Below are positions 1 to 64,000 of a stretch of DNA of 64,000 nt, in pieces. Position 1 is the stretch's first letter, and every line of letters begins with the position of its first letter. A program made the position numbers and the translations under genes. Source of the DNA: Dielma fastidiosa (GTDB taxonomy: Bacteria; Bacillota_I; Bacilli_A; Erysipelotrichales; Erysipelotrichaceae); assembly GCF_000313565.1 (NCBI RefSeq), contig NZ_HE578929.1, positions 69,275-133,274 of the forward strand, given 5' to 3'. The notes beneath the pieces are model-generated. The model made no database searches. It had not been told where the DNA came from and saw only the letters and a list, made by a program, of their open reading frames with translations.

Positions 1-103
1 AGAAATATAAAGAGTCATTAAGGCAATTAAAAACCCAATCAGCTGAGTGCCAATTGGGATAAAAATTTTATTTATTTTATGTGTCTACTTGACAGGGTCC
101 AGA
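1..103. other. Left window edge, possible remnant of a membrane-protein gene
   Basis: No complete gene fits here. On the minus strand the frame from about position 84 down to 1 is open and encodes a hydrophobic stretch (KIFIPIGTQLIGFLIALM) that runs off the window. It follows a TAG and has no ATG, GTG or TTG start. It could be the start of a gene with an unusual initiation codon, a remnant, or chance. Confidence 0.2.
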
Positions 104-1558
104 TCAGCATGATGTCAGAAAGACATTGTTGCGGCGCAGCTTTTTTTCTTTTAAATACTTGGCGATCGCTTCATCGACCTGCGCACGTTCCACTACATCA
201 AAGAAAGGCGATATATTGATGATTTGCTTGCCGATAATTTCTAATGGCACTGTTGATATCACAAAGTCGATATTTTGTTTTGGCACGACATTGCTTGCCG
301 GGTCCATCACGTGCAGGCGCAGAATATCTTTATGGCGCTCTAAAAGCTTGTTTTGAATATGCTCGGCGATTCCCTGATAATGATTGGCAATCAAGAGGAT
401 ATCAATATATTGATCATTATCCATAGAATTCTCAATGATAAAACCAATATGAACACTTAAAAAGCCAATCTCATCATCAGGGATCGTTATATGAAAGGCT
501 TCCTCTAACTGTTTGGCAAGACTGACAGCCACATCATAAATAAAGGGGCATTTCTGTTTCATCGTGCTGTGTATTTGAGTGCTGACAAAATTATTGGAAT
601 TACTGCGTTTAATCAGATCAAAGATATGCAGTGAAAGGTTGTGAACCATACTGGCATAGTCAACCTCCAACATATATTTCTCAAAGGTAGTTGCGAGAAT
701 TGAACTGATCTTTGTTTCAAATTCAAAATCATAACTGTCATAAGGTGATTCACGGTTTGGGTGAACGACTTGTCCGCAGAATAGGCTGGTAATATAAGCT
801 ATATCACCTTCGGTAACTGTTTTATTAAAATGCTTTGTATAACGATGACAAACTTCAGAAGCTAATTTATATTCGATTGAATCAGTGTCTACATCTTTCA
901 GCTTCGGTGTATGAATGTCTTGACTGATGCGGTATAAGCCGATAATTAAATTTAATGAAAGACTTGATGAATAGGCATCCTGGATATAATAACCATTTGC
1001 TTCGACACTGCTTAATACAATAGTATAAAGACTGCTGATATCCATATCATGAAAGTAATCTGCCAGATTATCGATATTCATCATTCGACTGGGGAAATCG
1101 GCATAGATCATTTTACGGATCATTAATCTTTTATTCAATTCAGTACCTTCAATTCTTACTGTATTATGCGCGTAAATTAATTGCAGATCATTTTCACAAA
1201 TGAGCTTATTAATTTCTTTCAGCTTATTGCGCAGCGACGAGGTGCTGACATAAAATTCATCAGCGAGCTCATCAACATCAATGGCCTGATTAGCATTGAG
1301 AAGCCGCCGTAGGATTTTTTGTCTCAGGTCGGTATCTTCTAAGGCCATCAGCTGCAGTGAAGATTCATCATCAATGATTTTATAACCGGCATTATCTGAA
1401 TCAACTAAGGCCATTCTTTTTAATTCTGCCATTTCACTTGTAAGTGTTCTTAATGAAATATTCATGTTTTCCGCAAGCAGCTTGCCGCTGGCTCGGCCAT
1501 GGCATTTCATTAGTAATTGAAGTATCTTTTTTTCCCGTTCACTTAATGTATTGCTCAT
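104..1558 (-). CDS. PRD-containing transcriptional regulator (BglG/MtlR type, no EIIA domain)
   Basis: Predicted sugar-responsive regulator of 484 residues. Residues 1-75 form a winged-helix HTH (ILQLLMKCHGRASGKLLAENM), followed by a second HTH near 95-120, two PTS-regulation domains with conserved His in the middle, and a C-terminal EIIB-like Rossmann segment (DQYIDILLIANHYQGIAEHI) near 400-475. Unlike the 635-residue regulator at 12 kb it has no C-terminal EIIA. The start is supported by AGAAGGTGAG just upstream of ATG. It diverges from the Lac/Cel-type PTS operon, so the likely job is control of that operon, with PRD phosphorylation by HPr or EIIB as the input (family knowledge). Whether it binds DNA or RNA cannot be told, but two HTHs favour a DNA-binding activator. 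Confidence 0.85.
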   Translation of the reverse strand: MSNTLSEREKKILQLLMKCHGRASGKLLAENMNISLRTLTSEMAELKRMALVDSDNAGYKIIDDESSLQLMALEDTDLRQKILRRLLNANQAIDVDELADEFYVSTSSLRNKLKEINKLICENDLQLIYAHNTVRIEGTELNKRLMIRKMIYADFPSRMMNIDNLADYFHDMDISSLYTIVLSSVEANGYYIQDAYSSSLSLNLIIGLYRISQDIHTPKLKDVDTDSIEYKLASEVCHRYTKHFNKTVTEGDIAYITSLFCGQVVHPNRESPYDSYDFEFETKISSILATTFEKYMLEVDYASMVHNLSLHIFDLIKRSNSNNFVSTQIHSTMKQKCPFIYDVAVSLAKQLEEAFHITIPDDEIGFLSVHIGFIIENSMDNDQYIDILLIANHYQGIAEHIQNKLLERHKDILRLHVMDPASNVVPKQNIDFVISTVPLEIIGKQIINISPFFDVVERAQVDEAIAKYLKEKKLRRNNVFLTSC

Positions 1559-1620
1559 GATGCACTCACCTTCTTCTTATTTATTTTAACTAATAAGAGC
1601 ATAATTAAACAAACAAACAT

Positions 1621-1648
1621 TTGCAAGGGGGTACGCAATTGTTAATTT
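1621..1648 (+). promoter_or_regulatory. Candidate promoter of the Lac/Cel-type PTS operon
   Basis: TTGCAA at 1621-1626, a 16-bp spacer and TAATTT at 1643-1648 make a plausible sigma-A promoter. The spacer carries an imperfect inverted repeat (TTGC...GCAA, 1621-1638), a possible site for the divergent PRD regulator. The operator role is inference. Confidence 0.4.
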
Positions 1649-1704
1649 GTATCGCAAAGCAGTGCATCGTAGAATGAAGGCGTGGAAGGAAGTGGCAGCA
1701 AATC

Positions 1705-3419
<1,715 letters not shown>

Positions 3420-3429
3420 GGAGGATAAT

Positions 3430-4734
3430 ATGAAGAAATTATCAGAAATGCTGGAAAAGAAATTATTGCCGATGGCAAATAAATTTTCTAAGCAGCGGCA
3501 TTTAAGAGCAATCTCAAATTCATTTTTAAGCATTGTTCCTTTTTTAACCATCGGATCTTTAGCACTGGTGTTAATTTCACCGCCGGTTGATTATACAACA
3601 TTAGAGCCTGGTTTTATGTATAGCTTTTTTCAGGCATGGGCTGTATTTGCTGAACAGATAGCTACGCCGATTGGGTCTATCTATACGATATGTATGGAAT
3701 TTATGTCAATCTTTGTGGCTGCGGCTATCGGTTATTTCTTAGCACAGGAATATAAAATGAAGGGCTTTCTGCCGCCTGTTCTATCAACAGTTGCCTTTTT
3801 GATCTTGGCAGGTTTGGGCGCTGATGGCAGCAAGACCTTTGATTATTTTGGCGGTACCGGCTTGTTTACGGCAATTATCGGCAGCATTATAGCCATTGAA
3901 ATCCTGCATTTCTTATTTAAACGTAAAGTCGGTTATATTTCATTAGAAGGTCAGGGGGTACCGGAAGCATTAACGCAGGCCTTTGCCTTACTGATACCTA
4001 CGGCCATTACATTAATTGGTATTGGCTTGCTGCATTGGGGTATTGTCAGTCTTACCGGTGATACTTTACCGGCTTTGATGACGGTGCTGCTTTCACCGGT
4101 ATTGAGCGCGACAGATTCACTGCCTGGTGTCTTCCTATTAGCCTTTTTAGTTATGACATTCTGGTGGTTTGGTATTCATGATTCTTGTATTACCGGTCCG
4201 ATGACAGCTTTTTGGACCATCGCGCTGACGGCGAATATCGCTGCTTTCAACAGCGGTGCGGCAACTACGGCAGTTCCATATATTGTGACTGATCCATATT
4301 GGTTTATGTTCCTGATGATCGGCGGTTCCGGGGCGACCTTCGGTTTGTGCATCGTCTTGCTGACCTGTAAATCAAAACAGCTGAAAACAGTCGGCAAGCT
4401 CGGTATTGTGCCTGCTTTCTTCAATATTAATGAACCGGTTATTTTCGGTGTGCCGTTAATGCTGAATCCAATGATGTATATCCCTTTTGTCGGCGCCGTA
4501 TTGGTAAATTGTGTCATATCATATGGCGCGATGTATTTTGGTCTGGTGGGCAGAACGATTGCTCAGCCGGGATGGAATATGTTCTGTCCAATCGGGGGAC
4601 TGCTTTCAACGCTGGACATCAAGGCAATGCTGCTGATTGTGGGATTGATTGTATTAGATGCGCTTATTTACTTTCCGTTTATCAAAGTGTATGATAAACA
4701 AAAGTATGAAGAAGAAATGGCCAGCGTCAAATAG
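3430..4734 (+). CDS. PTS lactose/cellobiose-family EIIC permease
   Basis: Membrane permease of 434 residues with about ten hydrophobic segments. The conserved family stretch FFNINEPVIFGVPLMLNP (about residues 330-347) marks the substrate-binding region of the CelB/LacE IIC family. Here IIC and IIB are separate proteins, unlike LacE, which is an IICB fusion. The gene lies 11 bp after the GH1 gene behind GGGAGGA and is followed 14 bp later by EIIB. Sugar specificity cannot be read from the sequence; the GH1 signature suggests a beta-galactoside. Confidence 0.92.
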   Translation: MKKLSEMLEKKLLPMANKFSKQRHLRAISNSFLSIVPFLTIGSLALVLISPPVDYTTLEPGFMYSFFQAWAVFAEQIATPIGSIYTICMEFMSIFVAAAIGYFLAQEYKMKGFLPPVLSTVAFLILAGLGADGSKTFDYFGGTGLFTAIIGSIIAIEILHFLFKRKVGYISLEGQGVPEALTQAFALLIPTAITLIGIGLLHWGIVSLTGDTLPALMTVLLSPVLSATDSLPGVFLLAFLVMTFWWFGIHDSCITGPMTAFWTIALTANIAAFNSGAATTAVPYIVTDPYWFMFLMIGGSGATFGLCIVLLTCKSKQLKTVGKLGIVPAFFNINEPVIFGVPLMLNPMMYIPFVGAVLVNCVISYGAMYFGLVGRTIAQPGWNMFCPIGGLLSTLDIKAMLLIVGLIVLDALIYFPFIKVYDKQKYEEEMASVK

Positions 4735-4748
4735 AAGGAGAACGAGCG

Positions 4749-5054
4749 ATGAAAATATTATTAATGTGTTACGGCGGGTTAAGTACCGGCTTAATGAAAG
4801 TCAGACTGGAAGAAGAAGCAAAGAAGTATGGTGTTGAGGATATTGAAGTTGTCGCTACGGCGCTTGCGGAGGCTGAGAATGATTTCGGTGATTATGATGT
4901 TTATTTGTTAGGGCCGCAGGTGCGTTATGCCTATGATGACATTAAGGCGAAGCTGGCAGATCGTCTTGTGCTGACGATTTCAGCGTCTGACTTTGGTTTA
5001 ATGCGGGCGGATAATGTATGGCAGGAAATTGTCAAAGGATTGGATAGAACATAG
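4749..5054 (+). CDS. PTS lactose/cellobiose-family EIIB
   Basis: A 101-residue cytosolic phosphocarrier. The active-site Cys7 lies in the P-loop-like motif MCYGGLSTG; the family usually has CxxGMST here, so Leu replaces Met. A second family motif, DVYLLGPQVRY, is near residues 50-60. It receives phosphate from EIIA at 1705 and phosphorylates sugar bound to EIIC. It is the last gene of the operon. Confidence 0.9.
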   Translation: MKILLMCYGGLSTGLMKVRLEEEAKKYGVEDIEVVATALAEAENDFGDYDVYLLGPQVRYAYDDIKAKLADRLVLTISASDFGLMRADNVWQEIVKGLDRT

Positions 5055-5080
5055 GGATCAGCAATGCTGATTCCTATTTC
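5055..5080 (+). terminator. Weak hairpin at the end of the PTS operon
   Basis: An imperfect stem (GGATCAGC pairing with GCTGATTCC, one bulge) immediately follows the EIIB stop, then TATTTCTT. The U-tract is interrupted, so partial termination is more likely than full. Confidence 0.35.
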
Positions 5081-5095
5081 TTAGGCTGGCTGAAA

Positions 5096-5515
5096 ATGAA
5101 ATTAATAGCCCTGCTGATTATTCTCGTTTCCGGGGTGCTGTATCAGATCTGCTCAAAATCCATTCCTTCTGATGTGAATCCGTTCATCCCTTTATTGTGT
5201 ACTTATGCTGTCGCTTTTCTCTGTGCTTTACTGCTTGCTGCGGCTAGCGGTGGCTTGGCTCAGATCGGTACTGAGTTAAAGAAAGTAAATCGCTTCAGCT
5301 TTTTACTTGGAGCTGTGATCTGCTTTTATGAATTAGGCTTTCTGCTTGCTTACCGTCATGGTTTCAGCTTGACAACTTTACCGCCTCTGGCCAATATTCT
5401 AGTTATTGTAGCCGTCTGCGGTATCGGGTTACTATTTTATGGTGAATCAATGCCGCCTCTGCATCTTGCCGGTTTGGGCTTGGCGGTTGTAGGTGTCATA
5501 CTGACCATTGTTTAA
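5096..5515 (+). CDS. Small EamA/DMT-type membrane protein
   Basis: A 139-residue protein with four or five hydrophobic helices. It looks like one EamA half, ending GLGLAVVGVILTIV, the usual final helix of the drug/metabolite-transporter fold. Half-size members normally work as dimers like EmrE. The ribosome-binding site is weak and the gene follows a leaky-looking hairpin after the PTS operon, so it may be read through from there. The substrate is unknown. Confidence 0.7.
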   Translation: MKLIALLIILVSGVLYQICSKSIPSDVNPFIPLLCTYAVAFLCALLLAAASGGLAQIGTELKKVNRFSFLLGAVICFYELGFLLAYRHGFSLTTLPPLANILVIVAVCGIGLLFYGESMPPLHLAGLGLAVVGVILTIV

Positions 5516-5567
5516 TCATTAATTAAGAGATAAGCAAAAACTTCACAAAGATTTCAGATAAAGTCAA

Positions 5568-5595
5568 TTGACTTTTATTTTCAGTATGTTATTCT
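5568..5595 (+). promoter_or_regulatory. Promoter of the HD-domain gene
   Basis: TTGACT at 5568-5573, a 16-bp spacer and TATTCT at 5590-5595, about 20 bp upstream of the predicted TTG start. Confidence 0.6.
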
Positions 5596-5615
5596 AGTAA
5601 ATAGAGGTGAAGAGA

Positions 5616-6164
5616 TTGGAAAAAGCGATTTATTCTAGATTAGACTTGAATGACATTACAAATCCAAAAATCAGGGAGTTTAATGAAATATTAAGTGACC
5701 TGCTTACAATGAATGAAGTACAGCAGCTTGATGAGTTTTCCCAGCATTTAAATACAACACGACTCCAGCATTCTTTGAATGTTGCTTATTATACGTTTCT
5801 GATTTGCCGTAAGTTTAACTGGCATACGAAAGAGGCTACAAGGGCGGCTTTGCTGCATGATCTGTTTCACTATGATTGGCGTGAAAAGACACATGAAGGC
5901 TGGCATCCGGCTCTGCATCCGCGGGTAGCGCTTGAAAACGCGCGTAAAATCGCTGATGTAACACCTTTGATGGCTGACTGCATCGTTAAGCATATGTGGC
6001 CGATGACTTTAAAAGCGCCTCGCTATAAAGAGGGCTGGGTAATTACCGGCATGGATAAGTATTGCGCGACATTAGAATGCATTCATCAATCTTCATCGAT
6101 TGTAAGAAAGTCAGCAGCTGTAATGTATCTCGCTTCTTTTATATCTTTTATACATTTAGGATAA
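5616..6164 (+). CDS. HD-domain phosphohydrolase
   Basis: Probable metal-dependent phosphohydrolase of the HD superfamily, 182 residues from the TTG start. The metal ligands are visible as TRLQHSLNVAYY, then ALLHDLFHYDW (the HD pair), His residues in EGWHPALHPRVAL and a late Asp in GMDKYCATLE. A GTG at 5607 is in frame, but AGAGGTGA overlaps it and is well placed for TTG at 5616, so I chose the latter. The gene is single, with its own promoter and a strong terminator. The substrate (nucleotide or other phosphoester) is not identifiable. Confidence 0.8.
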   Translation: MEKAIYSRLDLNDITNPKIREFNEILSDLLTMNEVQQLDEFSQHLNTTRLQHSLNVAYYTFLICRKFNWHTKEATRAALLHDLFHYDWREKTHEGWHPALHPRVALENARKIADVTPLMADCIVKHMWPMTLKAPRYKEGWVITGMDKYCATLECIHQSSSIVRKSAAVMYLASFISFIHLG

Positions 6165-6187
6165 ACCGATCTCAGATCGGTTTTTTA
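6164..6187 (+). terminator. Rho-independent terminator after the HD gene
   Basis: AACCGATCT pairs with AGATCGGTT around a 1-base centre, followed by a run of T. The stem overlaps the stop codon. Confidence 0.8.
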
Positions 6188-6213
6188 TATGAAAAAGCTG
6201 GCGGCGGCCAGCT

Positions 6214-6777
6214 TTAATTAATAAATAGGGGCAGTTGACTGGTTTTTGCCAGCTGTGCCATTTCCAAGTAAAGATTTAATGCCTCCAGGGCCATTTTACT
6301 TACTTGATTCACGGTTGTTTCATCCTTAAATGCACTGCGTTTCAGACGCAGGCATTGATCAATCAATTCATCAAGACTGCCAAAAAGCATCACTTCTTCA
6401 TTCATATCAGCAAATTCAAAATTATAAGGGAAATTACCGGGCAGGAAGATATCAACACTGCGCAGCAGCTGCTTATATTTTGAATCATTGCTGTTGGCCG
6501 CCTTACTATAAATCTTATCCTCATCCCATACGCTCTTTAATTTAGCGGGCAGCGGTTTCTTCGCTTCCGTATAAGCGGCGCAAAGGGCGAGGGCAGCCAG
6601 ACATTCCTCATCGATTTCTTTGACGGCAAAGGCTGAACTATCTTCCTGCCAGCCGTCAATCATGATTTCATTTTCTTTTAAGACGTCAATCAGGGCAGCC
6701 TGCCAAGTTTGCGTATCTTTTAATTCTGCGCCTTCATAACAGTGGGCAAAGCTGGATACGGTTAATTCTATTTTCAT
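6214..6777 (-). CDS. Uncharacterised protein co-transcribed with peroxiredoxin
   Basis: A 187-residue soluble protein that I do not recognise. It is mostly alpha-helical by composition, with an N-terminal segment MKIELTVSSFAHCYEGAELK and Leu-rich helices in the C-terminal half (SLDELIDQCLRLKRSAF). There is no signal peptide, membrane helix or metal motif. Its start overlaps the stop of the bcp-like gene by 4 bp, so it is translated from the same message. That suggests, but does not show, a role connected with peroxide stress. Confidence 0.65.
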   Translation of the reverse strand: MKIELTVSSFAHCYEGAELKDTQTWQAALIDVLKENEIMIDGWQEDSSAFAVKEIDEECLAALALCAAYTEAKKPLPAKLKSVWDEDKIYSKAANSNDSKYKQLLRSVDIFLPGNFPYNFEFADMNEEVMLFGSLDELIDQCLRLKRSAFKDETTVNQVSKMALEALNLYLEMAQLAKTSQLPLFIN

Positions 6778-7232
6778 ACATTCAGTACCGCCGCAACTTC
6801 AAGCGGATTTTTTTCTGGATTGACCTTTTCCATCGCATGCAGAATCTTGCCTTCTTCATCGATGATGTAAGTAGAACGGACAATGCCCATATATTCATGA
6901 CCCGCTAGCTTCTTCTTTTTCCATACCTCATATTCCTGAAGTATATTTGTCTGCGGATCACTTAGAAGGGTAAAGGGCAGCTCATACTTCTCTATGAATT
7001 TCTTATGTGAGGCAGCGGAATCTTTGCTGATTCCAATCACTTCAATATCCTTGCTGCGGAAAGCCTCATACATACTTTTAAACGCGCAGGCCTGCTTGGT
7101 GCAGCCAGGTGTATTATCTTTAGGGTAGAAATAGAGAACGACCTTTTTGCCTAGAAAATCACTGAGATGAACAATGTTGCCATGCTGATCAGCGAGTGCA
7201 AAATCAGGTGCTTTTGTATTGATTTGTAACAT
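6774..7232 (-). CDS. bcp: Thioredoxin-dependent thiol peroxidase, Bcp/PrxQ type
   Basis: A cytosolic peroxiredoxin of 152 residues that reduces hydrogen peroxide and organic hydroperoxides. The peroxidatic Cys lies in DNTPGCTKQACAF with a second Cys five residues later, the PrxQ arrangement that forms an intramolecular disulfide. The start ATG at 7232 is preceded by an AGGAGG-type site. It is the first gene of a two-gene minus-strand operon. Confidence 0.93.
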   Translation of the reverse strand: MLQINTKAPDFALADQHGNIVHLSDFLGKKVVLYFYPKDNTPGCTKQACAFKSMYEAFRSKDIEVIGISKDSAASHKKFIEKYELPFTLLSDPQTNILQEYEVWKKKKLAGHEYMGIVRSTYIIDEEGKILHAMEKVNPEKNPLEVAAVLNV

Positions 7233-7348
7233 AATGTACCTCCTATGGTAGCTATTATACCATGACTTAAAGGTTTAAACCAAGACAACGCTTAAAAACC
7301 ATCCGCAAAGAAAATGCCGGCTAAGAACAATTTTTTGTAATGTTTATC

Positions 7349-7377
7349 TTGCAAGCTAAAATGCTTTATGGTATTAT
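7349..7377 (+). promoter_or_regulatory. Promoter of the tRNA-Ile gene
   Basis: TTGCAA at 7349-7354, a 17-bp spacer and TATTAT at 7372-7377, about 19 bp before the tRNA. Confidence 0.65.
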
Positions 7378-7395
7378 ATATGGGCACTAACAAGT

Positions 7396-7472
<77 letters not shown>

Positions 7473-7483
7473 GATTAATGATT

Positions 7484-7511
7484 ACCGGAGACAAATGTTT
7501 CCGGTTTTTTT
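7484..7511 (+). terminator. Terminator of tRNA-Ile
   Basis: ACCGGA and TCCGGT form a stem around a 10-base loop, followed by TTTTTT. Confidence 0.75.
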
Positions 7512-7530
7512 AATATATATATGAAAGTTA

Positions 7531-8100
7531 TCAGCAGTTTGGCTGCCATGGCTTAAAAGGCTGATAGGACAGTTCAAATTGCGCCAGCAGCTTACCGATC
7601 AGATGATCCTCCATTTCTTTGATTGTTGTGGGTTTTTGATAATACGTCAGTATCATCGGCATAATGGTTATGTTTGAGAATCTGGATAGTTTAAGCAGAT
7701 TTTCTAAATGAATCGCACTGAGAGGATTTTCACGTACAGCCAAGATAAGCTGCCGATGCTCTTTAATCATTACATCGGCACAGCGCAATAATAAATTATC
7801 TGAATAACCATTGGCGATTCCGGCAGCGGTTTTCATCGAGCAGGGGATAATAATCATGCCTGCACTTGGATAGGTACCGCTGGCAATCGCTGCCCCTATG
7901 TTTTTCACATCTTCGTAATGATCGGCCTTAGATAGTAAGCTTTCAAAGCTGATTGATGTTTCAAGCATCAATGTTTGCTTGGCACTTTCACTGACGGTCA
8001 GAATTGTTTCAACCTCAGGATTCATTTTTAATGCTTCCAGCAGATGAACTGCCAGCGGCAGTCCGCTAGCACCGCTGATGCCAACTATGATGCGTTTCAT
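7531..8100 (-). CDS. UbiX-type flavin prenyltransferase
   Basis: A 189-residue flavoprotein that attaches a dimethylallyl group to reduced FMN, making the prenyl-FMN cofactor used by UbiD enzymes. The N-terminal FMN-binding motif VGISGASGLPLAVHLLEAL and the central stretch MIIIPCSMKTAAGIANGYSD are typical, as is AVRENPLSAIHLENLLKLS. The start overlaps the UbiD stop by 4 bp on the minus strand. The direct pairing with a UbiD-family decarboxylase and an LpdD-like protein points to aromatic-acid decarboxylation rather than ubiquinone synthesis, which an organism of this type would not be expected to make. Confidence 0.92.
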   Translation of the reverse strand: MKRIIVGISGASGLPLAVHLLEALKMNPEVETILTVSESAKQTLMLETSISFESLLSKADHYEDVKNIGAAIASGTYPSAGMIIIPCSMKTAAGIANGYSDNLLLRCADVMIKEHRQLILAVRENPLSAIHLENLLKLSRFSNITIMPMILTYYQKPTTIKEMEDHLIGKLLAQFELSYQPFKPWQPNC

Positions 8101-9572
8101 TGATCGTCCTCCTTAAACCAGTGACGCGGATCTACATCTTGAAATTTTGCTCTTTCAAAGCGCTGCTTCTGATTAAATGGAACGGTGCAGTCAAAAATGG
8201 CTTTGCATGCATTGCCGTGTTCTTTAAGCAATGGATTATAGACAGGATCATTGGAAGGATCAAGCGGATGGCATTGAATGCCAGGTAAAAGAATCAAATC
8301 ACGGTCAGCCTGAAAGCGGGTGGTCATGGCCCATAGGACATCATTCATATCAAAACAGTCAACATCTTCATCAACAAGGAAGACATGTTTTAATTCCGCG
8401 AATGCACTGAATGCCAGTAAGGCTGCTTGTCTGTGACGGCCCTCGTCAGAAGCGACTGACTTTTGGAACTGTAAAACAGCAATATATTTTCCGCCGCCGC
8501 TGGACGCGCAGTAAACATTTTTCAGTTTGCCGGGCATGGCTTTATCAACCATTTGCAGAATACTGGCTTCGGTTGGAATACCGGCCATTGAAACGTGTTC
8601 TTCGCTAGGCCCGATACATGTCTGCATAATGGGATTTTTACGGGTGGTAACCGCTTTTACTTTAATAACAGGCAATGAAGGATTGGCAGGACCGCAATAA
8701 CCGGGGAATTCCGGCATTGCCTTACCAGAGTTGCTATTTATATCCTCACGCATTCTAACTTTGGGCAGAATTTCACCTTCAATGACATATTCAGCATTGG
8801 CAATTGCTTTTTCATTAATTGTCAGACATTGGACTAATTCAACAGGCTTATTGCGGATCGCGCCTGCAATCTGCAGCTCATCATAACCAATAGGGGTGGT
8901 AGGCGGTTCAAAGCATGCCGTCACTTCGATGGCTGGATCAACACCGATACTGATTGATATCGGCAGCGGCTGCCCCTTTGCCTCAGCAAGCTCATGGAAA
9001 GCACCGATATGCCGTGCTCCCGGCTGCAGAAAAATGGTCATTTCATCTTTTGACTGAATACAGAGACGATGAATCGAAACATCTGATTCACCAGTGATTG
9101 GATTAGAGGCATAAGCCATTCCGAGGGTAATATAAGGCCCGGCATCTTCGATGCTGTTGGTGGATGCCGGAATCAGTTTCCGTAAATCAAAGTCATGTTC
9201 ATCCGCTCGGTACACAAGTGTTTGACATAAGGCTTCCGCCTGTGGAATAGTAATCGGTCTAACCGGCCTTTCAACGGCATTCTTTAATAAAAAGCCAAGC
9301 TTTTCGGGCTGACAGTTTAATAAATAGCCTACTCTTTTCCGGCTTGCTAAAAGGCCTATTGCAATACGTGCCTCAGGGTATCCTTTAATTCTATTAAAAA
9401 CAGCTGCCGGACCTTCCTTAGTTGGCCGCATGACTGTACCGCCGGCACCTATTTTCCGATATAAGCCAGCCAATTCATTCATTGGATCGATTTCTATATC
9501 AGTCTCAATGAATTGATTTTCCATGGTTTTTAATAAGTCCAAAGCTGATCGCAGATCGTTAATTTGATTCAT
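8097..9572 (-). CDS. UbiD-family (prenyl-FMN dependent) decarboxylase
   Basis: A 491-residue member of the UbiD family, which reversibly decarboxylates aromatic or alpha,beta-unsaturated acids. Family landmarks are the central GKAMPEFPGYCGPANPSLPV stretch, the metal and prenyl-FMN binding Glu/Asn/Arg region near residues 165-240, and the C-terminal VFLVDEDVDCFDMNDVLWAM motif. Together with UbiX and the small LpdD-like partner it resembles the non-oxidative hydroxybenzoate, vanillate or gallate decarboxylase sets of Bacillus and Lactobacillus (bsd/lpd). The exact substrate cannot be deduced. Confidence 0.9.
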   Translation of the reverse strand: MNQINDLRSALDLLKTMENQFIETDIEIDPMNELAGLYRKIGAGGTVMRPTKEGPAAVFNRIKGYPEARIAIGLLASRKRVGYLLNCQPEKLGFLLKNAVERPVRPITIPQAEALCQTLVYRADEHDFDLRKLIPASTNSIEDAGPYITLGMAYASNPITGESDVSIHRLCIQSKDEMTIFLQPGARHIGAFHELAEAKGQPLPISISIGVDPAIEVTACFEPPTTPIGYDELQIAGAIRNKPVELVQCLTINEKAIANAEYVIEGEILPKVRMREDINSNSGKAMPEFPGYCGPANPSLPVIKVKAVTTRKNPIMQTCIGPSEEHVSMAGIPTEASILQMVDKAMPGKLKNVYCASSGGGKYIAVLQFQKSVASDEGRHRQAALLAFSAFAELKHVFLVDEDVDCFDMNDVLWAMTTRFQADRDLILLPGIQCHPLDPSNDPVYNPLLKEHGNACKAIFDCTVPFNQKQRFERAKFQDVDPRHWFKEDDQ

Positions 9573-9584
9573 AATTCCTCCTTT

Positions 9585-9950
9585 TTAGCTGACACTTAGG
9601 TCTGTCAAAACTTGGTTTAATAATTCATCAGCAAGCTTTTGGATTTCTTCCAGCTGCTGACTGGTCGCCTGTTCGATATGAATGCCGCAGCTGCAGACAC
9701 AGCGGCATCCCAATTGTGCGGCTGCCGTACTGGCATAATGCTCTGCAAGTACACCGTCCTTATGACCTGTAACATTGAGTATGCTGGCAGTAGCGCTCAG
9801 CTTGCCGCCGTTTAGGCTCAAGCGGGGAATGGCTAATGCAGTGCTGCCTAAATGAGCTTCACCGCCGGTTAAAATTAGTGAAAGGTCTTTTCCCATTTTA
9901 ACGGCAATACATTCCAGTTTTATACCATTTTTTTCATTGAACCATTTCAT
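9585..9950 (-). CDS. LpdD/BsdD-like small subunit of the aromatic decarboxylase
   Basis: A 121-residue protein resembling the LpdD-like family found with UbiD-type decarboxylases. It is rich in small residues (GGEAHLGSTALAIPRLSLNG) and has a Cys cluster CRCVCSCGIHIE. The frame extends upstream to 10022, but AGGAGGAAT sits at the right distance from ATG at 9950, and the upstream part has no such site, so I start at 9950. Its role is not clear in the literature known to me; a chaperone or cofactor-maturation role has been proposed for the family. It is first in the UbiD/UbiX operon. Confidence 0.75.
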   Translation of the reverse strand: MKWFNEKNGIKLECIAVKMGKDLSLILTGGEAHLGSTALAIPRLSLNGGKLSATASILNVTGHKDGVLAEHYASTAAAQLGCRCVCSCGIHIEQATSQQLEEIQKLADELLNQVLTDLSVS

Positions 9951-10040
9951 ATATTCCTCCTGATTCAATCGTATCAAAAAACATGCACGAATCAATTTGA
10001 TTTTTGGTATAATATATTCCATAAAGGAATAGGTGAGCGT
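9951..10040. promoter_or_regulatory. Divergent promoter region between LysR and decarboxylase operons
   Basis: TATAAT at 10008-10013 faces the LysR gene. On the other strand TTGATT and TACGAT with a 16-bp spacer face the decarboxylase operon. Two ATCA/TGAT dyads (9961-9976 and 9991-10001) lie between them and are candidate LysR sites, which typically are T-N11-A dyads in the shared promoter. Operator assignment is inference. Confidence 0.45.
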
Positions 10041-10907
10041 ATGACATTGGAACAGTTGCAGTATTTTGTTGTAATTGTAGAAACGGGAACTTTTTTAGGC
10101 GCGGCTGAGGAGCTGCATCTTTCTCAGTCCTCTCTATCAAAAAGTATTCAGCGCATGGAAAGAGAATTAAATGTTGTTTTATTTGACCGCAGCGGCCGCA
10201 GTGCGAGATTAACTGAGGCAGGTCATCAATTTTATAATGATGCCAAAAATGTTCTATCCGCATACACTCAATTGATCAGTAATTTGAATCAGATTAAAGA
10301 CAGTCATGAAAATACTTTAAAATTAGGATTGCTGCCCATTCAGGCAAGCTTTCGTATAGCCAGCAGATTAAAGCAATTCCGATCCGCATACCCCAAGCTT
10401 GATTTTCAAATTTATGAGTTAGAGGATGCTGCCCTGCTTGACAAGCTGCTGGATGGAACCTTGGACTTGGCGATTCTGCGCTCTGATTTCCCTCATCCTA
10501 AACTTAGCTACTTCTCCTTTGCATTAGATCATATGGTTTGCCTGCTGCCTAAACAGCATCCGCTTGCCGCTTTCAGTGCCATTTCTTTAACCCAGCTCAA
10601 ACCGGAAGCCTTTATTTTGATGCCGGCTTATACCGCAGTTACCAAAAGGGCTATGAGCGTATGTCAAAAGGCTGGTTATGTGCCGGAGCGGGTACGGTAT
10701 TGCCGGACTGAAAGCATCATCAGTTCTGTTGCTGAGGGGGAGGGGATTTCCTTATTGATGGAGTCAAACATTGAAGCCTTTTCGTTAAACAATGTGGTTA
10801 TCATGCCATTATTGGAGGCGGTTAGGGGAAGTGTTGCCTTTGCCTGTCTAAAAGAGAAGCCGCTGTCATTGCCTGCGAAGCGTCTGATTGAATTATTCAA
10901 AAAATAA
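10041..10907 (+). CDS. LysR-family transcriptional regulator
   Basis: A 288-residue regulator. The N-terminal winged HTH is clear (LEQLQYFVVIVETGTFLGAA, residues 3-22, then SQSSLSKSIQRMERELN), followed by a periplasmic-binding-like effector domain. It diverges from the UbiD operon, so it probably senses an aromatic acid and activates the decarboxylase genes, as known for bsdA and padR-independent systems. It ends at a strong terminator. Confidence 0.9.
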   Translation: MTLEQLQYFVVIVETGTFLGAAEELHLSQSSLSKSIQRMERELNVVLFDRSGRSARLTEAGHQFYNDAKNVLSAYTQLISNLNQIKDSHENTLKLGLLPIQASFRIASRLKQFRSAYPKLDFQIYELEDAALLDKLLDGTLDLAILRSDFPHPKLSYFSFALDHMVCLLPKQHPLAAFSAISLTQLKPEAFILMPAYTAVTKRAMSVCQKAGYVPERVRYCRTESIISSVAEGEGISLLMESNIEAFSLNNVVIMPLLEAVRGSVAFACLKEKPLSLPAKRLIELFKK

Positions 10908-10936
10908 AAAATTCTGCTTAACCAGAATTTTCTTGA
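10908..10936 (+). terminator. Terminator after LysR gene
   Basis: AAAATTCTG pairs with CAGAATTTT around CTTAAC directly after the stop codon, followed by a T-rich stretch. Confidence 0.75.
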
Positions 10937-11061
10937 TTCTTTTATATTGGATTACACCAAGTCCGGTGAAAAAGTAAAGCTGATAAACGGAAAAAATCTT
11001 ATAGAATTTAAGTATCAGATAAAATAGGTGAGTCTGAAAGATAAAAGAAAAGAGGGAAAAA

Positions 11062-11916
11062 ATGAAAGTAATATTTAGAGCAGATGATGTCGGTTATACG
11101 GATGTTCATAATTTAGGTACTTGGCAGGCAATTGAAAAAGGTATTGTTACGGCCTGCGATTTAATGCTTGATACACCAGGCTTTGAATCAGCGTGCAAAT
11201 ATTTGCGTAATTGTCCTTGGATTACGATTGGCTGGCATACGCATTTTTGGGGCAGACCCGTTCTTAAGCCAAGTGAAGTACCTTCAATGGTTGATGACGA
11301 GGGTAAATTCAAATGGCGGAAGGATAAAAAAGCATTGATGGAAGTCGATTATGAAGAAGCATTAAAAGAATGTCGGGCTCAGCTTCAGCGTTGCTATGAT
11401 TGGCTGGGAAGACTGCCGGATACATGCGGCGGCGCCCGCGGTCCGCTTGGTGATGCAATAAAAAAAGTTTGTGATGAAAATGGCATTGTTTATGATTTCG
11501 TGGGCGGCATCGGCTATGATGGCAAAGAAAAACAACCGGCTGAAAAATATCGCTCATTAAATATTAAAGAATGGATTGATTTAAGCGGCAAGCACCATAA
11601 ATCATTAAAAGTTACAGATTTTCCATATTATGATCCAGCTGGCGCAATCATGGAAATGCCGATTGATGAAGATGTAATATGGATGCGGTCACAGCACCCG
11701 GGTTATCTCGATGACTATGTATTAGCTGAATCAAGCTGTACGATTCCGCGGGTTAAAGATGTTGAGGCCTATTGTGATCCAAAAGTTAAGCAGTGGATCA
11801 TCGAAAATAAAATTGAACTGATTAATACTCATGATGCTCTTTATGGTACTAATCAGTATCAGGAACATTTAAAAGCGATCAATTCACCATTGTGGATTGG
11901 TAATATGAAGGCATAA
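11062..11916 (+). CDS. ChbG/YdjC-family carbohydrate deacetylase
   Basis: A 284-residue member of the ChbG/HpnK family (metal-dependent N-deacetylases of chito-disaccharides and related sugars). The metal Asp pair is in RADDVGYTD (residues 6-8), the first metal His in IGWHTHFWG and the family C-terminal motif in SQHPGYLDDY. The second HxH metal motif found in many homologues is not obvious (RLPDTCGGARGPLGD in that region). It has its own leader and is divided from the PTS operon by the regulator and a HAD gene, yet belongs to the same carbohydrate locus by content. Confidence 0.85.
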   Translation: MKVIFRADDVGYTDVHNLGTWQAIEKGIVTACDLMLDTPGFESACKYLRNCPWITIGWHTHFWGRPVLKPSEVPSMVDDEGKFKWRKDKKALMEVDYEEALKECRAQLQRCYDWLGRLPDTCGGARGPLGDAIKKVCDENGIVYDFVGGIGYDGKEKQPAEKYRSLNIKEWIDLSGKHHKSLKVTDFPYYDPAGAIMEMPIDEDVIWMRSQHPGYLDDYVLAESSCTIPRVKDVEAYCDPKVKQWIIENKIELINTHDALYGTNQYQEHLKAINSPLWIGNMKA

Positions 11917-11971
11917 AAATCAGTATAACTATTGAGTTGTTTCTCCCCCATAGGATCTGTTTATTATATAA

Positions 11972-12036
11972 AGGAGCAGTTATCCTGCTCCTGATTTAGA
12001 ATGATTTGTGTGAGTGATTTAAAGATCACTCTTTTT
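11972..12036 (+). terminator. Two hairpins ending the ChbG-like gene
   Basis: AGGAGCAG/CTGCTCCT (11972-11992) has no U-tract. GAGTGAT/ATCACTC (12012-12031) is followed by TTTTTAT and is the better terminator. The second one reaches the stop codon of the convergent regulator gene. Confidence 0.65.
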
Positions 12037-13942
12037 ATATTAGCAGATCAACGAAATCCTGACAGCAGCGGCAATGTGTTAATTTTCGGATAAAGGCTTT
12101 TTCCTGCAGCTTCTCAGAGAGAAAACTGATAATGTCGCCATAAGTGCTGAGGTATTCGTCAGCGGCTGATGCAAAAAGCAATATTACTTTCACGCTGTTG
12201 TTCCCCCATGCAATAGGTGCCTGTGATATCAGGATACTCAGCGAGGAAGCGGCTGCGTTTGAATTCATTGAATGCGGCACCGCGGCAATTCCGATGACGG
12301 TATCTGAAAGCTGCTCACGCTTTAAAACTTGCTGTTTAAAATCATCGCTTACACTGCCGTCTTTAATCAGCGGCTGAATCATTAAATCAAGTGCTGCATC
12401 ACGATCAGGTATTCCCGCTGGGTCTAAATAAAAATATTCATCTTTCATTAAATGAATGCAGTTATTCTTCAGTTTAGATTTATGCTTCTCCTTGCGTATG
12501 TCATCAATTGTGCGGTAAATAATTTTTCGATCCTGATCACTCTTGATTGGACTGATTAATAGAAAGGGAATCTTTAAATCATAATGATTTAATTTAGAAG
12601 TAGAAATAATTAAATCATAGGGTTCAAGATCCAATTCAGAATCCAGATGAGAGATACAGTTAGACGTAATGTATTTATCAAACTGATCACTGTAAAACTG
12701 ATAGAGATCTTGATTGATATTGTAATAATTTGGTAAGACAAACAGCACTTTCAATTTACTGTTGTGACTCTTTTTATTTTCAAAAATACTGCCGATATAT
12801 AATGCTAAATAAGCGATTTCGTCTTCACTTACAATAATCGGATAATTATATTGAATTGTGTTTGCGATATAAACGGCACAGTCATAAATTGCCGGATGCC
12901 GATATTTTATATCTTTCAGATAAGGGTTCTTAATACTGATTGTGGCTGTCAGCCGGTGTATCAGTGAACGGATATGAAGCGCGAAATTCACAAAATTGTC
13001 AGCATCGTCATAAAGATCAATGTTATAGAAATGCTTCATATTATCGGCTACCTGAATCACGAGATTGTAACAGCCGGCCCATAAATTTTCTTTTAGATTA
13101 TCGATGGTGATTTCTGAACGGTCATTATTGACGACAATCGCCGCCATAAGCAGTGCAATCTGCATGATTTCAATTTCAGGGAAGCTGATCTGAAAGGCTT
13201 TGGATAATTTGGCGCAGATTTCTCTGGCAATCGTAAAATTATGATTTCTGACAAATTTTAAGTATAGCTCTCTATCTAAAATATGATTATGTGAAATACG
13301 ATTCATTGCTATGCCTATATGATAGAGCGTATTAAGAAAAGCATAATCAGACATCGTATAATGATATTTAGCGATGATTTCTGAGAGAATAGTCTGAATT
13401 TTATTAAAATCATAACCAGGAAATGCGGCTTGAATGGTTTCCAGATTATAGACATTTTGATCGGCGTCATTGAATAAAGTTGAGAATAAGAATTCACGCT
13501 TTTTTTGTTCAGGACCGCTGATCGTTGCCGTGTTGTAGTTAAAGCTGATTGTCAGCTCATAGGCTTCAACCATTTCTTTTATCTTATATAAATCAGAACG
13601 AATCGTTGTTTCGCTGTAATACAGCTCATAACCGATGTTGGTAATATTGATGCTGTCACGGGTGCCTGTCAGCAGCTGCAGAATAATATAGCTGATTCGC
13701 TCTGACGGTTCCGCAGATACGATGGTTGGAAAGTCATCGATGATTTGAGACAACAGCTCGTTATTAATGTAATATCCCTTATTGTTTGATAGAATCAAGG
13801 TTGGATAAGTTTCGTTAATTTTTTTTACATAGCTGATGATCGAACGTTTGGATACTTGAAGACAGTCGGCCAGATAATTAGATGATGAAACTTTTTGATC
13901 GTTAAGTAATTCAATTAAATCAACCTGTGTTTTATTTAGCAT
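12035..13942 (-). CDS. PRD regulator with C-terminal EIIA domain (BglG/LicR type)
   Basis: A 635-residue multi-domain regulator. Order: N-terminal HTH (LIELLNDQKVSSSNYLADCL), a second HTH near 80-120, two PRDs (about 170-390), an EIIB-like segment (KLKVLFVLPNYYN) and an EIIA-type domain whose phosphorylatable His lies in IGIAAVPHSMNS. It would sense PTS phosphorylation and control the mannose-family PTS operon across the HAD gene. The frame opens at TTG 13963, but AGGAGG is 9 bp before ATG at 13942, so I take that start. There is no AAA+ sigma-54 activator domain, so it is not LevR-like. Confidence 0.85.
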   Translation of the reverse strand: MLNKTQVDLIELLNDQKVSSSNYLADCLQVSKRSIISYVKKINETYPTLILSNNKGYYINNELLSQIIDDFPTIVSAEPSERISYIILQLLTGTRDSINITNIGYELYYSETTIRSDLYKIKEMVEAYELTISFNYNTATISGPEQKKREFLFSTLFNDADQNVYNLETIQAAFPGYDFNKIQTILSEIIAKYHYTMSDYAFLNTLYHIGIAMNRISHNHILDRELYLKFVRNHNFTIAREICAKLSKAFQISFPEIEIMQIALLMAAIVVNNDRSEITIDNLKENLWAGCYNLVIQVADNMKHFYNIDLYDDADNFVNFALHIRSLIHRLTATISIKNPYLKDIKYRHPAIYDCAVYIANTIQYNYPIIVSEDEIAYLALYIGSIFENKKSHNSKLKVLFVLPNYYNINQDLYQFYSDQFDKYITSNCISHLDSELDLEPYDLIISTSKLNHYDLKIPFLLISPIKSDQDRKIIYRTIDDIRKEKHKSKLKNNCIHLMKDEYFYLDPAGIPDRDAALDLMIQPLIKDGSVSDDFKQQVLKREQLSDTVIGIAAVPHSMNSNAAASSLSILISQAPIAWGNNSVKVILLFASAADEYLSTYGDIISFLSEKLQEKAFIRKLTHCRCCQDFVDLLI

Positions 13943-14029
13943 CCTATCGATCCTCCTAATCAAATTGTAGCAAAGCGCTGATATGATGTCAATGCGGCCA
14001 GCTGCTGTGCGTTATTGGCAAAAAGCCTA

Positions 14030-14845
14030 TTAACGATTTAAAATATGCTTTTCAACATAGTCAGCCCAGCCATCCTCATCAGCGGCTTTCTCAGAAATGA
14101 AGTCGGCAGCTGCTTTTGCGTCTTCAGAGCCATTCAGCATGCAAACCCCTATACCGGCAGCCTGCAGCATACTGATATCATTGGTCATATCACCAAAACA
14201 GCAGACTTGTTGTAAATCAATATCATGTCTTGAACAGAAGCGCTTCAGCATGCTGCCTTTTGAAGCTTCCGCATTACAGAATTCAAACATTGTATTTTCC
14301 GTTTTAAAGCCCTTGAATGCTTGTGACGGAAATTTGGCGGCACGTTTTTCAATTGCGGGCATATCTTCTGCTTTAACTCGAAAGCCAACCTTAAAAGCGG
14401 GTCCCTGCCAGAATTCAGCGTCATCCTTAACGATATGTACTTGATGGTCATTTTTTATATAAGCAGAGGAGGCGGCAACATTCTTATCATAATTGCGCAC
14501 ATAGCTGATGCCGTCTCTGCGCAGGGTAGGATTGCAGTCAAAGGGTGCCATAATTTCAAAGCAGGCTTTAATCCATGCAGGTTCCATAAAATAGAGCTGT
14601 TCGCTGAAATCGTCCAAACCATCATATAGTTCAGAACCATTCAAGCCGATTATGACATCACAGCGGATATTCCAAGATGTTTCAAGCCGATGCAGCTGAC
14701 TGATTGACCTGCCGGAGGCGAGACCAAATAAAATCTCGCTTTTTTTTAATTGGTGAATGGCTTGTACAGCCCGTTCACTTAAATCTTGATGCTTAGGCAC
14801 CAGTGTATTGTCAATATCACAGAGTATCAATTTTATTTTTTCCAT
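14030..14845 (-). CDS. Cof-type HAD-superfamily sugar-phosphatase
   Basis: A 271-residue cytosolic phosphatase of HAD class IIB. Motif I is ILCDIDNTLVP (nucleophile Asp near residue 10), motif II GLASGRS, and motifs III/IV are KGSMLKRF and CFGDMTNDISML. Such enzymes dephosphorylate sugar phosphates. It is divergent from the mannose-type PTS operon and may relieve sugar-phosphate stress or act in the pathway; this is inferred from position. Confidence 0.85.
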   Translation of the reverse strand: MEKIKLILCDIDNTLVPKHQDLSERAVQAIHQLKKSEILFGLASGRSISQLHRLETSWNIRCDVIIGLNGSELYDGLDDFSEQLYFMEPAWIKACFEIMAPFDCNPTLRRDGISYVRNYDKNVAASSAYIKNDHQVHIVKDDAEFWQGPAFKVGFRVKAEDMPAIEKRAAKFPSQAFKGFKTENTMFEFCNAEASKGSMLKRFCSRHDIDLQQVCCFGDMTNDISMLQAAGIGVCMLNGSEDAKAAADFISEKAADEDGWADYVEKHILNR

Positions 14846-14987
14846 ATCTTTTATCCTTTTTTTGTATTATTTATATTTTAACATCGCTGCCGGGATCAGA
14901 ATTTATATAATTTCATCAGGAGAAGTGAAGCTTGCTGTATCAGTCATAAATTGAGCGGTTGCACTGCGGCTGGTGAAAATTCAACAA

Positions 14988-15015
14988 TTGAAAGCGCTTT
15001 TTTAACCGTTACAAT
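14988..15015 (+). promoter_or_regulatory. Promoter with overlapping cre site for the mannose-family PTS operon
   Basis: TTGAAA at 14988-14993, a 16-bp spacer and TACAAT at 15010-15015. The sequence TGAAAGCGCTTTTT (14989-15002) fits the CcpA cre consensus at 13 of 14 positions and covers the -35 and spacer, the geometry of carbon-catabolite repression. Confidence 0.65.
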
Positions 15016-15105
15016 ATAGCCAACAAGTTAAGGAGGAATGTGTTGAGAATTAATTAGGGATTTGTTTAAGCCTGAACATTAAAAAACAGAGAGGAGTGGA
15101 TGATA

Positions 15106-15897
15106 ATGTTGCAAGGTGCGCTTATTTGCGTTTTTGTTTTTTGGATATCAAATGTATTGCAGAAAGTATTTTTAATAAATATTTCTTATTCTCCTATTTG
15201 CTTGTGTACACTGTTGGGACTCTTAGTCGGCAAGCCAACCGAGGGATTGGTAATGGGCGGCTATCTGCAGGCAATTTTCTTAGGTGTAATGGCGATTGGC
15301 GGTGTAGCACCGGCAAATAAACAATTAGGTTCAATTATTCCATGTGCCTTCGTCTTATTGGGCGGTATGGAATTAGAAGCCGGTTTAGCAATCGCTTATA
15401 CGATTGGTGTTCTCAGTAATAGTATTAATCAATTGGCTAATACAATATTTGCTGCTTCTGAACCATGGTGGAAAAATTTGGCTTTAAAGGCAAATGCAAA
15501 AAGCTATTCCATGGCTCACTGGGTATGGTTTTTAGTAATCAGTATGCTTCCGTCAGCGCTTATCATTTTCTTCAGTGTTGCTTTCGGTACTGAAGTTGTA
15601 GCTAATTTAGTTAATTTGCTGCCGGCAAAATTCATGACGGGCTTAAGTGTTGCTTCTAACTGTATGACTGCAGTTGGTATTGCTATCGCGTTAAAGATGA
15701 CATGGCAGACAAAATTTGCCGGTTTCTTCTTCCTTGGCTGGATTTTAGCTTATGTAATTGGTTTAACACAGATCCAATGCGCGATCGTTGCAGTAGCAAT
15801 CGGTGCGATTTGGTACTTTATCTCAGCTGATCTTGATAAGAAGATTAAATTGAATCAATCGGCAGGCAGTGTGAATCGAGGAGGTGACTTTTTCTAA
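15106..15897 (+). CDS. PTS mannose/sorbose-family EIIC
   Basis: Membrane permease subunit, 263 residues, with the family stretch LLVGKPTEGLVMGGYLQAIF and several further hydrophobic segments. ATG at 15100 is in frame, but GGAG ends only 3 bp before it and lies 9 bp from ATG 15106, so the latter is favoured. The stop and the EIID start share one base (TAATG). With EIID it forms the transmembrane unit of a mannose-family permease. Confidence 0.9.
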   Translation: MLQGALICVFVFWISNVLQKVFLINISYSPICLCTLLGLLVGKPTEGLVMGGYLQAIFLGVMAIGGVAPANKQLGSIIPCAFVLLGGMELEAGLAIAYTIGVLSNSINQLANTIFAASEPWWKNLALKANAKSYSMAHWVWFLVISMLPSALIIFFSVAFGTEVVANLVNLLPAKFMTGLSVASNCMTAVGIAIALKMTWQTKFAGFFFLGWILAYVIGLTQIQCAIVAVAIGAIWYFISADLDKKIKLNQSAGSVNRGGDFF

Positions 15898-16721
15898 TGG
15901 CTAAGAATAATTTAACAAAAGAAGATAAAAAGGTAATGTGGAACCTATTCTGGCGTTCTAATCTGATTATGGGTTCCAACAATCCAGTTGTTATGGGCGG
16001 ACATGGTGTTTTATTTACTGTTGCGCCATATTTAGAAGAGTTCTACAAAGATGATGAAGCAGAAAAAGTTGCTGCTTTTGATCGTCATAGTGTCTATTAC
16101 AATACAAATCCATATACTGGTGCGATTGTTTGGGCATTGATTTATATTATGGAGAAAAAACGCAGTCTGAATAAGACAGCGGTAAGCGGTGAATCAATTC
16201 AGAATATGAAGATTGCCTTGATGGGGCCTTTAGCCGCAATTGGTGATACACTTTTCCAGGGTTCTATCGGTATCATTATTGCCGCCATGGTCATGGGTAT
16301 GGCTCAGGAAGGAAATTTCCTGGCGCCGATTATATATTTAGGCTTATTCTTAATTCTGTTTGCCGGCGGTAAATGGCTGTTCTTAAGAATCACTTATGTT
16401 AAGGGTGAAGAATTTGTTACAGAGCTGCTGCAGACGGATATGTTTGACCGCATGGAAGAGGTTATTTCAATTGCCGGTTTGATGATGATGGGCTGTCTGA
16501 CTGCGACAACAATTAGATTTAATTTTAACTGGGTCATCAATTTTGGCGGTGTTGAAACAGATTTCCAAACTGCTTTCTTAGATGCATTGCTGCCAGGCTT
16601 ACTTCCATTGGTAATATTGTTTACATGCTTTGGCTTGTTAAATAAGAAGGTCACACCAACTAAATTGATTTATGGCATCATGGTTGTCTGTATCATTTTC
16701 GCTTATTTAGGAATTGTTTAA
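15897..16721 (+). CDS. PTS mannose/sorbose-family EIID
   Basis: A 274-residue partner of EIIC. The family landmarks are visible: an N-terminal amphipathic part (VMWNLFWRSNLIMGSN), YNTNPYTGAIVWALI, and MGPLAAIGDTLFQGS in the middle, with C-terminal membrane helices ending in LIYGIMVVCIIFAYLGIV. It is tightly coupled to EIIC and separated from EIIB by 71 bp that contain an 11-bp hairpin. Confidence 0.92.
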   Translation: MAKNNLTKEDKKVMWNLFWRSNLIMGSNNPVVMGGHGVLFTVAPYLEEFYKDDEAEKVAAFDRHSVYYNTNPYTGAIVWALIYIMEKKRSLNKTAVSGESIQNMKIALMGPLAAIGDTLFQGSIGIIIAAMVMGMAQEGNFLAPIIYLGLFLILFAGGKWLFLRITYVKGEEFVTELLQTDMFDRMEEVISIAGLMMMGCLTATTIRFNFNWVINFGGVETDFQTAFLDALLPGLLPLVILFTCFGLLNKKVTPTKLIYGIMVVCIIFAYLGIV

Positions 16722-16728
16722 TCAGCAC

Positions 16729-16760
16729 ATGAGTAAGCCGTGATTCCATGGCTTACTCAT
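16729..16760 (+). repeat. Perfect 11-bp stem between EIID and EIIB
   Basis: ATGAGTAAGCC (16729-16739) pairs perfectly with GGCTTACTCAT (16750-16760). The following TCTGCTC has no U-tract, so this is not a good terminator. It may stabilise the upstream mRNA 3' end or set the membrane:soluble subunit ratio. Confidence 0.6.
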
Positions 16761-16792
16761 TCTGCTCATAGAAAGAAAAGAGGGAAAATATT

Positions 16793-17284
16793 ATGATCGA
16801 TTTACTTCGTTTAGATGAAAGATTAATACATGGACAAATTGCTGCGGCATGGGTGAAAACGCTGCCGGTAGATACCTTGCTGGTTATTGATGATACGAGT
16901 GCTACCGACCCATTTCTGACCAAAACGCTTTATATGGCTTCGCCGGCAAATATTAAAACTTTTGTTATGACTAATGAGGAAGCGTTAAAAGTATTAAATG
17001 ATCCGCGCTGTGCTGATCGGCATATTTTTGTGGTTGTCAGAACGATTGACACGCTTTTGAATATTGCTGAAAATGCCAAGGATGTTAAAGAAATCAATGT
17101 ATCAAATTATGGCCGGCTGGTAACGAGCGGTAAGGAGAGAAAAGGGTATACGGATCATTTGTTCCTCGATGATGATGAAGCTGTTAACTTGAAAAAAGTT
17201 CTTGCTTTTGATATCCCTGCTTTCATGCAGATGACGCCTTCACAGCCTAAAACACCGTTGACAAATATATTGAAAAATGTCTGA
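16793..17284 (+). CDS. PTS mannose/sorbose-family EIIB
   Basis: A 163-residue soluble phosphocarrier. The N-terminal LRLDERLIHGQIAAAWVK motif contains the phosphorylated His14. The rest (VIDDTSATDPFLTKTLYMAS) fits the ManX-B/LevE fold. A good Shine-Dalgarno site (AGAGGG) precedes ATG. The stop overlaps the start of the next gene by 8 bp. Confidence 0.92.
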   Translation: MIDLLRLDERLIHGQIAAAWVKTLPVDTLLVIDDTSATDPFLTKTLYMASPANIKTFVMTNEEALKVLNDPRCADRHIFVVVRTIDTLLNIAENAKDVKEINVSNYGRLVTSGKERKGYTDHLFLDDDEAVNLKKVLAFDIPAFMQMTPSQPKTPLTNILKNV

Positions 17285-18194
17285 TATTGAGAATCGTTTA
17301 GAGGAACAGCTGCTTCAATATACGTATTATTATGGCATCAGAAATTCCAATAAAGATAAGCAAAGATGCTATTCGTATATTGAAAGTAAATTTGCGAAAG
17401 AATTTGGTTTAGATGTGAAGTTTGATAAGCTTTCAGTAGGTATCAGCAAGATTGGTTTATGTATTGCCGGCAATTTGGATAAAGCTGATAAAATCTTGAT
17501 TGCGCCTTTGGATACACCGCGTAAATCTTATTATAAACAGTACAGCTATTATCCTTTTAATGAAAAGAAAAGTGATCGAAATCATATGCTGGCTGCATTG
17601 ATTAATGGCAGTATCGGCGTTTTGTTGACAGCGGCTGTCTGTTGGCTTGTCTATTTGCTTTTTAAGCAATTTTGGCTTTCCTGTATTTGTGCTTTCGTAA
17701 GCTTTTTACTCTATTTGTATTCGCTGCGCAATATTTTTAATTTCAGCAGCAGTGCGCCGCTCGCGCTTTTCACTTATATTGCGGCACATCGAAGGAAAGA
17801 TGAACAAATTGCTTATGTGTTTTTAGATCACAGTGCTCAGAATTATCTGAGTTTGAAGCTGTTTCTGGTTAAATATAAAAAGCAGTGCGAACGTGCTGAT
17901 GCGGTTATTTATTTTAATAATTTAGCACATGGTCAGCATTTGGTTTCAGCCTATAAAGAGCTGGATAAGAATAAAAGTCAATTCATTGAGGCATGTGAGG
18001 CAGAGGGCTTAAAGATTGAAGACGAGGGTGTGCTGCATTGTTTTGAGAGCTCTTCAAAGCTGATGATTATGACTGCTGCTGAACGCGATCAAAGCAATGA
18101 GTATTATGTAAAGGATATTCGCAGCCGCCGGGATAAAACCGTTGATGTTAAACGGTTAAAGCGTATTGGCGATTTATTGATTAAGACAGCTTAG
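17277..18194 (+). CDS. Membrane protein with degenerate M28-peptidase-like features
   Basis: A 305-residue protein that I cannot name with certainty. The N-terminal part (GIRNSNKDKQRCYSYIESK, then KILIAPLDTPRK) recalls the start of an M28 zinc aminopeptidase, where ..HxDTP would be expected, but the metal His is absent. Two hydrophobic helices (about 110-155: INGSIGVLLTAAVCWLVYLL and FWLSCICAFVSFLLYLYSL) interrupt the fold, and the later part (AYVFLDHSAQNYLS, DAVIYFNNLAHGQHL) has the rhythm of the M28 core without clear metal ligands. It starts inside the EIIB stop and is thus part of the PTS operon. It may be a non-catalytic membrane accessory of the permease. Confidence 0.6.
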   Translation: MSDIENRLEEQLLQYTYYYGIRNSNKDKQRCYSYIESKFAKEFGLDVKFDKLSVGISKIGLCIAGNLDKADKILIAPLDTPRKSYYKQYSYYPFNEKKSDRNHMLAALINGSIGVLLTAAVCWLVYLLFKQFWLSCICAFVSFLLYLYSLRNIFNFSSSAPLALFTYIAAHRRKDEQIAYVFLDHSAQNYLSLKLFLVKYKKQCERADAVIYFNNLAHGQHLVSAYKELDKNKSQFIEACEAEGLKIEDEGVLHCFESSSKLMIMTAAERDQSNEYYVKDIRSRRDKTVDVKRLKRIGDLLIKTA

Positions 18195-18215
18195 CTGTAA
18201 ATTGAAGGAGAATTT

Positions 18216-19055
18216 ATGAAGATAAAAGAAGTAATTGAGCGGCTGTGCGAATGGCATCAGCCCTTTATTGAACATGAAGGCGGCCGTGATAAGATATTAT
18301 GTGGTGATGCTGATCAGGAATGCAGCGGCATAGCGATAACGGTATGCGCTACCTTTGAGGTATTAAAAAAAGCCAAGGAACAAAATATTAACCTGATCAT
18401 CACTCATGAATCTATCTTTTTCGGCGGTCGTGTTGATGCTGATGAGCTTGCTGACAATGACGTTTATCAGGCAAAGCTTAATTATATTAAGGAAAATAAT
18501 TTAGTGATTTGGCGTGATCATGATCATATTCACGGCAATGGCAAGCCTTTCTATCCGGAAAGAAAGAATCCGGATTATATATTCTATGGAATATGTAAGG
18601 AACTGGGCTGGGACGATTATGTGGTAGGTGATAAGCTGAAGCCGCTTTGGTATAAGATTCCTAAGATTAAGGCTGCTGATTTAGCTGATTTTATTATGGC
18701 TAAATTTAATCTTCAAGGGATGCGGATTGTCGGTAACTTGGATCAGGATATATCTACGGTATGGTTTGCGGAACATGTCATGGGCAGCAAGACTGACGGT
18801 GAGAAAATCAAAAGCGGCTTAAAGGCAGATGTAATCATCCCTTTTGAAATTTGTGATTATACATTAACGCAGTATGTTCATGACGCGGCTTATCTGAATC
18901 AGGCAAAGGTTTTGTTTGAAATGGGACATTTTAATTGTGAAGAATTAGGTATGAAATATATGCTTCAATGGCTGCCGGAAGCTTTGCAGGAAGAAATACC
19001 AATGGTATTTATTCAATCAGGTGATTATTTTCACTATTTAGAGAGGGTATTATGA
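18216..19055 (+). CDS. Nif3-like dinuclear metal-centre protein (DUF34)
   Basis: A 279-residue Nif3-family protein. Metal-binding motifs are LIITHESIFFGG (first His) and WRDHDHIHGNG (Asp/His), with late residues in FEMGHFNCEELGMKYMLQWL. Biochemical roles of the family are poorly defined; some members are annotated as GTP cyclohydrolase or metal-chaperone-like. Being embedded in a PTS operon, between an unknown membrane protein and EIIA, suggests an enzyme acting on the imported sugar phosphate. It overlaps the EIIA start by 4 bp. Confidence 0.8.
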   Translation: MKIKEVIERLCEWHQPFIEHEGGRDKILCGDADQECSGIAITVCATFEVLKKAKEQNINLIITHESIFFGGRVDADELADNDVYQAKLNYIKENNLVIWRDHDHIHGNGKPFYPERKNPDYIFYGICKELGWDDYVVGDKLKPLWYKIPKIKAADLADFIMAKFNLQGMRIVGNLDQDISTVWFAEHVMGSKTDGEKIKSGLKADVIIPFEICDYTLTQYVHDAAYLNQAKVLFEMGHFNCEELGMKYMLQWLPEALQEEIPMVFIQSGDYFHYLERVL

Positions 19056-19468
19056 CAAAAATATTTTTAGCAACACATGGCCGTATGGCCAGCGGTATGA
19101 AATCATCGATTGATTTATTAATGGGCAGCAGTGAAGCACTTACTGTTTTCGATGCGTATCTGCCAGGTGTAACAGTTTCAGTCGGCGAGCAGGCGGCACA
19201 GTTTCTGGCGCAGTGTGAACCCTCAGAGACTAAGCTTTTGGTGTCCGATATGCTGGGCGGCAGTGTAAATCAAGAACTGATGAAATATTCAGATCTGGAG
19301 AATGTTTTTGTGATTACGGGGATAACACTTACCTTGCTTTTAGAGTTATTGTGTCAGTGTCATCAAAACTTCACCGCATCCCAGCTGGATGAGCTTATCG
19401 AAAACAGCCGATTAATGACGCAGCGAGTTTCTTTAGATGTGAATAGTTCGCAGGATCAGTTTTTCTAA
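19052..19468 (+). CDS. PTS mannose-family EIIA
   Basis: A 138-residue cytosolic phosphocarrier. The active-site His9 lies in IFLATHGRMASGM, and LLVSDMLGGSVNQELM is the second family motif. The start overlaps the Nif3-like stop by 4 bp. It completes the IIA-IIB-IIC-IID set as four separate proteins, in an unusual order with IIA after the two accessory genes. Confidence 0.9.
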   Translation: MTKIFLATHGRMASGMKSSIDLLMGSSEALTVFDAYLPGVTVSVGEQAAQFLAQCEPSETKLLVSDMLGGSVNQELMKYSDLENVFVITGITLTLLLELLCQCHQNFTASQLDELIENSRLMTQRVSLDVNSSQDQFF

Positions 19469-19494
19469 CAGCGGTTGATAAACCGGGAGGTAAT

Positions 19495-20295
19495 ATGAAA
19501 TTATTAGTACAAGGTGATGATTTTGGCTTTACGCGGGGTGTGACCTACGGCATTATTGATTCCATTGATCATGGCATCTTAAGAAATACAGGGCTGTTTG
19601 CTAATATGCCTTCGGCAGCATTAGCCGTCAGCTTTATGAAGGCGCGTCCCCATGTTTGTTTTGGCATCGATTTTAATATTGTGTCAGGTCCATGCTGCGC
19701 CGATCCGTTGCTGATTCCGCATTTAGTAGATCATGACGGTAATTTTATCAGAAGCAGTGTCCGCGTTAAAGATCCGCGTTATAAAAGTGAAGAAGGCCGC
19801 CGGGAAATGTTCCCCATTGAAGAATGCTATATTGAGATGAAAGCGCAGTATGAGCGTTTTATCGAAATGAGCGGTCAAAAACCGGGGTATCTTCATTCAC
19901 ATTCCATTGGACCGGAGCCCTATTTAGAAACCATTCAGCGTTTAGAGCAGGAGACGGGTATTTTCTATTCACGTACGATCAGAAAGCAAATGAATGTCGG
20001 CAGTATTCCTTATCAGCGCAGCAGTGATGGCGTACCTAAAAAGGAATTTGACGCGGGCGGTCAATTAGCGAAAGATAAAGTACAGAATGTGCTTGATCAC
20101 AGTGATCTGCTGCTTTCTTATGATATTGCTGCGATTGGCGGCCATCCGGGTTATGTTGATGCCGATTTGCTGAGTTTGACGACCTTATCTTTAGAACGTT
20201 TACGGGATGCTGAAATGTGTATGTCACCGATTATTAAGCAATGGATTGATGATCATAATATTGAATTGATAACGTATTATGATTTAAAAAAATAA
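19495..20295 (+). CDS. ChbG/YdjC-family deacetylase, operon copy 1
   Basis: A 266-residue family member with the metal Asp pair in VQGDDFGFTRG (residues 7-8), HSHSIGPEPY for the second metal motif and GGHPGYVDAD near the C-terminus. The position usually held by the first metal His (GxHxxL) is Asp here (CFGIDFNIVSG), a change shared with the next gene. It follows the PTS EIIA and would be expected to remove an acetyl group from an imported phosphorylated amino sugar; the product pathway is not in the window. Confidence 0.85.
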   Translation: MKLLVQGDDFGFTRGVTYGIIDSIDHGILRNTGLFANMPSAALAVSFMKARPHVCFGIDFNIVSGPCCADPLLIPHLVDHDGNFIRSSVRVKDPRYKSEEGRREMFPIEECYIEMKAQYERFIEMSGQKPGYLHSHSIGPEPYLETIQRLEQETGIFYSRTIRKQMNVGSIPYQRSSDGVPKKEFDAGGQLAKDKVQNVLDHSDLLLSYDIAAIGGHPGYVDADLLSLTTLSLERLRDAEMCMSPIIKQWIDDHNIELITYYDLKK

Positions 20296-20313
20296 CTATC
20301 TGGAGGTGAATGG

Positions 20314-21147
20314 ATGAAATTATTGGTACAGGGTGATGATTTTGGTTTTACGAGGGCTGTTACTTATGGAATTTTGGATGCGATTGAAAATGGTATCTTG
20401 AATTGTACCGGATTGTTTGTAAATATGCCAAGCAGTGCTTGGGCGGCAAAACAGATTGCTGCGCATCCGCAAACTTGTTTTGGTCTTGATTTTAATATCA
20501 CATCCGGAAAATGTGTTGCCAATCCCCAATTAATTCCGCATTTAGTTGATGCTGACGGTGAATTTATCCGTTCAACTGTGAAGTATGCCGATCCGCTCTT
20601 CATGGCTGATCAGGGCAGGGATGTTTTATGGCCTTATGATGAAGTGATGATTGAGCTGGAGGCCCAGTTTCAAAAATATGTTGAATTAGCGGGCAGTCAG
20701 CCTGAATATGTTCATACACACTCGATTGGCAGAACTGTGCCAAGCTATGCCAAAGCCGTATCAGATATTGGCAGAGTGCATGGTGTCTGTATGGCCAAAG
20801 AGATGCGGGAGCATTTTGGCTTTGCGGATCTGCATAAAACATGGACGCCGATGGGCAAGCGGCCTAAAAAAGTATTTGATATTGAAAAACAGCTGAATAA
20901 AGATACATTAGGGACAGTCATTGCTAATCGTGATGAGCTGCTTCAATATGAATATGCGGCCTTAGATGGTCATCCTGGTTATGTGGATGCAGAATTGATT
21001 GCTGATTCAACGGTTTCAATTGAACGGCTGCGGGATGTTGAGATGATGATGTCACCGGTGATGAAGGATTGGATCAAGGAACATCATGTTGAGATGGTTA
21101 CCTATCGTGATCTGAAAAAGCGGATGGCAATGAATCAAAGTGAATAA
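20314..21147 (+). CDS. ChbG/YdjC-family deacetylase, operon copy 2
   Basis: A 277-residue paralogue of the preceding gene, alike over its whole length (VQGDDFGFTRAVTYGI, CFGLDFNITSG, VHTHSIGRT, LDGHPGYVDAE). It keeps the same Asp-for-His replacement. The tandem pair probably arose by duplication and may have different sugar specificities. It is the last gene of the operon; a strong terminator follows 20 bp later, and a short in-frame-looking ORF across that terminator was rejected. Confidence 0.85.
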   Translation: MKLLVQGDDFGFTRAVTYGILDAIENGILNCTGLFVNMPSSAWAAKQIAAHPQTCFGLDFNITSGKCVANPQLIPHLVDADGEFIRSTVKYADPLFMADQGRDVLWPYDEVMIELEAQFQKYVELAGSQPEYVHTHSIGRTVPSYAKAVSDIGRVHGVCMAKEMREHFGFADLHKTWTPMGKRPKKVFDIEKQLNKDTLGTVIANRDELLQYEYAALDGHPGYVDAELIADSTVSIERLRDVEMMMSPVMKDWIKEHHVEMVTYRDLKKRMAMNQSE

Positions 21148-21167
21148 GCATTTGAATAGAGTATCAG

Positions 21168-21195
21168 CGCACTTTATCGAAAGTGCGTTTTTCTT
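21168..21195 (+). terminator. Terminator of the mannose-family PTS operon
   Basis: CGCACTTT pairs perfectly with AAAGTGCG around ATCG, followed by TTTTTCTT. Confidence 0.88.
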
Positions 21196-21329
21196 ATGGA
21201 AATATATGGGAATCTGTGAGTATCTATTTTTATCAGGCAGGGCTTTAGAAAGCTTGAAATTTGGATGCAGCAGATATGAAGCGAACGTTTTTCAGATTGC
21301 TTCATGGCTAAATCTTTTGGTTGTGCTTG

Positions 21330-21358
21330 TTGAATGCAAACGCTTTCAATGCTATAAT
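21330..21358 (+). promoter_or_regulatory. Promoter with embedded cre site for the GlpA-like operon
   Basis: TTGAAT at 21330-21335, a 17-bp spacer and TATAAT at 21353-21358. TGCAAACGCTTTCA (21335-21348) fits the cre consensus at 13 of 14 positions and lies inside the promoter, predicting CcpA repression. Confidence 0.72.
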
Positions 21359-21430
21359 TATATATAGAAAAAACGAGCAGCTTGTTTGCATAAAAGCACT
21401 TATCGGTGCTTTTTCGGTTATGGAGGACTT

Positions 21431-22861
21431 ATGGAAGATATTGTCATTATTGGCGGCGGCGTTATCGGAACCCTGATTGCTTATGCCTGTTCGAGATATA
21501 ATTGTAATGTAACCTTGATTGAGAAGGAAAATGATGTGGCTAACAGTACGAGTATGGCTAACAGCGCCATCATTCATGCCGGCTATGATCCGCGTGATAA
21601 TACATTAAAAGCGGCGATGAATTTACGGGGCGCGCAGCTTTATCCAACTTTATGCAGGGAATTAAAGGTTGACTATAAACAGGTCGGCAGTTTAGTTGTG
21701 GCAATGAATGATGAACAATGCGCCGCATTGGCTGAATTAAAGGCGCGTGCGGATCAAAGGGGCATCGTTGTTTCATTGATTGATGGGGATGAAGCAAGAG
21801 CGTTGGAGAGTCATTTGTCAAAGCGGGTCGTTCAGGCCTTATTTTGTGAATCAACAGCGATTGTCACACCTTGGAAGATTGCTATTGCGGCGATGGAAAC
21901 AGCGATGGGCAATGGAACGCGGTTATTGCTGAATGAAGAGGTTAAAGCTATCACCAAGCTTGCTGATGGCTATGAGGTAGAGTCAGCAACACAAAAAATT
22001 AAAACACGGATGGTAATCAACTGCGCCGGCTTGTATGCAGATCGTATCAGTGCGATGGTGAATGGGCAGGCACACTTTAAAATCAATCCTAAAAAGGGTG
22101 AATATTTTGTCTTAAGCAAACGCTGTCATGAGCTGATAAAGCATGTGCTTTATCCGGTGCCGACGGCCAAAGGCAAGGGGGTGCTGGCGGTGCCGACGGT
22201 TCACGGCAATGTCCTGTTAGGTCCTAACGCAGCGGTACATGATGATTGTGATGATGTTGCCACTACCTCGATGGGCTTGGCTGAGGTGCTGGAAAAAATA
22301 AGTGAGATGCTGGATGAGGTGCCGGCCTCTGAAATCATTCACAGTTTCAGCGGCAATCGGCCGACAACGGCAGAGGATGATTTTATTATTGAAGAAAGCT
22401 GTCCGCATTTTATTGATGTGGCGGGTATTGATTCACCAGGCTTAGCGAGTGCGCCGGCGATCGCAGAAAAGGTGATGAAGGAGTTTGTGCTGCCGGCATT
22501 TGATTTACAGCCGCGTTCAATATTGAAGCATCGTCAGAAAAATGTCGTGCTGTCAGAATGCAGTGAAGAAGAGAAGAAGCAGTACATTGCTCATAATCCG
22601 CGTTATGGTGAAATCATATGCCGCTGTGAACAAGTATCAGCTCAGGAAATTATTGATTGTATTAAACGCAGCTGCGGTGCCCGCAGTGTGGTTGGTGTTA
22701 AGAAACGGGTTCGTCCGGGCATGGGGGATTGTCAGGGCGGCTTTTGTGAACCATTGGTTGTAAGACTGCTGTCGGAAACATTAAAGATACCGATGGAGGA
22801 GGTTGACTATAATCAAAAGGGTTCACATATCTTATATAAAATGACAAAGGGGGAACGCTGA
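21431..22861 (+). CDS. FAD-dependent glycerol-3-phosphate dehydrogenase-like protein with BFD-type [2Fe-2S] domain
   Basis: A 476-residue flavoprotein. Residues 3-30 are a dinucleotide-binding fold (IVIIGGGVIGTLIAYAC); the middle resembles GlpA/LhgO oxidoreductases (MANSAIIHAGYDPRDNTLKA). The C-terminal 100 residues hold a BFD-like cluster domain with CRCEQVS and GMGDCQGGFC. ATG at 21431 follows TGGAGGA; the frame extends 45 bp upstream without a better site. The start of the next gene overlaps the stop. This gene, the next and the DUF1667 gene form a trio known in clostridia and spirochaetes, thought to oxidise glycerol-3-phosphate. Confidence 0.85.
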   Translation: MEDIVIIGGGVIGTLIAYACSRYNCNVTLIEKENDVANSTSMANSAIIHAGYDPRDNTLKAAMNLRGAQLYPTLCRELKVDYKQVGSLVVAMNDEQCAALAELKARADQRGIVVSLIDGDEARALESHLSKRVVQALFCESTAIVTPWKIAIAAMETAMGNGTRLLLNEEVKAITKLADGYEVESATQKIKTRMVINCAGLYADRISAMVNGQAHFKINPKKGEYFVLSKRCHELIKHVLYPVPTAKGKGVLAVPTVHGNVLLGPNAAVHDDCDDVATTSMGLAEVLEKISEMLDEVPASEIIHSFSGNRPTTAEDDFIIEESCPHFIDVAGIDSPGLASAPAIAEKVMKEFVLPAFDLQPRSILKHRQKNVVLSECSEEEKKQYIAHNPRYGEIICRCEQVSAQEIIDCIKRSCGARSVVGVKKRVRPGMGDCQGGFCEPLVVRLLSETLKIPMEEVDYNQKGSHILYKMTKGER

Positions 22862-24114
22862 TGAAAACTTGTGATTGTCTGATTGTCGGCGGCGGCTCAG
22901 CGGCGCTGGCGTGTGCGTTATCGCTTTATCAGCAGGGGATTCATGATGTTGTAATTGTCGAGCGTGACAATACGCTTGGCGGTGTATTGAATCAGTGCAT
23001 TCATAACGGTTTTGGACTTCAGGTTTTTAAAGCTGAACTGACCGGGCCGCAGTATGCCCAGCGATACATTGATCTTTTAAAGCGAATCAGTATTACTGTT
23101 TATTCTCAGGCGACGGTTTTATCCTTGGATGAAACAAAAACCGCCATGATTTTAAGTAAAAAAGAAGGGTATATAAAGCTTCAGGCAAAAGCGGTCGTCA
23201 TGGCTTCGGGCTGCCGAGAACGCTCACGCGGTTCAATCTCTATTCCAGGTGATCGCTGCTGCGGCATCATGAGTGCCGGCACTGCCCAGCATTATTTGAA
23301 TCTTGACGGCTACCTGCCTGGTAAAGATGTATTTATTTTAGGCAGCGGCGATATTGGCCTGATCATGGCGCGGCGTATGACCTTAGAAGGGGCGGCTGTC
23401 CATGGCGTGGCGGAAATAATGCCTTATTCCAATGGCTTAAAAAGAAATATTGTCCAATGTCTAGAGGACTTTAATATTCCATTGTATCTGAGTACGACAG
23501 TCATTAAAACGATTGGGCGGAACCGGCTTGAAAAGATTGTGCTGGCAAAGGTAGATGAAAATCTGAAACCGATTGCCGGCAGTGAGTGGGAAGTTGAATG
23601 TGACTGTCTGCTGCTGTCAGTCGGGCTTATTCCCGAACTGCGTTTATTCGACGATTTGCCGATCATTCAAGATCCGGCTACAAAGAGCGCACGTGTTAAT
23701 GAGAGCTATGAAACAAATCTGCCCGGCTTCTTTGTCTGCGGCAACGCTTTGCATGTGCATGATCTGGTAGATTTTGTCAGCCGTGAAGCGGAACAGTGCG
23801 GACGTTTTGTGGCTCGTTATCTGAAAAATCAGCTGCATGAGGGCGCGGCGGTGGATTGCATCGCTTTAAATAATATCACTGCGTTAGTTCCGCAATGTCT
23901 GCGTGTGGAAAATATTAATCAGGAAGTTGAATTTACTTTCCGGGTACGGCGGCCGATGAAAAATTGTGAATTAGTTATTGTTAAGAATGGCGAGGAATTA
24001 CGGCGAATCCGCAAGCGAATCGTGCTGCCGGCGGAAATGGAAACCGTCAGACTCAGTGCTAAGGAGCTGAAAGGATTAACCAGTCTGAGCTTTGAAATGA
24101 GGGAATGCGAATGA
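22861..24114 (+). CDS. FAD/NAD-dependent pyridine nucleotide-disulfide-type oxidoreductase
   Basis: A 417-residue flavoprotein. The FAD-binding motif CLIVGGGSAALACAL is at the N-terminus, a second dinucleotide motif (FILGSGDIGLIMARRM) is near residues 157-172, and the end of the FAD fold appears as NLPGFFVCGNAL near 285. It shares one base with the upstream dehydrogenase (TGATG) and overlaps the DUF1667 gene by 4 bp. In this gene order it is expected to pass electrons between NAD(P)H and the GlpA-like partner. Confidence 0.85.
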   Translation: MKTCDCLIVGGGSAALACALSLYQQGIHDVVIVERDNTLGGVLNQCIHNGFGLQVFKAELTGPQYAQRYIDLLKRISITVYSQATVLSLDETKTAMILSKKEGYIKLQAKAVVMASGCRERSRGSISIPGDRCCGIMSAGTAQHYLNLDGYLPGKDVFILGSGDIGLIMARRMTLEGAAVHGVAEIMPYSNGLKRNIVQCLEDFNIPLYLSTTVIKTIGRNRLEKIVLAKVDENLKPIAGSEWEVECDCLLLSVGLIPELRLFDDLPIIQDPATKSARVNESYETNLPGFFVCGNALHVHDLVDFVSREAEQCGRFVARYLKNQLHEGAAVDCIALNNITALVPQCLRVENINQEVEFTFRVRRPMKNCELVIVKNGEELRRIRKRIVLPAEMETVRLSAKELKGLTSLSFEMRECE

Positions 24115-24485
24115 AAAAAGAAATGACTTGTATCGTATGTCCGATGGGCTGTCAGCTGCAGCTGGATATTGATGATGCGACATTAAAATTAAGCGTCAGC
24201 GGCAATAATTGCCCGCGGGGTATTAAATACGCGCATGAGGAGCTGACAAATCCTAAGCGGACACTGACAACAACAGTGCTGCTTGAAAGGGCTGAACTGA
24301 CAAGGCTGCCGGTAGTTACGGATGGCCCGATTCCTAAAGGCAAGCTAATGGAAGCGATGCAGGTGCTGAACCGCCTGCGGGTGAAGGCGCCGGTTCATGT
24401 CAATGACATCCTTGTGAAAAATATCTGTCAAAGCGGTGTCAATGTGATTGCCTCGCGTACCGTCACCCGTATCAGTAATAAATAA
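24111..24485 (+). CDS. DUF1667 cysteine-rich protein
   Basis: A 124-residue protein with an N-terminal CIVCPMGCQL cluster and a further Cys in NNCPRGIKYA, consistent with an iron-sulfur or metal site. This is the DUF1667 pattern that travels with the two flavoproteins upstream. A frame start exists at 24105, but ATG 24111 overlaps the upstream stop (ATGA) behind GAGGGA and is preferred. The function is unknown; an electron-transfer subunit of the trio is the natural guess. Confidence 0.8.
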   Translation: MKKEMTCIVCPMGCQLQLDIDDATLKLSVSGNNCPRGIKYAHEELTNPKRTLTTTVLLERAELTRLPVVTDGPIPKGKLMEAMQVLNRLRVKAPVHVNDILVKNICQSGVNVIASRTVTRISNK

Positions 24486-24490
24486 ACACG

Positions 24491-24518
24491 AAGCAGCAAT
24501 CCATGCTGCTTTAGCTTT
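24491..24518 (+). terminator. Hairpin after the DUF1667 gene
   Basis: AAGCAGCA pairs with TGCTGCTT around ATCCA, followed by the short T-rich TAGCTTT. It overlaps the start of the next promoter. Confidence 0.6.
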
Positions 24519-24550
24519 ACACAAAAGTGTATTAAGGGTATAATACACTT
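24516..24550 (+). promoter_or_regulatory. Promoter with a perfect 10-bp inverted-repeat operator
   Basis: TTTACA at 24516-24521, a 17-bp spacer and TATAAT at 24539-24544. AAGTGTATTA (24525-24534) and TAATACACTT (24541-24550) are exact inverted repeats with a 6-bp centre, covering the spacer and -10. GTGTA...TACAC dyads are the expected type for YtrA-subfamily GntR regulators, so autorepression by the next gene is likely. Confidence 0.75.
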
Positions 24551-24565
24551 AGAGGAGATGATCGC

Positions 24566-24940
24566 TTGAATCCATTCATTGATATCCGATTGAACCATGA
24601 TCTGCCGGTTTATCAGCAGCTCTGTCTGCATATAAAACGCAAGATACTTAGGGGGGAATGCACGAATTATCAAGAACTGCCCAGCCGCCGTGAAGTAGCT
24701 GCCCAGCTTTCAATTAACCCCAATACTGTTCAGAAAGCATATCGGATAATGGAAGAGGAGGGCTATCTGAAAACAATTGCCAATGTGAAGAGCGTAATCA
24801 TCGTTAATGACGCACTGATTGAAAAAATCCGCCGTGAGTTGGTGGATCAGATGCTTCATGATTTTGTGATTCAATGTCTTGAGACAGGTATTGATCGGGA
24901 AACCCTGATTGCTATGCTGAATGAGCATTGGCACTCATAA
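24566..24940 (+). CDS. GntR-family regulator, YtrA subfamily
   Basis: A 124-residue repressor with an N-terminal winged HTH (LPVYQQLCLHIKRKILRGEC, then LPSRREVAAQLSINPNTVQK) and only a short helical C-terminal tail, the YtrA form. Start is TTG at 24566, 7 bp after AGGAGATG. It heads a four-gene operon with an ABC permease, an anchored extracytoplasmic protein and an ATPase. In this subfamily the operon often responds to cell-wall antibiotics. Confidence 0.9.
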   Translation: MNPFIDIRLNHDLPVYQQLCLHIKRKILRGECTNYQELPSRREVAAQLSINPNTVQKAYRIMEEEGYLKTIANVKSVIIVNDALIEKIRRELVDQMLHDFVIQCLETGIDRETLIAMLNEHWHS

Positions 24941-24964
24941 TTCTTTGATGAGAGGGGGTATAAA

Positions 24965-25669
24965 ATGAAAAATTTTATAAAAACATGGGCTTATCGTTTT
25001 GATGCGACACTGGGGCCATGTCTGATTGTTTATGCTGTAATGGCACTTATTAACGCACAATGCATTTTTCAGACAAAATCCAATGAGTTTACCGGTATGG
25101 GCGCTTGGTTTACAGCTAAGCATTTAGATTTTGTTTTTCTGGGCGCTTTTATCGCGATTATTCTGATTCATGTAATGTATCTGCAGCGCTATTATTTATA
25201 TCGACCCTTGCAGCGGCGTTTAATGATTCTGCCGCAGTCAAGAGCCGCACTCTATTTTTCCGAACTATTTACAATATTCTTTACTTTTTTAGCGCTTGCG
25301 GTTATTCAGGGAGCTTTCTGGCTGATTGCACTGAAGCATTTCTATGACGCACAAGCCATGAATTTAATGCTTGCGAGTGTTTATGAATCAGCTTTAATGC
25401 AGATGCTGTTTGCCAATGGCTTTACAACCTTCTTTGTTTATCTGAGCTTTTTAGAGCTTGCCGGTTTTATTCTGTTAATCCTGTGCGGGGACGGCCGATC
25501 ATTTTCACTGCTGCCGCGCTTAGCTATCGTCTTAATCATTGCTACGGGTTTTATCTATTTAAACTTTATTGATGAGAAGTTTTATATTTTTGTACCGAAT
25601 CTGGCATTAGCGACCGTTATGCTTCGTTCCTCCTATGATTTATATATGCATAATAAGGCGGGTGTCTGA
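24965..25669 (+). CDS. ABC transporter permease-like membrane protein
   Basis: A 234-residue integral membrane protein with about six hydrophobic helices, for example LIVYAVMALINAQCIF, FVFLGAFIAIILIHVMYL, LFTIFFTFLALAVIQGAFWL and a last helix LAIVLIIATGFIYLNF. It resembles the ABC-2-like permeases of YtrA-type operons rather than importer permeases. A strong AGAGGGGG site precedes ATG. It would pair with the ATPase at 26836. Confidence 0.75.
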   Translation: MKNFIKTWAYRFDATLGPCLIVYAVMALINAQCIFQTKSNEFTGMGAWFTAKHLDFVFLGAFIAIILIHVMYLQRYYLYRPLQRRLMILPQSRAALYFSELFTIFFTFLALAVIQGAFWLIALKHFYDAQAMNLMLASVYESALMQMLFANGFTTFFVYLSFLELAGFILLILCGDGRSFSLLPRLAIVLIIATGFIYLNFIDEKFYIFVPNLALATVMLRSSYDLYMHNKAGV

Positions 25670-25670
25670 T

Positions 25671-26831
25671 ATGAAAAAACTTAAACTATGCCTCTTTGTT
25701 CTGATTGTTGTCAGCGGCTTGTTTTATTTTCTGAACTTGTATTCAGTAAATCCACAGACTGATTTAATTCTGAAAGATGTGCTGCCAAATGATGCAATCC
25801 GCAGCCAGCTGAATTTCAGTTTTACACAGGAGTTTGCCAATTTAGAAAGCACTGCCTGGCAGGTGACGGCGGGTGAACTCAAAATCAGCAAGCCGATGAA
25901 TCAACAAGAAGCATTCTATAAACAAAATCCTTTTTACCCTTATTCCAACATCGTGCATCCTTATTCAATCAGCGGTTTTGAAGATTTCACAACCAGCAAA
26001 GTTCTGAGTGTGAATTTTAAAATCAGGCTGGATGAAGCGGCGGCCAATACACAGCGGATCTATGCTTATCCCAAAATCATAAAGGGTCAGCTTTTTAAGG
26101 AGATCGCGATTGATCTGACAGTACCGATTCCTGAAAAGCAATTTGTTTGTATTGCGGATATTAAAGCGGGACAAGCAATCCCTGAAACATTTGAAGATTG
26201 CAGTGTCAGTCCTGAATTTGCCGGTGTCATAAACACTTTGCAGGATGATATCAGCATCATTCATGCCACGATCAATCAAACCCGTTACTGGAGCTTATCA
26301 AATACAAAGGGAATGACTGGTGAAAATCATCTCTATCAATCACCGGTTGGCCGTTTTGATCAGCCGACGATTCTTGCCTCCTGGGATAATCGCGAGAAGC
26401 AAGTGCTTAGTTTAGTAACAACTCCTGATCGAATCTTGCTGATTTGTGAAGATCGTATAGATGAATATGATGTGCAGGGTACTTTAATCAATAGCTATGC
26501 TTATCAGGCGCTGACGGATACAGTTGTCACACAATGGACGGAAAACCAGCTTTTGTTGAGTTATTATAATCAGTTTGATGAATTGCAGACTGTTCAATCC
26601 TTTGATCTGCCAACTCAGACCTTGTATACCTATGAACTTGGCGCTTATGCAAAGGAAAACTGGAATAATTTTTTTGCTTATAAAAATGGCTGTGTTTATC
26701 TGTTAAGGAATAATCAGGATTCAATTCAAATTGAAGTGTATGATGGTTATGAAAAGATTTATGAAGGTGTGATTGAAGGCCAGACCTTTAATAATAAAGG
26801 TATGACTTTTGCGCATTGTGAATGGAGGTGA
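25671..26831 (+). CDS. Membrane-anchored extracytoplasmic protein of the GntR/ABC operon
   Basis: A 386-residue protein with one N-terminal membrane helix (LCLFVLIVVSGLFYFLNL, residues 5-22) and a large outer domain. Its C-terminal half has short repeating beta-strand blocks (DRILLICEDRIDEYD, GCVYLLRNNQDSIQIEVYDG) suggestive of a beta-propeller. I found no known catalytic motif. The frame opens at 25635, but ATG at 25671 follows directly after the upstream stop and begins a proper signal anchor. It is placed between permease and ATPase, so it is probably a sensor or an extracellular subunit of the transporter. Confidence 0.7.
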   Translation: MKKLKLCLFVLIVVSGLFYFLNLYSVNPQTDLILKDVLPNDAIRSQLNFSFTQEFANLESTAWQVTAGELKISKPMNQQEAFYKQNPFYPYSNIVHPYSISGFEDFTTSKVLSVNFKIRLDEAAANTQRIYAYPKIIKGQLFKEIAIDLTVPIPEKQFVCIADIKAGQAIPETFEDCSVSPEFAGVINTLQDDISIIHATINQTRYWSLSNTKGMTGENHLYQSPVGRFDQPTILASWDNREKQVLSLVTTPDRILLICEDRIDEYDVQGTLINSYAYQALTDTVVTQWTENQLLLSYYNQFDELQTVQSFDLPTQTLYTYELGAYAKENWNNFFAYKNGCVYLLRNNQDSIQIEVYDGYEKIYEGVIEGQTFNNKGMTFAHCEWR

Positions 26832-26835
26832 CGGT

Positions 26836-27528
26836 ATGCTGAAATTAAATGAATTGAAGGTGAAACGGCGCTCGGCAGTGCTTTTATCCTGTGATCAAAT
26901 CACCATGAAAGCCGGGGAAATCGTCGGTATCCTTGGCTTAAACGGTGCCGGAAAAACGACGTTGATTAAAGCGATTCTGAATCTGATTCAGCATGAAGGC
27001 TCGGCGGATCTAGATGAATGGGAAGTTGCTAAGCATTATGAAAAGGTAGCCTATATCAGTGAGGAATATTCCTTTATCCCTTATTTTACACCGTATCAAT
27101 ATGGCTGCTATCTGCTTGATTATTACCCGTGTTTTGATTTTGACACTTATCAGCAGCGGTGCAGCTTATTTGATCTTGAAATGGATAAGAAAATTGAACG
27201 CATGAGCCGCGGTCAGCAGCTGAAGGTTGAAATAGCCGCCGGTCTTTCTCAGCGGGCACAGCTGATCATAATGGATGAACCTTTTACGAATCTTGATGTA
27301 GTATCTAAGGGAATTGCCGTTCAAATGTTAATTAACAGCTTAGAGGGAAATGAGATTGTTTTGGTTGCAACTCATGATCTGGATGAAATTGAAAATGTAT
27401 TGGATCGCTGTTTGATTTTAGATAAGGGTGTCATTAAAGATGATTTCTACGTGGAGGAACTGCATGCCAAGGGTGCGTCATTAAGAGATTATTTCTATGA
27501 TTTTACGAAGCAAAAATCAAATCTATGA
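26836..27528 (+). CDS. ABC transporter ATP-binding protein
   Basis: A 230-residue ATPase. Walker A is GLNGAGKTTL (about residues 35-44), the signature motif is SRGQQLKVEIAAGL, Walker B is LIIMDEPFTNLD and the switch His is in VLVATHDLDEI. ATG at 26836 follows GGAGGTG; the open frame reaches 26809, overlapping the upstream gene. With the permease at 24965 it forms the exporter-like unit controlled by the YtrA-type repressor. Confidence 0.92.
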   Translation: MLKLNELKVKRRSAVLLSCDQITMKAGEIVGILGLNGAGKTTLIKAILNLIQHEGSADLDEWEVAKHYEKVAYISEEYSFIPYFTPYQYGCYLLDYYPCFDFDTYQQRCSLFDLEMDKKIERMSRGQQLKVEIAAGLSQRAQLIIMDEPFTNLDVVSKGIAVQMLINSLEGNEIVLVATHDLDEIENVLDRCLILDKGVIKDDFYVEELHAKGASLRDYFYDFTKQKSNL

Positions 27529-27582
27529 ATCAAGGGTGTTTCTATGATACAATAATTAAATGAATTAAGGAGAAGTGAAATT

Positions 27583-29436
27583 ATGACTTTTTTGCCGACG
27601 AATCGTGAAGAAATGCTGGAACAGGGTTTTGAACAAGTAGATTTTGTTTATGTATGCGGTGATGCTTATGTAGATCATCCTTCATTTGGCTGCGCGATCA
27701 TTACCCGGACTTTGCAGGCCTATGGTTACAGCTGTGCTATTTTAGCTCAGCCTGACTGGCATCATGATGAAGAATTTTTACAGTTTGGTACGCCGCGTTT
27801 GGGTTTTCTTGTCTCAGCGGGCAACATTGATTCGATGGTGAATCATTATTCAGTCAATAAGCGCCGGCGTGACAAAGACAACTACAGTGATGATGGTGTA
27901 ATGGGACGGCGTCCGGATCGGCCAACGATTGTTTATACGCAGATTTTGAAACGGCTGTTTCCCCAGAGCCCAGTTTTAGTAGGCGGTATTGAAGCTTCGT
28001 TGCGCCGGCTGGCTCATTATGATTATTGGGATGACAAGGTGCGCCGTTCAATTTTAATTGATTCCCAAGCCGATCTATTGATGTATGGCATGGGAGAAAA
28101 TACGATCATTGAGGTTGCGGAAGCATTAAACAGCGGCTTAAGAGCCGAAGATTGCTGTTTTATACGCGGCTGTGTCTATAAAACAAAGGATATTTCTCTG
28201 ATTCCTGATGCCATTGTGCTGCCATCCTTTGAGGAAGTTAAAAATGATAAGGTCATGTATGCGAAAAGCTTCCAGATTCAGCATGAGAACATTGATGCGA
28301 TTGCCGCTCATGTATTGATTGAACCCTATGACGGCTGGTATGTAGTACAGAATAAACCGCCGCTACCATTAACCCAGCAGGAAATGGATTTTACCTATTC
28401 ACTGCCTTATGAGCGGACGTTTCATCCTAAATATCACTATATCCCCGCTATTGAAGAGGTGCAGTTTTCACTTGTCAGCAACCGCGGCTGTTTTGGTTCA
28501 TGTGCCTTCTGCGCGATTACCCATCATCAAGGCCGGGTAATATCAACACGCAGTAAGGAGAGCTTGCTTGCGGAGGCGAAAAGTATCACTGAAATGCCGA
28601 ATTTTAAGGGGTATATCCATGATATCGGCGGCCCTACCGCGAACTTTTCAAGAACCGCCTGTGACAAACAGCTAAAATATGGTGCCTGTGTGCATCGTGA
28701 ATGTCTGAGTCCAAAGTGTCCGAATCTAGTGGTTGATCATAGTGATTATGTTGATATTCTTCGCAGCTTAAGAGCCTTGCCGAAAGTGAAAAAGGTTTTT
28801 ATCCGCTCCGGTATCCGTTATGATTATCTGATGTATGACAAGGATGATACATTCTTTGAAGAATTGGTGCAATATCATATTTCTGGTCAGCTTAAGGTTG
28901 CGCCGGAGCATATTTCACCGAAGGTACTCGATAAGATGGGGAAGCCGCATAAGGAGCTCTATCTTAAATTTGTCGATAAATATCATGAAATTAATAAGAA
29001 ATACAATAAGCGTCAATTTTTGGTTCCTTATCTGATGAGCTCGCATCCGGGCAGTGATCTTAATGCCGCCATTGAACTGGCGCAATATTTAAAAAAGATT
29101 CATTATACCCCGCAGCAGGTGCAGGATTTTTATCCGACACCGGGAACCCGGGCAACATGTATGTATTATACCGGCCTTGATCCACAGACGATGCAGCCGG
29201 TTTATGTGGCCAGAACCTATGAAGAAAAGGCAATGCAGCGGGCATTGATGCAGTTTACCTATCCGCAGAATTATCAGCTTGTCTACAAGGCGCTGAAAAC
29301 AGCGGGGCGGCTTGATCTGGTCGGCAATACTCCTAAATGCTTAATTCCATACCGCAGTGATTTGATCCATGGCGGCAAGCGTCATGTCAAACCTCAAGAC
29401 CGCAAGACGAAGAAGCATCTGAAGCAGGGAATGTAA
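27583..29436 (+). CDS. YgiQ-family radical SAM protein
   Basis: A 617-residue protein of the UPF0313/YgiQ family. The N-terminal ~280 residues resemble a B12-binding-like domain; the radical-SAM cluster motif is RGCFGSCAFCAITHHQGR (CX3CX2C) near residues 305-322, followed by the radical SAM barrel (KVAPEHISPKVLDKMGKPH) and a C-terminal YgiQ extension. The substrate of the family is not known. It is monocistronic behind AAGGAGA. Confidence 0.9.
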   Translation: MTFLPTNREEMLEQGFEQVDFVYVCGDAYVDHPSFGCAIITRTLQAYGYSCAILAQPDWHHDEEFLQFGTPRLGFLVSAGNIDSMVNHYSVNKRRRDKDNYSDDGVMGRRPDRPTIVYTQILKRLFPQSPVLVGGIEASLRRLAHYDYWDDKVRRSILIDSQADLLMYGMGENTIIEVAEALNSGLRAEDCCFIRGCVYKTKDISLIPDAIVLPSFEEVKNDKVMYAKSFQIQHENIDAIAAHVLIEPYDGWYVVQNKPPLPLTQQEMDFTYSLPYERTFHPKYHYIPAIEEVQFSLVSNRGCFGSCAFCAITHHQGRVISTRSKESLLAEAKSITEMPNFKGYIHDIGGPTANFSRTACDKQLKYGACVHRECLSPKCPNLVVDHSDYVDILRSLRALPKVKKVFIRSGIRYDYLMYDKDDTFFEELVQYHISGQLKVAPEHISPKVLDKMGKPHKELYLKFVDKYHEINKKYNKRQFLVPYLMSSHPGSDLNAAIELAQYLKKIHYTPQQVQDFYPTPGTRATCMYYTGLDPQTMQPVYVARTYEEKAMQRALMQFTYPQNYQLVYKALKTAGRLDLVGNTPKCLIPYRSDLIHGGKRHVKPQDRKTKKHLKQGM

Positions 29437-29505
29437 TACGTGTTTCATCTAAATTCTTTAAGTGCGGCATATGTCAGCGTTGCAATTTATTTAATGTTTA
29501 CTTAT

Positions 29506-29530
29506 AAACGGCTTATGCCGTTTTTCTTTT
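29506..29530 (+). terminator. Terminator after the YgiQ gene
   Basis: AAACGGC pairs with GCCGTTT around TTAT, followed by TTCTTTT. Upstream, 29437-29505 holds nothing recognisable. Confidence 0.75.
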
Positions 29531-29655
29531 GCGAATGGTTTTCTCTTTTTCATAAATTTATCCAGTGATTTTAGGATTCTTGCGTAAACCTATCAGTTAC
29601 TTGCTTTTTTCTAAAAAAAACAGTCGTTAGAGTTTAAAAAAGCAGGGGGGTGGAG

Positions 29656-29661
29656 TATAAT
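29656..29661 (+). promoter_or_regulatory. Candidate -10 element of the nagA gene
   Basis: TATAAT at 29656-29661 with TTTAAA 17 bp upstream, then AAGGAGG at 29677-29683 for the ATG at 29689. The -35 is poor, suggesting activation or a weak promoter. Confidence 0.4.
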
Positions 29662-29688
29662 AAAACCATCAATACAAGGAGGTTACTT

Positions 29689-30828
29689 ATGATACTACAA
29701 AGTAAGCGAGTTTGGATCAGCGGCCAGTTTATCCCAGCTCAGATTGAAATTGAAGAAGGTAAAATTAAGGCAATTCATAATTATGGAGCTAAAGCAGAGT
29801 GCGAGGATTATGGCAATGAACGCATTGTGCCGGGTTTCATTGATATTCATACACATGGTGCTTATAAATTTGATACCAATGATGCGAACCCAGAGGGTCT
29901 GCGCAATTGGATGAAGAATATTACCCATGAGGGTGTTACTGGTATTTGTCCAACTACGATTACCCAAAGCAAGGAGGTTTTAACTAAAGCGGTTGAAAAT
30001 GTTGCGAAGGTTGTCGAAGAAGGCTATGAAGGCGCGGAAATCTTAGGTATTCATTTTGAGGGCCCTTATCTGGATATGGTTTATAAAGGCGCTCAGCCGG
30101 AGCAGTACATACTGGCACCGACTGTAGAAGAATTTAAGCATTATCAGGAACATGCCAAGGGCTTGATCAAGGTCATTACAATGGCTTGTGAAAAGGATGA
30201 GGATTTTGCTTTAACTCGTTATGCATCTGAAAATGGCGTATTAGTAAGCATCGGTCATTCAGCGGCTACTTATGAAGAGGCATTGATGGCAGTGGCTAAC
30301 GGTGCTAACAGCATGACTCATATCTTTAACGGTATGACACCGTTCCATCACCGCAATCCGGGCTTAGTAGGCGCGGCAATGCGTTTCCGTGATGTATTTG
30401 GTGAAGTGATCTGTGATGGCTGTCATTCAAATGTAAATTCATTAAATAACTTATATGCTGCTAAAGGCCGTGATTATACAATCATGATCACTGACTCATT
30501 GATGGCAAAAGGCTGTCCGATCGGTTCTAAGTTCTTATTCGGCGGCAATGAAATTGAAATCTATCCAGACGGCAGCGCGCATTTAACTTCGACCAAGGGT
30601 CTTGCCGGTTCAACATTACGGGTTAATGAAGGTCTGCGTATCCTTGTGGAAGAAGCAATGGTTCCGTTTGATGCAGCTTTAAATTCTTGTACGATCAATC
30701 CGGCGCGTGCTTTGAAGCTGGATAACCGCAAGGGTAAGCTTTGCAGCGGTTATGATGCTGATATCGTGGTTCTGGATGACGCTTATCAGGTTGTTCAAAC
30801 TTACGCAAGAGGGCTTAAACAGAAATAA
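29689..30828 (+). CDS. nagA: N-acetylglucosamine-6-phosphate deacetylase
   Basis: A 379-residue amidohydrolase that converts N-acetylglucosamine-6-phosphate into glucosamine-6-phosphate and acetate. The metal and substrate motifs are visible: FIDIHTHG (about 52-59), GIHFEGPYLD near 120, SIGHSAATYEEA near 187 and THIFNGMTPFHHRNPGLVGA near 207. The start is decided by AAGGAGG; the frame extends to 29650 without another good site. It links the amino-sugar PTS genes elsewhere in the window to glycolysis; nagB is not present here. Confidence 0.95.
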   Translation: MILQSKRVWISGQFIPAQIEIEEGKIKAIHNYGAKAECEDYGNERIVPGFIDIHTHGAYKFDTNDANPEGLRNWMKNITHEGVTGICPTTITQSKEVLTKAVENVAKVVEEGYEGAEILGIHFEGPYLDMVYKGAQPEQYILAPTVEEFKHYQEHAKGLIKVITMACEKDEDFALTRYASENGVLVSIGHSAATYEEALMAVANGANSMTHIFNGMTPFHHRNPGLVGAAMRFRDVFGEVICDGCHSNVNSLNNLYAAKGRDYTIMITDSLMAKGCPIGSKFLFGGNEIEIYPDGSAHLTSTKGLAGSTLRVNEGLRILVEEAMVPFDAALNSCTINPARALKLDNRKGKLCSGYDADIVVLDDAYQVVQTYARGLKQK

Positions 30829-30851
30829 GACAGCCGACGCTGTCTTTTTTT
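30829..30851 (+). terminator. Terminator after nagA
   Basis: GACAGC and GCTGTC form a stem around CGAC directly after the stop, followed by seven T. The next gene starts 11 bp later. Confidence 0.75.
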
Positions 30852-30861
30852 GGTAGAACAT

Positions 30862-31659
30862 ATGGAAAATAAAATAAAGGTTTGTTTTTTTGATATCGAC
30901 GGAACAATTTATGAGCATAGGCTGCATGATTTTCCGCATTCAACGCAAAGTGCTTTATACCGTTTGAAAGAAAATGGGTATCGAATTGTGATTGCCACCA
31001 GCCGCTGTCGGCAGGAGATGCAGCATACACCTTCATTTTTCAGAAGCTTTCCATGGGATGCCGTTATTTATGACGGCGGTGCTGTCATGGAAATCGATCA
31101 TGAGGTGGTCATGGAGAAGACCATTGATGCTTCAGATATGGAAAAAATCATTAAGGTATGCAATGAGAAACAGCTGTATATGCGTTATGCGAATTATGCG
31201 GTGGATTATTTCAACCGTCCTTTTCCAACTGAATTAAGCGATATTTATTTTCAGCTCTATCTGATGGTGCCGACGGTAAAGCCCTATGATGGCGAAGGTG
31301 TGACAAATATGCTGCTTTATGCCGATGATGAGACGATGAACCAGCTGAAAAAGACTTTAAATGCAAGTAATATTGTTGATCATCAGGCACTTTATGAAAT
31401 AACGGCAAAGGGTGTCAATAAAGCCACCGCAATTGAGGAAATCATTAAACGCTGGGGATATTCCATGCATGAGGTGATCGCTTTTGGCGATGGCTATAAT
31501 GATGTGGAAATGCTGAAGCGTTCAGGCATCGGTGTAGCGATGGGCAATGGCTGTGAGGAAGCGAAGGCGGCGGCTGATTATGTAGCGGATGAAATTGGTA
31601 AGGACGGTTTATATAAAGCATGCCGTCATTTTGGATTGATCAAGGAGGATCTGATATGA
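30862..31659 (+). CDS. Cof-type HAD phosphatase
   Basis: A 265-residue HAD class IIB hydrolase. Motif I is CFFDIDGTIYEH, motif II IATSRCRQE, and the C-terminal motifs are GVNKATAIEEI and AFGDGYNDVEML. The frame opens at TTG 30850, inside the U-tract of the nagA terminator, so ATG 30862 is more likely, although no good Shine-Dalgarno site is seen. The stop overlaps the next gene by 4 bp. The substrate is a sugar phosphate by family. Confidence 0.83.
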   Translation: MENKIKVCFFDIDGTIYEHRLHDFPHSTQSALYRLKENGYRIVIATSRCRQEMQHTPSFFRSFPWDAVIYDGGAVMEIDHEVVMEKTIDASDMEKIIKVCNEKQLYMRYANYAVDYFNRPFPTELSDIYFQLYLMVPTVKPYDGEGVTNMLLYADDETMNQLKKTLNASNIVDHQALYEITAKGVNKATAIEEIIKRWGYSMHEVIAFGDGYNDVEMLKRSGIGVAMGNGCEEAKAAADYVADEIGKDGLYKACRHFGLIKEDLI

Positions 31660-32504
31660 TTATTGAAAATGAAAAGGTTCGGTTAGAGGTTGTTGAGCAT
31701 GGCGGTGAGATTCAGAGCTTTTATGATCTGACTCATCAGCTTGAGTATATGTGGCAGGGAGATGCCGCTTTTTGGAGCGGTAAGAATCCATCGCTGTTTC
31801 CTATGGTATCTAATACATGGACAAAAGATTATGAATGGCAGGGTCAGCGTTATGCGATGAAAAATCACGGGCTTGTGCGTTATGCGGATTTAAAATGTGT
31901 GAAGCATACAGCAGATGAGATTGTGATGGAACTGCATGAAAATGAGGATACCTTAAAGCAGTATCCATTTCATTTCACTTTTCAGATTCATTATCGTCTA
32001 AACGGCAAGCGTCTGGATGTGGTTTATCATATTACAAATGATTCTGAGGATGTGATGCCTTTCAGCTTCGGTCTGCATCCAGGATTTAACTGTCCGCTGC
32101 TGCCAGGTGAAAAATTCAGCGATTACAAGCTTGTTTTCCCGCAGGATGAACAGCCTAAGCAGCTGGCGTTTCATGGCCGGCATGAGATTATCGACCGCAG
32201 CTTTAAAGAAATAGCCTTAAATTATGAATTGTTTGAGGAGTATGCGACTTTGGTTTATAAGGATATCAAGAGTCCGTATGTAGAACTGGTGGGCCCTAAG
32301 CATAAAGTGCGTGTCGGCTGTTTGGGTTATCCTTTCTTGGCTTTCTGGACTGCTAAACGGGATGCACCGTTTATCTGCATTGAACCATGGTATGGGCATG
32401 GCGATTTTGAAGAAGTGAATTGCAGCTTTGATCAGCGTGAGGGAACGATGAATCTCAAACCGCATGAGGGATTTACCACTTCTTATTTTATTGAACTTTT
32501 TTAA
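31656..32504 (+). CDS. Aldose 1-epimerase-like protein (galactose mutarotase fold, LacX type)
   Basis: A 282-residue beta-sandwich protein of the mutarotase superfamily. The conserved His and Glu surroundings appear as KNHGLVRYAD and FSFGLHPGFNCPLL, and FICIEPWYGHGD near the C-terminus supplies the catalytic Glu region. LacX-like members interconvert anomers of sugars or sugar phosphates. ATG overlaps the HAD stop (ATGA) behind AAGGAGGA. The upstream frame to 31620 is not used. Confidence 0.85.
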   Translation: MIIENEKVRLEVVEHGGEIQSFYDLTHQLEYMWQGDAAFWSGKNPSLFPMVSNTWTKDYEWQGQRYAMKNHGLVRYADLKCVKHTADEIVMELHENEDTLKQYPFHFTFQIHYRLNGKRLDVVYHITNDSEDVMPFSFGLHPGFNCPLLPGEKFSDYKLVFPQDEQPKQLAFHGRHEIIDRSFKEIALNYELFEEYATLVYKDIKSPYVELVGPKHKVRVGCLGYPFLAFWTAKRDAPFICIEPWYGHGDFEEVNCSFDQREGTMNLKPHEGFTTSYFIELF

Positions 32505-32558
32505 GCTGTTCAGGCAGCCTAAGTCTTGATATAATAAAAGAAAACAGGAGGAAGTATC

Positions 32559-33458
32559 ATGAAATACTATATTGGCGTAGATCTTGGGGGTACCAATGTT
32601 CGTGTCGCACGGGTCAGCGAGCAAGGTCAGATCGTAAAGGTAATCAAGGAAGCCACAGAAATTGAGCAGGGTGTTGAACATGTTTTGGATAAGATTATCC
32701 GCATGATTGAGGAAATCGGTGAGCTGGATACAATCAGCGGCATCGGCATGGGTGTGCCGGGACCGGTTGATACGGATAATGGTGTGATGATGCTGGCGAC
32801 TAATCTGCCGGGCTTTGAAGGCTATCCGATGGCTGAGACAATCAGAAAGCACTTCAATATTCCGGTTTTTGCCGATAATGATGTGAATGTGGCATGTCTT
32901 GCCGAGAGCTTTCACGGTGCCGGCAAGGGCTATCCGCTTTGTTACTATGTGACGATTTCAACGGGTATCGGCGGTGCCTTCTCATTTAATAATCGTCTTG
33001 TATCCGGTAAGAATGGTTATGCCGGTGAGATTGCCAACATTATTATTGACCGCAATCGTGAAAAGGTAAATTATCTGAATGTCGGAGCTGTTGAGAATGA
33101 AGCCAGCGGTACGGCTATTACCCGCAAGGGAAAGGCGGTATTCGGCGATCATATCAAGCATGCGGGCATGGTCTTTGATATGGCGCGTGAAGGCGATGAA
33201 AAGGCTTTAAAGATTGTTGATGACATGGCTTATGATTTGGCGCAGATGTTTTCATCGATTGCGCATGTAGTTGATCCGCATATCTTTGTTGTCGGCGGCG
33301 GCTGCATGAAGTCTAAGGATGTATTCTGGGATAAAATGATTCAATACTATAAACCAATGGTGCATATCGGCATGCAGGATGTAATTTTCGCGGAAGCCAT
33401 GCTTGATGAACCGGGCTTGGTTGGCGCGGCGATGCTGCCGATGTCGTTTGGTAAATAG
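32559..33458 (+). CDS. ROK-family sugar kinase lacking the zinc motif
   Basis: A 299-residue kinase-like protein. The phosphate-binding motif GVDLGGTNVRVARV is at the N-terminus, the catalytic Asp lies in FADNDVNVACLAE and the second ATP motif in TISTGIGGAFSF. Where ROK proteins usually carry GH followed by a Cys-rich zinc cluster, this one has GYAGEIANIIIDRNREK and no cysteines. It could phosphorylate glucose, N-acetylglucosamine or N-acetylmannosamine. Neighbours (nagA, epimerase) favour an amino-sugar or hexose kinase. Confidence 0.83.
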   Translation: MKYYIGVDLGGTNVRVARVSEQGQIVKVIKEATEIEQGVEHVLDKIIRMIEEIGELDTISGIGMGVPGPVDTDNGVMMLATNLPGFEGYPMAETIRKHFNIPVFADNDVNVACLAESFHGAGKGYPLCYYVTISTGIGGAFSFNNRLVSGKNGYAGEIANIIIDRNREKVNYLNVGAVENEASGTAITRKGKAVFGDHIKHAGMVFDMAREGDEKALKIVDDMAYDLAQMFSSIAHVVDPHIFVVGGGCMKSKDVFWDKMIQYYKPMVHIGMQDVIFAEAMLDEPGLVGAAMLPMSFGK

Positions 33459-33467
33459 GAGTTTGAC

Positions 33468-34697
33468 ATGAAAAAATGTTTAGATAAGTACGCGGAATTA
33501 ATTATCAAAAAGGGTGTTAATCTTCAGCCTGATCAGCCGCTGATTGTTAATGCGCCTGTCACTTCTTATGAGCTGGTGCGCCAGCTTTGCAAAAAAGCGT
33601 ATGAGGCAGGTGCCTGTGAGGTTTATATTAACTGGAAGGATGATTTAATTAAGCGTTATGATTTAGAATATCAAAGTGAGGAACGCTTAAGCAAACCGCA
33701 TTCATGGTTTATCGATGCCCGTCTTGAACCAATCAAAGAGGGAGCGGCCGTGGCGAGTATCGCATCACCGACGCCTAAATATCTGAAGGGTGTGGACAGC
33801 CAAAAGGTGAATCTTGCAAATGAAGTGTTGGATCGTGCGCTCAAACCTTTTTATGACGCGACGCGCAGCGATCAAAATGAGTGGTGTGTGTTTGCCGACA
33901 GTAATCCGGCCTGGGCTAAGGCAGTTTTCCCTGAACTGGATGAAAAGGAAGCGGAAGATAAGCTTTGGGATGCGATTCTTAAGGCTGTTTATATCGATGA
34001 GGAAAATGATGCGATGGCGGCTTGGGATGAACATGACCGCTTGCTGAGTGAGCGCTGTGATAAGCTGAATCAGAAGGCTTTTAAGGCACTGCATTTTAAA
34101 AATGAAAAAGGAACGAATCTTTATGTGGGACTGCCGGAAGGTCATATTTGGTCAGGCGGCGGTGAGAAGTCACAGAAGGGTGTTTTCTTTAATGCTAATA
34201 TGCCGACCGAGGAAATCTTTACAGCACCGATGAAATGGCAGGTTAATGGTAAGGTAGTGGCTACTAAACCATTGGATCACAGCGGCAGTCTGATTGAAAA
34301 TTTCTGGTTTGAATTTAAAGACGGCAAGGTCATCGATTTCTGCGCTGAAAAAGAAGCTGATGCTTTAAAACGGATCTTAGAAGCCGATGAAGGCAGCTGT
34401 TATCTTGGTGAAGTTGCTCTTGTTGAACATGAGTCACCGATCTCACAAAGCGGTATTCTGTTCTATAATACATTATTTGATGAAAATGCGTCATGTCATC
34501 TGGCACTGGGAGCGGCTTATCCGCTTTCGGTTGAGGGCGGCTGTGAGATGAGTCCCGAAAAGATGGCTGAGGTGGGCGTCAACGATTCAATCAAGCATGT
34601 AGATTTTATGTTTGGTGATGAAACGATGTGTATCCGCGGTCTTGATCAAGACGGCAATGAAACGCTGATTTTTGAGAATGGACGTTTTGTGCTGTAA
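33468..34697 (+). CDS. M29-family metallo-aminopeptidase (AmpS/PepS type)
   Basis: A 409-residue cytosolic aminopeptidase of family M29. Metal-binding and conserved segments include GLPEGHIWSGGGEKSQKGV, FNANMPTEEIFTAP, and late LVEHESPISQSGILFYNTLFD and GDETMCIRG. It follows the ROK gene by 9 bp and probably recycles peptides. No promoter is seen between them. Confidence 0.9.
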   Translation: MKKCLDKYAELIIKKGVNLQPDQPLIVNAPVTSYELVRQLCKKAYEAGACEVYINWKDDLIKRYDLEYQSEERLSKPHSWFIDARLEPIKEGAAVASIASPTPKYLKGVDSQKVNLANEVLDRALKPFYDATRSDQNEWCVFADSNPAWAKAVFPELDEKEAEDKLWDAILKAVYIDEENDAMAAWDEHDRLLSERCDKLNQKAFKALHFKNEKGTNLYVGLPEGHIWSGGGEKSQKGVFFNANMPTEEIFTAPMKWQVNGKVVATKPLDHSGSLIENFWFEFKDGKVIDFCAEKEADALKRILEADEGSCYLGEVALVEHESPISQSGILFYNTLFDENASCHLALGAAYPLSVEGGCEMSPEKMAEVGVNDSIKHVDFMFGDETMCIRGLDQDGNETLIFENGRFVL

Positions 34698-34759
34698 TAT
34701 TTAGACGGATATCATTTTCTAAGGATCACATATAAAATGCGTATCATCGAGTTTTACGG

Positions 34760-35010
34760 TTGACAAAAAGCGGCTTTGGTTGTTAAATAGATACATAAGC
34801 AATGATCCGGATATGAGATCCTTTGAGCTAATCAGAGAGGGAAGTGGTGGTGAAAACTTCCTGCGGCAGATTGATCTTACTCCCGGTGAGCTGTCCCTGA
34901 AAAGGTGTACCGTTTAATCTGCGTTAAAGAGTTGAGGCATGCAGCAATGTATGCGAAGCAAGGTGGTACCGCGACAGACTCTCGTCCTTCAGATGGAGTC
35001 TGTTTTTATT
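34760..35010 (+). promoter_or_regulatory. T-box riboswitch leader of thrS with promoter and terminator
   Basis: TTGACA (34760-34765), 17 bp and TTAAAT (34783-34788) form the promoter. The leader shows a stem I AG-bulge region (GGGAAGTGGTGGTGAAAACT), the T-box sequence AAGGTGGTACCGCG (34960-34973) and a terminator ACAGACTC/GAGTCTGT with TTTTTATTTT (34974-35010). T-boxes sense uncharged tRNA, here tRNA-Thr by the downstream gene. An ACT codon near 34877-34886 could be the specifier, but I could not fold stem I with certainty. Confidence 0.92.
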
Positions 35011-35030
35011 TTGTTAGGAGGTAAATAAAA

Positions 35031-36761
35031 ATGATTGATATTAAACAAGATGAAAAATTAAGTGTATTGAATCATTCCTGCGCACACTTGATGGCTCAGG
35101 CAGTGAAGCATCTGTATCCACAGGCTAAATTCTGGGTAGGACCGGTTATTTCTGAGGGCTTCTATTATGATATTGATCTGGGTGATGAAGTCATCAAGGA
35201 AGAAGATCTGGCTAAGATTGAAAAGGAAATGAAAAAGCTGGTTAAAGATGGCAAGCGTATTGTCCGTGAAGAAATCAGCAAGGAAGAAGCCTTGGAGAAA
35301 TTTAAAGATGATCCTTATAAGATTGAATTGATTAAGGATCTTGAGGATGGAACAATCAGCTGTTACCGTCAGGGTGATTTTACAGATTTGTGCCGCGGTC
35401 CGCATGTTGAGACTGTGAAGCAATTGAAGAACTTTAAGCTATTGAAGCATTCCGGCGCTTATTGGAAGGGCGATGCGAATAATAAGATGCTGCAGCGTAT
35501 CTATGGTATCTGCTTTGAGACACCGGAAGCGCTGGAAGAGCATTTATATTTGCTTGAGGAAGCTAAAAAACGCGATCATAAGAAATTAGGCCGTGAGCTT
35601 GATTTATTTATGATGAGTGAATATGCACCGGGAGCGCCGTTCTTTCTGCCAAATGGCATGATTTTAAGAAATGAATTAGAGCGTTTCTGGTATGATGAGC
35701 ATACTAAAGAGAATTATGAATTTATCAAGACACCGATCATGATGAGCAAGGAATTATGGGAAGTCAGCGGTCACTGGTTCAACTATAAGGAAAATATGTA
35801 TACTTCAATGGTTGATGATCGTGAATTTGCGATTAAACCGATGAACTGTCCAGGTTCTATGCTGGTTTATAAGAACAGCCTGCATTCCTATAAGGATCTG
35901 CCTTTACGCATGGGTGAGCTTGGTCAGGTACACCGTCATGAAGCAAGCGGCGCCTTGAACGGTTTATTCCGTGTGCGTACATTTACTCAGGATGATGCCC
36001 ATATCTTTATGCGTCCGGATCAGATTGAGAGCGAGGTTATCAGCTTAATCAATTTCATCGACCGTGTGTATAAGATTTTTAATCTGACTTACAGCATTGA
36101 ATTATCAACACGGCCGGAAGAGAAGTATATCGGTGATATTGAAATTTGGAATAAGAGTGAAGATGCACTGGCTAAAGCCTGTGAGCATGCCGGCAAGACT
36201 TATAAGATCAATCCGGGAGACGGTGCCTTCTACGGCCCTAAGCTGGACTTCCATATCAAGGATTCATTAGGCCGCGTATGGCAATGCGGTACGATTCAGC
36301 TGGATATGAATCTGCCTGAACGTTTTGATTTGACTTATATCGATGAGCATGGCGAAAAGGTCCGTCCGGTAATGCTGCATCGTGTTATCTTCGGTTCAAT
36401 TGAACGCTTTATCGGTATTCTGATTGAACATTACGCAGGTAAATTCCCAATGTGGCTGGCACCGGTACAAGTAGAAGTTATTCCAGTACATCATGAGCTG
36501 CATTATGATTATGCCAAGCAGATCAATGATCAGTTAAAGGCTTTAGGTTTCAGAAGCAAATTGGATGCAAGAAATGAAAAATTAGGGTATCGTATAAGAG
36601 AAGCACAGATGAAGAAGGTACCAGTACAGCTTGTGTTAGGTGATGGTGAGGCAGAAGCAGGCACTGTATCTATCCGCCGTCAAGGTGAAAAAGAAAGTCT
36701 GACTGTACCATTTGAAGAATTCATCCAATCATTGCGCTTAGAAATTGAGGAGAAAAGATGA
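35031..36761 (+). CDS. thrS: Threonyl-tRNA synthetase without the N-terminal TGS domain
   Basis: Class II synthetase, 576 residues, against about 640 in most bacteria. It begins straight in the editing domain, with HSCAH (His15, His19) and CRGPH (Cys121, His125), so the roughly 60-residue TGS domain is missing. The catalytic domain has motif 2 near MGELGQVHRHEASGALNGLF and motif 3 in RPVMLHRVIFGSIERFIGIL; the C-terminal anticodon-binding domain is complete. GGAGG precedes ATG at 35031 and no upstream frame could restore TGS. A lipoprotein gene overlaps its stop by 4 bp. Confidence 0.95.
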   Translation: MIDIKQDEKLSVLNHSCAHLMAQAVKHLYPQAKFWVGPVISEGFYYDIDLGDEVIKEEDLAKIEKEMKKLVKDGKRIVREEISKEEALEKFKDDPYKIELIKDLEDGTISCYRQGDFTDLCRGPHVETVKQLKNFKLLKHSGAYWKGDANNKMLQRIYGICFETPEALEEHLYLLEEAKKRDHKKLGRELDLFMMSEYAPGAPFFLPNGMILRNELERFWYDEHTKENYEFIKTPIMMSKELWEVSGHWFNYKENMYTSMVDDREFAIKPMNCPGSMLVYKNSLHSYKDLPLRMGELGQVHRHEASGALNGLFRVRTFTQDDAHIFMRPDQIESEVISLINFIDRVYKIFNLTYSIELSTRPEEKYIGDIEIWNKSEDALAKACEHAGKTYKINPGDGAFYGPKLDFHIKDSLGRVWQCGTIQLDMNLPERFDLTYIDEHGEKVRPVMLHRVIFGSIERFIGILIEHYAGKFPMWLAPVQVEVIPVHHELHYDYAKQINDQLKALGFRSKLDARNEKLGYRIREAQMKKVPVQLVLGDGEAEAGTVSIRRQGEKESLTVPFEEFIQSLRLEIEEKR

Positions 36762-37708
36762 AACTATTTAAAGGCTTATTAGTAGCAGCACTGTTGTTGA
36801 CAGGCTGCGCGGCACCGGCTGGTAATGTTAATGAACCAAAGGGTGAGGAACCAAAGAATCCGGCCGCAGAACCGATTAAAGTATTAGCGCCTACGGGAGC
36901 ACCGGCATTATCCGTGATGGAGCTGGCTGCGGATGGTGTGAATACAGTTGATTTTGTTACCGGCAGTGAGGCGTTAAGCGCTGAATTTGCCAAGAGTGAT
37001 TCAGATTATGACATGATCTTAGCGCCGATTAATTTAGGCGCTAAGCTGATCAGTGCGGATAAGACTGACTATCGTCTTGAAGCGGTAATTACATGGGGGA
37101 ATCTGTATCTTGTAGGCACTAGTGATACAGCTCTTGAAGAGGCTGGCAATTTCGCGGCTTTCGGTGAAGGCAGCGTGCCGGATATCGTATTTAAGAATGC
37201 AGTTGATGTGGCAGGCATTGTTCCAGAGATTACTTATTATTCAAGCGCTCAAGATGTTCAGGGAATCTTGCTGAGCGGCAAGGCGGAAAGCGGCCTGCTG
37301 GCGGAACCGGCAGTGACAGCTACGATTGCGAAGGCAAAGGAGCAGGGCATTGAATTGAAGGTGATTCTGGATCTGCAGAGCGCTTATCAGGAAAAGATGT
37401 CCACAGCATCTTCAGGCTTCCCGCAGGCGGCCATCTTTGTAAAGCAGGGCAGTGAGGAAAAGGTCAGCGCGGCATTGGCGCAGATTGAAAGCTTTGTAAG
37501 CGCGGCTGCCAGTGATTCTTCCAAGGTCAGCAGCTTAGTCGATCAGCTGACACCAGAGGTTTTAGGTGTGCCTAGCAGTAAAATTGCGGCGGCTACTTGG
37601 GCGAAGCAGAATATCCGCTATACGTCTGCGAGCTTATGCGAGGCTGATATTACAACGATGCTGAAGCTGTTTGGTATTGATTATACAAGTGAAATGTTAA
37701 GTAAATAA
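36758..37708 (+). CDS. ABC transporter substrate-binding lipoprotein (SsuA/NMT1-like)
   Basis: A 316-residue lipoprotein. The signal peptide ends in the lipobox LLTGC (Cys21 or so), followed by a Pro/Glu-rich linker and a two-lobe solute-binding fold (VLAPTGAPALSVMEL). ThiY/SsuA-like proteins bind thiamine precursors, taurine or sulfonates, but specificity is not readable. The start overlaps the thrS stop. The downstream permease fits the same importer class. Confidence 0.85.
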   Translation: MKLFKGLLVAALLLTGCAAPAGNVNEPKGEEPKNPAAEPIKVLAPTGAPALSVMELAADGVNTVDFVTGSEALSAEFAKSDSDYDMILAPINLGAKLISADKTDYRLEAVITWGNLYLVGTSDTALEEAGNFAAFGEGSVPDIVFKNAVDVAGIVPEITYYSSAQDVQGILLSGKAESGLLAEPAVTATIAKAKEQGIELKVILDLQSAYQEKMSTASSGFPQAAIFVKQGSEEKVSAALAQIESFVSAAASDSSKVSSLVDQLTPEVLGVPSSKIAAATWAKQNIRYTSASLCEADITTMLKLFGIDYTSEMLSK

Positions 37709-37736
37709 TTCCATTCGATTGAAGGGAGTGAAGGTG

Positions 37737-38471
37737 ATGAAGAAAAAAGGCGCAGCCGTAATTATCGTGCTTTTGCTTTTGTGGATCGTGCTGGCGGCAC
37801 AGATCAACAATGAATTCATGCTTCCGCTCCCTTTTGATGTTTTTAAACAGATGCTTTTCCAGCTCACTTCACCGGCATTTTATCAGGCAATAGTGATGAG
37901 CCTTTACCGTTCGTTAAGCGGTTTGGCGATCGCTTATAGCTGTGCCTTGCTGCTGGGTTTATTATGCGGTTATTATCGCTGGCTGGCGGAGCTGTTTGCC
38001 CCGATTTATCTGATTTTGAAAAGTATTCCCAATATCTCATATATTTTAATTGCCCTGATCTGGACTAATAATGAAACTGCTGTGCGGCTGATTTGTTTTA
38101 TGATTTTGTTTCCGATGATTTATGCCAATGTACTAAGCGGAATCAAAAGTATTGATCAGGATCTCCTTGATGTCGCGAGAGTCTATCCTGAGTCAATGCC
38201 GAATATTTTGTTTCGGGTCTATCTGCCGCTGATTCTGCCTTATCTTAAAGCGGCATTATCCACCGGGGCAGGGCTGGCTTTTAAGGTGGGTGTCATGGCG
38301 GAAATTATCGGTTCGGTATCGCCGGGAATTGGCCGTCAGCTGCAGATCTGCCGGATCAATATGGACATGTCAGGCTTGTTTGCCTGGACGCTGTGGATTA
38401 TCCTATTGTTGGCATTTACTGAGTTTATTTCAAAAAAAATCATGAAATATCTGGAAAAAAGGGAAATTTAA
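37737..38471 (+). CDS. ABC importer permease (SsuC-like)
   Basis: A 244-residue permease with about six helices and the ABC-interacting EAA-like loop (VYPESMPNILFRVYLPLILP, about residues 143-162). The frame opens at TTG 37719, but AGGGAG lies 8 bp before ATG 37737. A cognate ATPase gene is absent: the gene is followed by a terminator and then the hydrogenase operon. Confidence 0.85.
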   Translation: MKKKGAAVIIVLLLLWIVLAAQINNEFMLPLPFDVFKQMLFQLTSPAFYQAIVMSLYRSLSGLAIAYSCALLLGLLCGYYRWLAELFAPIYLILKSIPNISYILIALIWTNNETAVRLICFMILFPMIYANVLSGIKSIDQDLLDVARVYPESMPNILFRVYLPLILPYLKAALSTGAGLAFKVGVMAEIIGSVSPGIGRQLQICRINMDMSGLFAWTLWIILLLAFTEFISKKIMKYLEKREI

Positions 38472-38497
38472 GTTGTGAAATTATTGCTTATATGATG

Positions 38498-38523
38498 CAT
38501 CGGGTTAGCTCGATGTTTTTTTA
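38498..38523 (+). terminator. Terminator after the ABC permease
   Basis: CATCGGG pairs with CTCGATG (one G-U) around TTAG, followed by TTTTTTTA. Confidence 0.75.
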
Positions 38524-38664
38524 TTTGATGCATGAAAAGTACGGAAACATTCAGCTTATCTTAAATTGATAATATATTAACAAAAATGTTCTAGCTGTTT
38601 AATTTGACCATTTTTTAACTTGTGAAATTATTAATTTTTGTGAAAATATACACGAGGTAAATGT

Positions 38665-38692
38665 TTTAAATGAAGCGTTTACATGGTATTAT
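38665..38692 (+). promoter_or_regulatory. Candidate promoter of the hydrogenase operon
   Basis: TTTAAA at 38665-38670, a 16-bp spacer and TATTAT at 38687-38692, 58 bp before the first start. The spacer holds AAGCGTTTACA, which matches only the right half of a cre site. Confidence 0.45.
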
Positions 38693-38750
38693 TATAGAGT
38701 AAATAGAACTACCTTATTTACTTCATGAGATAAAGAAAGAGGTGCATGAA

Positions 38751-39239
38751 ATGGAAAAACTGAATGCTCAGTCACTGGCTGTGATTGATGCAATTGTTGA
38801 ACGTCACAAGGATAAGCTAGGTCCTGTGAAGCTGATGCTTCATGATGTTCAGCACGATTTGGGATACATTCCTTTTGAGGCTATGGTGAAGATCGCTGAT
38901 GCGTGTCACGAACCGGTTGCAAAGGTGTATGGCGTGGTTACATTCTATACCCAGTTTACCACTGAGCCAAAGGGAAAACATGTGATCAATGTCTGCATGG
39001 GTACGGCTTGTTATGTAAAGGGCGCCCAGAAGCTGCTGGAGACGATTTGTGATATCTGCGGCTGTAAGGTAAACGGAACAAGTGAAGATGGTTTCTTCTC
39101 AATCGATGCTACCCGCTGTCTGGGAGCCTGCGGTTTGGCACCGGTTGCGACGATTGATGGTAAGGTGCATGGTAATTTAGCTGATCCAACGGAAATTAAA
39201 GTTATTTTACGTGATATGATCGAAGCTGAACGGGGGTAA
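38751..39239 (+). CDS. NuoE/HydC-like [2Fe-2S] subunit of a NADH-linked hydrogenase
   Basis: A 162-residue subunit carrying a thioredoxin-like [2Fe-2S] cluster: the ligands are the pair in VCMGTACYVKG and the pair in RCLGACGLAPV. In trimeric hydrogenases it links NADH oxidation or reduction to the HydA/HydB subunits. ATG 38751 lies 8 bp from AGAGGTG; a GTG at 38742 is in frame but too close. First gene of the operon. Confidence 0.92.
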   Translation: MEKLNAQSLAVIDAIVERHKDKLGPVKLMLHDVQHDLGYIPFEAMVKIADACHEPVAKVYGVVTFYTQFTTEPKGKHVINVCMGTACYVKGAQKLLETICDICGCKVNGTSEDGFFSIDATRCLGACGLAPVATIDGKVHGNLADPTEIKVILRDMIEAERG

Positions 39240-39243
39240 GCCT

Positions 39244-39600
39244 ATGAAGCTGAAACAGCTGCTGCAGCTGATAGACGGGACAGCTTTAACACCTTATGAT
39301 GAAAATCAGGAATTTAATTATGTATTTGCCAGTGATCTGATGAGCGATGTCTTAGCCTTAGTGCAGAAGGACAGCGATCAAACGGTTTTGGTTACGGGGT
39401 TATGTAATGCTCAAAGTCTGCGTACGGCGGATATGCTTGATATCGGAACCGTGCTTTATGTCCGTGATAAACACGTGAGTGATGAGGATCTTCAGCTTGC
39501 TGAAAGCATGGGGCTGACACTTCTGGCAACGCGCTGCACAATGTATGAAACCTGCGGTCTGCTTTATGGACACGGCTTGAAGCCAGTGGAGAAAGCATGA
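39244..39600 (+). CDS. DRTGG-domain protein 1
   Basis: A 118-residue single-domain protein of the DRTGG type (VFASDLMSDVLALV, then TVLVTGLCNAQSLRTADM, then CTMYETCGLLYGHGL). Such proteins recur in clostridial hydrogenase clusters and are thought to be regulatory; no activity is known. The stop overlaps the next start by 4 bp. A second, distinct copy is at 41191. Confidence 0.8.
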   Translation: MKLKQLLQLIDGTALTPYDENQEFNYVFASDLMSDVLALVQKDSDQTVLVTGLCNAQSLRTADMLDIGTVLYVRDKHVSDEDLQLAESMGLTLLATRCTMYETCGLLYGHGLKPVEKA

Positions 39601-40022
39601 GTCTGTTTCATCAGGATTATCAGGTGCAGCGTGAGGATTATGCCAATGCCGGCCGTGTGTCAAGCAGTATCAAGAGTGTGCTGAAACAGATGGGATTGAA
39701 TCCGAATGTGCTGAGAAATATTGCGGTTGCCTGTTATGAGGCAGAGATCAATATGATCATCCATTCTGAAGGCGGAGAAATAGAACTTAATATTGCTGAG
39801 GATGGTTTGCTGAGCATTCATTTTAATGATCACGGGCCAGGCATCAGCGATCTTGAGAAAGCAATGTCGCCGGGCTGGTCGACGGCCAGTGAAAAGGCGC
39901 GGGAGTTTGGCTTTGGTGCAGGTATGGGGCTGCCGAATATCAAGCGGGTGAGTGATGAGTTTGAAATTGAAACTTCACCGCAGGGTACACGGCTTATGAT
40001 TGGATTTAGGATTCAGCCATGA
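39597..40022 (+). CDS. HATPase (RsbW-like) ATP-binding protein
   Basis: A 141-residue single GHKL domain. The N-box is in CYEAEINMIIHS, G1 in NDHGPGISDL and G2 in FGFGAGMGLPNIKRVS. It has no kinase transmitter His or sensor domain, so it resembles anti-sigma-factor kinases. It overlaps its neighbours on both sides and likely acts on the adjacent regulatory proteins. Confidence 0.85.
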   Translation: MSLFHQDYQVQREDYANAGRVSSSIKSVLKQMGLNPNVLRNIAVACYEAEINMIIHSEGGEIELNIAEDGLLSIHFNDHGPGISDLEKAMSPGWSTASEKAREFGFGAGMGLPNIKRVSDEFEIETSPQGTRLMIGFRIQP

Positions 40023-41194
40023 GTGTAATTTCCTATACTTTGCATAAATGTACCAAATGCATGCATTGCCTTCGTATCTGCCCTACGGAAGCCATCACGA
40101 TTCAGAATGAACGAGCAATTATATCTCCCAAGAAGTGCATTAACTGCGGTCAGTGCATGGATGCGTGTACAAATTTGGGGTTACAGGCTAAGGGCTCTAC
40201 GATTATCGATAAGGATAATTATGAAAAGAGCGTATTGTTAGTGCCAACCTCAATTTATTCAGACTGCAGCTCATTAGAAGAAGTTGAAACACTGAATGCC
40301 GCATTAGATCAATTGGGATTTGATGAAGTTTTGTCACTGGGCGAATATGAGGCAGCGGTTTATGCTGCGACCAGTGATTATATGAAGTATAATGATTCAA
40401 GATTATTGATTTCTTCTTTCTGTCCGGTGATTAACCGGCTGATTGAATTGAAATATCCAATGCTTTTAAGTAATATTCTGCCTTTTGATTATCCGGCTGA
40501 AATCGCGGCAAGAGCGGTGCGGGCGGCGGCAGATGATCCGAATAAGCTAGGGATATTCCTATTCTGTGAATGTCCGTCAAAGCTTACGCTGGCCAAGTAT
40601 CCATATGGGAAGCAGTCAGCGATTGATCATGCGCTGTCCATCGTTGATTTGTTTCCGCAGATCAATCATGTGCGCAATGAAACACGCAAGCCGATGGTGC
40701 TGTATGAGGAAGCGATTAAATCAGTGGTCAGCGGTCTGAATATGCAGGTGAATAATCAGATGCTGGCGGTAGATGGCTTGGATAAGATTAAAAAGGTATT
40801 GGAGCTGGCGGAGTTTGGTTTGCTGAAAGAGGTCAAATATCTGTCATTGTCGGCGTGCAGCAATGGCTGTATCGGCGGCAAGTTTATATGGGGTAATCCG
40901 TTTAACGGCAAGGTGAATATGACAAGATTGCTGCAGGAAGCCGAGCCGATGCTGAAAAAATTTAAGATTGCAGATCTGTATGGTGAGGAAACCAACAGCA
41001 ATATTGAATCAATGCCGAATATTTTTGCTCAGCTTGCAAAATTTAAATCGGTAAATGAACAGCTTGAGGTTCTGCCGGGCTTTGACTGCGGCGCGTGCGG
41101 TTTTCCTTCATGCCGAACAATGGCTGAAGAAATCGTTGACGGCAGGAAAACGCTGCATGACTGCAAAATCTTGGGAAAGCGGGATGATGTATGA
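40019..41194 (+). CDS. Sensory-type [FeFe]-hydrogenase-like iron-sulfur protein (HydS-like)
   Basis: A 391-residue protein. N-terminal double 4Fe-4S ferredoxin (Cys11/14/17/21 and 40/43/46/50), a hydrogenase-like core, and a C-terminal 4Fe-4S domain of the CGACGFPSC type (Cys357/360/365, Cys382). The core retains the H-cluster pattern in reduced form: SSFCPVI (Cys135), FLFCECPSK (Cys183) and SACSNGCIGG (Cys280, Cys284). The Cys that would relay protons (first Cys in TSCCP) is Phe134. This fits a redox or H2 sensor rather than a catalyst. Neighbouring HATPase and PHP genes support signalling. Confidence 0.8.
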   Translation: MSVISYTLHKCTKCMHCLRICPTEAITIQNERAIISPKKCINCGQCMDACTNLGLQAKGSTIIDKDNYEKSVLLVPTSIYSDCSSLEEVETLNAALDQLGFDEVLSLGEYEAAVYAATSDYMKYNDSRLLISSFCPVINRLIELKYPMLLSNILPFDYPAEIAARAVRAAADDPNKLGIFLFCECPSKLTLAKYPYGKQSAIDHALSIVDLFPQINHVRNETRKPMVLYEEAIKSVVSGLNMQVNNQMLAVDGLDKIKKVLELAEFGLLKEVKYLSLSACSNGCIGGKFIWGNPFNGKVNMTRLLQEAEPMLKKFKIADLYGEETNSNIESMPNIFAQLAKFKSVNEQLEVLPGFDCGACGFPSCRTMAEEIVDGRKTLHDCKILGKRDDV

Positions 41195-41523
41195 AAGTAA
41201 AGGAAGTACTTGCTGAAACAAACTGGCCGATAACGGCCAGTGAGGAATCGCTTGAAAAAGAAATAAGCGGTGTGTTCTGCGGCGATCTGCTGAGCTGGGT
41301 CATGGGTAACTGTGAACCGGGGCAGGCTTGGATTACCGTACAGACGCATCTGAATATTGTAGCTGTCGCGGCTTTAAAAGAAATCAGCTGTCTGATTATT
41401 GTTCAGGGAGCCGAAGTGCCGCAGGCTACGCTTGATAAGGTGCTGGAAGAGAATATCGCTTTGTTTCAAGTGCCGAAGAGTGCCTATGATGTGTGCTGTG
41501 AGTGCTTTAAGCTGGGCATATAG
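41191..41523 (+). CDS. DRTGG-domain protein 2
   Basis: A 110-residue protein with the same fold as the protein at 39244 (VFCGDLLSWVMGNC, then CLIIVQGAEVPQATL, then FQVPKSAYDVCCECFKL) but clearly diverged. It overlaps the HydS-like stop by 4 bp. The two copies bracket the HATPase/HydS pair, suggesting separate interaction partners. Confidence 0.8.
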   Translation: MKVKEVLAETNWPITASEESLEKEISGVFCGDLLSWVMGNCEPGQAWITVQTHLNIVAVAALKEISCLIIVQGAEVPQATLDKVLEENIALFQVPKSAYDVCCECFKLGI

Positions 41524-41525
41524 TT

Positions 41526-42224
41526 ATGTTTTATGATCTGCATATTCATTCCGGTTTGTCACCCTGTGCCAATGATGATATGAGTCCGAATAATATTGCC
41601 GGTATGGCAATGCTGAAAGGATTACAGCTGATTGCTGTTACTGATCACAATTCGCTGAAACAGCAGCGGGTTATGGCGGCAGCCGCAAAGCAGTATGGTT
41701 TATCCTATGTATACGGTGTAGAGGTGCAGACGCTGGAAGAAGTGCATGTACTTGCTTATTTTAAGCAGCTGAATGATGCGGAGCAGTTCCAAAGCTGGCT
41801 GGCTCAGCGGCTGCTGCCAATTAAAAATGATGTGCAGTATTTTGGTCATCAATATTTGTTTGATCTTGAGGATCAAGTGATCGGCAATGAAGAGGTGCTG
41901 CTGCTTCAATCGGTAATGGCGGATATTGATGAGACGATGATGGCAATTCATGAGCATCATGGGCTAGCGGTGCTGGCACATGTGCTGGATCGTTCAAATT
42001 CAATTACCACGCAGCTGGGTTTCATTCCGGAAACGCTGCAGTTTGACGGTATTGAAATCAAACACCCAACTGATTATCAGCGGGTGATGGCAATGCATCC
42101 TTGGATCAGCAGTCAGGTTTTCTGGCTCTGCGACAGTGATGCGCATCAGCTGGTGGATATATCAGAGGCTGAGCATGCTGTTGATCTTGAAGTGCTGGAA
42201 GCTGTTTGGAGGAAATATTTATGA
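41526..42224 (+). CDS. PHP-domain phosphoesterase
   Basis: A 232-residue metal-dependent PHP protein. Metal ligands are DLHIHSGLSPCAND (residues 4-8), VTDHNSLKQQRVM, GVEVQTLEEVHVLAY, LAHVLDRSN and a late CDSDAHQL. PHP proteins hydrolyse phosphoesters; members are regularly found in hydrogenase clusters, where they may turn over a signalling phosphate. The stop overlaps the next gene by 4 bp. Confidence 0.88.
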   Translation: MFYDLHIHSGLSPCANDDMSPNNIAGMAMLKGLQLIAVTDHNSLKQQRVMAAAAKQYGLSYVYGVEVQTLEEVHVLAYFKQLNDAEQFQSWLAQRLLPIKNDVQYFGHQYLFDLEDQVIGNEEVLLLQSVMADIDETMMAIHEHHGLAVLAHVLDRSNSITTQLGFIPETLQFDGIEIKHPTDYQRVMAMHPWISSQVFWLCDSDAHQLVDISEAEHAVDLEVLEAVWRKYL

Positions 42225-42784
42225 TGCAGAATCTGTCAATGCATGTGTTGGATATCGCGGCTAATTCGGTAAGAGCAAAAGCTACGAAGGTATCGGTTGC
42301 GGTAGTGGACAGTGAGCTGCGCAATCAGATTAAGATTACCGTCAGCGATAATGGCTGTGGTATGAATGAGGAAATGTGCCGGAAGGTACAAGATCCGTTC
42401 TTCACTTCCCGAACGACGAGAAAAATCGGTTTGGGGGTTCCTTTCTTTAAGGAATTGAGTGAGCAGTGCGGCGGTGAGTTTAGTTTAAAATCAAAGGAAG
42501 GGGCAGGAACTGAGATTTCTGCCAGTATGCAGCGGGATCATTGGGATACGCCGCCGATGGGTGATATCGGTGACGCGGTAATGATCGCGGCGACAACTGA
42601 TTGCAGTGTCCATTTTATTTTTACTTATCAAAACGACGCGGGATGCTTTGTTTTTGATACCGATGAAATTAAGGCGATTCTTGGTGATGAGGTGAGTATC
42701 GCGGATGCTGAAATCATGCTTTGGTGTAAGGATTATATTAATCAGGGAATTGCAATGTGCGGAAAAAAAGAGGAGGATTTATGA
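42221..42784 (+). CDS. HATPase protein 2 (GHKL, sensor-kinase C-domain type)
   Basis: A 187-residue protein with a GHKL ATPase domain: N-box in HVLDIAANSVRAKA, G1 in VSDNGCGMNEEM, G2 around TTRKIGLGVPFFKEL. The end (about 115-187) is a separate alpha/beta piece. ATG 42221 overlaps the PHP stop; a TTG upstream at 42206 was disregarded. It belongs to a different subfamily than the HATPase at 39597. Confidence 0.83.
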   Translation: MMQNLSMHVLDIAANSVRAKATKVSVAVVDSELRNQIKITVSDNGCGMNEEMCRKVQDPFFTSRTTRKIGLGVPFFKELSEQCGGEFSLKSKEGAGTEISASMQRDHWDTPPMGDIGDAVMIAATTDCSVHFIFTYQNDAGCFVFDTDEIKAILGDEVSIADAEIMLWCKDYINQGIAMCGKKEEDL

Positions 42785-43146
42785 AATCATTAGCAGATTT
42801 ACAAAAGCTGCGTGAACAGGCTAAAAAACGTCTTGATTTACGTGAAGGCGAAGCGGAGTACCGCGTCGTTGTGGGAATGGCTACCTGCGGCATTGCGGCA
42901 GGGGCAAGACCTGTGCTGAATGCGCTTGTAGAAGAAGCTGCGAATAAGAATTATAACTGCGTGGTTACACAGACCGGCTGTATCGGTATGTGCACACTGG
43001 AACCGATCGTTGAAGTATTTGATAAGAATGGTTCAAAAACCACCTATGTATTAATGACGCCTGAAAAGGCCGTAGAAATGCTGGAAAGTCATATTAAAAA
43101 TGGCGTCGTGCTTGAAAAATATACGGTTGGCACGGAAAAGGCATAA
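42781..43146 (+). CDS. Thioredoxin-like [2Fe-2S] ferredoxin
   Basis: A 121-residue protein with the cluster Cys in ATCGIAAGARPV and in TQTGCIGMCTLEP. It corresponds to the separate N-terminal-like [2Fe-2S] domain of HydB in other hydrogenases. ATG overlaps the preceding stop, behind GAGGAGG. It probably passes electrons to the NuoF-like subunit downstream. Confidence 0.85.
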   Translation: MKSLADLQKLREQAKKRLDLREGEAEYRVVVGMATCGIAAGARPVLNALVEEAANKNYNCVVTQTGCIGMCTLEPIVEVFDKNGSKTTYVLMTPEKAVEMLESHIKNGVVLEKYTVGTEKA

Positions 43147-43157
43147 GGAGGAAGCGC

Positions 43158-44954
43158 ATGGAACGAATTAATGTACTGATTTGTGCTGGTACTGGCTGTA
43201 CTTCCAGCAATTCACCGGCAATTGAAGCTGAGTTTGAACGCTGGATCGCTCAGTTTGGTCTTGAAAAAGAAGTTAAAATCGTAAAAACAGGCTGCTTTGG
43301 TTTATGTCAGAAAGGGCCGATCGTAGCGATTCATCCTGACCGTGTTTTCTATTGTCAGGTAAAGCCTGAAGATGTTCATGAAATTGTCAGTGAGCATTTG
43401 TATAAGGGCCGCCGTGTTGAACGTTTGGAAATGCACGATATTGATGAAGAAACAAAGGATAAGATTTTCAATATTGATAAGATCCGTTTTTACGCAAAGC
43501 AGCAGCGTATCGCTCTGCGTAACTGCGGGGTAATCAATCCTGAGGATATTATGGAATATATTGCCCGTGACGGTTATATGGCATTGGGCAAGGTGCTGAC
43601 GGAAATGACTCCTCAGCAGGTTGTTGATGAAATCATGGCCAGCGGCTTGCGCGGACGCGGCGGCGGCGGTTTCCCAACCGGCCGTAAATGGCAGTTTGCA
43701 CTGAATGAGAAAAATGATGAAAAATATGTAATCTGTAATGCTGATGAGGGTGACCCGGGTGCGTTTATGGATCGTTCAATTTTGGAAGGTGATCCGCATG
43801 CGGTGCTTGAAGCTATGGCAATTGCTGGTTATGCGATTGGATCACATCATGGTTATATTTATATCCGTGCTGAATATCCAATTGCGGTTGACCGTTTAAA
43901 GATTGCTATCCGACAGGCTGAAGAAAATGGTCTGCTTGGCAAGAATATTCTGGGAACTGGTTTTGATTTCACATTGGAGATCCGTCTGGGTGCCGGTGCC
44001 TTTGTCTGCGGTGAAGAAACAGCTTTAATTGCTTCAATCGAAGGCAAGCGCGGTATGCCGACACCGAAGCCGCCATTCCCTGCGGTAAAGGGTGTTTGGG
44101 GCAAACCGACAATTATTAATAATGTTGAGACATTTGCCAATGTGGCACAGATCATCAACAAAGGAGCTGCCTGGTTTAAATCAATCGGTACTGAAAAGTC
44201 AAGCGGTACCAAGGTATTCGCATTGGGCGGCAAGGTTGTCAATACCGGTCTTGTAGAAGTTCCAATGGGTACAACACTGCGCGAGGTAATTTATGAAATC
44301 GGCGGCGGCTGTCCAAACAATAAACGCTTTAAAGCGGTTCAGACCGGCGGCCCAAGCGGCGGCTGTCTGACAGAAGCGGATCTTGATTCACCAATCGATT
44401 TCGATACACTGATTGCGAAGGGCTCAATGATGGGTTCCGGCGGTATGATCGTTATGGATGAGGATAACTGTATGGTTGATATTGCCCGTTTCTATATGGA
44501 TTTCATCGTTGATGAATCATGCGGCAAATGTACGCCATGCCGTGTTGGTACGAAACGTCTGCTTGAATTGCTGACGGATATCTGTGAAGGCCGCGGTACT
44601 CTTGAAACCATTGATGAGCTTGAACGCTTAAGCTATTCAATCAAGGATACAGCTTTATGCGGTTTAGGTCAGACGGCCCCAAATCCTGTGCTTTCTACAC
44701 TGCGTTTCTTTAAGGATGAATATATTGCTCATGTCGTTGATAAGAAGTGTCCGGCTAAGGTCTGCAAGGCATTGCTGGAATATACGATTGATCCTGATAC
44801 TTGCCGTAAATGTTCACTATGTGCCAAGGGTTGTCCGGTTGGCGCGATTACTGGTGTGCCTGGCAAAGAGCCATATAAAATTGATACTGAAAAATGCATC
44901 AAGTGCGGTGCCTGCATGAATGCCTGCCACTTTAATGCGATTTCATTAGGATAG
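43158..44954 (+). CDS. NuoF/HydB-like flavoprotein subunit of the hydrogenase
   Basis: A 598-residue NAD(H)-binding subunit. In order: a thioredoxin-like [2Fe-2S] domain (CAGTGCTSS, GCFGLCQKGP), the NADH/FMN domain (GLRGRGGGGFPTGRKW, CNADEGDPGAF), a 4Fe-4S site (SCGKCTPCRVGTKRL plus CGLGQTAPNP), and a C-terminal double 4Fe-4S ferredoxin (CRKCSLCAKGCPVGA, CIKCGACMNACHF). This is the HydB layout of NADH-dependent, possibly bifurcating, trimeric hydrogenases; bifurcation cannot be proved from sequence alone. Confidence 0.93.
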   Translation: MERINVLICAGTGCTSSNSPAIEAEFERWIAQFGLEKEVKIVKTGCFGLCQKGPIVAIHPDRVFYCQVKPEDVHEIVSEHLYKGRRVERLEMHDIDEETKDKIFNIDKIRFYAKQQRIALRNCGVINPEDIMEYIARDGYMALGKVLTEMTPQQVVDEIMASGLRGRGGGGFPTGRKWQFALNEKNDEKYVICNADEGDPGAFMDRSILEGDPHAVLEAMAIAGYAIGSHHGYIYIRAEYPIAVDRLKIAIRQAEENGLLGKNILGTGFDFTLEIRLGAGAFVCGEETALIASIEGKRGMPTPKPPFPAVKGVWGKPTIINNVETFANVAQIINKGAAWFKSIGTEKSSGTKVFALGGKVVNTGLVEVPMGTTLREVIYEIGGGCPNNKRFKAVQTGGPSGGCLTEADLDSPIDFDTLIAKGSMMGSGGMIVMDEDNCMVDIARFYMDFIVDESCGKCTPCRVGTKRLLELLTDICEGRGTLETIDELERLSYSIKDTALCGLGQTAPNPVLSTLRFFKDEYIAHVVDKKCPAKVCKALLEYTIDPDTCRKCSLCAKGCPVGAITGVPGKEPYKIDTEKCIKCGACMNACHFNAISLG

Positions 44955-44964
44955 GAGGTACATC

Positions 44965-46707
44965 ATGGTAAAATTAACAATTAATAATCGTGAAGTTGAA
45001 GCACCTGAGGGTTCTACGATTCTTGAAGCTGCCCGTTTAAACGGTATTCAGATTCCTACTTTATGTTTTTTAAAGGATTTGACAGGTACTGGCGCATGCC
45101 GTGTCTGCAACGTTGAAGTAAAAGGGGCTCGTTCTTTATGTGCAGCCTGTGTTTACCCAATCAATGAGGGTATGGTAGTTTATACAAATTCTAAGAAGGC
45201 TTTGGATGCCCGCCGTACAGTTGTAGAATTGATTGTTTCTAATCATTCAAAGAACTGTCTGCAGTGTATCCGCAATAACAATTGTGAATTGCAGCGTCTT
45301 GCTCAGCAGGTAGGCATCCGTGAGGAAGCTTTCAAGGGCGAGCATACAGCACCGCATTTTGATGAAGTATCACCAGGGGTTGTCCGTGATACAAGTAAAT
45401 GTGTGCTTTGCGGCCGCTGTGTTGCTGCGTGTGAGAAGATTCAGGGCTTGGGCTGTCTGAATTATATTAACCGCGGTTTCAAAACAACAGTAGGGCCAGT
45501 GTTTAATAAATCATTGGCTGAAGTAAACTGCATGCAGTGCGGTCAGTGCATTAATGTATGTCCAGTAGGCGCTTTGCATGAAAAGGAAGAAATCCATGAA
45601 GTTATCGATGCGCTGAATGATCCGACTAAACATGTCATCGTCCAGACAGCACCGGCAATCCGTGCAGGTTTGGGTGAAGAGTTTGGTTTGCCAATCGGTA
45701 CGAAAGTAACCGGCCGCATGGTAACCGCATTAAAACTGTTAGGCTTTGACCGTGTTTATGATACTAATTACGCGGCTGACTTGACGATTATGGAAGAGGG
45801 CTATGAATTCCTGAATCGTGTTCAGCATGGCGGTGTTCTGCCGATGATTACTTCTTGTTCACCAGGCTGGATCAATTATGCAGAAAAGGAATATCCGGAT
45901 CTGCTGAATCATTTATCAAGCTGTAAATCACCGCATATGATGTTTGGCGCTATCTTGAAATCTTATTACGCTCAGCAGAAGGGAATTGATCCAAAGGATA
46001 TTTATGTTGTGTCAATCATGCCTTGTGTTGCGAAAAAAGGTGAAAAAGGCCGCCGTGAAAATCTGACAAATGGTCTGCAGGATGTCGATGCTGTATTGAC
46101 AACCAGAGAGCTGGGCCGTCTGATTAAAATGTACGGTATTGATTTTGTTGATCTGGTTGACAGTGAGTTTGACCAGGATATGTTTGGCGAATACAGCGGT
46201 GCCGGCGTTATTTTCGGTACCAGCGGCGGTGTTATGGAAGCTGCGCTTCGTACCGTTGCGGAAGTGCTTGCTAAACATGAGCTGAAAAATATTGATTATA
46301 CGGCAGTCCGCGGTGTTGAGGGCTTGAAAGAAGCGACCTTAAACATTGCTGGCCTGGAAGTTAAGGTAGCGGTAGCTCACAGCATGTCAATTGCGAAACC
46401 ATTGCTTGATGATATCAGAGCAGGAAAATCACCTTATCATTTCATTGAAATCATGGGCTGTCCTGGCGGCTGTATCAATGGCGGCGGTATGCCGATTGTC
46501 AGCGCTCAGATTCGCAACAGCGGTCTTAACTATAAACAGAAACGTTCTGAAGCACTCTATACTGAAGATTCTGAGTGCAAGGTGCGTAAGTCTCATGAAA
46601 ATACGCAAATTCAGGAACTGTATAAGAATTTCTTAAAGGAACCTAACAGTGAACTTGCACATGAACTGCTGCATACGCATTATTCAAAGAAGGAAAGATT
46701 TCAATAA
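44965..46707 (+). CDS. hydA: [FeFe]-hydrogenase catalytic subunit HydA
   Basis: A 580-residue catalytic subunit. N-terminal NuoG-like [2Fe-2S] (Cys34/45/48/62), His-ligated 4Fe-4S (His94, Cys98/101/107), two more 4Fe-4S sites (from Cys146 and Cys189), then the H-cluster domain with L1 TSCSPGW (Cys298, Ser299), L2 MPCVAKKGE (Cys354) and L3 MGCPGGCINGGG (Cys499, Cys503), and the small-subunit-like tail. It evolves or oxidises H2. It is the last gene of the operon; its maturases HydE/F/G are not in the window. Confidence 0.95.
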   Translation: MVKLTINNREVEAPEGSTILEAARLNGIQIPTLCFLKDLTGTGACRVCNVEVKGARSLCAACVYPINEGMVVYTNSKKALDARRTVVELIVSNHSKNCLQCIRNNNCELQRLAQQVGIREEAFKGEHTAPHFDEVSPGVVRDTSKCVLCGRCVAACEKIQGLGCLNYINRGFKTTVGPVFNKSLAEVNCMQCGQCINVCPVGALHEKEEIHEVIDALNDPTKHVIVQTAPAIRAGLGEEFGLPIGTKVTGRMVTALKLLGFDRVYDTNYAADLTIMEEGYEFLNRVQHGGVLPMITSCSPGWINYAEKEYPDLLNHLSSCKSPHMMFGAILKSYYAQQKGIDPKDIYVVSIMPCVAKKGEKGRRENLTNGLQDVDAVLTTRELGRLIKMYGIDFVDLVDSEFDQDMFGEYSGAGVIFGTSGGVMEAALRTVAEVLAKHELKNIDYTAVRGVEGLKEATLNIAGLEVKVAVAHSMSIAKPLLDDIRAGKSPYHFIEIMGCPGGCINGGGMPIVSAQIRNSGLNYKQKRSEALYTEDSECKVRKSHENTQIQELYKNFLKEPNSELAHELLHTHYSKKERFQ

Positions 46708-46715
46708 TTAACATG

Positions 46716-46746
46716 AAGGCTCATCCCATCGGGTGGGCCTTTTTAA
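46716..46746 (+). terminator. Terminator of the hydrogenase operon
   Basis: AAGGCTCATCCC pairs with GGGTGGGCCTT (two G-U), followed by TTTTAA. Confidence 0.8.
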
Positions 46747-47104
46747 GTGGTTAAGCATGGATTAAAGCCTTATGCAGCTGGGCGTATCAAGTACAGGAAT
46801 ATTGGATTTGTAAACCTGCTTAAAGTTAAATGGTACAAAGATAGTGTAATATTTAGTGTTAGAGTAATGGTAAAGAGGTGAAGGAGGATACTTATGATTA
46901 ATTTGTCTAGTTATAAATATTAGTATTTACAATAGTATTAACAATTCGTATTCATAAATGTGTAGTGTGAGGTCTAAAGGTAAATGGTTGCGTGTAGAAA
47001 ACTTGTAATTTGATTTGACTAGAAATTAAATCTGTTGTGGAAGTTAGTGAACCTTTGCCTATTTTCATGGATGAATATGCTGTAAAAGGAAGATTACTGA
47101 ATGT
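46747..47104 (+). other. Decayed intergenic stretch with a short ORF
   Basis: About 360 bp without an intact gene. ATG at 46894 follows an excellent GAGGTGAAGGAGGA site, but the frame ends after nine codons (46894-46923). A further plausible fragment (VSEPLPIFMDEYAVKGRLLN) can be read near 47043-47104. It looks like a gene eroded by stops; identity unknown. Confidence 0.45.
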
Positions 47105-47172
47105 ATTAATTATCATGAAGCAGTTTACTTTTGAATCGAAATGATGCATAATTCCAATCAAAAGTAAACAAG
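47105..47172 (+). repeat. Left copy of a 68-bp repeat with internal inverted repeat
   Basis: The element begins ATTAATTATCATGAAGC. TTTACTTTTGAAT (47124-47136) and AATCAAAAGTAAA (47156-47168) are inverted repeats (12 of 13). A second copy in the same orientation, gapless and about 80% identical, is at 62435-62502. The two bracket the AbiE and surface-glycan block. Confidence 0.8.
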
Positions 47173-47184
47173 GAGAGTGCAAAG

Positions 47185-47765
47185 ATGAATATAAATGAGA
47201 AAATAATAAAGAACAATAATATGATAACAACATCTCAGGTACTATCCTTAGGGTTTTCAAAACAGATTTTGACAATTTATGTAAAAGAAGGATTATTTGA
47301 ACGATGCAGACATGGCATTTATATCCTGCCTAATACGATACATGATGATATGTATACTATGATGTTGCGGTCGGATCAAATTGTATTTTCACATGATCCA
47401 GCATTTTTTTAAATGGATTGTCTGAACGGACACCTTTTATACATACAGTAACGATATTAAGCAATATAGCTTTGCCAAACTCGTTAAAGGGAGAATGTAT
47501 CTGCTTTTATGTAAAATCAAATCTGCATGATATTGGTATTATAGAAAAAAGAACAACATTAGGAAATAGTGTAAAATGTTATAAGATAGAAAGAACAATT
47601 TGTGATTTTATTAGATGCCGCAGTCGTTGTGATGAAGAAACAGTCATTAGAGATATAAAAAAATATGCTGCATATGACAATAAGGACTCAAATCTCTTAT
47701 CTGTATATGCAGAACAGTTTAAGATTACAAAAGAGTTGAAGAAATATCTGGAGGTGCTGTTATGA
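47185..47765 (+). pseudogene. AbiEi-like antitoxin, frameshifted in a T7 tract
   Basis: The family is the type IV toxin-antitoxin AbiE antitoxin, a winged-HTH transcriptional autorepressor. The first part (ITTSQVLSLGFSKQILTIYV ... LRSDQIVFSHDPAFF) stops at 47412, and the rest resumes in another frame (LNGLSERTPFIHTVTILS ... TICDFIRCRSRCDEETVIRD). One missing T in the T7 run at 47404-47410 explains the break, since an eighth T would join the two. The stop overlaps the AbiEii remnant by ATGA, as in intact pairs. Confidence 0.8.
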
Positions 47766-48412
47766 GTTCAAAAGCCATGAGTTTAAAAGCTAAGATTAAA
47801 AATTATGCTAAGAAAAATAAAATAACTGTCCAAGTAGTTCTTTAGAATTAGATGTTTGAACGTTTTCTAGCAAGATTGTCAGCCACTCACGAAAGAAAAC
47901 GTTGTGAAAGCTGTGAAGAATATATGTGATATAAATCTTGACGATAATGTAACTTTTGAAACTATATCAATTGCACCAATCCGTCATGATAACCTATATG
48001 GTGGATTCTGTGTAAGATTGTATGATTGATGTATCAATTTGTGATTTTATTACATCATCTGCGGTTCTATATGAATTTTTTTGATGCTGAAGTATGGCAC
48101 AAGCTTTGGGGTTATAATATTGAAACAGTAATGATAGAGAAAGTTGAAACTATTTTAAGTCGTGGAATATTCAATACCAGACCCAGAGATTATTATGATA
48201 TTTATATTCTTGCCACAACTCAAAATTATGATATAAAACTGTTTAAAGAAGCATTGTCAGCTACTGCAAAGCATAGAGAGAGTAATGAGAAAATTAAAGA
48301 TGCAGATACAATTATTAAATTGTTATCAATTAGTAAAGATTTACAGAATATGTGGTTGAAGTATCAAAAAAATAGGCTTATGCTGCCAATATTACATATG
48401 ATTAAATTATAG
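47762..48412 (+). pseudogene. AbiEii-like nucleotidyltransferase toxin, decayed
   Basis: It starts MSSKAMSLKAKIKNYAKKNK, typical of AbiEii, then hits two in-frame TAG codons near 47840 (VVL, stop, N, stop, MFERFLARLS). The nucleotidyltransferase core with the expected GG..T..D motif is missing, so a deletion is likely, after which NICDINLDDNVTFETISIAP and the C-terminal helical part (MIEKVETILSRGIFNTRPRD) are recognisable. The toxin cannot be functional. Together with the antitoxin it marks a dead abortive-infection system at the left of the island. Confidence 0.82.
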
Positions 48413-48522
48413 TTATATAAGAAAAGCTGCTAGCATGAAGATTATAAGTCAGATTAGATAAATGAAAATATCTGGCTTATACAAAAGGTTATACATAACA
48501 CTATAATTTACTACAATAATGC

Positions 48523-48556
48523 AAGGTACTCTTTTAAAGTGAGTACCTTTTGTTTT
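48523..48556 (+). terminator. Terminator after the AbiE remnant
   Basis: AAGGTACTC pairs perfectly with GAGTACCTT, followed by TTGTTTT. Confidence 0.75.
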
Positions 48557-48751
48557 ACGCTAAAATAAGCGAATATCATAAAAAAATCCTGCTTGTCAAT
48601 GCTTGGATGCGGTTCAACTATCAAAAGGTAGAGGAAGCAAGACATTGAAATACAGGAAGGATAACACGATAAGTAAGTGTTTGAATGCAATCTGCATTGA
48701 TTAAAACAACAGAAATAAACATTTGGAATAATTAGAACAAAATGGGAACTG

Positions 48752-48775
48752 TCTCATAAAGTATACTTTTTGAGA
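48752..48775 (+). promoter_or_regulatory. 24-bp palindrome, copy 1
   Basis: A near-perfect palindrome with arms TCTCATAAAGTA and TACTTTTTGAGA, centred on AGTATACT. A second copy, 21 of 24 identical, lies 123 bp downstream. Probable operator or leftover IS end. Confidence 0.6.
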
Positions 48776-48874
48776 CACTCAAATTGTATCCTTTTTTTGG
48801 CCATTTGTAAATATTATTTTACGAATTTGTTCATTTTGTGACCTTTTTTTGTTAGTGACCTTCATTTTAAAAGT

Positions 48875-48898
48875 GTCTTATAAAGTATACATTTTAAG
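48875..48898 (+). promoter_or_regulatory. 24-bp palindrome, copy 2
   Basis: Arms TCTTATAAAGTA and TACATTTTAAGA, overlapping the proposed -10 TATAAA of the surface operon. This position suits a repressor site. Confidence 0.6.
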
Positions 48899-48958
48899 AT
48901 GTTTTTTTGAAAACTGGGGTTTATATTTATGGGAGCGTAGTTTAGCTTCCGCCAATCT

Positions 48959-49000
48959 AGGAATGATGTTTTCCCCCAAGTTTCATCATTCCTGTTTTTT
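48959..49000 (+). terminator. Terminator-like hairpin in the leader of the surface operon
   Basis: AGGAATGATG pairs perfectly with CATCATTCCT, loop of 15, then GTTTTTT. It lies about 60 bp before the first gene with no gene upstream to terminate, so it is a candidate attenuator. The preceding GGGAGC...GCTTCC (48931-48950) may form a smaller hairpin. Confidence 0.65.
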
Positions 49001-49050
49001 ATGTATGACTAACTGATTCCATCAGTTAGATTGATATAGGAGGGTCCAGC

Positions 49051-49659
49051 ATGAAAAATCTCGTGAAGTTCAGATCAGTTCTCAATGGCTATTGTAAAGA
49101 GGAAGTTGATACATACATCGATCAATTACGAAATGAAATAAAAAATGAGCAATTGGCTGTCAGTCGTCTGTTGCTTCAAACACAGAAACAAAGTGAGCGA
49201 ATCATCGCTGAAGCTGAAAGTAAGGCTCAAGACATCATCCGAGATGCGGAACTCAAGCATCAAAAGCTGGAACAGTCTGCGAATCAGGCAAAGGATCAGC
49301 TCATCTCAGAAATGCGTGAGGATTTTGTGGAATTGTTGGAAATGACGAAACAGTTGAGAAAAATCGTTCTTGATTCGCAGCAGAACTTTGATCGCAGTAC
49401 AGCCTGCGTATTGTCGGCCTTGCCCGGTGAAGAAAACGTGGATGCAGCGATTGAAAAAATCATGCAGATGTATCAGGTAATGGAAACAAGTCCTAAGCTT
49501 CATACTGACCCCAAAACAATCATACAAACGATGAATACAGTGCCTATCCATCAAGAAGCAGAACGAATGCAGGAAACGCTGAAAGTCAAAGAACCTTCTG
49601 TAACGGTTGAGAACATTGAAGATTTAATGAATTCGATCAATGCTCAACGCCGAGGATAG
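49051..49659 (+). CDS. DivIVA-like coiled-coil protein
   Basis: A 202-residue protein. The N-terminal VKFRSVLNGYCKEEVDTYID resembles the DivIVA/GpsB membrane-curvature segment (F..v..GY..eEVd.fid), and residues 25-120 are continuous coiled coil. The end is a short charged tail. AGGAGG precedes ATG. Being first in a surface-glycan operon suggests it targets the synthesis machinery to septa or poles, which is inference. Confidence 0.75.
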   Translation: MKNLVKFRSVLNGYCKEEVDTYIDQLRNEIKNEQLAVSRLLLQTQKQSERIIAEAESKAQDIIRDAELKHQKLEQSANQAKDQLISEMREDFVELLEMTKQLRKIVLDSQQNFDRSTACVLSALPGEENVDAAIEKIMQMYQVMETSPKLHTDPKTIIQTMNTVPIHQEAERMQETLKVKEPSVTVENIEDLMNSINAQRRG

Positions 49660-49663
49660 GTAA

Positions 49664-51388
49664 GTGAAGAGAAGGAAAGGGAGGGGGATAATTCTGCTAT
49701 GGATGTCAGCGTTACTTGGATTAACACCAGAACATCTATCGATGAGTATAGAGGCCAAGAAGTGGCAGACACAGGAAGCAGAAGAGAATGATGATTTTGT
49801 GAATGAAGAGGAAGAATCATCACCAAGCCAAAACGATGACGATAAAGACGATGAAAGTCTAAAATCAGATTCAAAGATAGAGGCGAATGAGGAACAATCG
49901 ACAGGATCCGAGGATGAATTTAAGGAAATCGAAAAGGAAGAAGTCATACCTGATGAAGATATTCCTAATGAAGCCATACCTGATGATGTCTTACCTCCCA
50001 ATGAGAATCATCAGAACGAAGTGAATACGGTCTGTTTGGTCATCGATGCAGAAAGCTTTCAAAGCTGTGTGAGTGATAGAAATGAAATTAATTTGAAATT
50101 GGAGGCCGATTTGGAACTAGAAGCTTCACAGTTACCGATGATCGATGTAGAAGTGTTGAGTATCGATCTGAACGGTCATGTCTTAAGCTTTAATGTCAAA
50201 GAAGGTGAAACCTTTGATCCTCTGCGCTGCTCCTTGCTTCAATTGATCAATGATACGGAACGCGCCGGTGGCTTTTTCATCAGTAGTGATAGTTCAAATC
50301 TGCCTCCCTTGATTGAGATCTCTTCATATGGCTTTCTGGCGGGGGCCAATGCAGGCATTCAATTTTATTCAAAGATGGAAAACTATACAATAATCGATTT
50401 GAGTGAAGAAGCGACGATGAACATTCAGGCTACGAGCCTGATGTGCCGAAAAGGATCGGCAACAACATTGATCAAGCGTGATGGTAATGTGCTGAGTGAA
50501 AATGATTGGATCTATTTTGCGGGATTTAATATGTATACCGAATTTCTAGAAAATCAGATCCTCTACCGTTATCAGATGGAAAGCCCCTTTCTTTATGCTC
50601 AGGATGAGGATAAATACCGAGTACAGATGGAATGGGGAGATTTGGATTTTGTTTATGATGTAGGATTCGTGGATGAAGAAGGTGGAACGGGCGTTGGCTG
50701 GATCGGTAATGATAATGTCAAGAATCATGTGAAGATCAGTAATTATTCCCAATTTCCGATTTATGTCTCTCAGTCATTAACGATCAACGATGAGGCCATC
50801 GATGGCCAAGTGTATAAGGAACAGGGAATTGCTGAGAGTAGCGGAAATTATGATTACAATGCGAGTGAATTAGCCAAAAGTCAGGAAATGTTGCTTGGCA
50901 GCGCCAGTAATTTGCCGGTCGTCCTTGATCTATATATCGTATTGTCCGGCAAGCCTGATCTGAATCGATATCACAGTGGTCAACAGATCGGCTCACTGAC
51001 ATTGAGCGTCATATCGATGGAAACGGACGATCTTTTATTGAGTGAAGATGAATATGATCTGTACATTGCGGTAGGTGAAGAGCAAACAATCCGTGGAACG
51101 CAGAGTCTGGCAGGTGCAGTTTATCGGATTAGCGGCGGTGGAACGGCCATCTTTGATGAGTTTGAAGTGGTCGATGCTCAGGATGGGGCTCTGATCGCCC
51201 AAGCAGATGAAACCAGTGAACTCATCGCAGGACCATGGATGGATCTCGAACATTATCGGTTCGTCGATCGTGAGGCACGAACCGTGTCCTATGGTGAATC
51301 AGCAGTGGCAATCTATTATCGAAAGGAAGAAGAGGATGAAGAACAGGCAGCCTCAGACAATGAAGCAATTGAAGAAAAGCCGCAGTGA
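49664..51388 (+). CDS. Secreted acidic surface protein with shared WG/Ig-like domain
   Basis: A 574-residue protein starting at GTG. It has a basic N-terminus and hydrophobic core (GRGIILLWMSALLGL), then an extremely acidic disordered region (about residues 38-110). The middle resembles a beta-rich domain, and residues 320-450 (YRVQMEWGDLDFVYDVGF ... IGSLTLSVIS) match a segment of the 922-residue protein at 54600. No LPXTG, lipobox or C-terminal anchor is seen. The next gene starts inside its 3' end. The protein is not recognised as a named family. Confidence 0.7.
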   Translation: MKRRKGRGIILLWMSALLGLTPEHLSMSIEAKKWQTQEAEENDDFVNEEEESSPSQNDDDKDDESLKSDSKIEANEEQSTGSEDEFKEIEKEEVIPDEDIPNEAIPDDVLPPNENHQNEVNTVCLVIDAESFQSCVSDRNEINLKLEADLELEASQLPMIDVEVLSIDLNGHVLSFNVKEGETFDPLRCSLLQLINDTERAGGFFISSDSSNLPPLIEISSYGFLAGANAGIQFYSKMENYTIIDLSEEATMNIQATSLMCRKGSATTLIKRDGNVLSENDWIYFAGFNMYTEFLENQILYRYQMESPFLYAQDEDKYRVQMEWGDLDFVYDVGFVDEEGGTGVGWIGNDNVKNHVKISNYSQFPIYVSQSLTINDEAIDGQVYKEQGIAESSGNYDYNASELAKSQEMLLGSASNLPVVLDLYIVLSGKPDLNRYHSGQQIGSLTLSVISMETDDLLLSEDEYDLYIAVGEEQTIRGTQSLAGAVYRISGGGTAIFDEFEVVDAQDGALIAQADETSELIAGPWMDLEHYRFVDREARTVSYGESAVAIYYRKEEEDEEQAASDNEAIEEKPQ

Positions 51389-51860
51389 TGACCTTTATCA
51401 GAAAAAGGTACGATGGACGATAGGGAACGTCATCATAGTCTGTGGGATCATGATCGCCTTGATTGCAGGCTGGAATGGCTTCATCTTGCCAAAGCATGAA
51501 GCAGCGGCAGAAGTGATCAGTCTGATTGAATCGGCAGAACAAGAAAAACTAATCGTCGATGAAGGCTATGAAATCTATCTGTGTGTGTCACCGAGCTATG
51601 TGGATGGAGCGTTGACGGTCAATCTAGTCAATAGTGAAACGAATGATGTCGATATCCGCTTAGTGATTCGTGATGGTGAAGGGAAGGAAAGAGCGTCGAG
51701 CGGCCTACTTTATCCTGGTGAGATGTTACGGAAAATCAACATCACAGGTTTGAATGACAAAGCGATTCAGTTAGAGGTCATGGCCTATGAACAGAACACT
51801 CATTATTCCGCAGGCGTGATTCGAGTGAAAACCGAATGGAAGGCAGTATTGGAGGATTAA
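51336..51860 (+). CDS. Membrane-anchored protein with an Ig-like outer domain
   Basis: A 174-residue protein with one membrane helix (IGNVIIVCGIMIALIAGWNG, about residues 30-49) and an outer beta-rich domain (LTVNLVNSETNDVDIRLVIR ... GLLYPGEMLRKINI). ATG 51336 overlaps the previous gene by 53 bp and follows GGAAGAAGAGG; another ATG at 51360 is in frame. The outer domain resembles the C-terminal part of the next protein. The function is unknown; it is probably part of a cell-surface assembly. Confidence 0.65.
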   Translation: MKNRQPQTMKQLKKSRSDDLYQKKVRWTIGNVIIVCGIMIALIAGWNGFILPKHEAAAEVISLIESAEQEKLIVDEGYEIYLCVSPSYVDGALTVNLVNSETNDVDIRLVIRDGEGKERASSGLLYPGEMLRKINITGLNDKAIQLEVMAYEQNTHYSAGVIRVKTEWKAVLED

Positions 51861-51861
51861 G

Positions 51862-53268
51862 ATGAAGAAAAAGATATGTCTCTTGGGCGGACTTGTCGGC
51901 TTGAATAACAGTTATATCAAGGATTGTTATGCAAAGGTCAAACTGAAGGGAGGCCAAAGCAGTGGGGGATTTGCAGGGTGTAATTATGGCGAGATTTATG
52001 ATAGTTGGACATTGGCCTACTCCTTGCAAGGAAAGATCATGGCAGGCTTTGCGGCAAAGAACGAAGGGATTATGGAACATGTCTTTTATATTGATGACAG
52101 GAAGAAAAAAAAGAAGAAATATATTGATGAAGAATTGGCAGTAGAAGCAGAGAGTGAAGTAGAGCTTCCATGGAACAAAGAGACATGCTGGGAGGCGGAA
52201 ACTTTTCCCCCCTTGTTCAGGAATGAATATTTCAAAGTTCAAAGCGGATCAAATGAAAGTGTAATCGAGATTGCTACTTTGGAAGAGCTGATTGAAATCA
52301 CTAAGCACATCAATCAAGGCGAGTGGGAATATCAGAATGCGAACTATAGCTTGATTGCTGACATTGACTGTAAGGGAAAGAAACTCGTACCGATCGGTGA
52401 GGATGACAGTCTGCCGTTCAAGGGAATCTTCAATGGCAATGGCCATCTGATTGAGAACTTCAAAATAAAAGGAAAGAAACGGAAATACGGTGGCTTGTTT
52501 GGTTGTCTGAGAGATGCGAAAATCATGAATTTGACGGTGGACGGTATCATCGAGAATGCCGAATATGCTGGTGGAATTGCCGGGATGATGGAAGGTGGAA
52601 TCATCAGCTGCTGCGGCAGTGCGATACGGATTGAGGCTATCAAATATGCCGGAGGTCTGGTCGGAAAGAATCGAGACGGATTCTTAGTCAAGACGTATGC
52701 AGTCGGCACAATCCATGAAAAAGGCAGGCCTTGGTTCTTGTTGCTGCTGCTGTTGCCCTTGTTGTATCTACTGCTTAAGATGGGAATTCCTTATCCATCG
52801 ATTCCGGTCGATGGTAACGTCCAGCGGCTGAATGATGGATTGAAGCCAGGCGGCGGGAATACAGCGGCCTTCGAGTTCAATCGATTGATTATATTCAAAG
52901 ATGGCATCGGTGAATTGAATTTCTATAACCCCGGAAATTCAACTCAGGACATCGTCGTGAAACTCACGATCACCGACGAAGAATTGATTGATCAGTTGGG
53001 CGAATCCCACCGTACGCTTTTCGATCAGAAGCGATTGGAATTGTTGGCCAATTATGATCCAAAGCTGATGCGTCAGGAATTGGCGGTGACTGGACGAATC
53101 CCGGCCGGCAGCTCGTTGATGTATCTGGAACTGAAGACATTACAGGATGGAACGGAATTACCCCCGGGTACGTATAAAGCCATCATCGAACTGACTTTCT
53201 ATGATACCGAGAGTCAGGAAAAAGCGTTGTTGAACAGCCAGCTGCCGGTTGGTATCAGGATCGAATGA
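51862..53268 (+). CDS. GLUG-repeat protein with an internal membrane helix
   Basis: A 468-residue protein. It starts in the middle of a GLUG-like repeat (CLLGGLVGLNNSYIKDCYAK), and has further repeats (GGFAGCNYGEIYDSW, YGGLFGCLRDAKIMNLTVDG, YAGGLVGKNRDGFLVKTYAVG). One hydrophobic helix (FLLLLLLPLLYLLLKMG) lies near 292-308, followed by an outer Ig-like domain (IPAGSSLMYLEL, LPPGTYKAIIELTFYD). There is no signal peptide, yet GGAGGATTAAG supports the ATG at 51862. GLUG repeats are normally extracellular, so topology is odd. Confidence 0.65.
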   Translation: MKKKICLLGGLVGLNNSYIKDCYAKVKLKGGQSSGGFAGCNYGEIYDSWTLAYSLQGKIMAGFAAKNEGIMEHVFYIDDRKKKKKKYIDEELAVEAESEVELPWNKETCWEAETFPPLFRNEYFKVQSGSNESVIEIATLEELIEITKHINQGEWEYQNANYSLIADIDCKGKKLVPIGEDDSLPFKGIFNGNGHLIENFKIKGKKRKYGGLFGCLRDAKIMNLTVDGIIENAEYAGGIAGMMEGGIISCCGSAIRIEAIKYAGGLVGKNRDGFLVKTYAVGTIHEKGRPWFLLLLLLPLLYLLLKMGIPYPSIPVDGNVQRLNDGLKPGGGNTAAFEFNRLIIFKDGIGELNFYNPGNSTQDIVVKLTITDEELIDQLGESHRTLFDQKRLELLANYDPKLMRQELAVTGRIPAGSSLMYLELKTLQDGTELPPGTYKAIIELTFYDTESQEKALLNSQLPVGIRIE

Positions 53269-54515
53269 TGATACTGATCGATCTGGTGATAGAGACAGTG
53301 CTGTTAACGCTATTTTGGCGTTTCGGCTATGCAGAAGAAATTTATTATTATTTTTGGGGAAACGTTGTAGTCATTGTGATGATGCTGATCGAAATAGAGG
53401 CCTTCAAATTGATCAACGGCGGATATCGGATCGCAGAAAAAGAAAAGGATGAGATCCTTTTTATTCATAGTCTGAGCACGCTGATCTGTCTGCCACTCAT
53501 CTATCTGGAATTGTCATTGATCGATTATCATATTTTAAAGCTACAGCCCTTGATCGTGTTGGCTTGTGCACAGCTAATATGGGCCTTGCTCTTCAGCCGA
53601 TTTGCGGATCATTACTTTCGTACTCATCATGGGAGTATGAAGCTGTTTTATGTGGGAGCAGCCAATGAAGAAGTGCTGGAAGAACTGAATCAGCGAAGCA
53701 GCCGCTATCAAATCATTTCAAGCTTCAAGGCAGAGGAAATCGATGCGAACCGATTGAAGGAAGCCGATGGGGTGCTGGCGGAGCAACTAGAGGAAAGTGA
53801 ACGGCGGCGATTGAATCGACTGTGTTATGTGCAAGGAAAGGCATGGTATGAACATCCGCCCTTAGAAGGACTGATGCTGATGAACGGTGAAATGATGTGT
53901 GTCGGCGATTTGATGCTGAACCATCAAAAAGGAACGAAGAACGACCGAATGAAACGCTGTTTCGATATCGGCGTTTCACTCATCCTGCTCTTCGTCACAT
54001 CACCAATCCTGCTCATCACAGCCATCCTGATCAAAGTAGAAGATGGTGGTGCAGTGTTCTATAAGCAAGAGCGATACAGCCTCGATGAGAAAATCATCAG
54101 CATCCTGAAGTTTCGTAGTATGCGCGAAGATGCGGAGGCAGACGGAATTGCAAGACTGTGCAGTGAGAACGATCAGCGATTGACAAAAATCGGTAAGGTT
54201 ATCCGACGATGCCGAATCGATGAACTGCCACAGCTGATCAATGTGTTGAAAGGGGAGATGAGCTTAGTAGGACCACGGCCAGAACGGCCGGAAATCGCCG
54301 AGAGAAGGAAACAGGAACTGCCGGAGTTTGCGTATCGAACGAAGGTGAAGGCAGGACTGACCGGATATGCACAGGTGATGGGGAAATACAGTACATCGAC
54401 AGAGAATAAGCTGCGCTTTGATCTGGTATATATCCAGCAGCAGTCGATGATGTTTGATCTATTGATATTGACTAAGACACTGTGTGCTGTACTGGAACCA
54501 AAGCGGTCAAAATGA
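53265..54515 (+). CDS. Sugar-phosphate transferase priming glycan assembly (WcaJ/EpsL-like)
   Basis: A 416-residue polyprenyl-phosphate glycosyl-1-phosphate transferase. The N-terminal half has several membrane helices; the catalytic C-terminal part carries KRCFDIGVSLILLFVTSPIL, FYKQERYSLDEKIISILKFRSMR, RRCRIDELPQLINVLKGEMS and LVGPRPERPE. It transfers the first sugar phosphate to the lipid carrier. The start overlaps the previous stop (ATGATG). CGA arginine codons are frequent, unlike in the hydrogenase genes. Confidence 0.93.
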   Translation: MMILIDLVIETVLLTLFWRFGYAEEIYYYFWGNVVVIVMMLIEIEAFKLINGGYRIAEKEKDEILFIHSLSTLICLPLIYLELSLIDYHILKLQPLIVLACAQLIWALLFSRFADHYFRTHHGSMKLFYVGAANEEVLEELNQRSSRYQIISSFKAEEIDANRLKEADGVLAEQLEESERRRLNRLCYVQGKAWYEHPPLEGLMLMNGEMMCVGDLMLNHQKGTKNDRMKRCFDIGVSLILLFVTSPILLITAILIKVEDGGAVFYKQERYSLDEKIISILKFRSMREDAEADGIARLCSENDQRLTKIGKVIRRCRIDELPQLINVLKGEMSLVGPRPERPEIAERRKQELPEFAYRTKVKAGLTGYAQVMGKYSTSTENKLRFDLVYIQQQSMMFDLLILTKTLCAVLEPKRSK

Positions 54516-54599
54516 AGAAAGGAGCAAAAAGGGGGTGATGAACATTAAAGTGAATGGGTAGGGATAAAAAACGAAAGATGAAAGGAGAATTTTCAACTA

Positions 54600-57368
54600 A
54601 TGGGAAAATTATTAAAGAAATTGGGAGCATTCTTTGTAGCCATGACGATGGTAGTCACGATGTTTCCATCAGTGATTCAAGCTGCAGAAACAGCGAACAC
54701 ATGGACAGAGGATGGAAAGAATGCGGTTGAGGGAATAGACTACTACATAGTTACTCATGAAAGCTCCAATAGCGTTAAAGAATTTCATGTAAATACAGCT
54801 CGCGGCCTTGGCTTTTTTGCTTATGCAATGTCACAGTTTCATGCACAAGCACAAGGTGAATCAACCCTGTATACAGGTTTTGATTCTGCTGATATTTATT
54901 TAGAGAAAAACTTAAATTTAGGCGGAAAAAATTGGGTTGGATTAGATGGCTTAAAAGAAGTAAGTGATGCAACCACTTATGATTATAAGAGCTTTTATTA
55001 TGCGACTCTAGGAAGAAATCTGGATGATTTTTCTAATGAATATTATTTCGCCACAGGTTACGCTTCCGGAGACTGGTATAGTTTTAAAGGATCATTTATA
55101 GGAAATGGTCATACAATCAGCAATCTTACCATTCAAAGGAATTTTAGTGGTAGTAGCGATGGAGATACAAAAATAGATAACAATCGCATTGATTGGAATG
55201 GTTGGTCCAATGGGATGGCTAGTTATTTCCTTTTAAATTTAGGCTCTGAAGAAGTATTCAAAGACGTTACTTTCAACAATATTAATGTTGTGATTCTTGA
55301 TCAACAAACAGGTAATGCTTCAAGTGATGCTATTGGTTTTGCGATGGTTATGGAAAATCATGGAACTGTAAGCAATGTAAATGTAAAGGGAAATGTATCG
55401 ATACTTGCTCCGAATCCTGCTTATTATGGCTTTTCAGCAATTAATCGCGGCACTATTGAGAAAACAAATATGGATGTGAATGTAGATCTGATATTAGATG
55501 TTAATCGAATGATTAATAATGGAAATGCATATACAACAGGAATTGGCTTATATGGATTAAAATATGAAGGTAATTCTGATGGTAATGGTGATAGTAGCAA
55601 TAGAAACACTTACTTCAATATTACGTGGAATTCAACGGTTGCTTTAGTGAGTGGAATAGCAGCTGTAAGTGGTGATGGCGATATAGGGCATAAATCGATG
55701 CATGGAAATAGTTTCATTAAAGATTGTACGGTTAAGGGAAATTACAATTTCTATCAGATACCTAAAACACTTGAAAATGGAATAAATGTTCAGACTGAAG
55801 ATGAACTTACTTATGATTCGGTTACTTTTGATAAACTAAAGGCATTCAAGAGTACACTGCCAATGCTTGAGTATGCTGATTCAAACCAAGAAATTCAGCT
55901 AGTAGTTACAGAGAGTGGAAAAAATTTAGTTCATGGCATAACAGCAGCACGTTATAGAGTAACTATTGCTAATTCTAATTCATATGATATCAGTATCGCT
56001 GCTGGTGAGTCATTCACTGGAGTAGATGGGTTATTAACTAAAATTACTGATTTTAATGACATGGATTATGGTGATGTTAATACTGACAATGTAACTAATA
56101 ATTTAAGTGCTGAGAAGGCAACTGTGGCTTTAACTTCAACAGCAATTGAAATGGTAGAGCTTGAAAAAAACACAGAAACTTTTACTTCATCAGTGGGTGG
56201 CGTTATTGCATCTAATTGGACTAGATTTACTGATAACGAGATGACAAATAACATTGAAATTCCAATTTATTTACAAACCTTTGGTGAATCAAGCTATCGT
56301 GTACGTCTTGATTGGGGTAATATGGAATTTATCTATGATCGCGGAAGCTGGGATGCTGGCACCAATAGCTTTAAACCAGAAAACGGCAATGTACTTGGCT
56401 GGAATGGTCATGATAATGTAAATAACCAAATACTTGTAACAAATCAGTCGAATGCTTCAGTCAATGCAAAGTTAGATCTTGCACTTAAAGTTGAAAAGGG
56501 TTTGTCAACTGAAATCTATAAAGAAGCAGGTGCAAATACAAATACGAGTGAAAAAGATTATACAGGTAAGTCACAATATGTCTTAGGGGCATATCAGGCC
56601 ATTGGTGTCAATGAGAATAATGTTCAGGAATTCTATGTTGTATTAGGTGGAGATCCTAAAGGAAAATATACAAATTCCACAAAGATTGGTAGCTTGACGG
56701 TAACAATCACATCAGAAAGTATTAGTGAGGCATCAAGTCAGGCAATCACTTATCTGAATAATACAACTACAAGTTCTTATGCAGCAACTGATGACATCCA
56801 GCTTAGCGCAGTGGAATTAGGCGCAGATAAGAGTATTACAGTTGCTGATGGTAAAGCAGTCACTTTACTTGGTGCTTTTGATGCTAACAATCATAAGTTG
56901 ACCTTAAGCAATGGTTCTGCTGGTGCTAAATTGGTAATTGATCCAAGTCTAATTCTAAAATGCACTAAAGTTCAGGATATCTTGTCAGTAAATGGATTAA
57001 GTGTGGAAGGCATCACTAAGCTTAAACAGAACGGTTTGATTTGGAAGGATAACTCAGGAAATGTCATTGATGGTACTAATGATGTGTTAACAGCAGGAGA
57101 TTATACACTAACTTATTTAGGTTCACTTGATACACATTTGACTTCTGAATCAACTGATCCATATATGATTTGCAGTGACACAACAATCAATGCAGTTGAA
57201 ATTACAAGTGATAAAACACTGATAATCAAAGATAATGCAGAAGTAACGATCACTGGTACACTGAGTGGTGTAGGTTCATTAAAAATCGCTGCGGGTAGTG
57301 AGGGCAGTGTTGTTTATGATAGTAACACTTATGTAGGGAATTCTAATCAAAATGTAACAATCCAGTAA
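54600..57368 (+). CDS. Large secreted surface protein with beta-helical repeats
   Basis: A 922-residue protein with a clear signal peptide (GAFFVAMTMVVTMFPSVIQA, cleavage before AETAN). The N-terminal half contains GLUG-type and beta-helix-like repeats (FKGSFIGNGHTISNLTIQRN). A shared domain follows near 560-700 (YRVRLDWGNMEFIYDRGS, WNGHDNVNNQILVTNQSNAS, KIGSLTVTITSES), and the end is another beta-rich region. Ser, Thr and Asn are abundant. No LPXTG or SLH anchor is visible. The coding sequence is more AT-rich than the neighbours. It sits between the priming transferase and a WaaL-like gene. Confidence 0.75.
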   Translation: MGKLLKKLGAFFVAMTMVVTMFPSVIQAAETANTWTEDGKNAVEGIDYYIVTHESSNSVKEFHVNTARGLGFFAYAMSQFHAQAQGESTLYTGFDSADIYLEKNLNLGGKNWVGLDGLKEVSDATTYDYKSFYYATLGRNLDDFSNEYYFATGYASGDWYSFKGSFIGNGHTISNLTIQRNFSGSSDGDTKIDNNRIDWNGWSNGMASYFLLNLGSEEVFKDVTFNNINVVILDQQTGNASSDAIGFAMVMENHGTVSNVNVKGNVSILAPNPAYYGFSAINRGTIEKTNMDVNVDLILDVNRMINNGNAYTTGIGLYGLKYEGNSDGNGDSSNRNTYFNITWNSTVALVSGIAAVSGDGDIGHKSMHGNSFIKDCTVKGNYNFYQIPKTLENGINVQTEDELTYDSVTFDKLKAFKSTLPMLEYADSNQEIQLVVTESGKNLVHGITAARYRVTIANSNSYDISIAAGESFTGVDGLLTKITDFNDMDYGDVNTDNVTNNLSAEKATVALTSTAIEMVELEKNTETFTSSVGGVIASNWTRFTDNEMTNNIEIPIYLQTFGESSYRVRLDWGNMEFIYDRGSWDAGTNSFKPENGNVLGWNGHDNVNNQILVTNQSNASVNAKLDLALKVEKGLSTEIYKEAGANTNTSEKDYTGKSQYVLGAYQAIGVNENNVQEFYVVLGGDPKGKYTNSTKIGSLTVTITSESISEASSQAITYLNNTTTSSYAATDDIQLSAVELGADKSITVADGKAVTLLGAFDANNHKLTLSNGSAGAKLVIDPSLILKCTKVQDILSVNGLSVEGITKLKQNGLIWKDNSGNVIDGTNDVLTAGDYTLTYLGSLDTHLTSESTDPYMICSDTTINAVEITSDKTLIIKDNAEVTITGTLSGVGSLKIAAGSEGSVVYDSNTYVGNSNQNVTIQ

Positions 57369-57376
57369 GTGAATGA

Positions 57377-57437
57377 AACGGCAAGGGAACTTGCCGTTCT
57401 ATCAAAGGGTCTGAGAAATCAGATCTTTTGATAGAAC
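57377..57437 (+). repeat. Two overlapping hairpins between the surface protein and WaaL-like gene
   Basis: Hairpin one is AACGGCAAG/CTTGCCGTT (57377-57398). Hairpin two is GTTCTATCAAA (57396-57406) with TTTTGATAGAAC (57426-57437). They share three bases, and neither has a U-tract. They may set expression of the downstream genes or stabilise mRNA. Confidence 0.6.
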
Positions 57438-57449
57438 AGGAGGAATGGA

Positions 57450-58790
57450 ATGAAGAAAGATGAAAGATTCATTGTTTATCAATTTTGTGAACTAAGCGGT
57501 ACGGTTTTAATTATCGCTTGTATTTGCTTGCTTTTAGGAAGTGTGATCGTTGAGCAGCTTTCAGGCCATGATTTTTTGTTTCCACCAGTTTTATATTCAC
57601 TATGTGTACTGATCTTATTTATCACCGTGTTTAAAATGACTCAAAATGTATTCGTTTTTGATCGGCGTTTACTTTTAGGTTTATTGTCATTGGCTTCCTT
57701 ACTGCTGGTTTTGTCAACCGTCTTTTCAATCAATCCTTCATTATCTTTTAGAGGTTCATCCAATCGCAATGAAGGATTTCTGACTTGGTGCTGCTATTTC
57801 ACTTTGATGTTTGGTGCTTTGTGTATCAGTGAGGAAAAGCATCGGCAATGGATCTGTTTCGGTATCTTGGTCATGGGATGTGTGAATGGGTTTTATACCT
57901 TTCTTCAATATATGGACCTCTTTCCAAGGCTGACACATTACTCGACCTTATTTTACAAATATAAGCTAGTACCAGGTTTGTGCGGAAATGCAGTATTCCT
58001 TGCCACATATATGGTTGCTTTCAGTGGCATTGCGATGGGATTGTTGGTTAAGGCAAAGCATTGGTGGCAGGAGGCAATCGCCCTGTTCTGTTTATTGATA
58101 GGAATCGTCGTGATCGTCATGACTAAATCTACCGCAGGGCTCTTAGGCTTAGGGATGGTTTTGTTTTTGGCGTCGATTTATGTTTATACTCATCGTGATG
58201 AGCTGAAACGCTGGTACTTTGATGCTTATCCGTTGATGATTACATTGATGATTGCTTTCGTAATCATTTTGTGCCTGATGGTTTTAACTCAGAATGCATG
58301 GCTGCTTCGTTTTCAACATGAGCTAGAGGATGCAATTATGCCTCTTCTAAGTGGTGTGATCACTGAACAGTCAGGGTCCGGCCGTTATATGGTCTGGAAG
58401 AATGCAATCACATTGATTCCTGATCATTTGTTATTAGGGAGTGGCCCGGATACTTTTGGCAAGTTGTATCATTCGATTTTCCCGTTGAATAATGGTCAGT
58501 ATTTTGATAAAGCGCATAATGAATATCTGGAAGTCTTGATAACGATGGGATTACCGATGCTGATCAGTCTATTAAGTATCTATGGAGTGGTGATTAAGGA
58601 TGTTTTCAAACGGCTTTGGAGCAAAGAAGGGACGATGGTTAGTGCTGCCTGCTTCTTTGGCATCACTGCTTATCTCGTCCAAGCGTTCTTTGGCATTGCA
58701 GCGATTCTGTCAGCACATTTATTTTGGATCTTATTGGGACTTGGTGCAGGTCAGCTGTGGAATGAATCAAGAGTGAGAAGTCATGAATGA
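57450..58790 (+). CDS. O-antigen ligase/polymerase-like (Wzy_C/WaaL family) membrane protein
   Basis: A 446-residue protein with around eleven hydrophobic segments. The long outer loop has LGSGPDTFGKLYHSIFPLNN and FDKAHNEYLEVLI, the conserved GxGxdtF..HN..l pattern of the WaaL/Wzy_C superfamily. Members polymerise or ligate lipid-linked glycans, or transfer them to protein (PglL-type). AGGAGG precedes ATG. It overlaps the next gene by 8 bp. Confidence 0.85.
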   Translation: MKKDERFIVYQFCELSGTVLIIACICLLLGSVIVEQLSGHDFLFPPVLYSLCVLILFITVFKMTQNVFVFDRRLLLGLLSLASLLLVLSTVFSINPSLSFRGSSNRNEGFLTWCCYFTLMFGALCISEEKHRQWICFGILVMGCVNGFYTFLQYMDLFPRLTHYSTLFYKYKLVPGLCGNAVFLATYMVAFSGIAMGLLVKAKHWWQEAIALFCLLIGIVVIVMTKSTAGLLGLGMVLFLASIYVYTHRDELKRWYFDAYPLMITLMIAFVIILCLMVLTQNAWLLRFQHELEDAIMPLLSGVITEQSGSGRYMVWKNAITLIPDHLLLGSGPDTFGKLYHSIFPLNNGQYFDKAHNEYLEVLITMGLPMLISLLSIYGVVIKDVFKRLWSKEGTMVSAACFFGITAYLVQAFFGIAAILSAHLFWILLGLGAGQLWNESRVRSHE

Positions 58791-59736
58791 GCGGCCCCTG
58801 TTGAGTATCATCATACCGGTCTACAATGTCAGTAATTATCTAGAGGAATGTGTAAAGAGCATACTGAATCAAAAGAAGGTCTTCGCGTATGAAATCATTT
58901 TGGTGGATGATGGTTCGACCGATGGCAGTGGCAGTCTGTGTGACAGCTATGAGGGTGCAGGGGTCAAGGTGCTTCATCAAACAAACAAAGGTTTGTCGGC
59001 TGCCCGTAATGTAGGCTTTCGCCATGCCAAAGGGGAGTATGTCTGGTTTCTGGATAGTGATGACTGGCTGGTGGAGGATGCCTTCGATCAGCTTGCAGAA
59101 TATATGAATAAAGAGAATGAGGTAATTTTTTTTGAATCGAGAAAGAGTATCAATGCGATGTTGAATCGAACACCGTTGGTGCTTAAACAGATCCTGAAAG
59201 AGCAGGTAGCAAAGGAGGGACTGTTAAAGACCATGATTCGTTTGAATTATCCGCTTGGCTGTGCGTGGAATCGCATCATCCGGCATGAATTGATAGAAAA
59301 GAATAAGTTGACGTTTGAAGAAGGTATCTATTGTGAAGATATAGAATGGAACGTCAAGCTACTGCGCGCGCAGCCCAAACTGGCATTATGTCCGCATGTG
59401 GTGCATGTGTATCGTCAGCACCCAAAATCGATCACAAAGAATTATCAAGGGATCGCCGAGGATTTTAAGAATGTTGTGCTGCGCTGCATCAAAGAATGTC
59501 AACCTGACAGAGAACCGGAGCTAGCCTCTTTTCTAGCGTTTCAATATGCATCACTATTGGAGTTTGTTCCCTATTTGGAACCAGCAGAGGGAGCAAAGGT
59601 CGAGGCCGAAGGGTGGATCATGGATTTTGCATCCGATAAAAAAGCACGGTGCTGTCAGAACCTGATCAGGGTAATTGGATTTAAAAGAGCGACACGAATA
59701 TTGTATATCTATTTAAACAGTAAGCGTGGCCGGTGA
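58783..59736 (+). CDS. GT2-family glycosyltransferase
   Basis: A 317-residue glycosyltransferase of family 2 (GT-A fold). The nucleotide-binding start LSIIIPVYNVSNYLEECV, VDDGSTDGSG, and the DxD motif in FLDSDDWLVEDAF are typical. The end is helical. The acceptor is not predictable. It overlaps the WaaL-like gene. Confidence 0.92.
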   Translation: MNERPLLSIIIPVYNVSNYLEECVKSILNQKKVFAYEIILVDDGSTDGSGSLCDSYEGAGVKVLHQTNKGLSAARNVGFRHAKGEYVWFLDSDDWLVEDAFDQLAEYMNKENEVIFFESRKSINAMLNRTPLVLKQILKEQVAKEGLLKTMIRLNYPLGCAWNRIIRHELIEKNKLTFEEGIYCEDIEWNVKLLRAQPKLALCPHVVHVYRQHPKSITKNYQGIAEDFKNVVLRCIKECQPDREPELASFLAFQYASLLEFVPYLEPAEGAKVEAEGWIMDFASDKKARCCQNLIRVIGFKRATRILYIYLNSKRGR

Positions 59737-59752
59737 ATGAGGAGAAGAAAGA

Positions 59753-60205
59753 ATGAAAAGGAAATTGATAAGTTTAAGCATGCTAGTCCTGCTAGCGGGA
59801 TGTCAAAAAGAAGGTGTCGTGAATCAACAGGCAATCTGTACGTATGAAAATGAAGACGTGAAGGCAGAGACGATCTTTGAACATGATGGAAAAAATGTGA
59901 TCATGCAGACCAATCATAATCAGATTGAATTGGAAAAGGTCGAAATAAGCAAAGAGGAATTGGAAGCAACGGCGATGATAGCCAGTGAAATCTATCGGCC
60001 GTTAAGTGGTGTGACATATTATTATGAAATCGATGACACATATTTTAATGAGACATTGATCATAGATTTCGACAAGGCATCATTAATTGAATTGGCAGAT
60101 ATTGGATTGGTGCGGAACATGAAAGAAGAAGTGACGTCAATTTCCATCGAAGCAACGATAAACAGTAATCGAGAAATGGGAATGACCTGTAGTGAGGGAC
60201 AGTAA
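59753..60205 (+). CDS. Small lipoprotein (DUF1307-like)
   Basis: A 150-residue lipoprotein with the lipobox LLAGCQ (Cys17). The mature part, VNQQAICTYENEDVKAETIF and a later YYYEIDDTYFNETLIIDF, resembles the YehR/DUF1307 family of unknown role. It follows AGGAGAAG. One base of the stop is shared with the next start. Confidence 0.75.
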   Translation: MKRKLISLSMLVLLAGCQKEGVVNQQAICTYENEDVKAETIFEHDGKNVIMQTNHNQIELEKVEISKEELEATAMIASEIYRPLSGVTYYYEIDDTYFNETLIIDFDKASLIELADIGLVRNMKEEVTSISIEATINSNREMGMTCSEGQ

Positions 60206-61136
60206 TGAATGAAGAGGTGAAGCCTTCAATCAGTGTGATCTGTCCGGTATATAATGCTCAGGATTATTTGCCGGATTTACTTCAGTCGATCCTTCATCAG
60301 ACTTTTCAGGATTTTGAGTGTCTGTTGGTGAACGATGGTTCTACGGATCAAAGTGAAGCAATCATTCTGCCTTATTTAAGTGATCCGCGCTTTAGATTGT
60401 GGAAACAGACGAATCAAGGAGCACCAGCGGCACGAAATCAAGGGATTCGGCAGGCAAAGGGACAATATTTGTATTTCTGTGATGCGGATGATGTGTTGGA
60501 TGAGCATTGTTTGGCAGTCTTATTGGCCGCTGCAAAAAAGAATCAAGCAGAGATCGTCTCAGCCGGTATTGAGGCTTTGGATAAGCCTAAAAGTTTTAAG
60601 GACAAAATAAAAAAATAATTGGAAAGTTGGAACATCGTGAAGCGGGCTGGTTTGATTCACCCATTCCAGGAGGAAAATTATATCTTCGCTCTTTTGTTTT
60701 GAACCATGAGCTTCAATTTGCACCGCTTCGTTTAAGTCAGGATCTTCAATATTATTTAGAAGCATTACTTTGTGCCGAAAGCTTCTGTTTTATCGATGAA
60801 ATCGTCTATTATCATCGCAGTGATGTGGCAGGCAGTATCAGCTGTTCCTATGGCAAACGAATCATGGATATCGAGAAGTGTTTTGATATCGTTCAATCAA
60901 GGATGGATCAAATGAATGAAGGCTGTGCTTTGGCTAAATTGATAAGAACCTTGAAGCTGCGTCATTTGATGTATCAATGGTGTAGGATTTCAACGCTTGC
61001 TTTCGAGGATCAACAAGAGGTGGAGGAATGGCTGCGTAAAAGAATAAAAGAAACGATCAAGCAAGGGGTCATTTGGCATGATTGTTACCTGCATTATGGT
61101 GAGTATTTATGTAAATTGATCCTGCATAGGAGGTAA
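60205..61136 (+). pseudogene. GT2-family glycosyltransferase split by an A7 tract
   Basis: The 5' part (60205-60618) encodes the GT-A nucleotide-binding half (SVICPVYNAQDYLPDLLQSI, NDGSTDQSEA, YLYFCDADDVLDEH) and ends DKIKK then stop. The 3' part from about 60612 in another frame carries the C-terminal half (GGKLYLRSFVLNHELQF, LSQDLQYYLEALL). Inserting one A into the A7 run at 60609-60615 joins both into a 310-residue enzyme. This may be a real mutation, phase variation or an assembly error. Confidence 0.85.
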
Positions 61137-61140
61137 GCAT

Positions 61141-62415
61141 ATGGAAATAGCAGTAGTAGGAGTAGGGTATGTAGGGTTGGCTGTCGGCTTGATCTTTGGT
61201 GAAATGGGACATCAGGTGACCTTTTATGATTGTGATAAAGAAAAGCTAGAAGGTCTAAAACAGGGAATCATGCCCCTTTATGAACCTGGAATGAGTGAAT
61301 TATTGAATGAATTGTTAGCATTGGGTCGAATCAAGACTGCCATGGATGAACAGAACACCTATCGCAATAAAGCTATGATTGCGGTATGTGTAGGTACACC
61401 ATCTACTGAAAGCGGTGAAACGGATCTTACCAGTTATTGGCAGGTGATTGAAGAGGCCGCCAAGGCAGCGAATCAAGAGTTTATCCTGCTGATTAAAAGT
61501 ACGGTACCGATTGGAACCGGAAATCAGACTGCCACCTATCTGCAAGAGCATGCCAAGGATAAGAGTATGGTAGTGAATAATCCGGAATTCTTATCACAGG
61601 GAACGGCCCTGATGGATATGCGAAAAGCTGATCGCATCATTATTGGAACGGTCGATAAACAGGCTGCAGCCATAATGAGTGCATTTTATGCACCGTTATC
61701 ACGGCCGATGCTGTTTACTGATAATTTGGGAGCAGAGCTGATAAAGTATGGCAGCAATGGTTTTTTGGCAGTGAAGTTATCGTATATCAATGAAATTGCG
61801 AAACTATGTATGCACTATGGCGCAGATATCAAAGAGGTAGCGGCCGGCATCGGTATGGATCATCGCATTGGTCACGGCTATATGAAGGCAGGGTGTGGGT
61901 ATGGCGGCAGTTGTCTGCCCAAGGATACCCATTCCTTGATTTATCAGGCAGCGAAGCAAGGATATGAACTAAAAAGTGTGAAGGCAGCGGATGCCGTGAA
62001 TGAGGAACAGAAACTAATATTATTAAAGCAAGCCAGAATTCAGATGCAGGGGTTTGATCAGAAAAGGATTGCGATATTAGGAGTAGCGTTTAAAGCAAAT
62101 ACGGATGATCTGCGGTGTTCACCGGCGGTTTTGAATATCAAGATAATGATTGCTGAAGGAGCAGAAGTGGTCGTCTATGATCCACAGGCGGCAGCCAAAC
62201 TACAGGCAAGCTATCCGCTAATCAAACGATGTGAGAGCATAGAAGAAGGGTTAAGAGCCGCCGATGCGTGCTTCATCTTTACAGAATGGGAAAGCATTCA
62301 GCAATTAAAGCGAAAGGATTTTGCGCGGGCGATGAAACAGGTGCTGATTTATGATGAACGCCATTGTTTAGATAAGCATGAATTTGCACGGAATGAGTTA
62401 TATACTATCGGTTAA
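61141..62415 (+). CDS. UDP-glucose/GDP-mannose-type 6-dehydrogenase
   Basis: A 424-residue NAD-dependent sugar-nucleotide dehydrogenase, probably UDP-glucose to UDP-glucuronate or a related UDP-hexosamine. The NAD motif is AVVGVGYVGLAVGLIFG, the catalytic Cys is in GCGYGGSCLPKDTHSL (about residue 259), and the C-terminal domain has LGVAFKANTDDLRCSPA. AGGAGG precedes ATG. It implies an acidic sugar in the glycan. Last gene of the operon. Confidence 0.92.
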   Translation: MEIAVVGVGYVGLAVGLIFGEMGHQVTFYDCDKEKLEGLKQGIMPLYEPGMSELLNELLALGRIKTAMDEQNTYRNKAMIAVCVGTPSTESGETDLTSYWQVIEEAAKAANQEFILLIKSTVPIGTGNQTATYLQEHAKDKSMVVNNPEFLSQGTALMDMRKADRIIIGTVDKQAAAIMSAFYAPLSRPMLFTDNLGAELIKYGSNGFLAVKLSYINEIAKLCMHYGADIKEVAAGIGMDHRIGHGYMKAGCGYGGSCLPKDTHSLIYQAAKQGYELKSVKAADAVNEEQKLILLKQARIQMQGFDQKRIAILGVAFKANTDDLRCSPAVLNIKIMIAEGAEVVVYDPQAAAKLQASYPLIKRCESIEEGLRAADACFIFTEWESIQQLKRKDFARAMKQVLIYDERHCLDKHEFARNELYTIG

Positions 62416-62434
62416 AAGGGAGACCTCTATTAAC

Positions 62435-62502
62435 ATTAATTGTTATGAAAAACTTTACTTTTGAATTAAAAAGATGCCTAACGCCAATTAAAAGTAAATA
62501 AA
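62435..62502 (+). repeat. Right copy of the 68-bp repeat
   Basis: Begins ATTAATTGTTATGAAAA, with arms TTTACTTTTGAATT and AATTAAAAGTAAA. It aligns without gaps to 47105-47172 and has the same orientation. Confidence 0.8.
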
Positions 62503-62532
62503 GTTGAATTTTAAAGTTTGTAAAGTAAACAG

Positions 62533-62562
62533 AAAAAACCTTCCAGGGGAAGAAGGTTTTTT
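62533..62562. terminator. Terminator after the surface operon
   Basis: AAAAAACCTT pairs with AAGGTTTTTT around a 10-base centre. A- and T-tracts on both sides allow it to work in both directions. Confidence 0.8.
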
Positions 62563-62739
62563 CCTGCTTAAAGAGATAGAATTTTAATACGAAAAAGGGA
62601 TTAAAGGGGAATGGTTTTTCGTATGCAAGTTTCCTTGCACGTTTACTATACCAAATGCAATCTGCGGAATTTGTCGAAAAATAGGTTTAAAATAAGAAGT
62701 TTAATTTTATCGCTTATGATCTGCCGAATAAAATATTTA

Positions 62740-62768
62740 TTGACGGGTATATTTAAAAATGATATGAT
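62740..62768 (+). promoter_or_regulatory. Promoter of the DEAD-box helicase gene
   Basis: TTGACG (62740-62745), a 17-bp spacer and TATGAT (62763-62768), leaving about a 60-nt leader with a small hairpin. Confidence 0.7.
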
Positions 62769-62837
62769 TAATCAGTTATTGTTAATATAGGCTAGAGTAC
62801 ATTAGTTTGTACTCGAATCATTAGAAAGAAGGTACAA

Positions 62838-64000
62838 ATGACAAATTTTAATGAATTAGGTTTAAGTAATGAAATTTTGAGAGCCGTCAGTGAGATGGGA
62901 TTTGAAAATGCAACCGACATACAGGCACAGGCAATCCCATATATCTTACAAGGGAGAGATGTGTTAGGTCGTTCTAATACAGGTACAGGCAAAACAGCAG
63001 CCTTTGGATTACCAGCTATCGATAAGGTAGATCCAACAAATCGCAAGCCGCAAATTCTTATTCTAAGTCCTACCAGAGAATTGGATATTCAGATTGCGAC
63101 TGAATTAAGAAAGTTTTCTAAATATAAAGAAGGTGTCAAAATCGTTCCGATTTATGGCGGTCAGCCAATTGACAGTCAGATTCAGCTGCTGAAGCGCGGC
63201 TGCGGTATTGTCGTAGGGACACCGGGCCGTGTGATGGATCATTTACGCCGCCGTACTTTAAAGCTTGATGAAATCAAGATGGTAATTCTTGATGAAGCAG
63301 ATGAAATGCTGAATATGGGCTTTAAAGAGGATATTGAAGAAATCTTAAAGGGCATGCCAAAGGAACAATATCAGATGACTTTGTTCTCTGCAACTATGCC
63401 AAACAGTATTATGGAAATTACAAGACAGTTTCAGCAGGATCCAGTCAGTGTTGAAATCAAGAGTACACAGCGTACGATCGATACTGTGGAACAAAGCTAT
63501 TATGAGTGTGGCCGCGGCAAGAAAACAAATGCGCTACGTATTCTGCTGAATGCTTTTGATCCAGAATTGACAATGATTTTCTGTAATACAAAAAAGATGG
63601 TGGATGAACTTGTCGATGAGTTGAATTCATATGACATTAAAGCTATTGGCCTGCATGGCGATATGAAGCAGCAGGCGCGTACTCGTGTCATGGATCAATT
63701 CCGTACTGGTAATTATCCGATATTGATTGCTACTGATGTTGCTGCAAGAGGCATTGATGTTGATAATATTGATCTGGTAGTCAATTATGATATACCGCAG
63801 GATAATGAGTATTACATTCATCGTGTAGGCCGTACAGGCCGTGCCGGTAAAAAGGGCAAGGCGATTACATTGATTGCCGGCAAGCGTCAGCGTCAGTTCA
63901 TTCGTGATATCATGCGTTATACGAAGACAGCCATCGCGCATCGTCAGCTGCCAAGCAGTGAAGAGTTATTGGAAGAGAGCAAACGCGCATTTGTGGCTCA
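62838..64000 (+). CDS. DEAD-box RNA helicase, 3' end outside the window
   Basis: The 387 visible codons cover the whole helicase core. Motifs: Q-motif FENATDIQAQAI, I NTGTGKTAA, Ia PTRELD, II DEADEM, III SATMP, V TDVAARGIDV and VI HRVGRTGRAG. This is a CshA/DeaD-like helicase that remodels RNA, often in ribosome assembly, decay or cold adaptation. ATG 62838 follows AGAAGG at suitable spacing. The C-terminal extension that would distinguish CshA from DbpA is off the edge. Confidence 0.93.
   Translation, partial: MTNFNELGLSNEILRAVSEMGFENATDIQAQAIPYILQGRDVLGRSNTGTGKTAAFGLPAIDKVDPTNRKPQILILSPTRELDIQIATELRKFSKYKEGVKIVPIYGGQPIDSQIQLLKRGCGIVVGTPGRVMDHLRRRTLKLDEIKMVILDEADEMLNMGFKEDIEEILKGMPKEQYQMTLFSATMPNSIMEITRQFQQDPVSVEIKSTQRTIDTVEQSYYECGRGKKTNALRILLNAFDPELTMIFCNTKKMVDELVDELNSYDIKAIGLHGDMKQQARTRVMDQFRTGNYPILIATDVAARGIDVDNIDLVVNYDIPQDNEYYIHRVGRTGRAGKKGKAITLIAGKRQRQFIRDIMRYTKTAIAHRQLPSSEELLEESKRAFVA

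Follow-up and report, generated by a model that had tools for sequence, protein, structure and literature searches.

Several described systems resemble parts of the locus analysed here. The chb (chitobiose) operon of enterobacteria, ChbBCARFG, combines a Lac-family PTS and the phospho-glycosidase ChbF with ChbG, a YdjC-family protein acting on phosphorylated sugar. In Klebsiella, the zinc triad of ChbG consists of D11, H61, and H125, and the H61A variant is inactive (PMC9402603). The aga operon, which encodes a GalNAc PTS, the AgaA deacetylase, and AgaS, joins mannose-family IIA/B/C/D subunits to an N-acetyl-sugar-phosphate deacetylase. In streptococci, a mannose-family PTS imports and phosphorylates an unsaturated hyaluronan disaccharide, which contains an amino sugar, and works with an unsaturated glucuronyl hydrolase (PMC6837340).

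The locus lies in a window of 64,000 nucleotides from the gut bacterium Dielma fastidiosa, the whole stretch of DNA that was analysed, and positions are counted from its first letter. Gene assignments are based on Pfam and NCBIfam profile matching on translated ORFs. Eight genes at 15100-21147 form an operon with the order IIC, IID, IIB, M28-fold membrane protein, NIF3-like, IIA, ChbG-like, ChbG-like. All lie on the + strand, with overlaps of 1, 8, and 4 bp and other gaps of 18-71 bp, so the profiles and spacing bear out the tightly coupled order that an earlier note had read from this DNA. For IIC, a start at 15100 is preferred over 15106. The features of the locus are:

11062-11916, + strand: ChbG0, H-type YdjC/ChbG-like protein (GWHTHF) with no His125 counterpart; Pfam 96 bits
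12035-13963, - strand: PRD-domain regulator with a C-terminal PTS EIIA-2 domain; Pfam PRD 105 bits, EIIA_2 67 bits
14030-14845, - strand: HAD (Cof-type) sugar-phosphate phosphatase-like protein; Pfam Hydrolase_3 159 bits
14988-15015, + strand: promoter-like site, TTGAAA-16-TACAAT; 10 of 12 matches
14989-15002, + strand: cre-like site, TGAAAGCGCTTTTT, overlapping the -35 hexamer of the promoter-like site; 2 mismatches to the 14-base consensus
15100-15897, + strand: IIC, mannose-family PTS; Pfam EII-Sor 163 bits, best NCBIfam match AgaW, below cut-off
15897-16721, + strand: IID, mannose-family PTS; Pfam 238 bits
16793-17284, + strand: IIB, mannose-family PTS, phospho-His motif DERLIHGQ; Pfam 120 bits
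17277-18194, + strand: protein of M28/glutaminyl-cyclase fold, metal-ligand motifs absent, two membrane-type helices inserted; AF2 model, fold comparison, and motif alignment
18216-19055, + strand: NIF3/DUF34-like protein of a mannose-PTS-linked subfamily; Pfam 60.8 bits, PDB 9g9u 105 bits, neighbourhoods
19052-19468, + strand: IIA, mannose-family PTS, phospho-His motif THGRMASG; Pfam 31 bits, NCBIfam AgaF 53 bits, below cut-off
19495-20295, + strand: ChbG1, D-type YdjC/ChbG-like protein, D59/H134 replacing H61/D123; Pfam 115 bits, AF2 model
20314-21147, + strand: ChbG2, second D-type YdjC/ChbG-like protein; YdjC Pfam above cut-off, NCBIfam NF002559 99.6 bits
21166-21189, + strand: intrinsic-terminator-like hairpin of 10 pairs with a T-rich tail

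All four mannose-family PTS subunits are present, each over its Pfam cut-off, and the operon's IIA and IIB carry the phospho-His motifs of their families, THGxxASG and DxRLIHGQ. The specificity matches to AgaW and AgaF fall far under the NCBIfam cut-offs. Profile matching of the ORFs found no glycosidase gene within 15100-21147; that interval also holds no NagA or AgaA, and the nearest NagA lies at 29650-30828. The ChbG0 gene, the PRD/EIIA regulator, and the HAD phosphatase gene, which the earlier note missed, appear to be members of the same conserved locus as the operon.

Promoter-like sites of the quality found upstream of IIC are as frequent as expected (22 against 21.9), and it is position alone that supports the one at 14988-15015. 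The cre-like site within it is likewise a weak match by itself, and class-wide enrichment lends it support: of 83 regions upstream of related PTS runs, some of them from duplicate loci, 21 contain a site with at most one mismatch, versus 1.6% of random 300-base stretches. The control by a cre site proposed earlier is supported, in that the operon is probably catabolite-controlled.

By sequence and by predicted fold, ChbG1 belongs to the YdjC/ChbG family; its AF2 model (pLDDT 94.8) matches 2i5i with Z 26.2 and 7vi8 with Z 25.1, and the next family follows at Z 14. The scores to the NF002559 equivalog (94.5 bits for ChbG1, 99.6 for ChbG2) are both under the cut-off of 227. The zinc triad differs in ChbG1 and ChbG2: D9 and H136 are retained, and the position of H61 is D59 in both. 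This change is offset by a second one, as Asp123 of ChbG is replaced by His (H134 in ChbG1). The base D10 and acid H206 of ChbG are kept as D8/H217 in ChbG1 and D8/H220 in ChbG2, and ChbG1 retains equivalents of D10, D11, H125, H206, and R223. The H/D exchange forms a single split in the tree, with 69 rows against 26. The third protein, ChbG0, keeps the H61 counterpart (H59) and lacks that of H125. Because an essential ligand is Asp in ChbG1 and ChbG2, the activity, metal, and substrate of ChbG are not transferable to them; canonical ChbG activity was not accepted from the name, and the earlier note's labelling of both as deacetylases, resting on family membership, is not sustained.

Pfam and NCBIfam assign no family to the membrane protein at 17277-18194. 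Its AF2 model (pLDDT 90.7) resembles glutaminyl cyclases and M28 aminopeptidases with Z 19-21, so the earlier label M28-like is right for the predicted fold and wrong if a peptidase is implied. The metal-ligand motifs HxD, DNxSG, and EE are absent, with PLDTP, NFSSSAP, and DHSAQN in their place (positions set by eye on the alignment), and the same positions, again judged by eye, are degenerate in 29 homologues. An active M28 peptidase was rejected on these motifs rather than on structure coordinates. Of 24 copies linked to a PTS or to ChbG, 20 lie immediately next to IID or IIB, which makes a partnership with the permease or with the enzymes most likely.

The NIF3-like protein is well above the Pfam cut-off of 23.4 bits. 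In its metal motifs, HE replaces HH in the first, GHFNCEE is retained, and RDHDHIH may supply other ligands. Among 18 loci of this subfamily chosen by similarity alone, 13 lie in a mannose-family PTS cluster and five outside PTS clusters; HAD genes adjoin NIF3 in L088, L222, L223, and L235. The literature search found no publication on PDB 9g9u. Single in-frame stops shown in many NIF3 matches of one genus (g3) suggested recoding or pseudogenes, a reading that was discarded: in the eight matches that were re-read, the stop was just the normal terminal one, included in the alignment.

We propose, as a model with an even chance of being correct, a CcpA- and PRD-controlled operon that takes up and processes an acylated sugar; the likeliest candidate is an amino sugar with an N-acetyl group, or a small conjugate of one. 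As the conserved phospho-His motifs suggest, IIA and IIB would pass phosphate to the sugar during its import by IIC/IID. In the cytoplasm, D-type ChbG1 and ChbG2 would then cleave an acyl group from the phosphorylated sugar by hydrolysis, using a rearranged metal site where His134 may take over from His61 of ChbG and Asp59 from Asp123. The product might be completed by enzymes encoded elsewhere, such as the NagA downstream. The M28-fold protein, its catalytic motifs lost, would partner the permease or the enzymes, and the NIF3-like protein, with part of its metal site kept, is probably a hydrolase or metal-handling protein of the same pathway. Several observations run against the acylated-sugar model: the operon has no NagA-like gene, the D-type ChbG clade also adjoins Lac-family PTS and other enzyme genes and may remove O-acyl groups or act otherwise, canonical ChbG fails on H61A replacement (PMC9402603), NIF3 also occurs outside PTS clusters, and the AgaW and AgaF matches of the PTS score far under cut-off.

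The nature of the substrate is where the strongest competing explanation enters. The earlier note had posited uptake of an N-acetylated sugar or disaccharide, and for an N-acetylated sugar indirect support comes from NagA-like deacetylase genes, catalytic motifs kept, in two sister clusters of the same genome and in most relatives. On the other side stand the lack of such a gene in the operon itself and the other enzyme genes that D-type ChbG adjoins, and the proposal survives in part. The PTS could instead import an O-acylated sugar, or else a decorated glycoside of plant or dietary origin, with the D-type proteins acting as O-deacylases or other hydrolases and not as N-deacetylases. The D-type clade does occur by Lac-family PTS, GH1-like, carboxylesterase-like, and sulfatase-like genes (L145, L156, L094, L127, L126), the wider PTS class includes varied hydrolases (PF04734 ceramidase-like, MBL, HAD), and the chemistry may have changed along with the metal site. 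Yet the enzyme that most regularly accompanies ChbG in mannose-family PTS clusters is NagA-like, a family of N-acetyl-sugar-phosphate deacetylases, and the N-deacetylase base and acid are retained. We consider an O-acylated or glycosidic substrate credible and rather unlikely.

It is quite improbable that the D-type proteins are inactive family members whose role is to sense or carry the phosphorylated sugar by binding it. Loss of the essential His61 in all D-type rows would fit such a role, as would the presence of another catalytically degenerate protein, the M28-fold one, in the same operon. However, the compensating His134 is found in most of these rows, and D8, D9, H136, H217, and R235 show little or no variation across 40 D-type sequences, unlike the decay expected in dead enzymes.

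Close versions of the cluster recur in other bacteria, which establishes a real, uncharacterised sugar pathway rather than a chance cluster. Nearly the same set, IIC-IID-IIB-M28-ChbG(D)-NIF3-IIA-ChbG(H), is found in a MAG of a different bacterial family, Lachnospiraceae (L116), whose last gene product is 71% identical to ChbG0. A second Lachnospiraceae MAG (L114) has the IID-to-NIF3 part, and its ChbG is 71% identical to ChbG2. Within the same family, L221 reads ChbG(H)-ChbG(H)-392-PRDreg-PRDreg-IIC-IID-IIB-IIA-M28-NIF3, again with PRD regulators upstream of the PTS. The operon theme is found again in Holdemania, Anaerorhabdus, and Chloroflexota; in Holdemania, Anaerorhabdus, and Pelolinea it takes the broader form reg-IIA-IIB-IIC-IID-M28-ChbG-NagA. 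In D. fastidiosa itself, eight of nine YdjC genes have an EIID gene no more than 5 kb away (0.69 expected); such adjacency is seen for 7 of 18 in the same family (0.71 expected) and 0 of 42 in the rest of the class. A chance grouping, although some adjacency is expected with 29 EIID genes in the genome, has virtually no likelihood in view of these counts and of the conservation in L116, and was rejected. The chance cluster that the earlier note had named as its refuting condition is strongly contradicted, and its pairing of ChbG with a mannose-family PTS and no glycosidase is supported. No description of ChbG paired with a mannose-family PTS was found in the open-access literature that was searched.

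More tentatively, the locus may belong to a recurring and as yet uncharacterised class of operons in which a mannose-family PTS serves a sugar outside the known PTS pathways, with a new ChbG subfamily bearing an H61/D123-exchanged metal site, a PTS-dedicated NIF3 enzyme, and a dead M28-fold permease partner. The locus makes three orphan or misannotated families testable as parts of one sugar pathway: a D-type ChbG subfamily that databases would label chitin disaccharide deacetylase despite the absent catalytic ligand, a NIF3/DUF34 subfamily, and an M28-fold membrane protein unnamed by the family libraries. Related clusters occur in the named species Holdemania filiformis, H. massiliensis, Anaerorhabdus furcosa, and Pelolinea submarina, which makes growth and enzyme tests practical.

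Compared with the described systems, the operon shares a PTS and a YdjC/ChbG protein with chb and differs in its mannose-family PTS, its lack of a glycosidase, and the change of His61 to Asp. With aga it shares the mannose-family subunits and, in its sister clusters, the NagA-like deacetylase; it lacks AgaA, NagA, and AgaS and instead has ChbG-like, NIF3-like, and M28-fold proteins. The streptococcal hyaluronan PTS is a precedent, and the abstract of PMC6837340 mentions no ChbG, NIF3, or M28-fold gene with it. The NIF3-like protein has its Pfam family in common with YbgI, SA1388, and YqfO and keeps the H and E of the C-terminal metal motif (GHFNxEE), but its first motif is HE, not HH, and its subfamily is linked to mannose-family PTS, a link absent from the main text of the DUF34 survey PMC8469502, which mentions neither PTS nor sugar. 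The membrane protein has its predicted fold in common with M28 aminopeptidases and glutaminyl cyclases and is set apart from them by its missing metal-ligand motifs, two long inserted helices, and a PTS neighbourhood.

The most informative new fact of the analysis is an unexpected exchange in the metal site of ChbG1 and ChbG2, the two ChbG-like proteins of the mannose-family PTS operon. Klebsiella ChbG has D11, H61, and H125 as zinc ligands, D10 and H206 as the proposed base and acid, and is inactive as H61A (PMC9402603). The equivalents of D11, H61, H125, D10, and H206 in ChbG1 are D9, D59, H136, D8, and H217, and H134 stands at D123 of ChbG; ChbG2 has the same residues, numbering apart. Since D59 and H134 replace H61 and D123, one ligand His has given way to Asp, and a nearby Asp to His. 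Proteins with Asp or His at the H61 position are here named D-type or H-type, or ChbG(D) and ChbG(H). With the two exchange columns removed, a 96-protein tree splits D-type from H-type by a single branch (support 90); the 69 D-type and 26 H-type rows are no family-wide share, as D-type proteins were retrieved by patterns containing the Asp. The second exchange position in D-type rows is mostly His, with some Asn, Gln, Thr, or Gly, and D8, D9, H136, H217, and R235 vary little or not at all across 40 D-type sequences. The AF2 model of ChbG1 (pLDDT 94.8) scores Z 26.2 to 2i5i and 25.1 to 7vi8, the next family only 14. The simplest reading is that D-type ChbG is a working enzyme with a rebuilt metal site.

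The operon holds, and more firmly than was visible from sequence alone. Translated and scanned against protein families, the sequence yields the eight genes of the earlier note in the order given there (IIC, IID, IIB, M28-fold membrane protein, NIF3-like, IIA, ChbG1, ChbG2), with IIC first but its best start codon at 15100 instead of 15106. Three junctions overlap (IIC/IID 1 bp, IIB/M28-fold 8 bp, NIF3/IIA 4 bp), and the remaining gaps are 71 bp (IID-IIB), 21 bp (M28-fold to NIF3), 26 bp (IIA-ChbG1), and 18 bp (ChbG1-ChbG2). The locus extends beyond these genes, with three more just upstream:

11062-11916, +, third YdjC gene (ChbG0)
12035-13963, -, PRD regulator with a PTS EIIA domain
14030-14845, -, HAD phosphatase

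Counterparts of all three occur with the PTS elsewhere: the YdjC gene shares 71% identity with the gene that ends the L116 operon, locus L221 reads ChbG(H)-ChbG(H)-392-PRDreg-PRDreg-IIC-IID-IIB-IIA-M28-NIF3, and HAD genes adjoin NIF3 in L088, L222, L223, and L235. Elsewhere in the window, sequence reading places two decarboxylase genes, UbiD-like and UbiX-like (8097-9572 and 7531-8100, minus strand), together with a small third one, beside a LysR-type regulator (10041-10907). A second sugar operon, at 1705-5054, has small IIA-like, GH1-like, IIC-like (434 aa), and IIB-like genes and appears to encode a Lac-family PTS plus phospho-glycosidase.

Scanning a ChbG alignment against 84,980 species genomes gave 74 loci. 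L116, from a Lachnospiraceae MAG, has the same gene kinds as the window operon in almost identical order (IIC-IID-IIB-M28-ChbG(D)-NIF3-IIA-ChbG(H)), and L114 has IID-IIB-M28-ChbG-NIF3, its IIC side cut or rearranged. The commoner arrangement, regulator-IIA-IIB-IIC-IID-(M28)-ChbG-NagA, occurs in Holdemania filiformis (L129), H. massiliensis (L130), and Anaerorhabdus furcosa (L134), and without the adjoining regulator in Chloroflexota (L125, L137, L142). Within the source genome, 8 of 9 YdjC genes have a mannose-family IID (EIID) gene no more than 5 kb away, against 0.69 expected; two are the operon's ChbG genes and one the 11062 gene, so five further loci are independent of the finding. Other genera of the family give 7/18 (0.71 expected), the rest of the class 0/42. 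With 29 EIID genes, the source genome (3.6 Mb) stands out from the other genomes in a count of 36, the next highest having 14.

No sequence library scanned gave the M28-fold protein a name. Its AF2 model (pLDDT 90.7) aligns ~220-240 residues to glutaminyl cyclases and M28 aminopeptidases (Z 19-21) and has two long inserted helices (96-129 and 132-149). In place of the M28 motifs HxD, DNxSG, and EE, it reads PLDT, NFSSSAP, and DHSAQN; most of its homologues show YDTP and NRNS and lack EE. The gene adjoins IID in 15 and IIB in 5 of 24 PTS- or ChbG-linked copies, a few of them from duplicate genomes. In our reading the protein is catalytically dead and a putative partner of either the permease or the enzymes. 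Homologues without a PTS (L043, L046, L047, L048) have a second conserved context, adjoining conserved ~512-aa and patatin-like ~285-aa proteins.

The NIF3-like protein, which among solved structures comes closest to 9g9u (105 bits), has HE where HH is usual and keeps GHFNxEE. A protein search blind to neighbours found its subfamily in 85 of the 244 genomes from the source organism's family, and 13 of 18 loci inspected are mannose-family PTS clusters. A DUF34 survey, whose main text mentions neither PTS nor sugar, proposes metal insertase or chaperone functions (PMC8469502); the protein here may hydrolyse the sugar that is taken up, or may handle metal. Proteins of ~400 aa resembling PF04734 (neutral ceramidase N-terminal domain) recur in NIF3/mannose-family PTS clusters (L042, L085, L088, L222-L225, L229, L232, L235, L236).

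Candidate control elements, and a neighbouring set of genes, are:

14988-15015, promoter-like TTGAAA-16-TACAAT, overlapping the cre-like site TGAAAGCGCTTTTT
21166-21189, terminator-like hairpin 3' of the last operon gene
21386-22861, 22861-24114, and 24105-24485, genes reading like a glycerol-3-phosphate dehydrogenase operon

Shuffled sequence has just as many promoter-like sites (21.9, against 22 observed), so the one at 14988-15015 is backed by placement only. The proposed cre control is strong for the class of related PTS runs, 21 of 83 having an upstream site with at most one mismatch against 1.6% of random stretches (several loci being mutual duplicates), and weak for the window site itself, which has two mismatches. 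A perfect cre-like site, TGCAAACGCTTTCA, lies just upstream of the putative glycerol-3-phosphate dehydrogenase operon (region 21335-24485).

The earlier interpretation, uptake and deacetylation of an N-acetylated sugar, is partly supported: the unit is conserved, and the deacetylase activity and substrate are putative. The wider class points to N-acetylated amino sugars, because NagA-like proteins in sister clusters of the source genome keep the catalytic motifs, at 197-207 bits against the NagA cut-off of 225.65. The window operon contains no NagA-like gene; a NagA above the curated cut-off (305.7 bits) lies unlinked at 29650-30828. The D-type subfamily is not confined to mannose-family PTS, since in L145, L156, L094, L126, L127, and L148 it adjoins Lac-family PTS, GH1-like, carboxylesterase-like, sulfatase-like, or ABC-transporter genes (named by sequence reading, not scans). 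Set beside these neighbours on one side and the NagA-like proteins on the other, a role on other acyl substrates is somewhat unlikely. That the D-type proteins are inactive relatives, a reading that sets the inactive H61A variant against the near-invariant D8, D9, H136, and H217, is quite improbable. We give about an even chance to active D-type enzymes that process an N-acetylated amino sugar or a conjugate of one. A known mannose-family PTS of Streptococcus imports an amino-sugar-containing disaccharide (PMC6837340).
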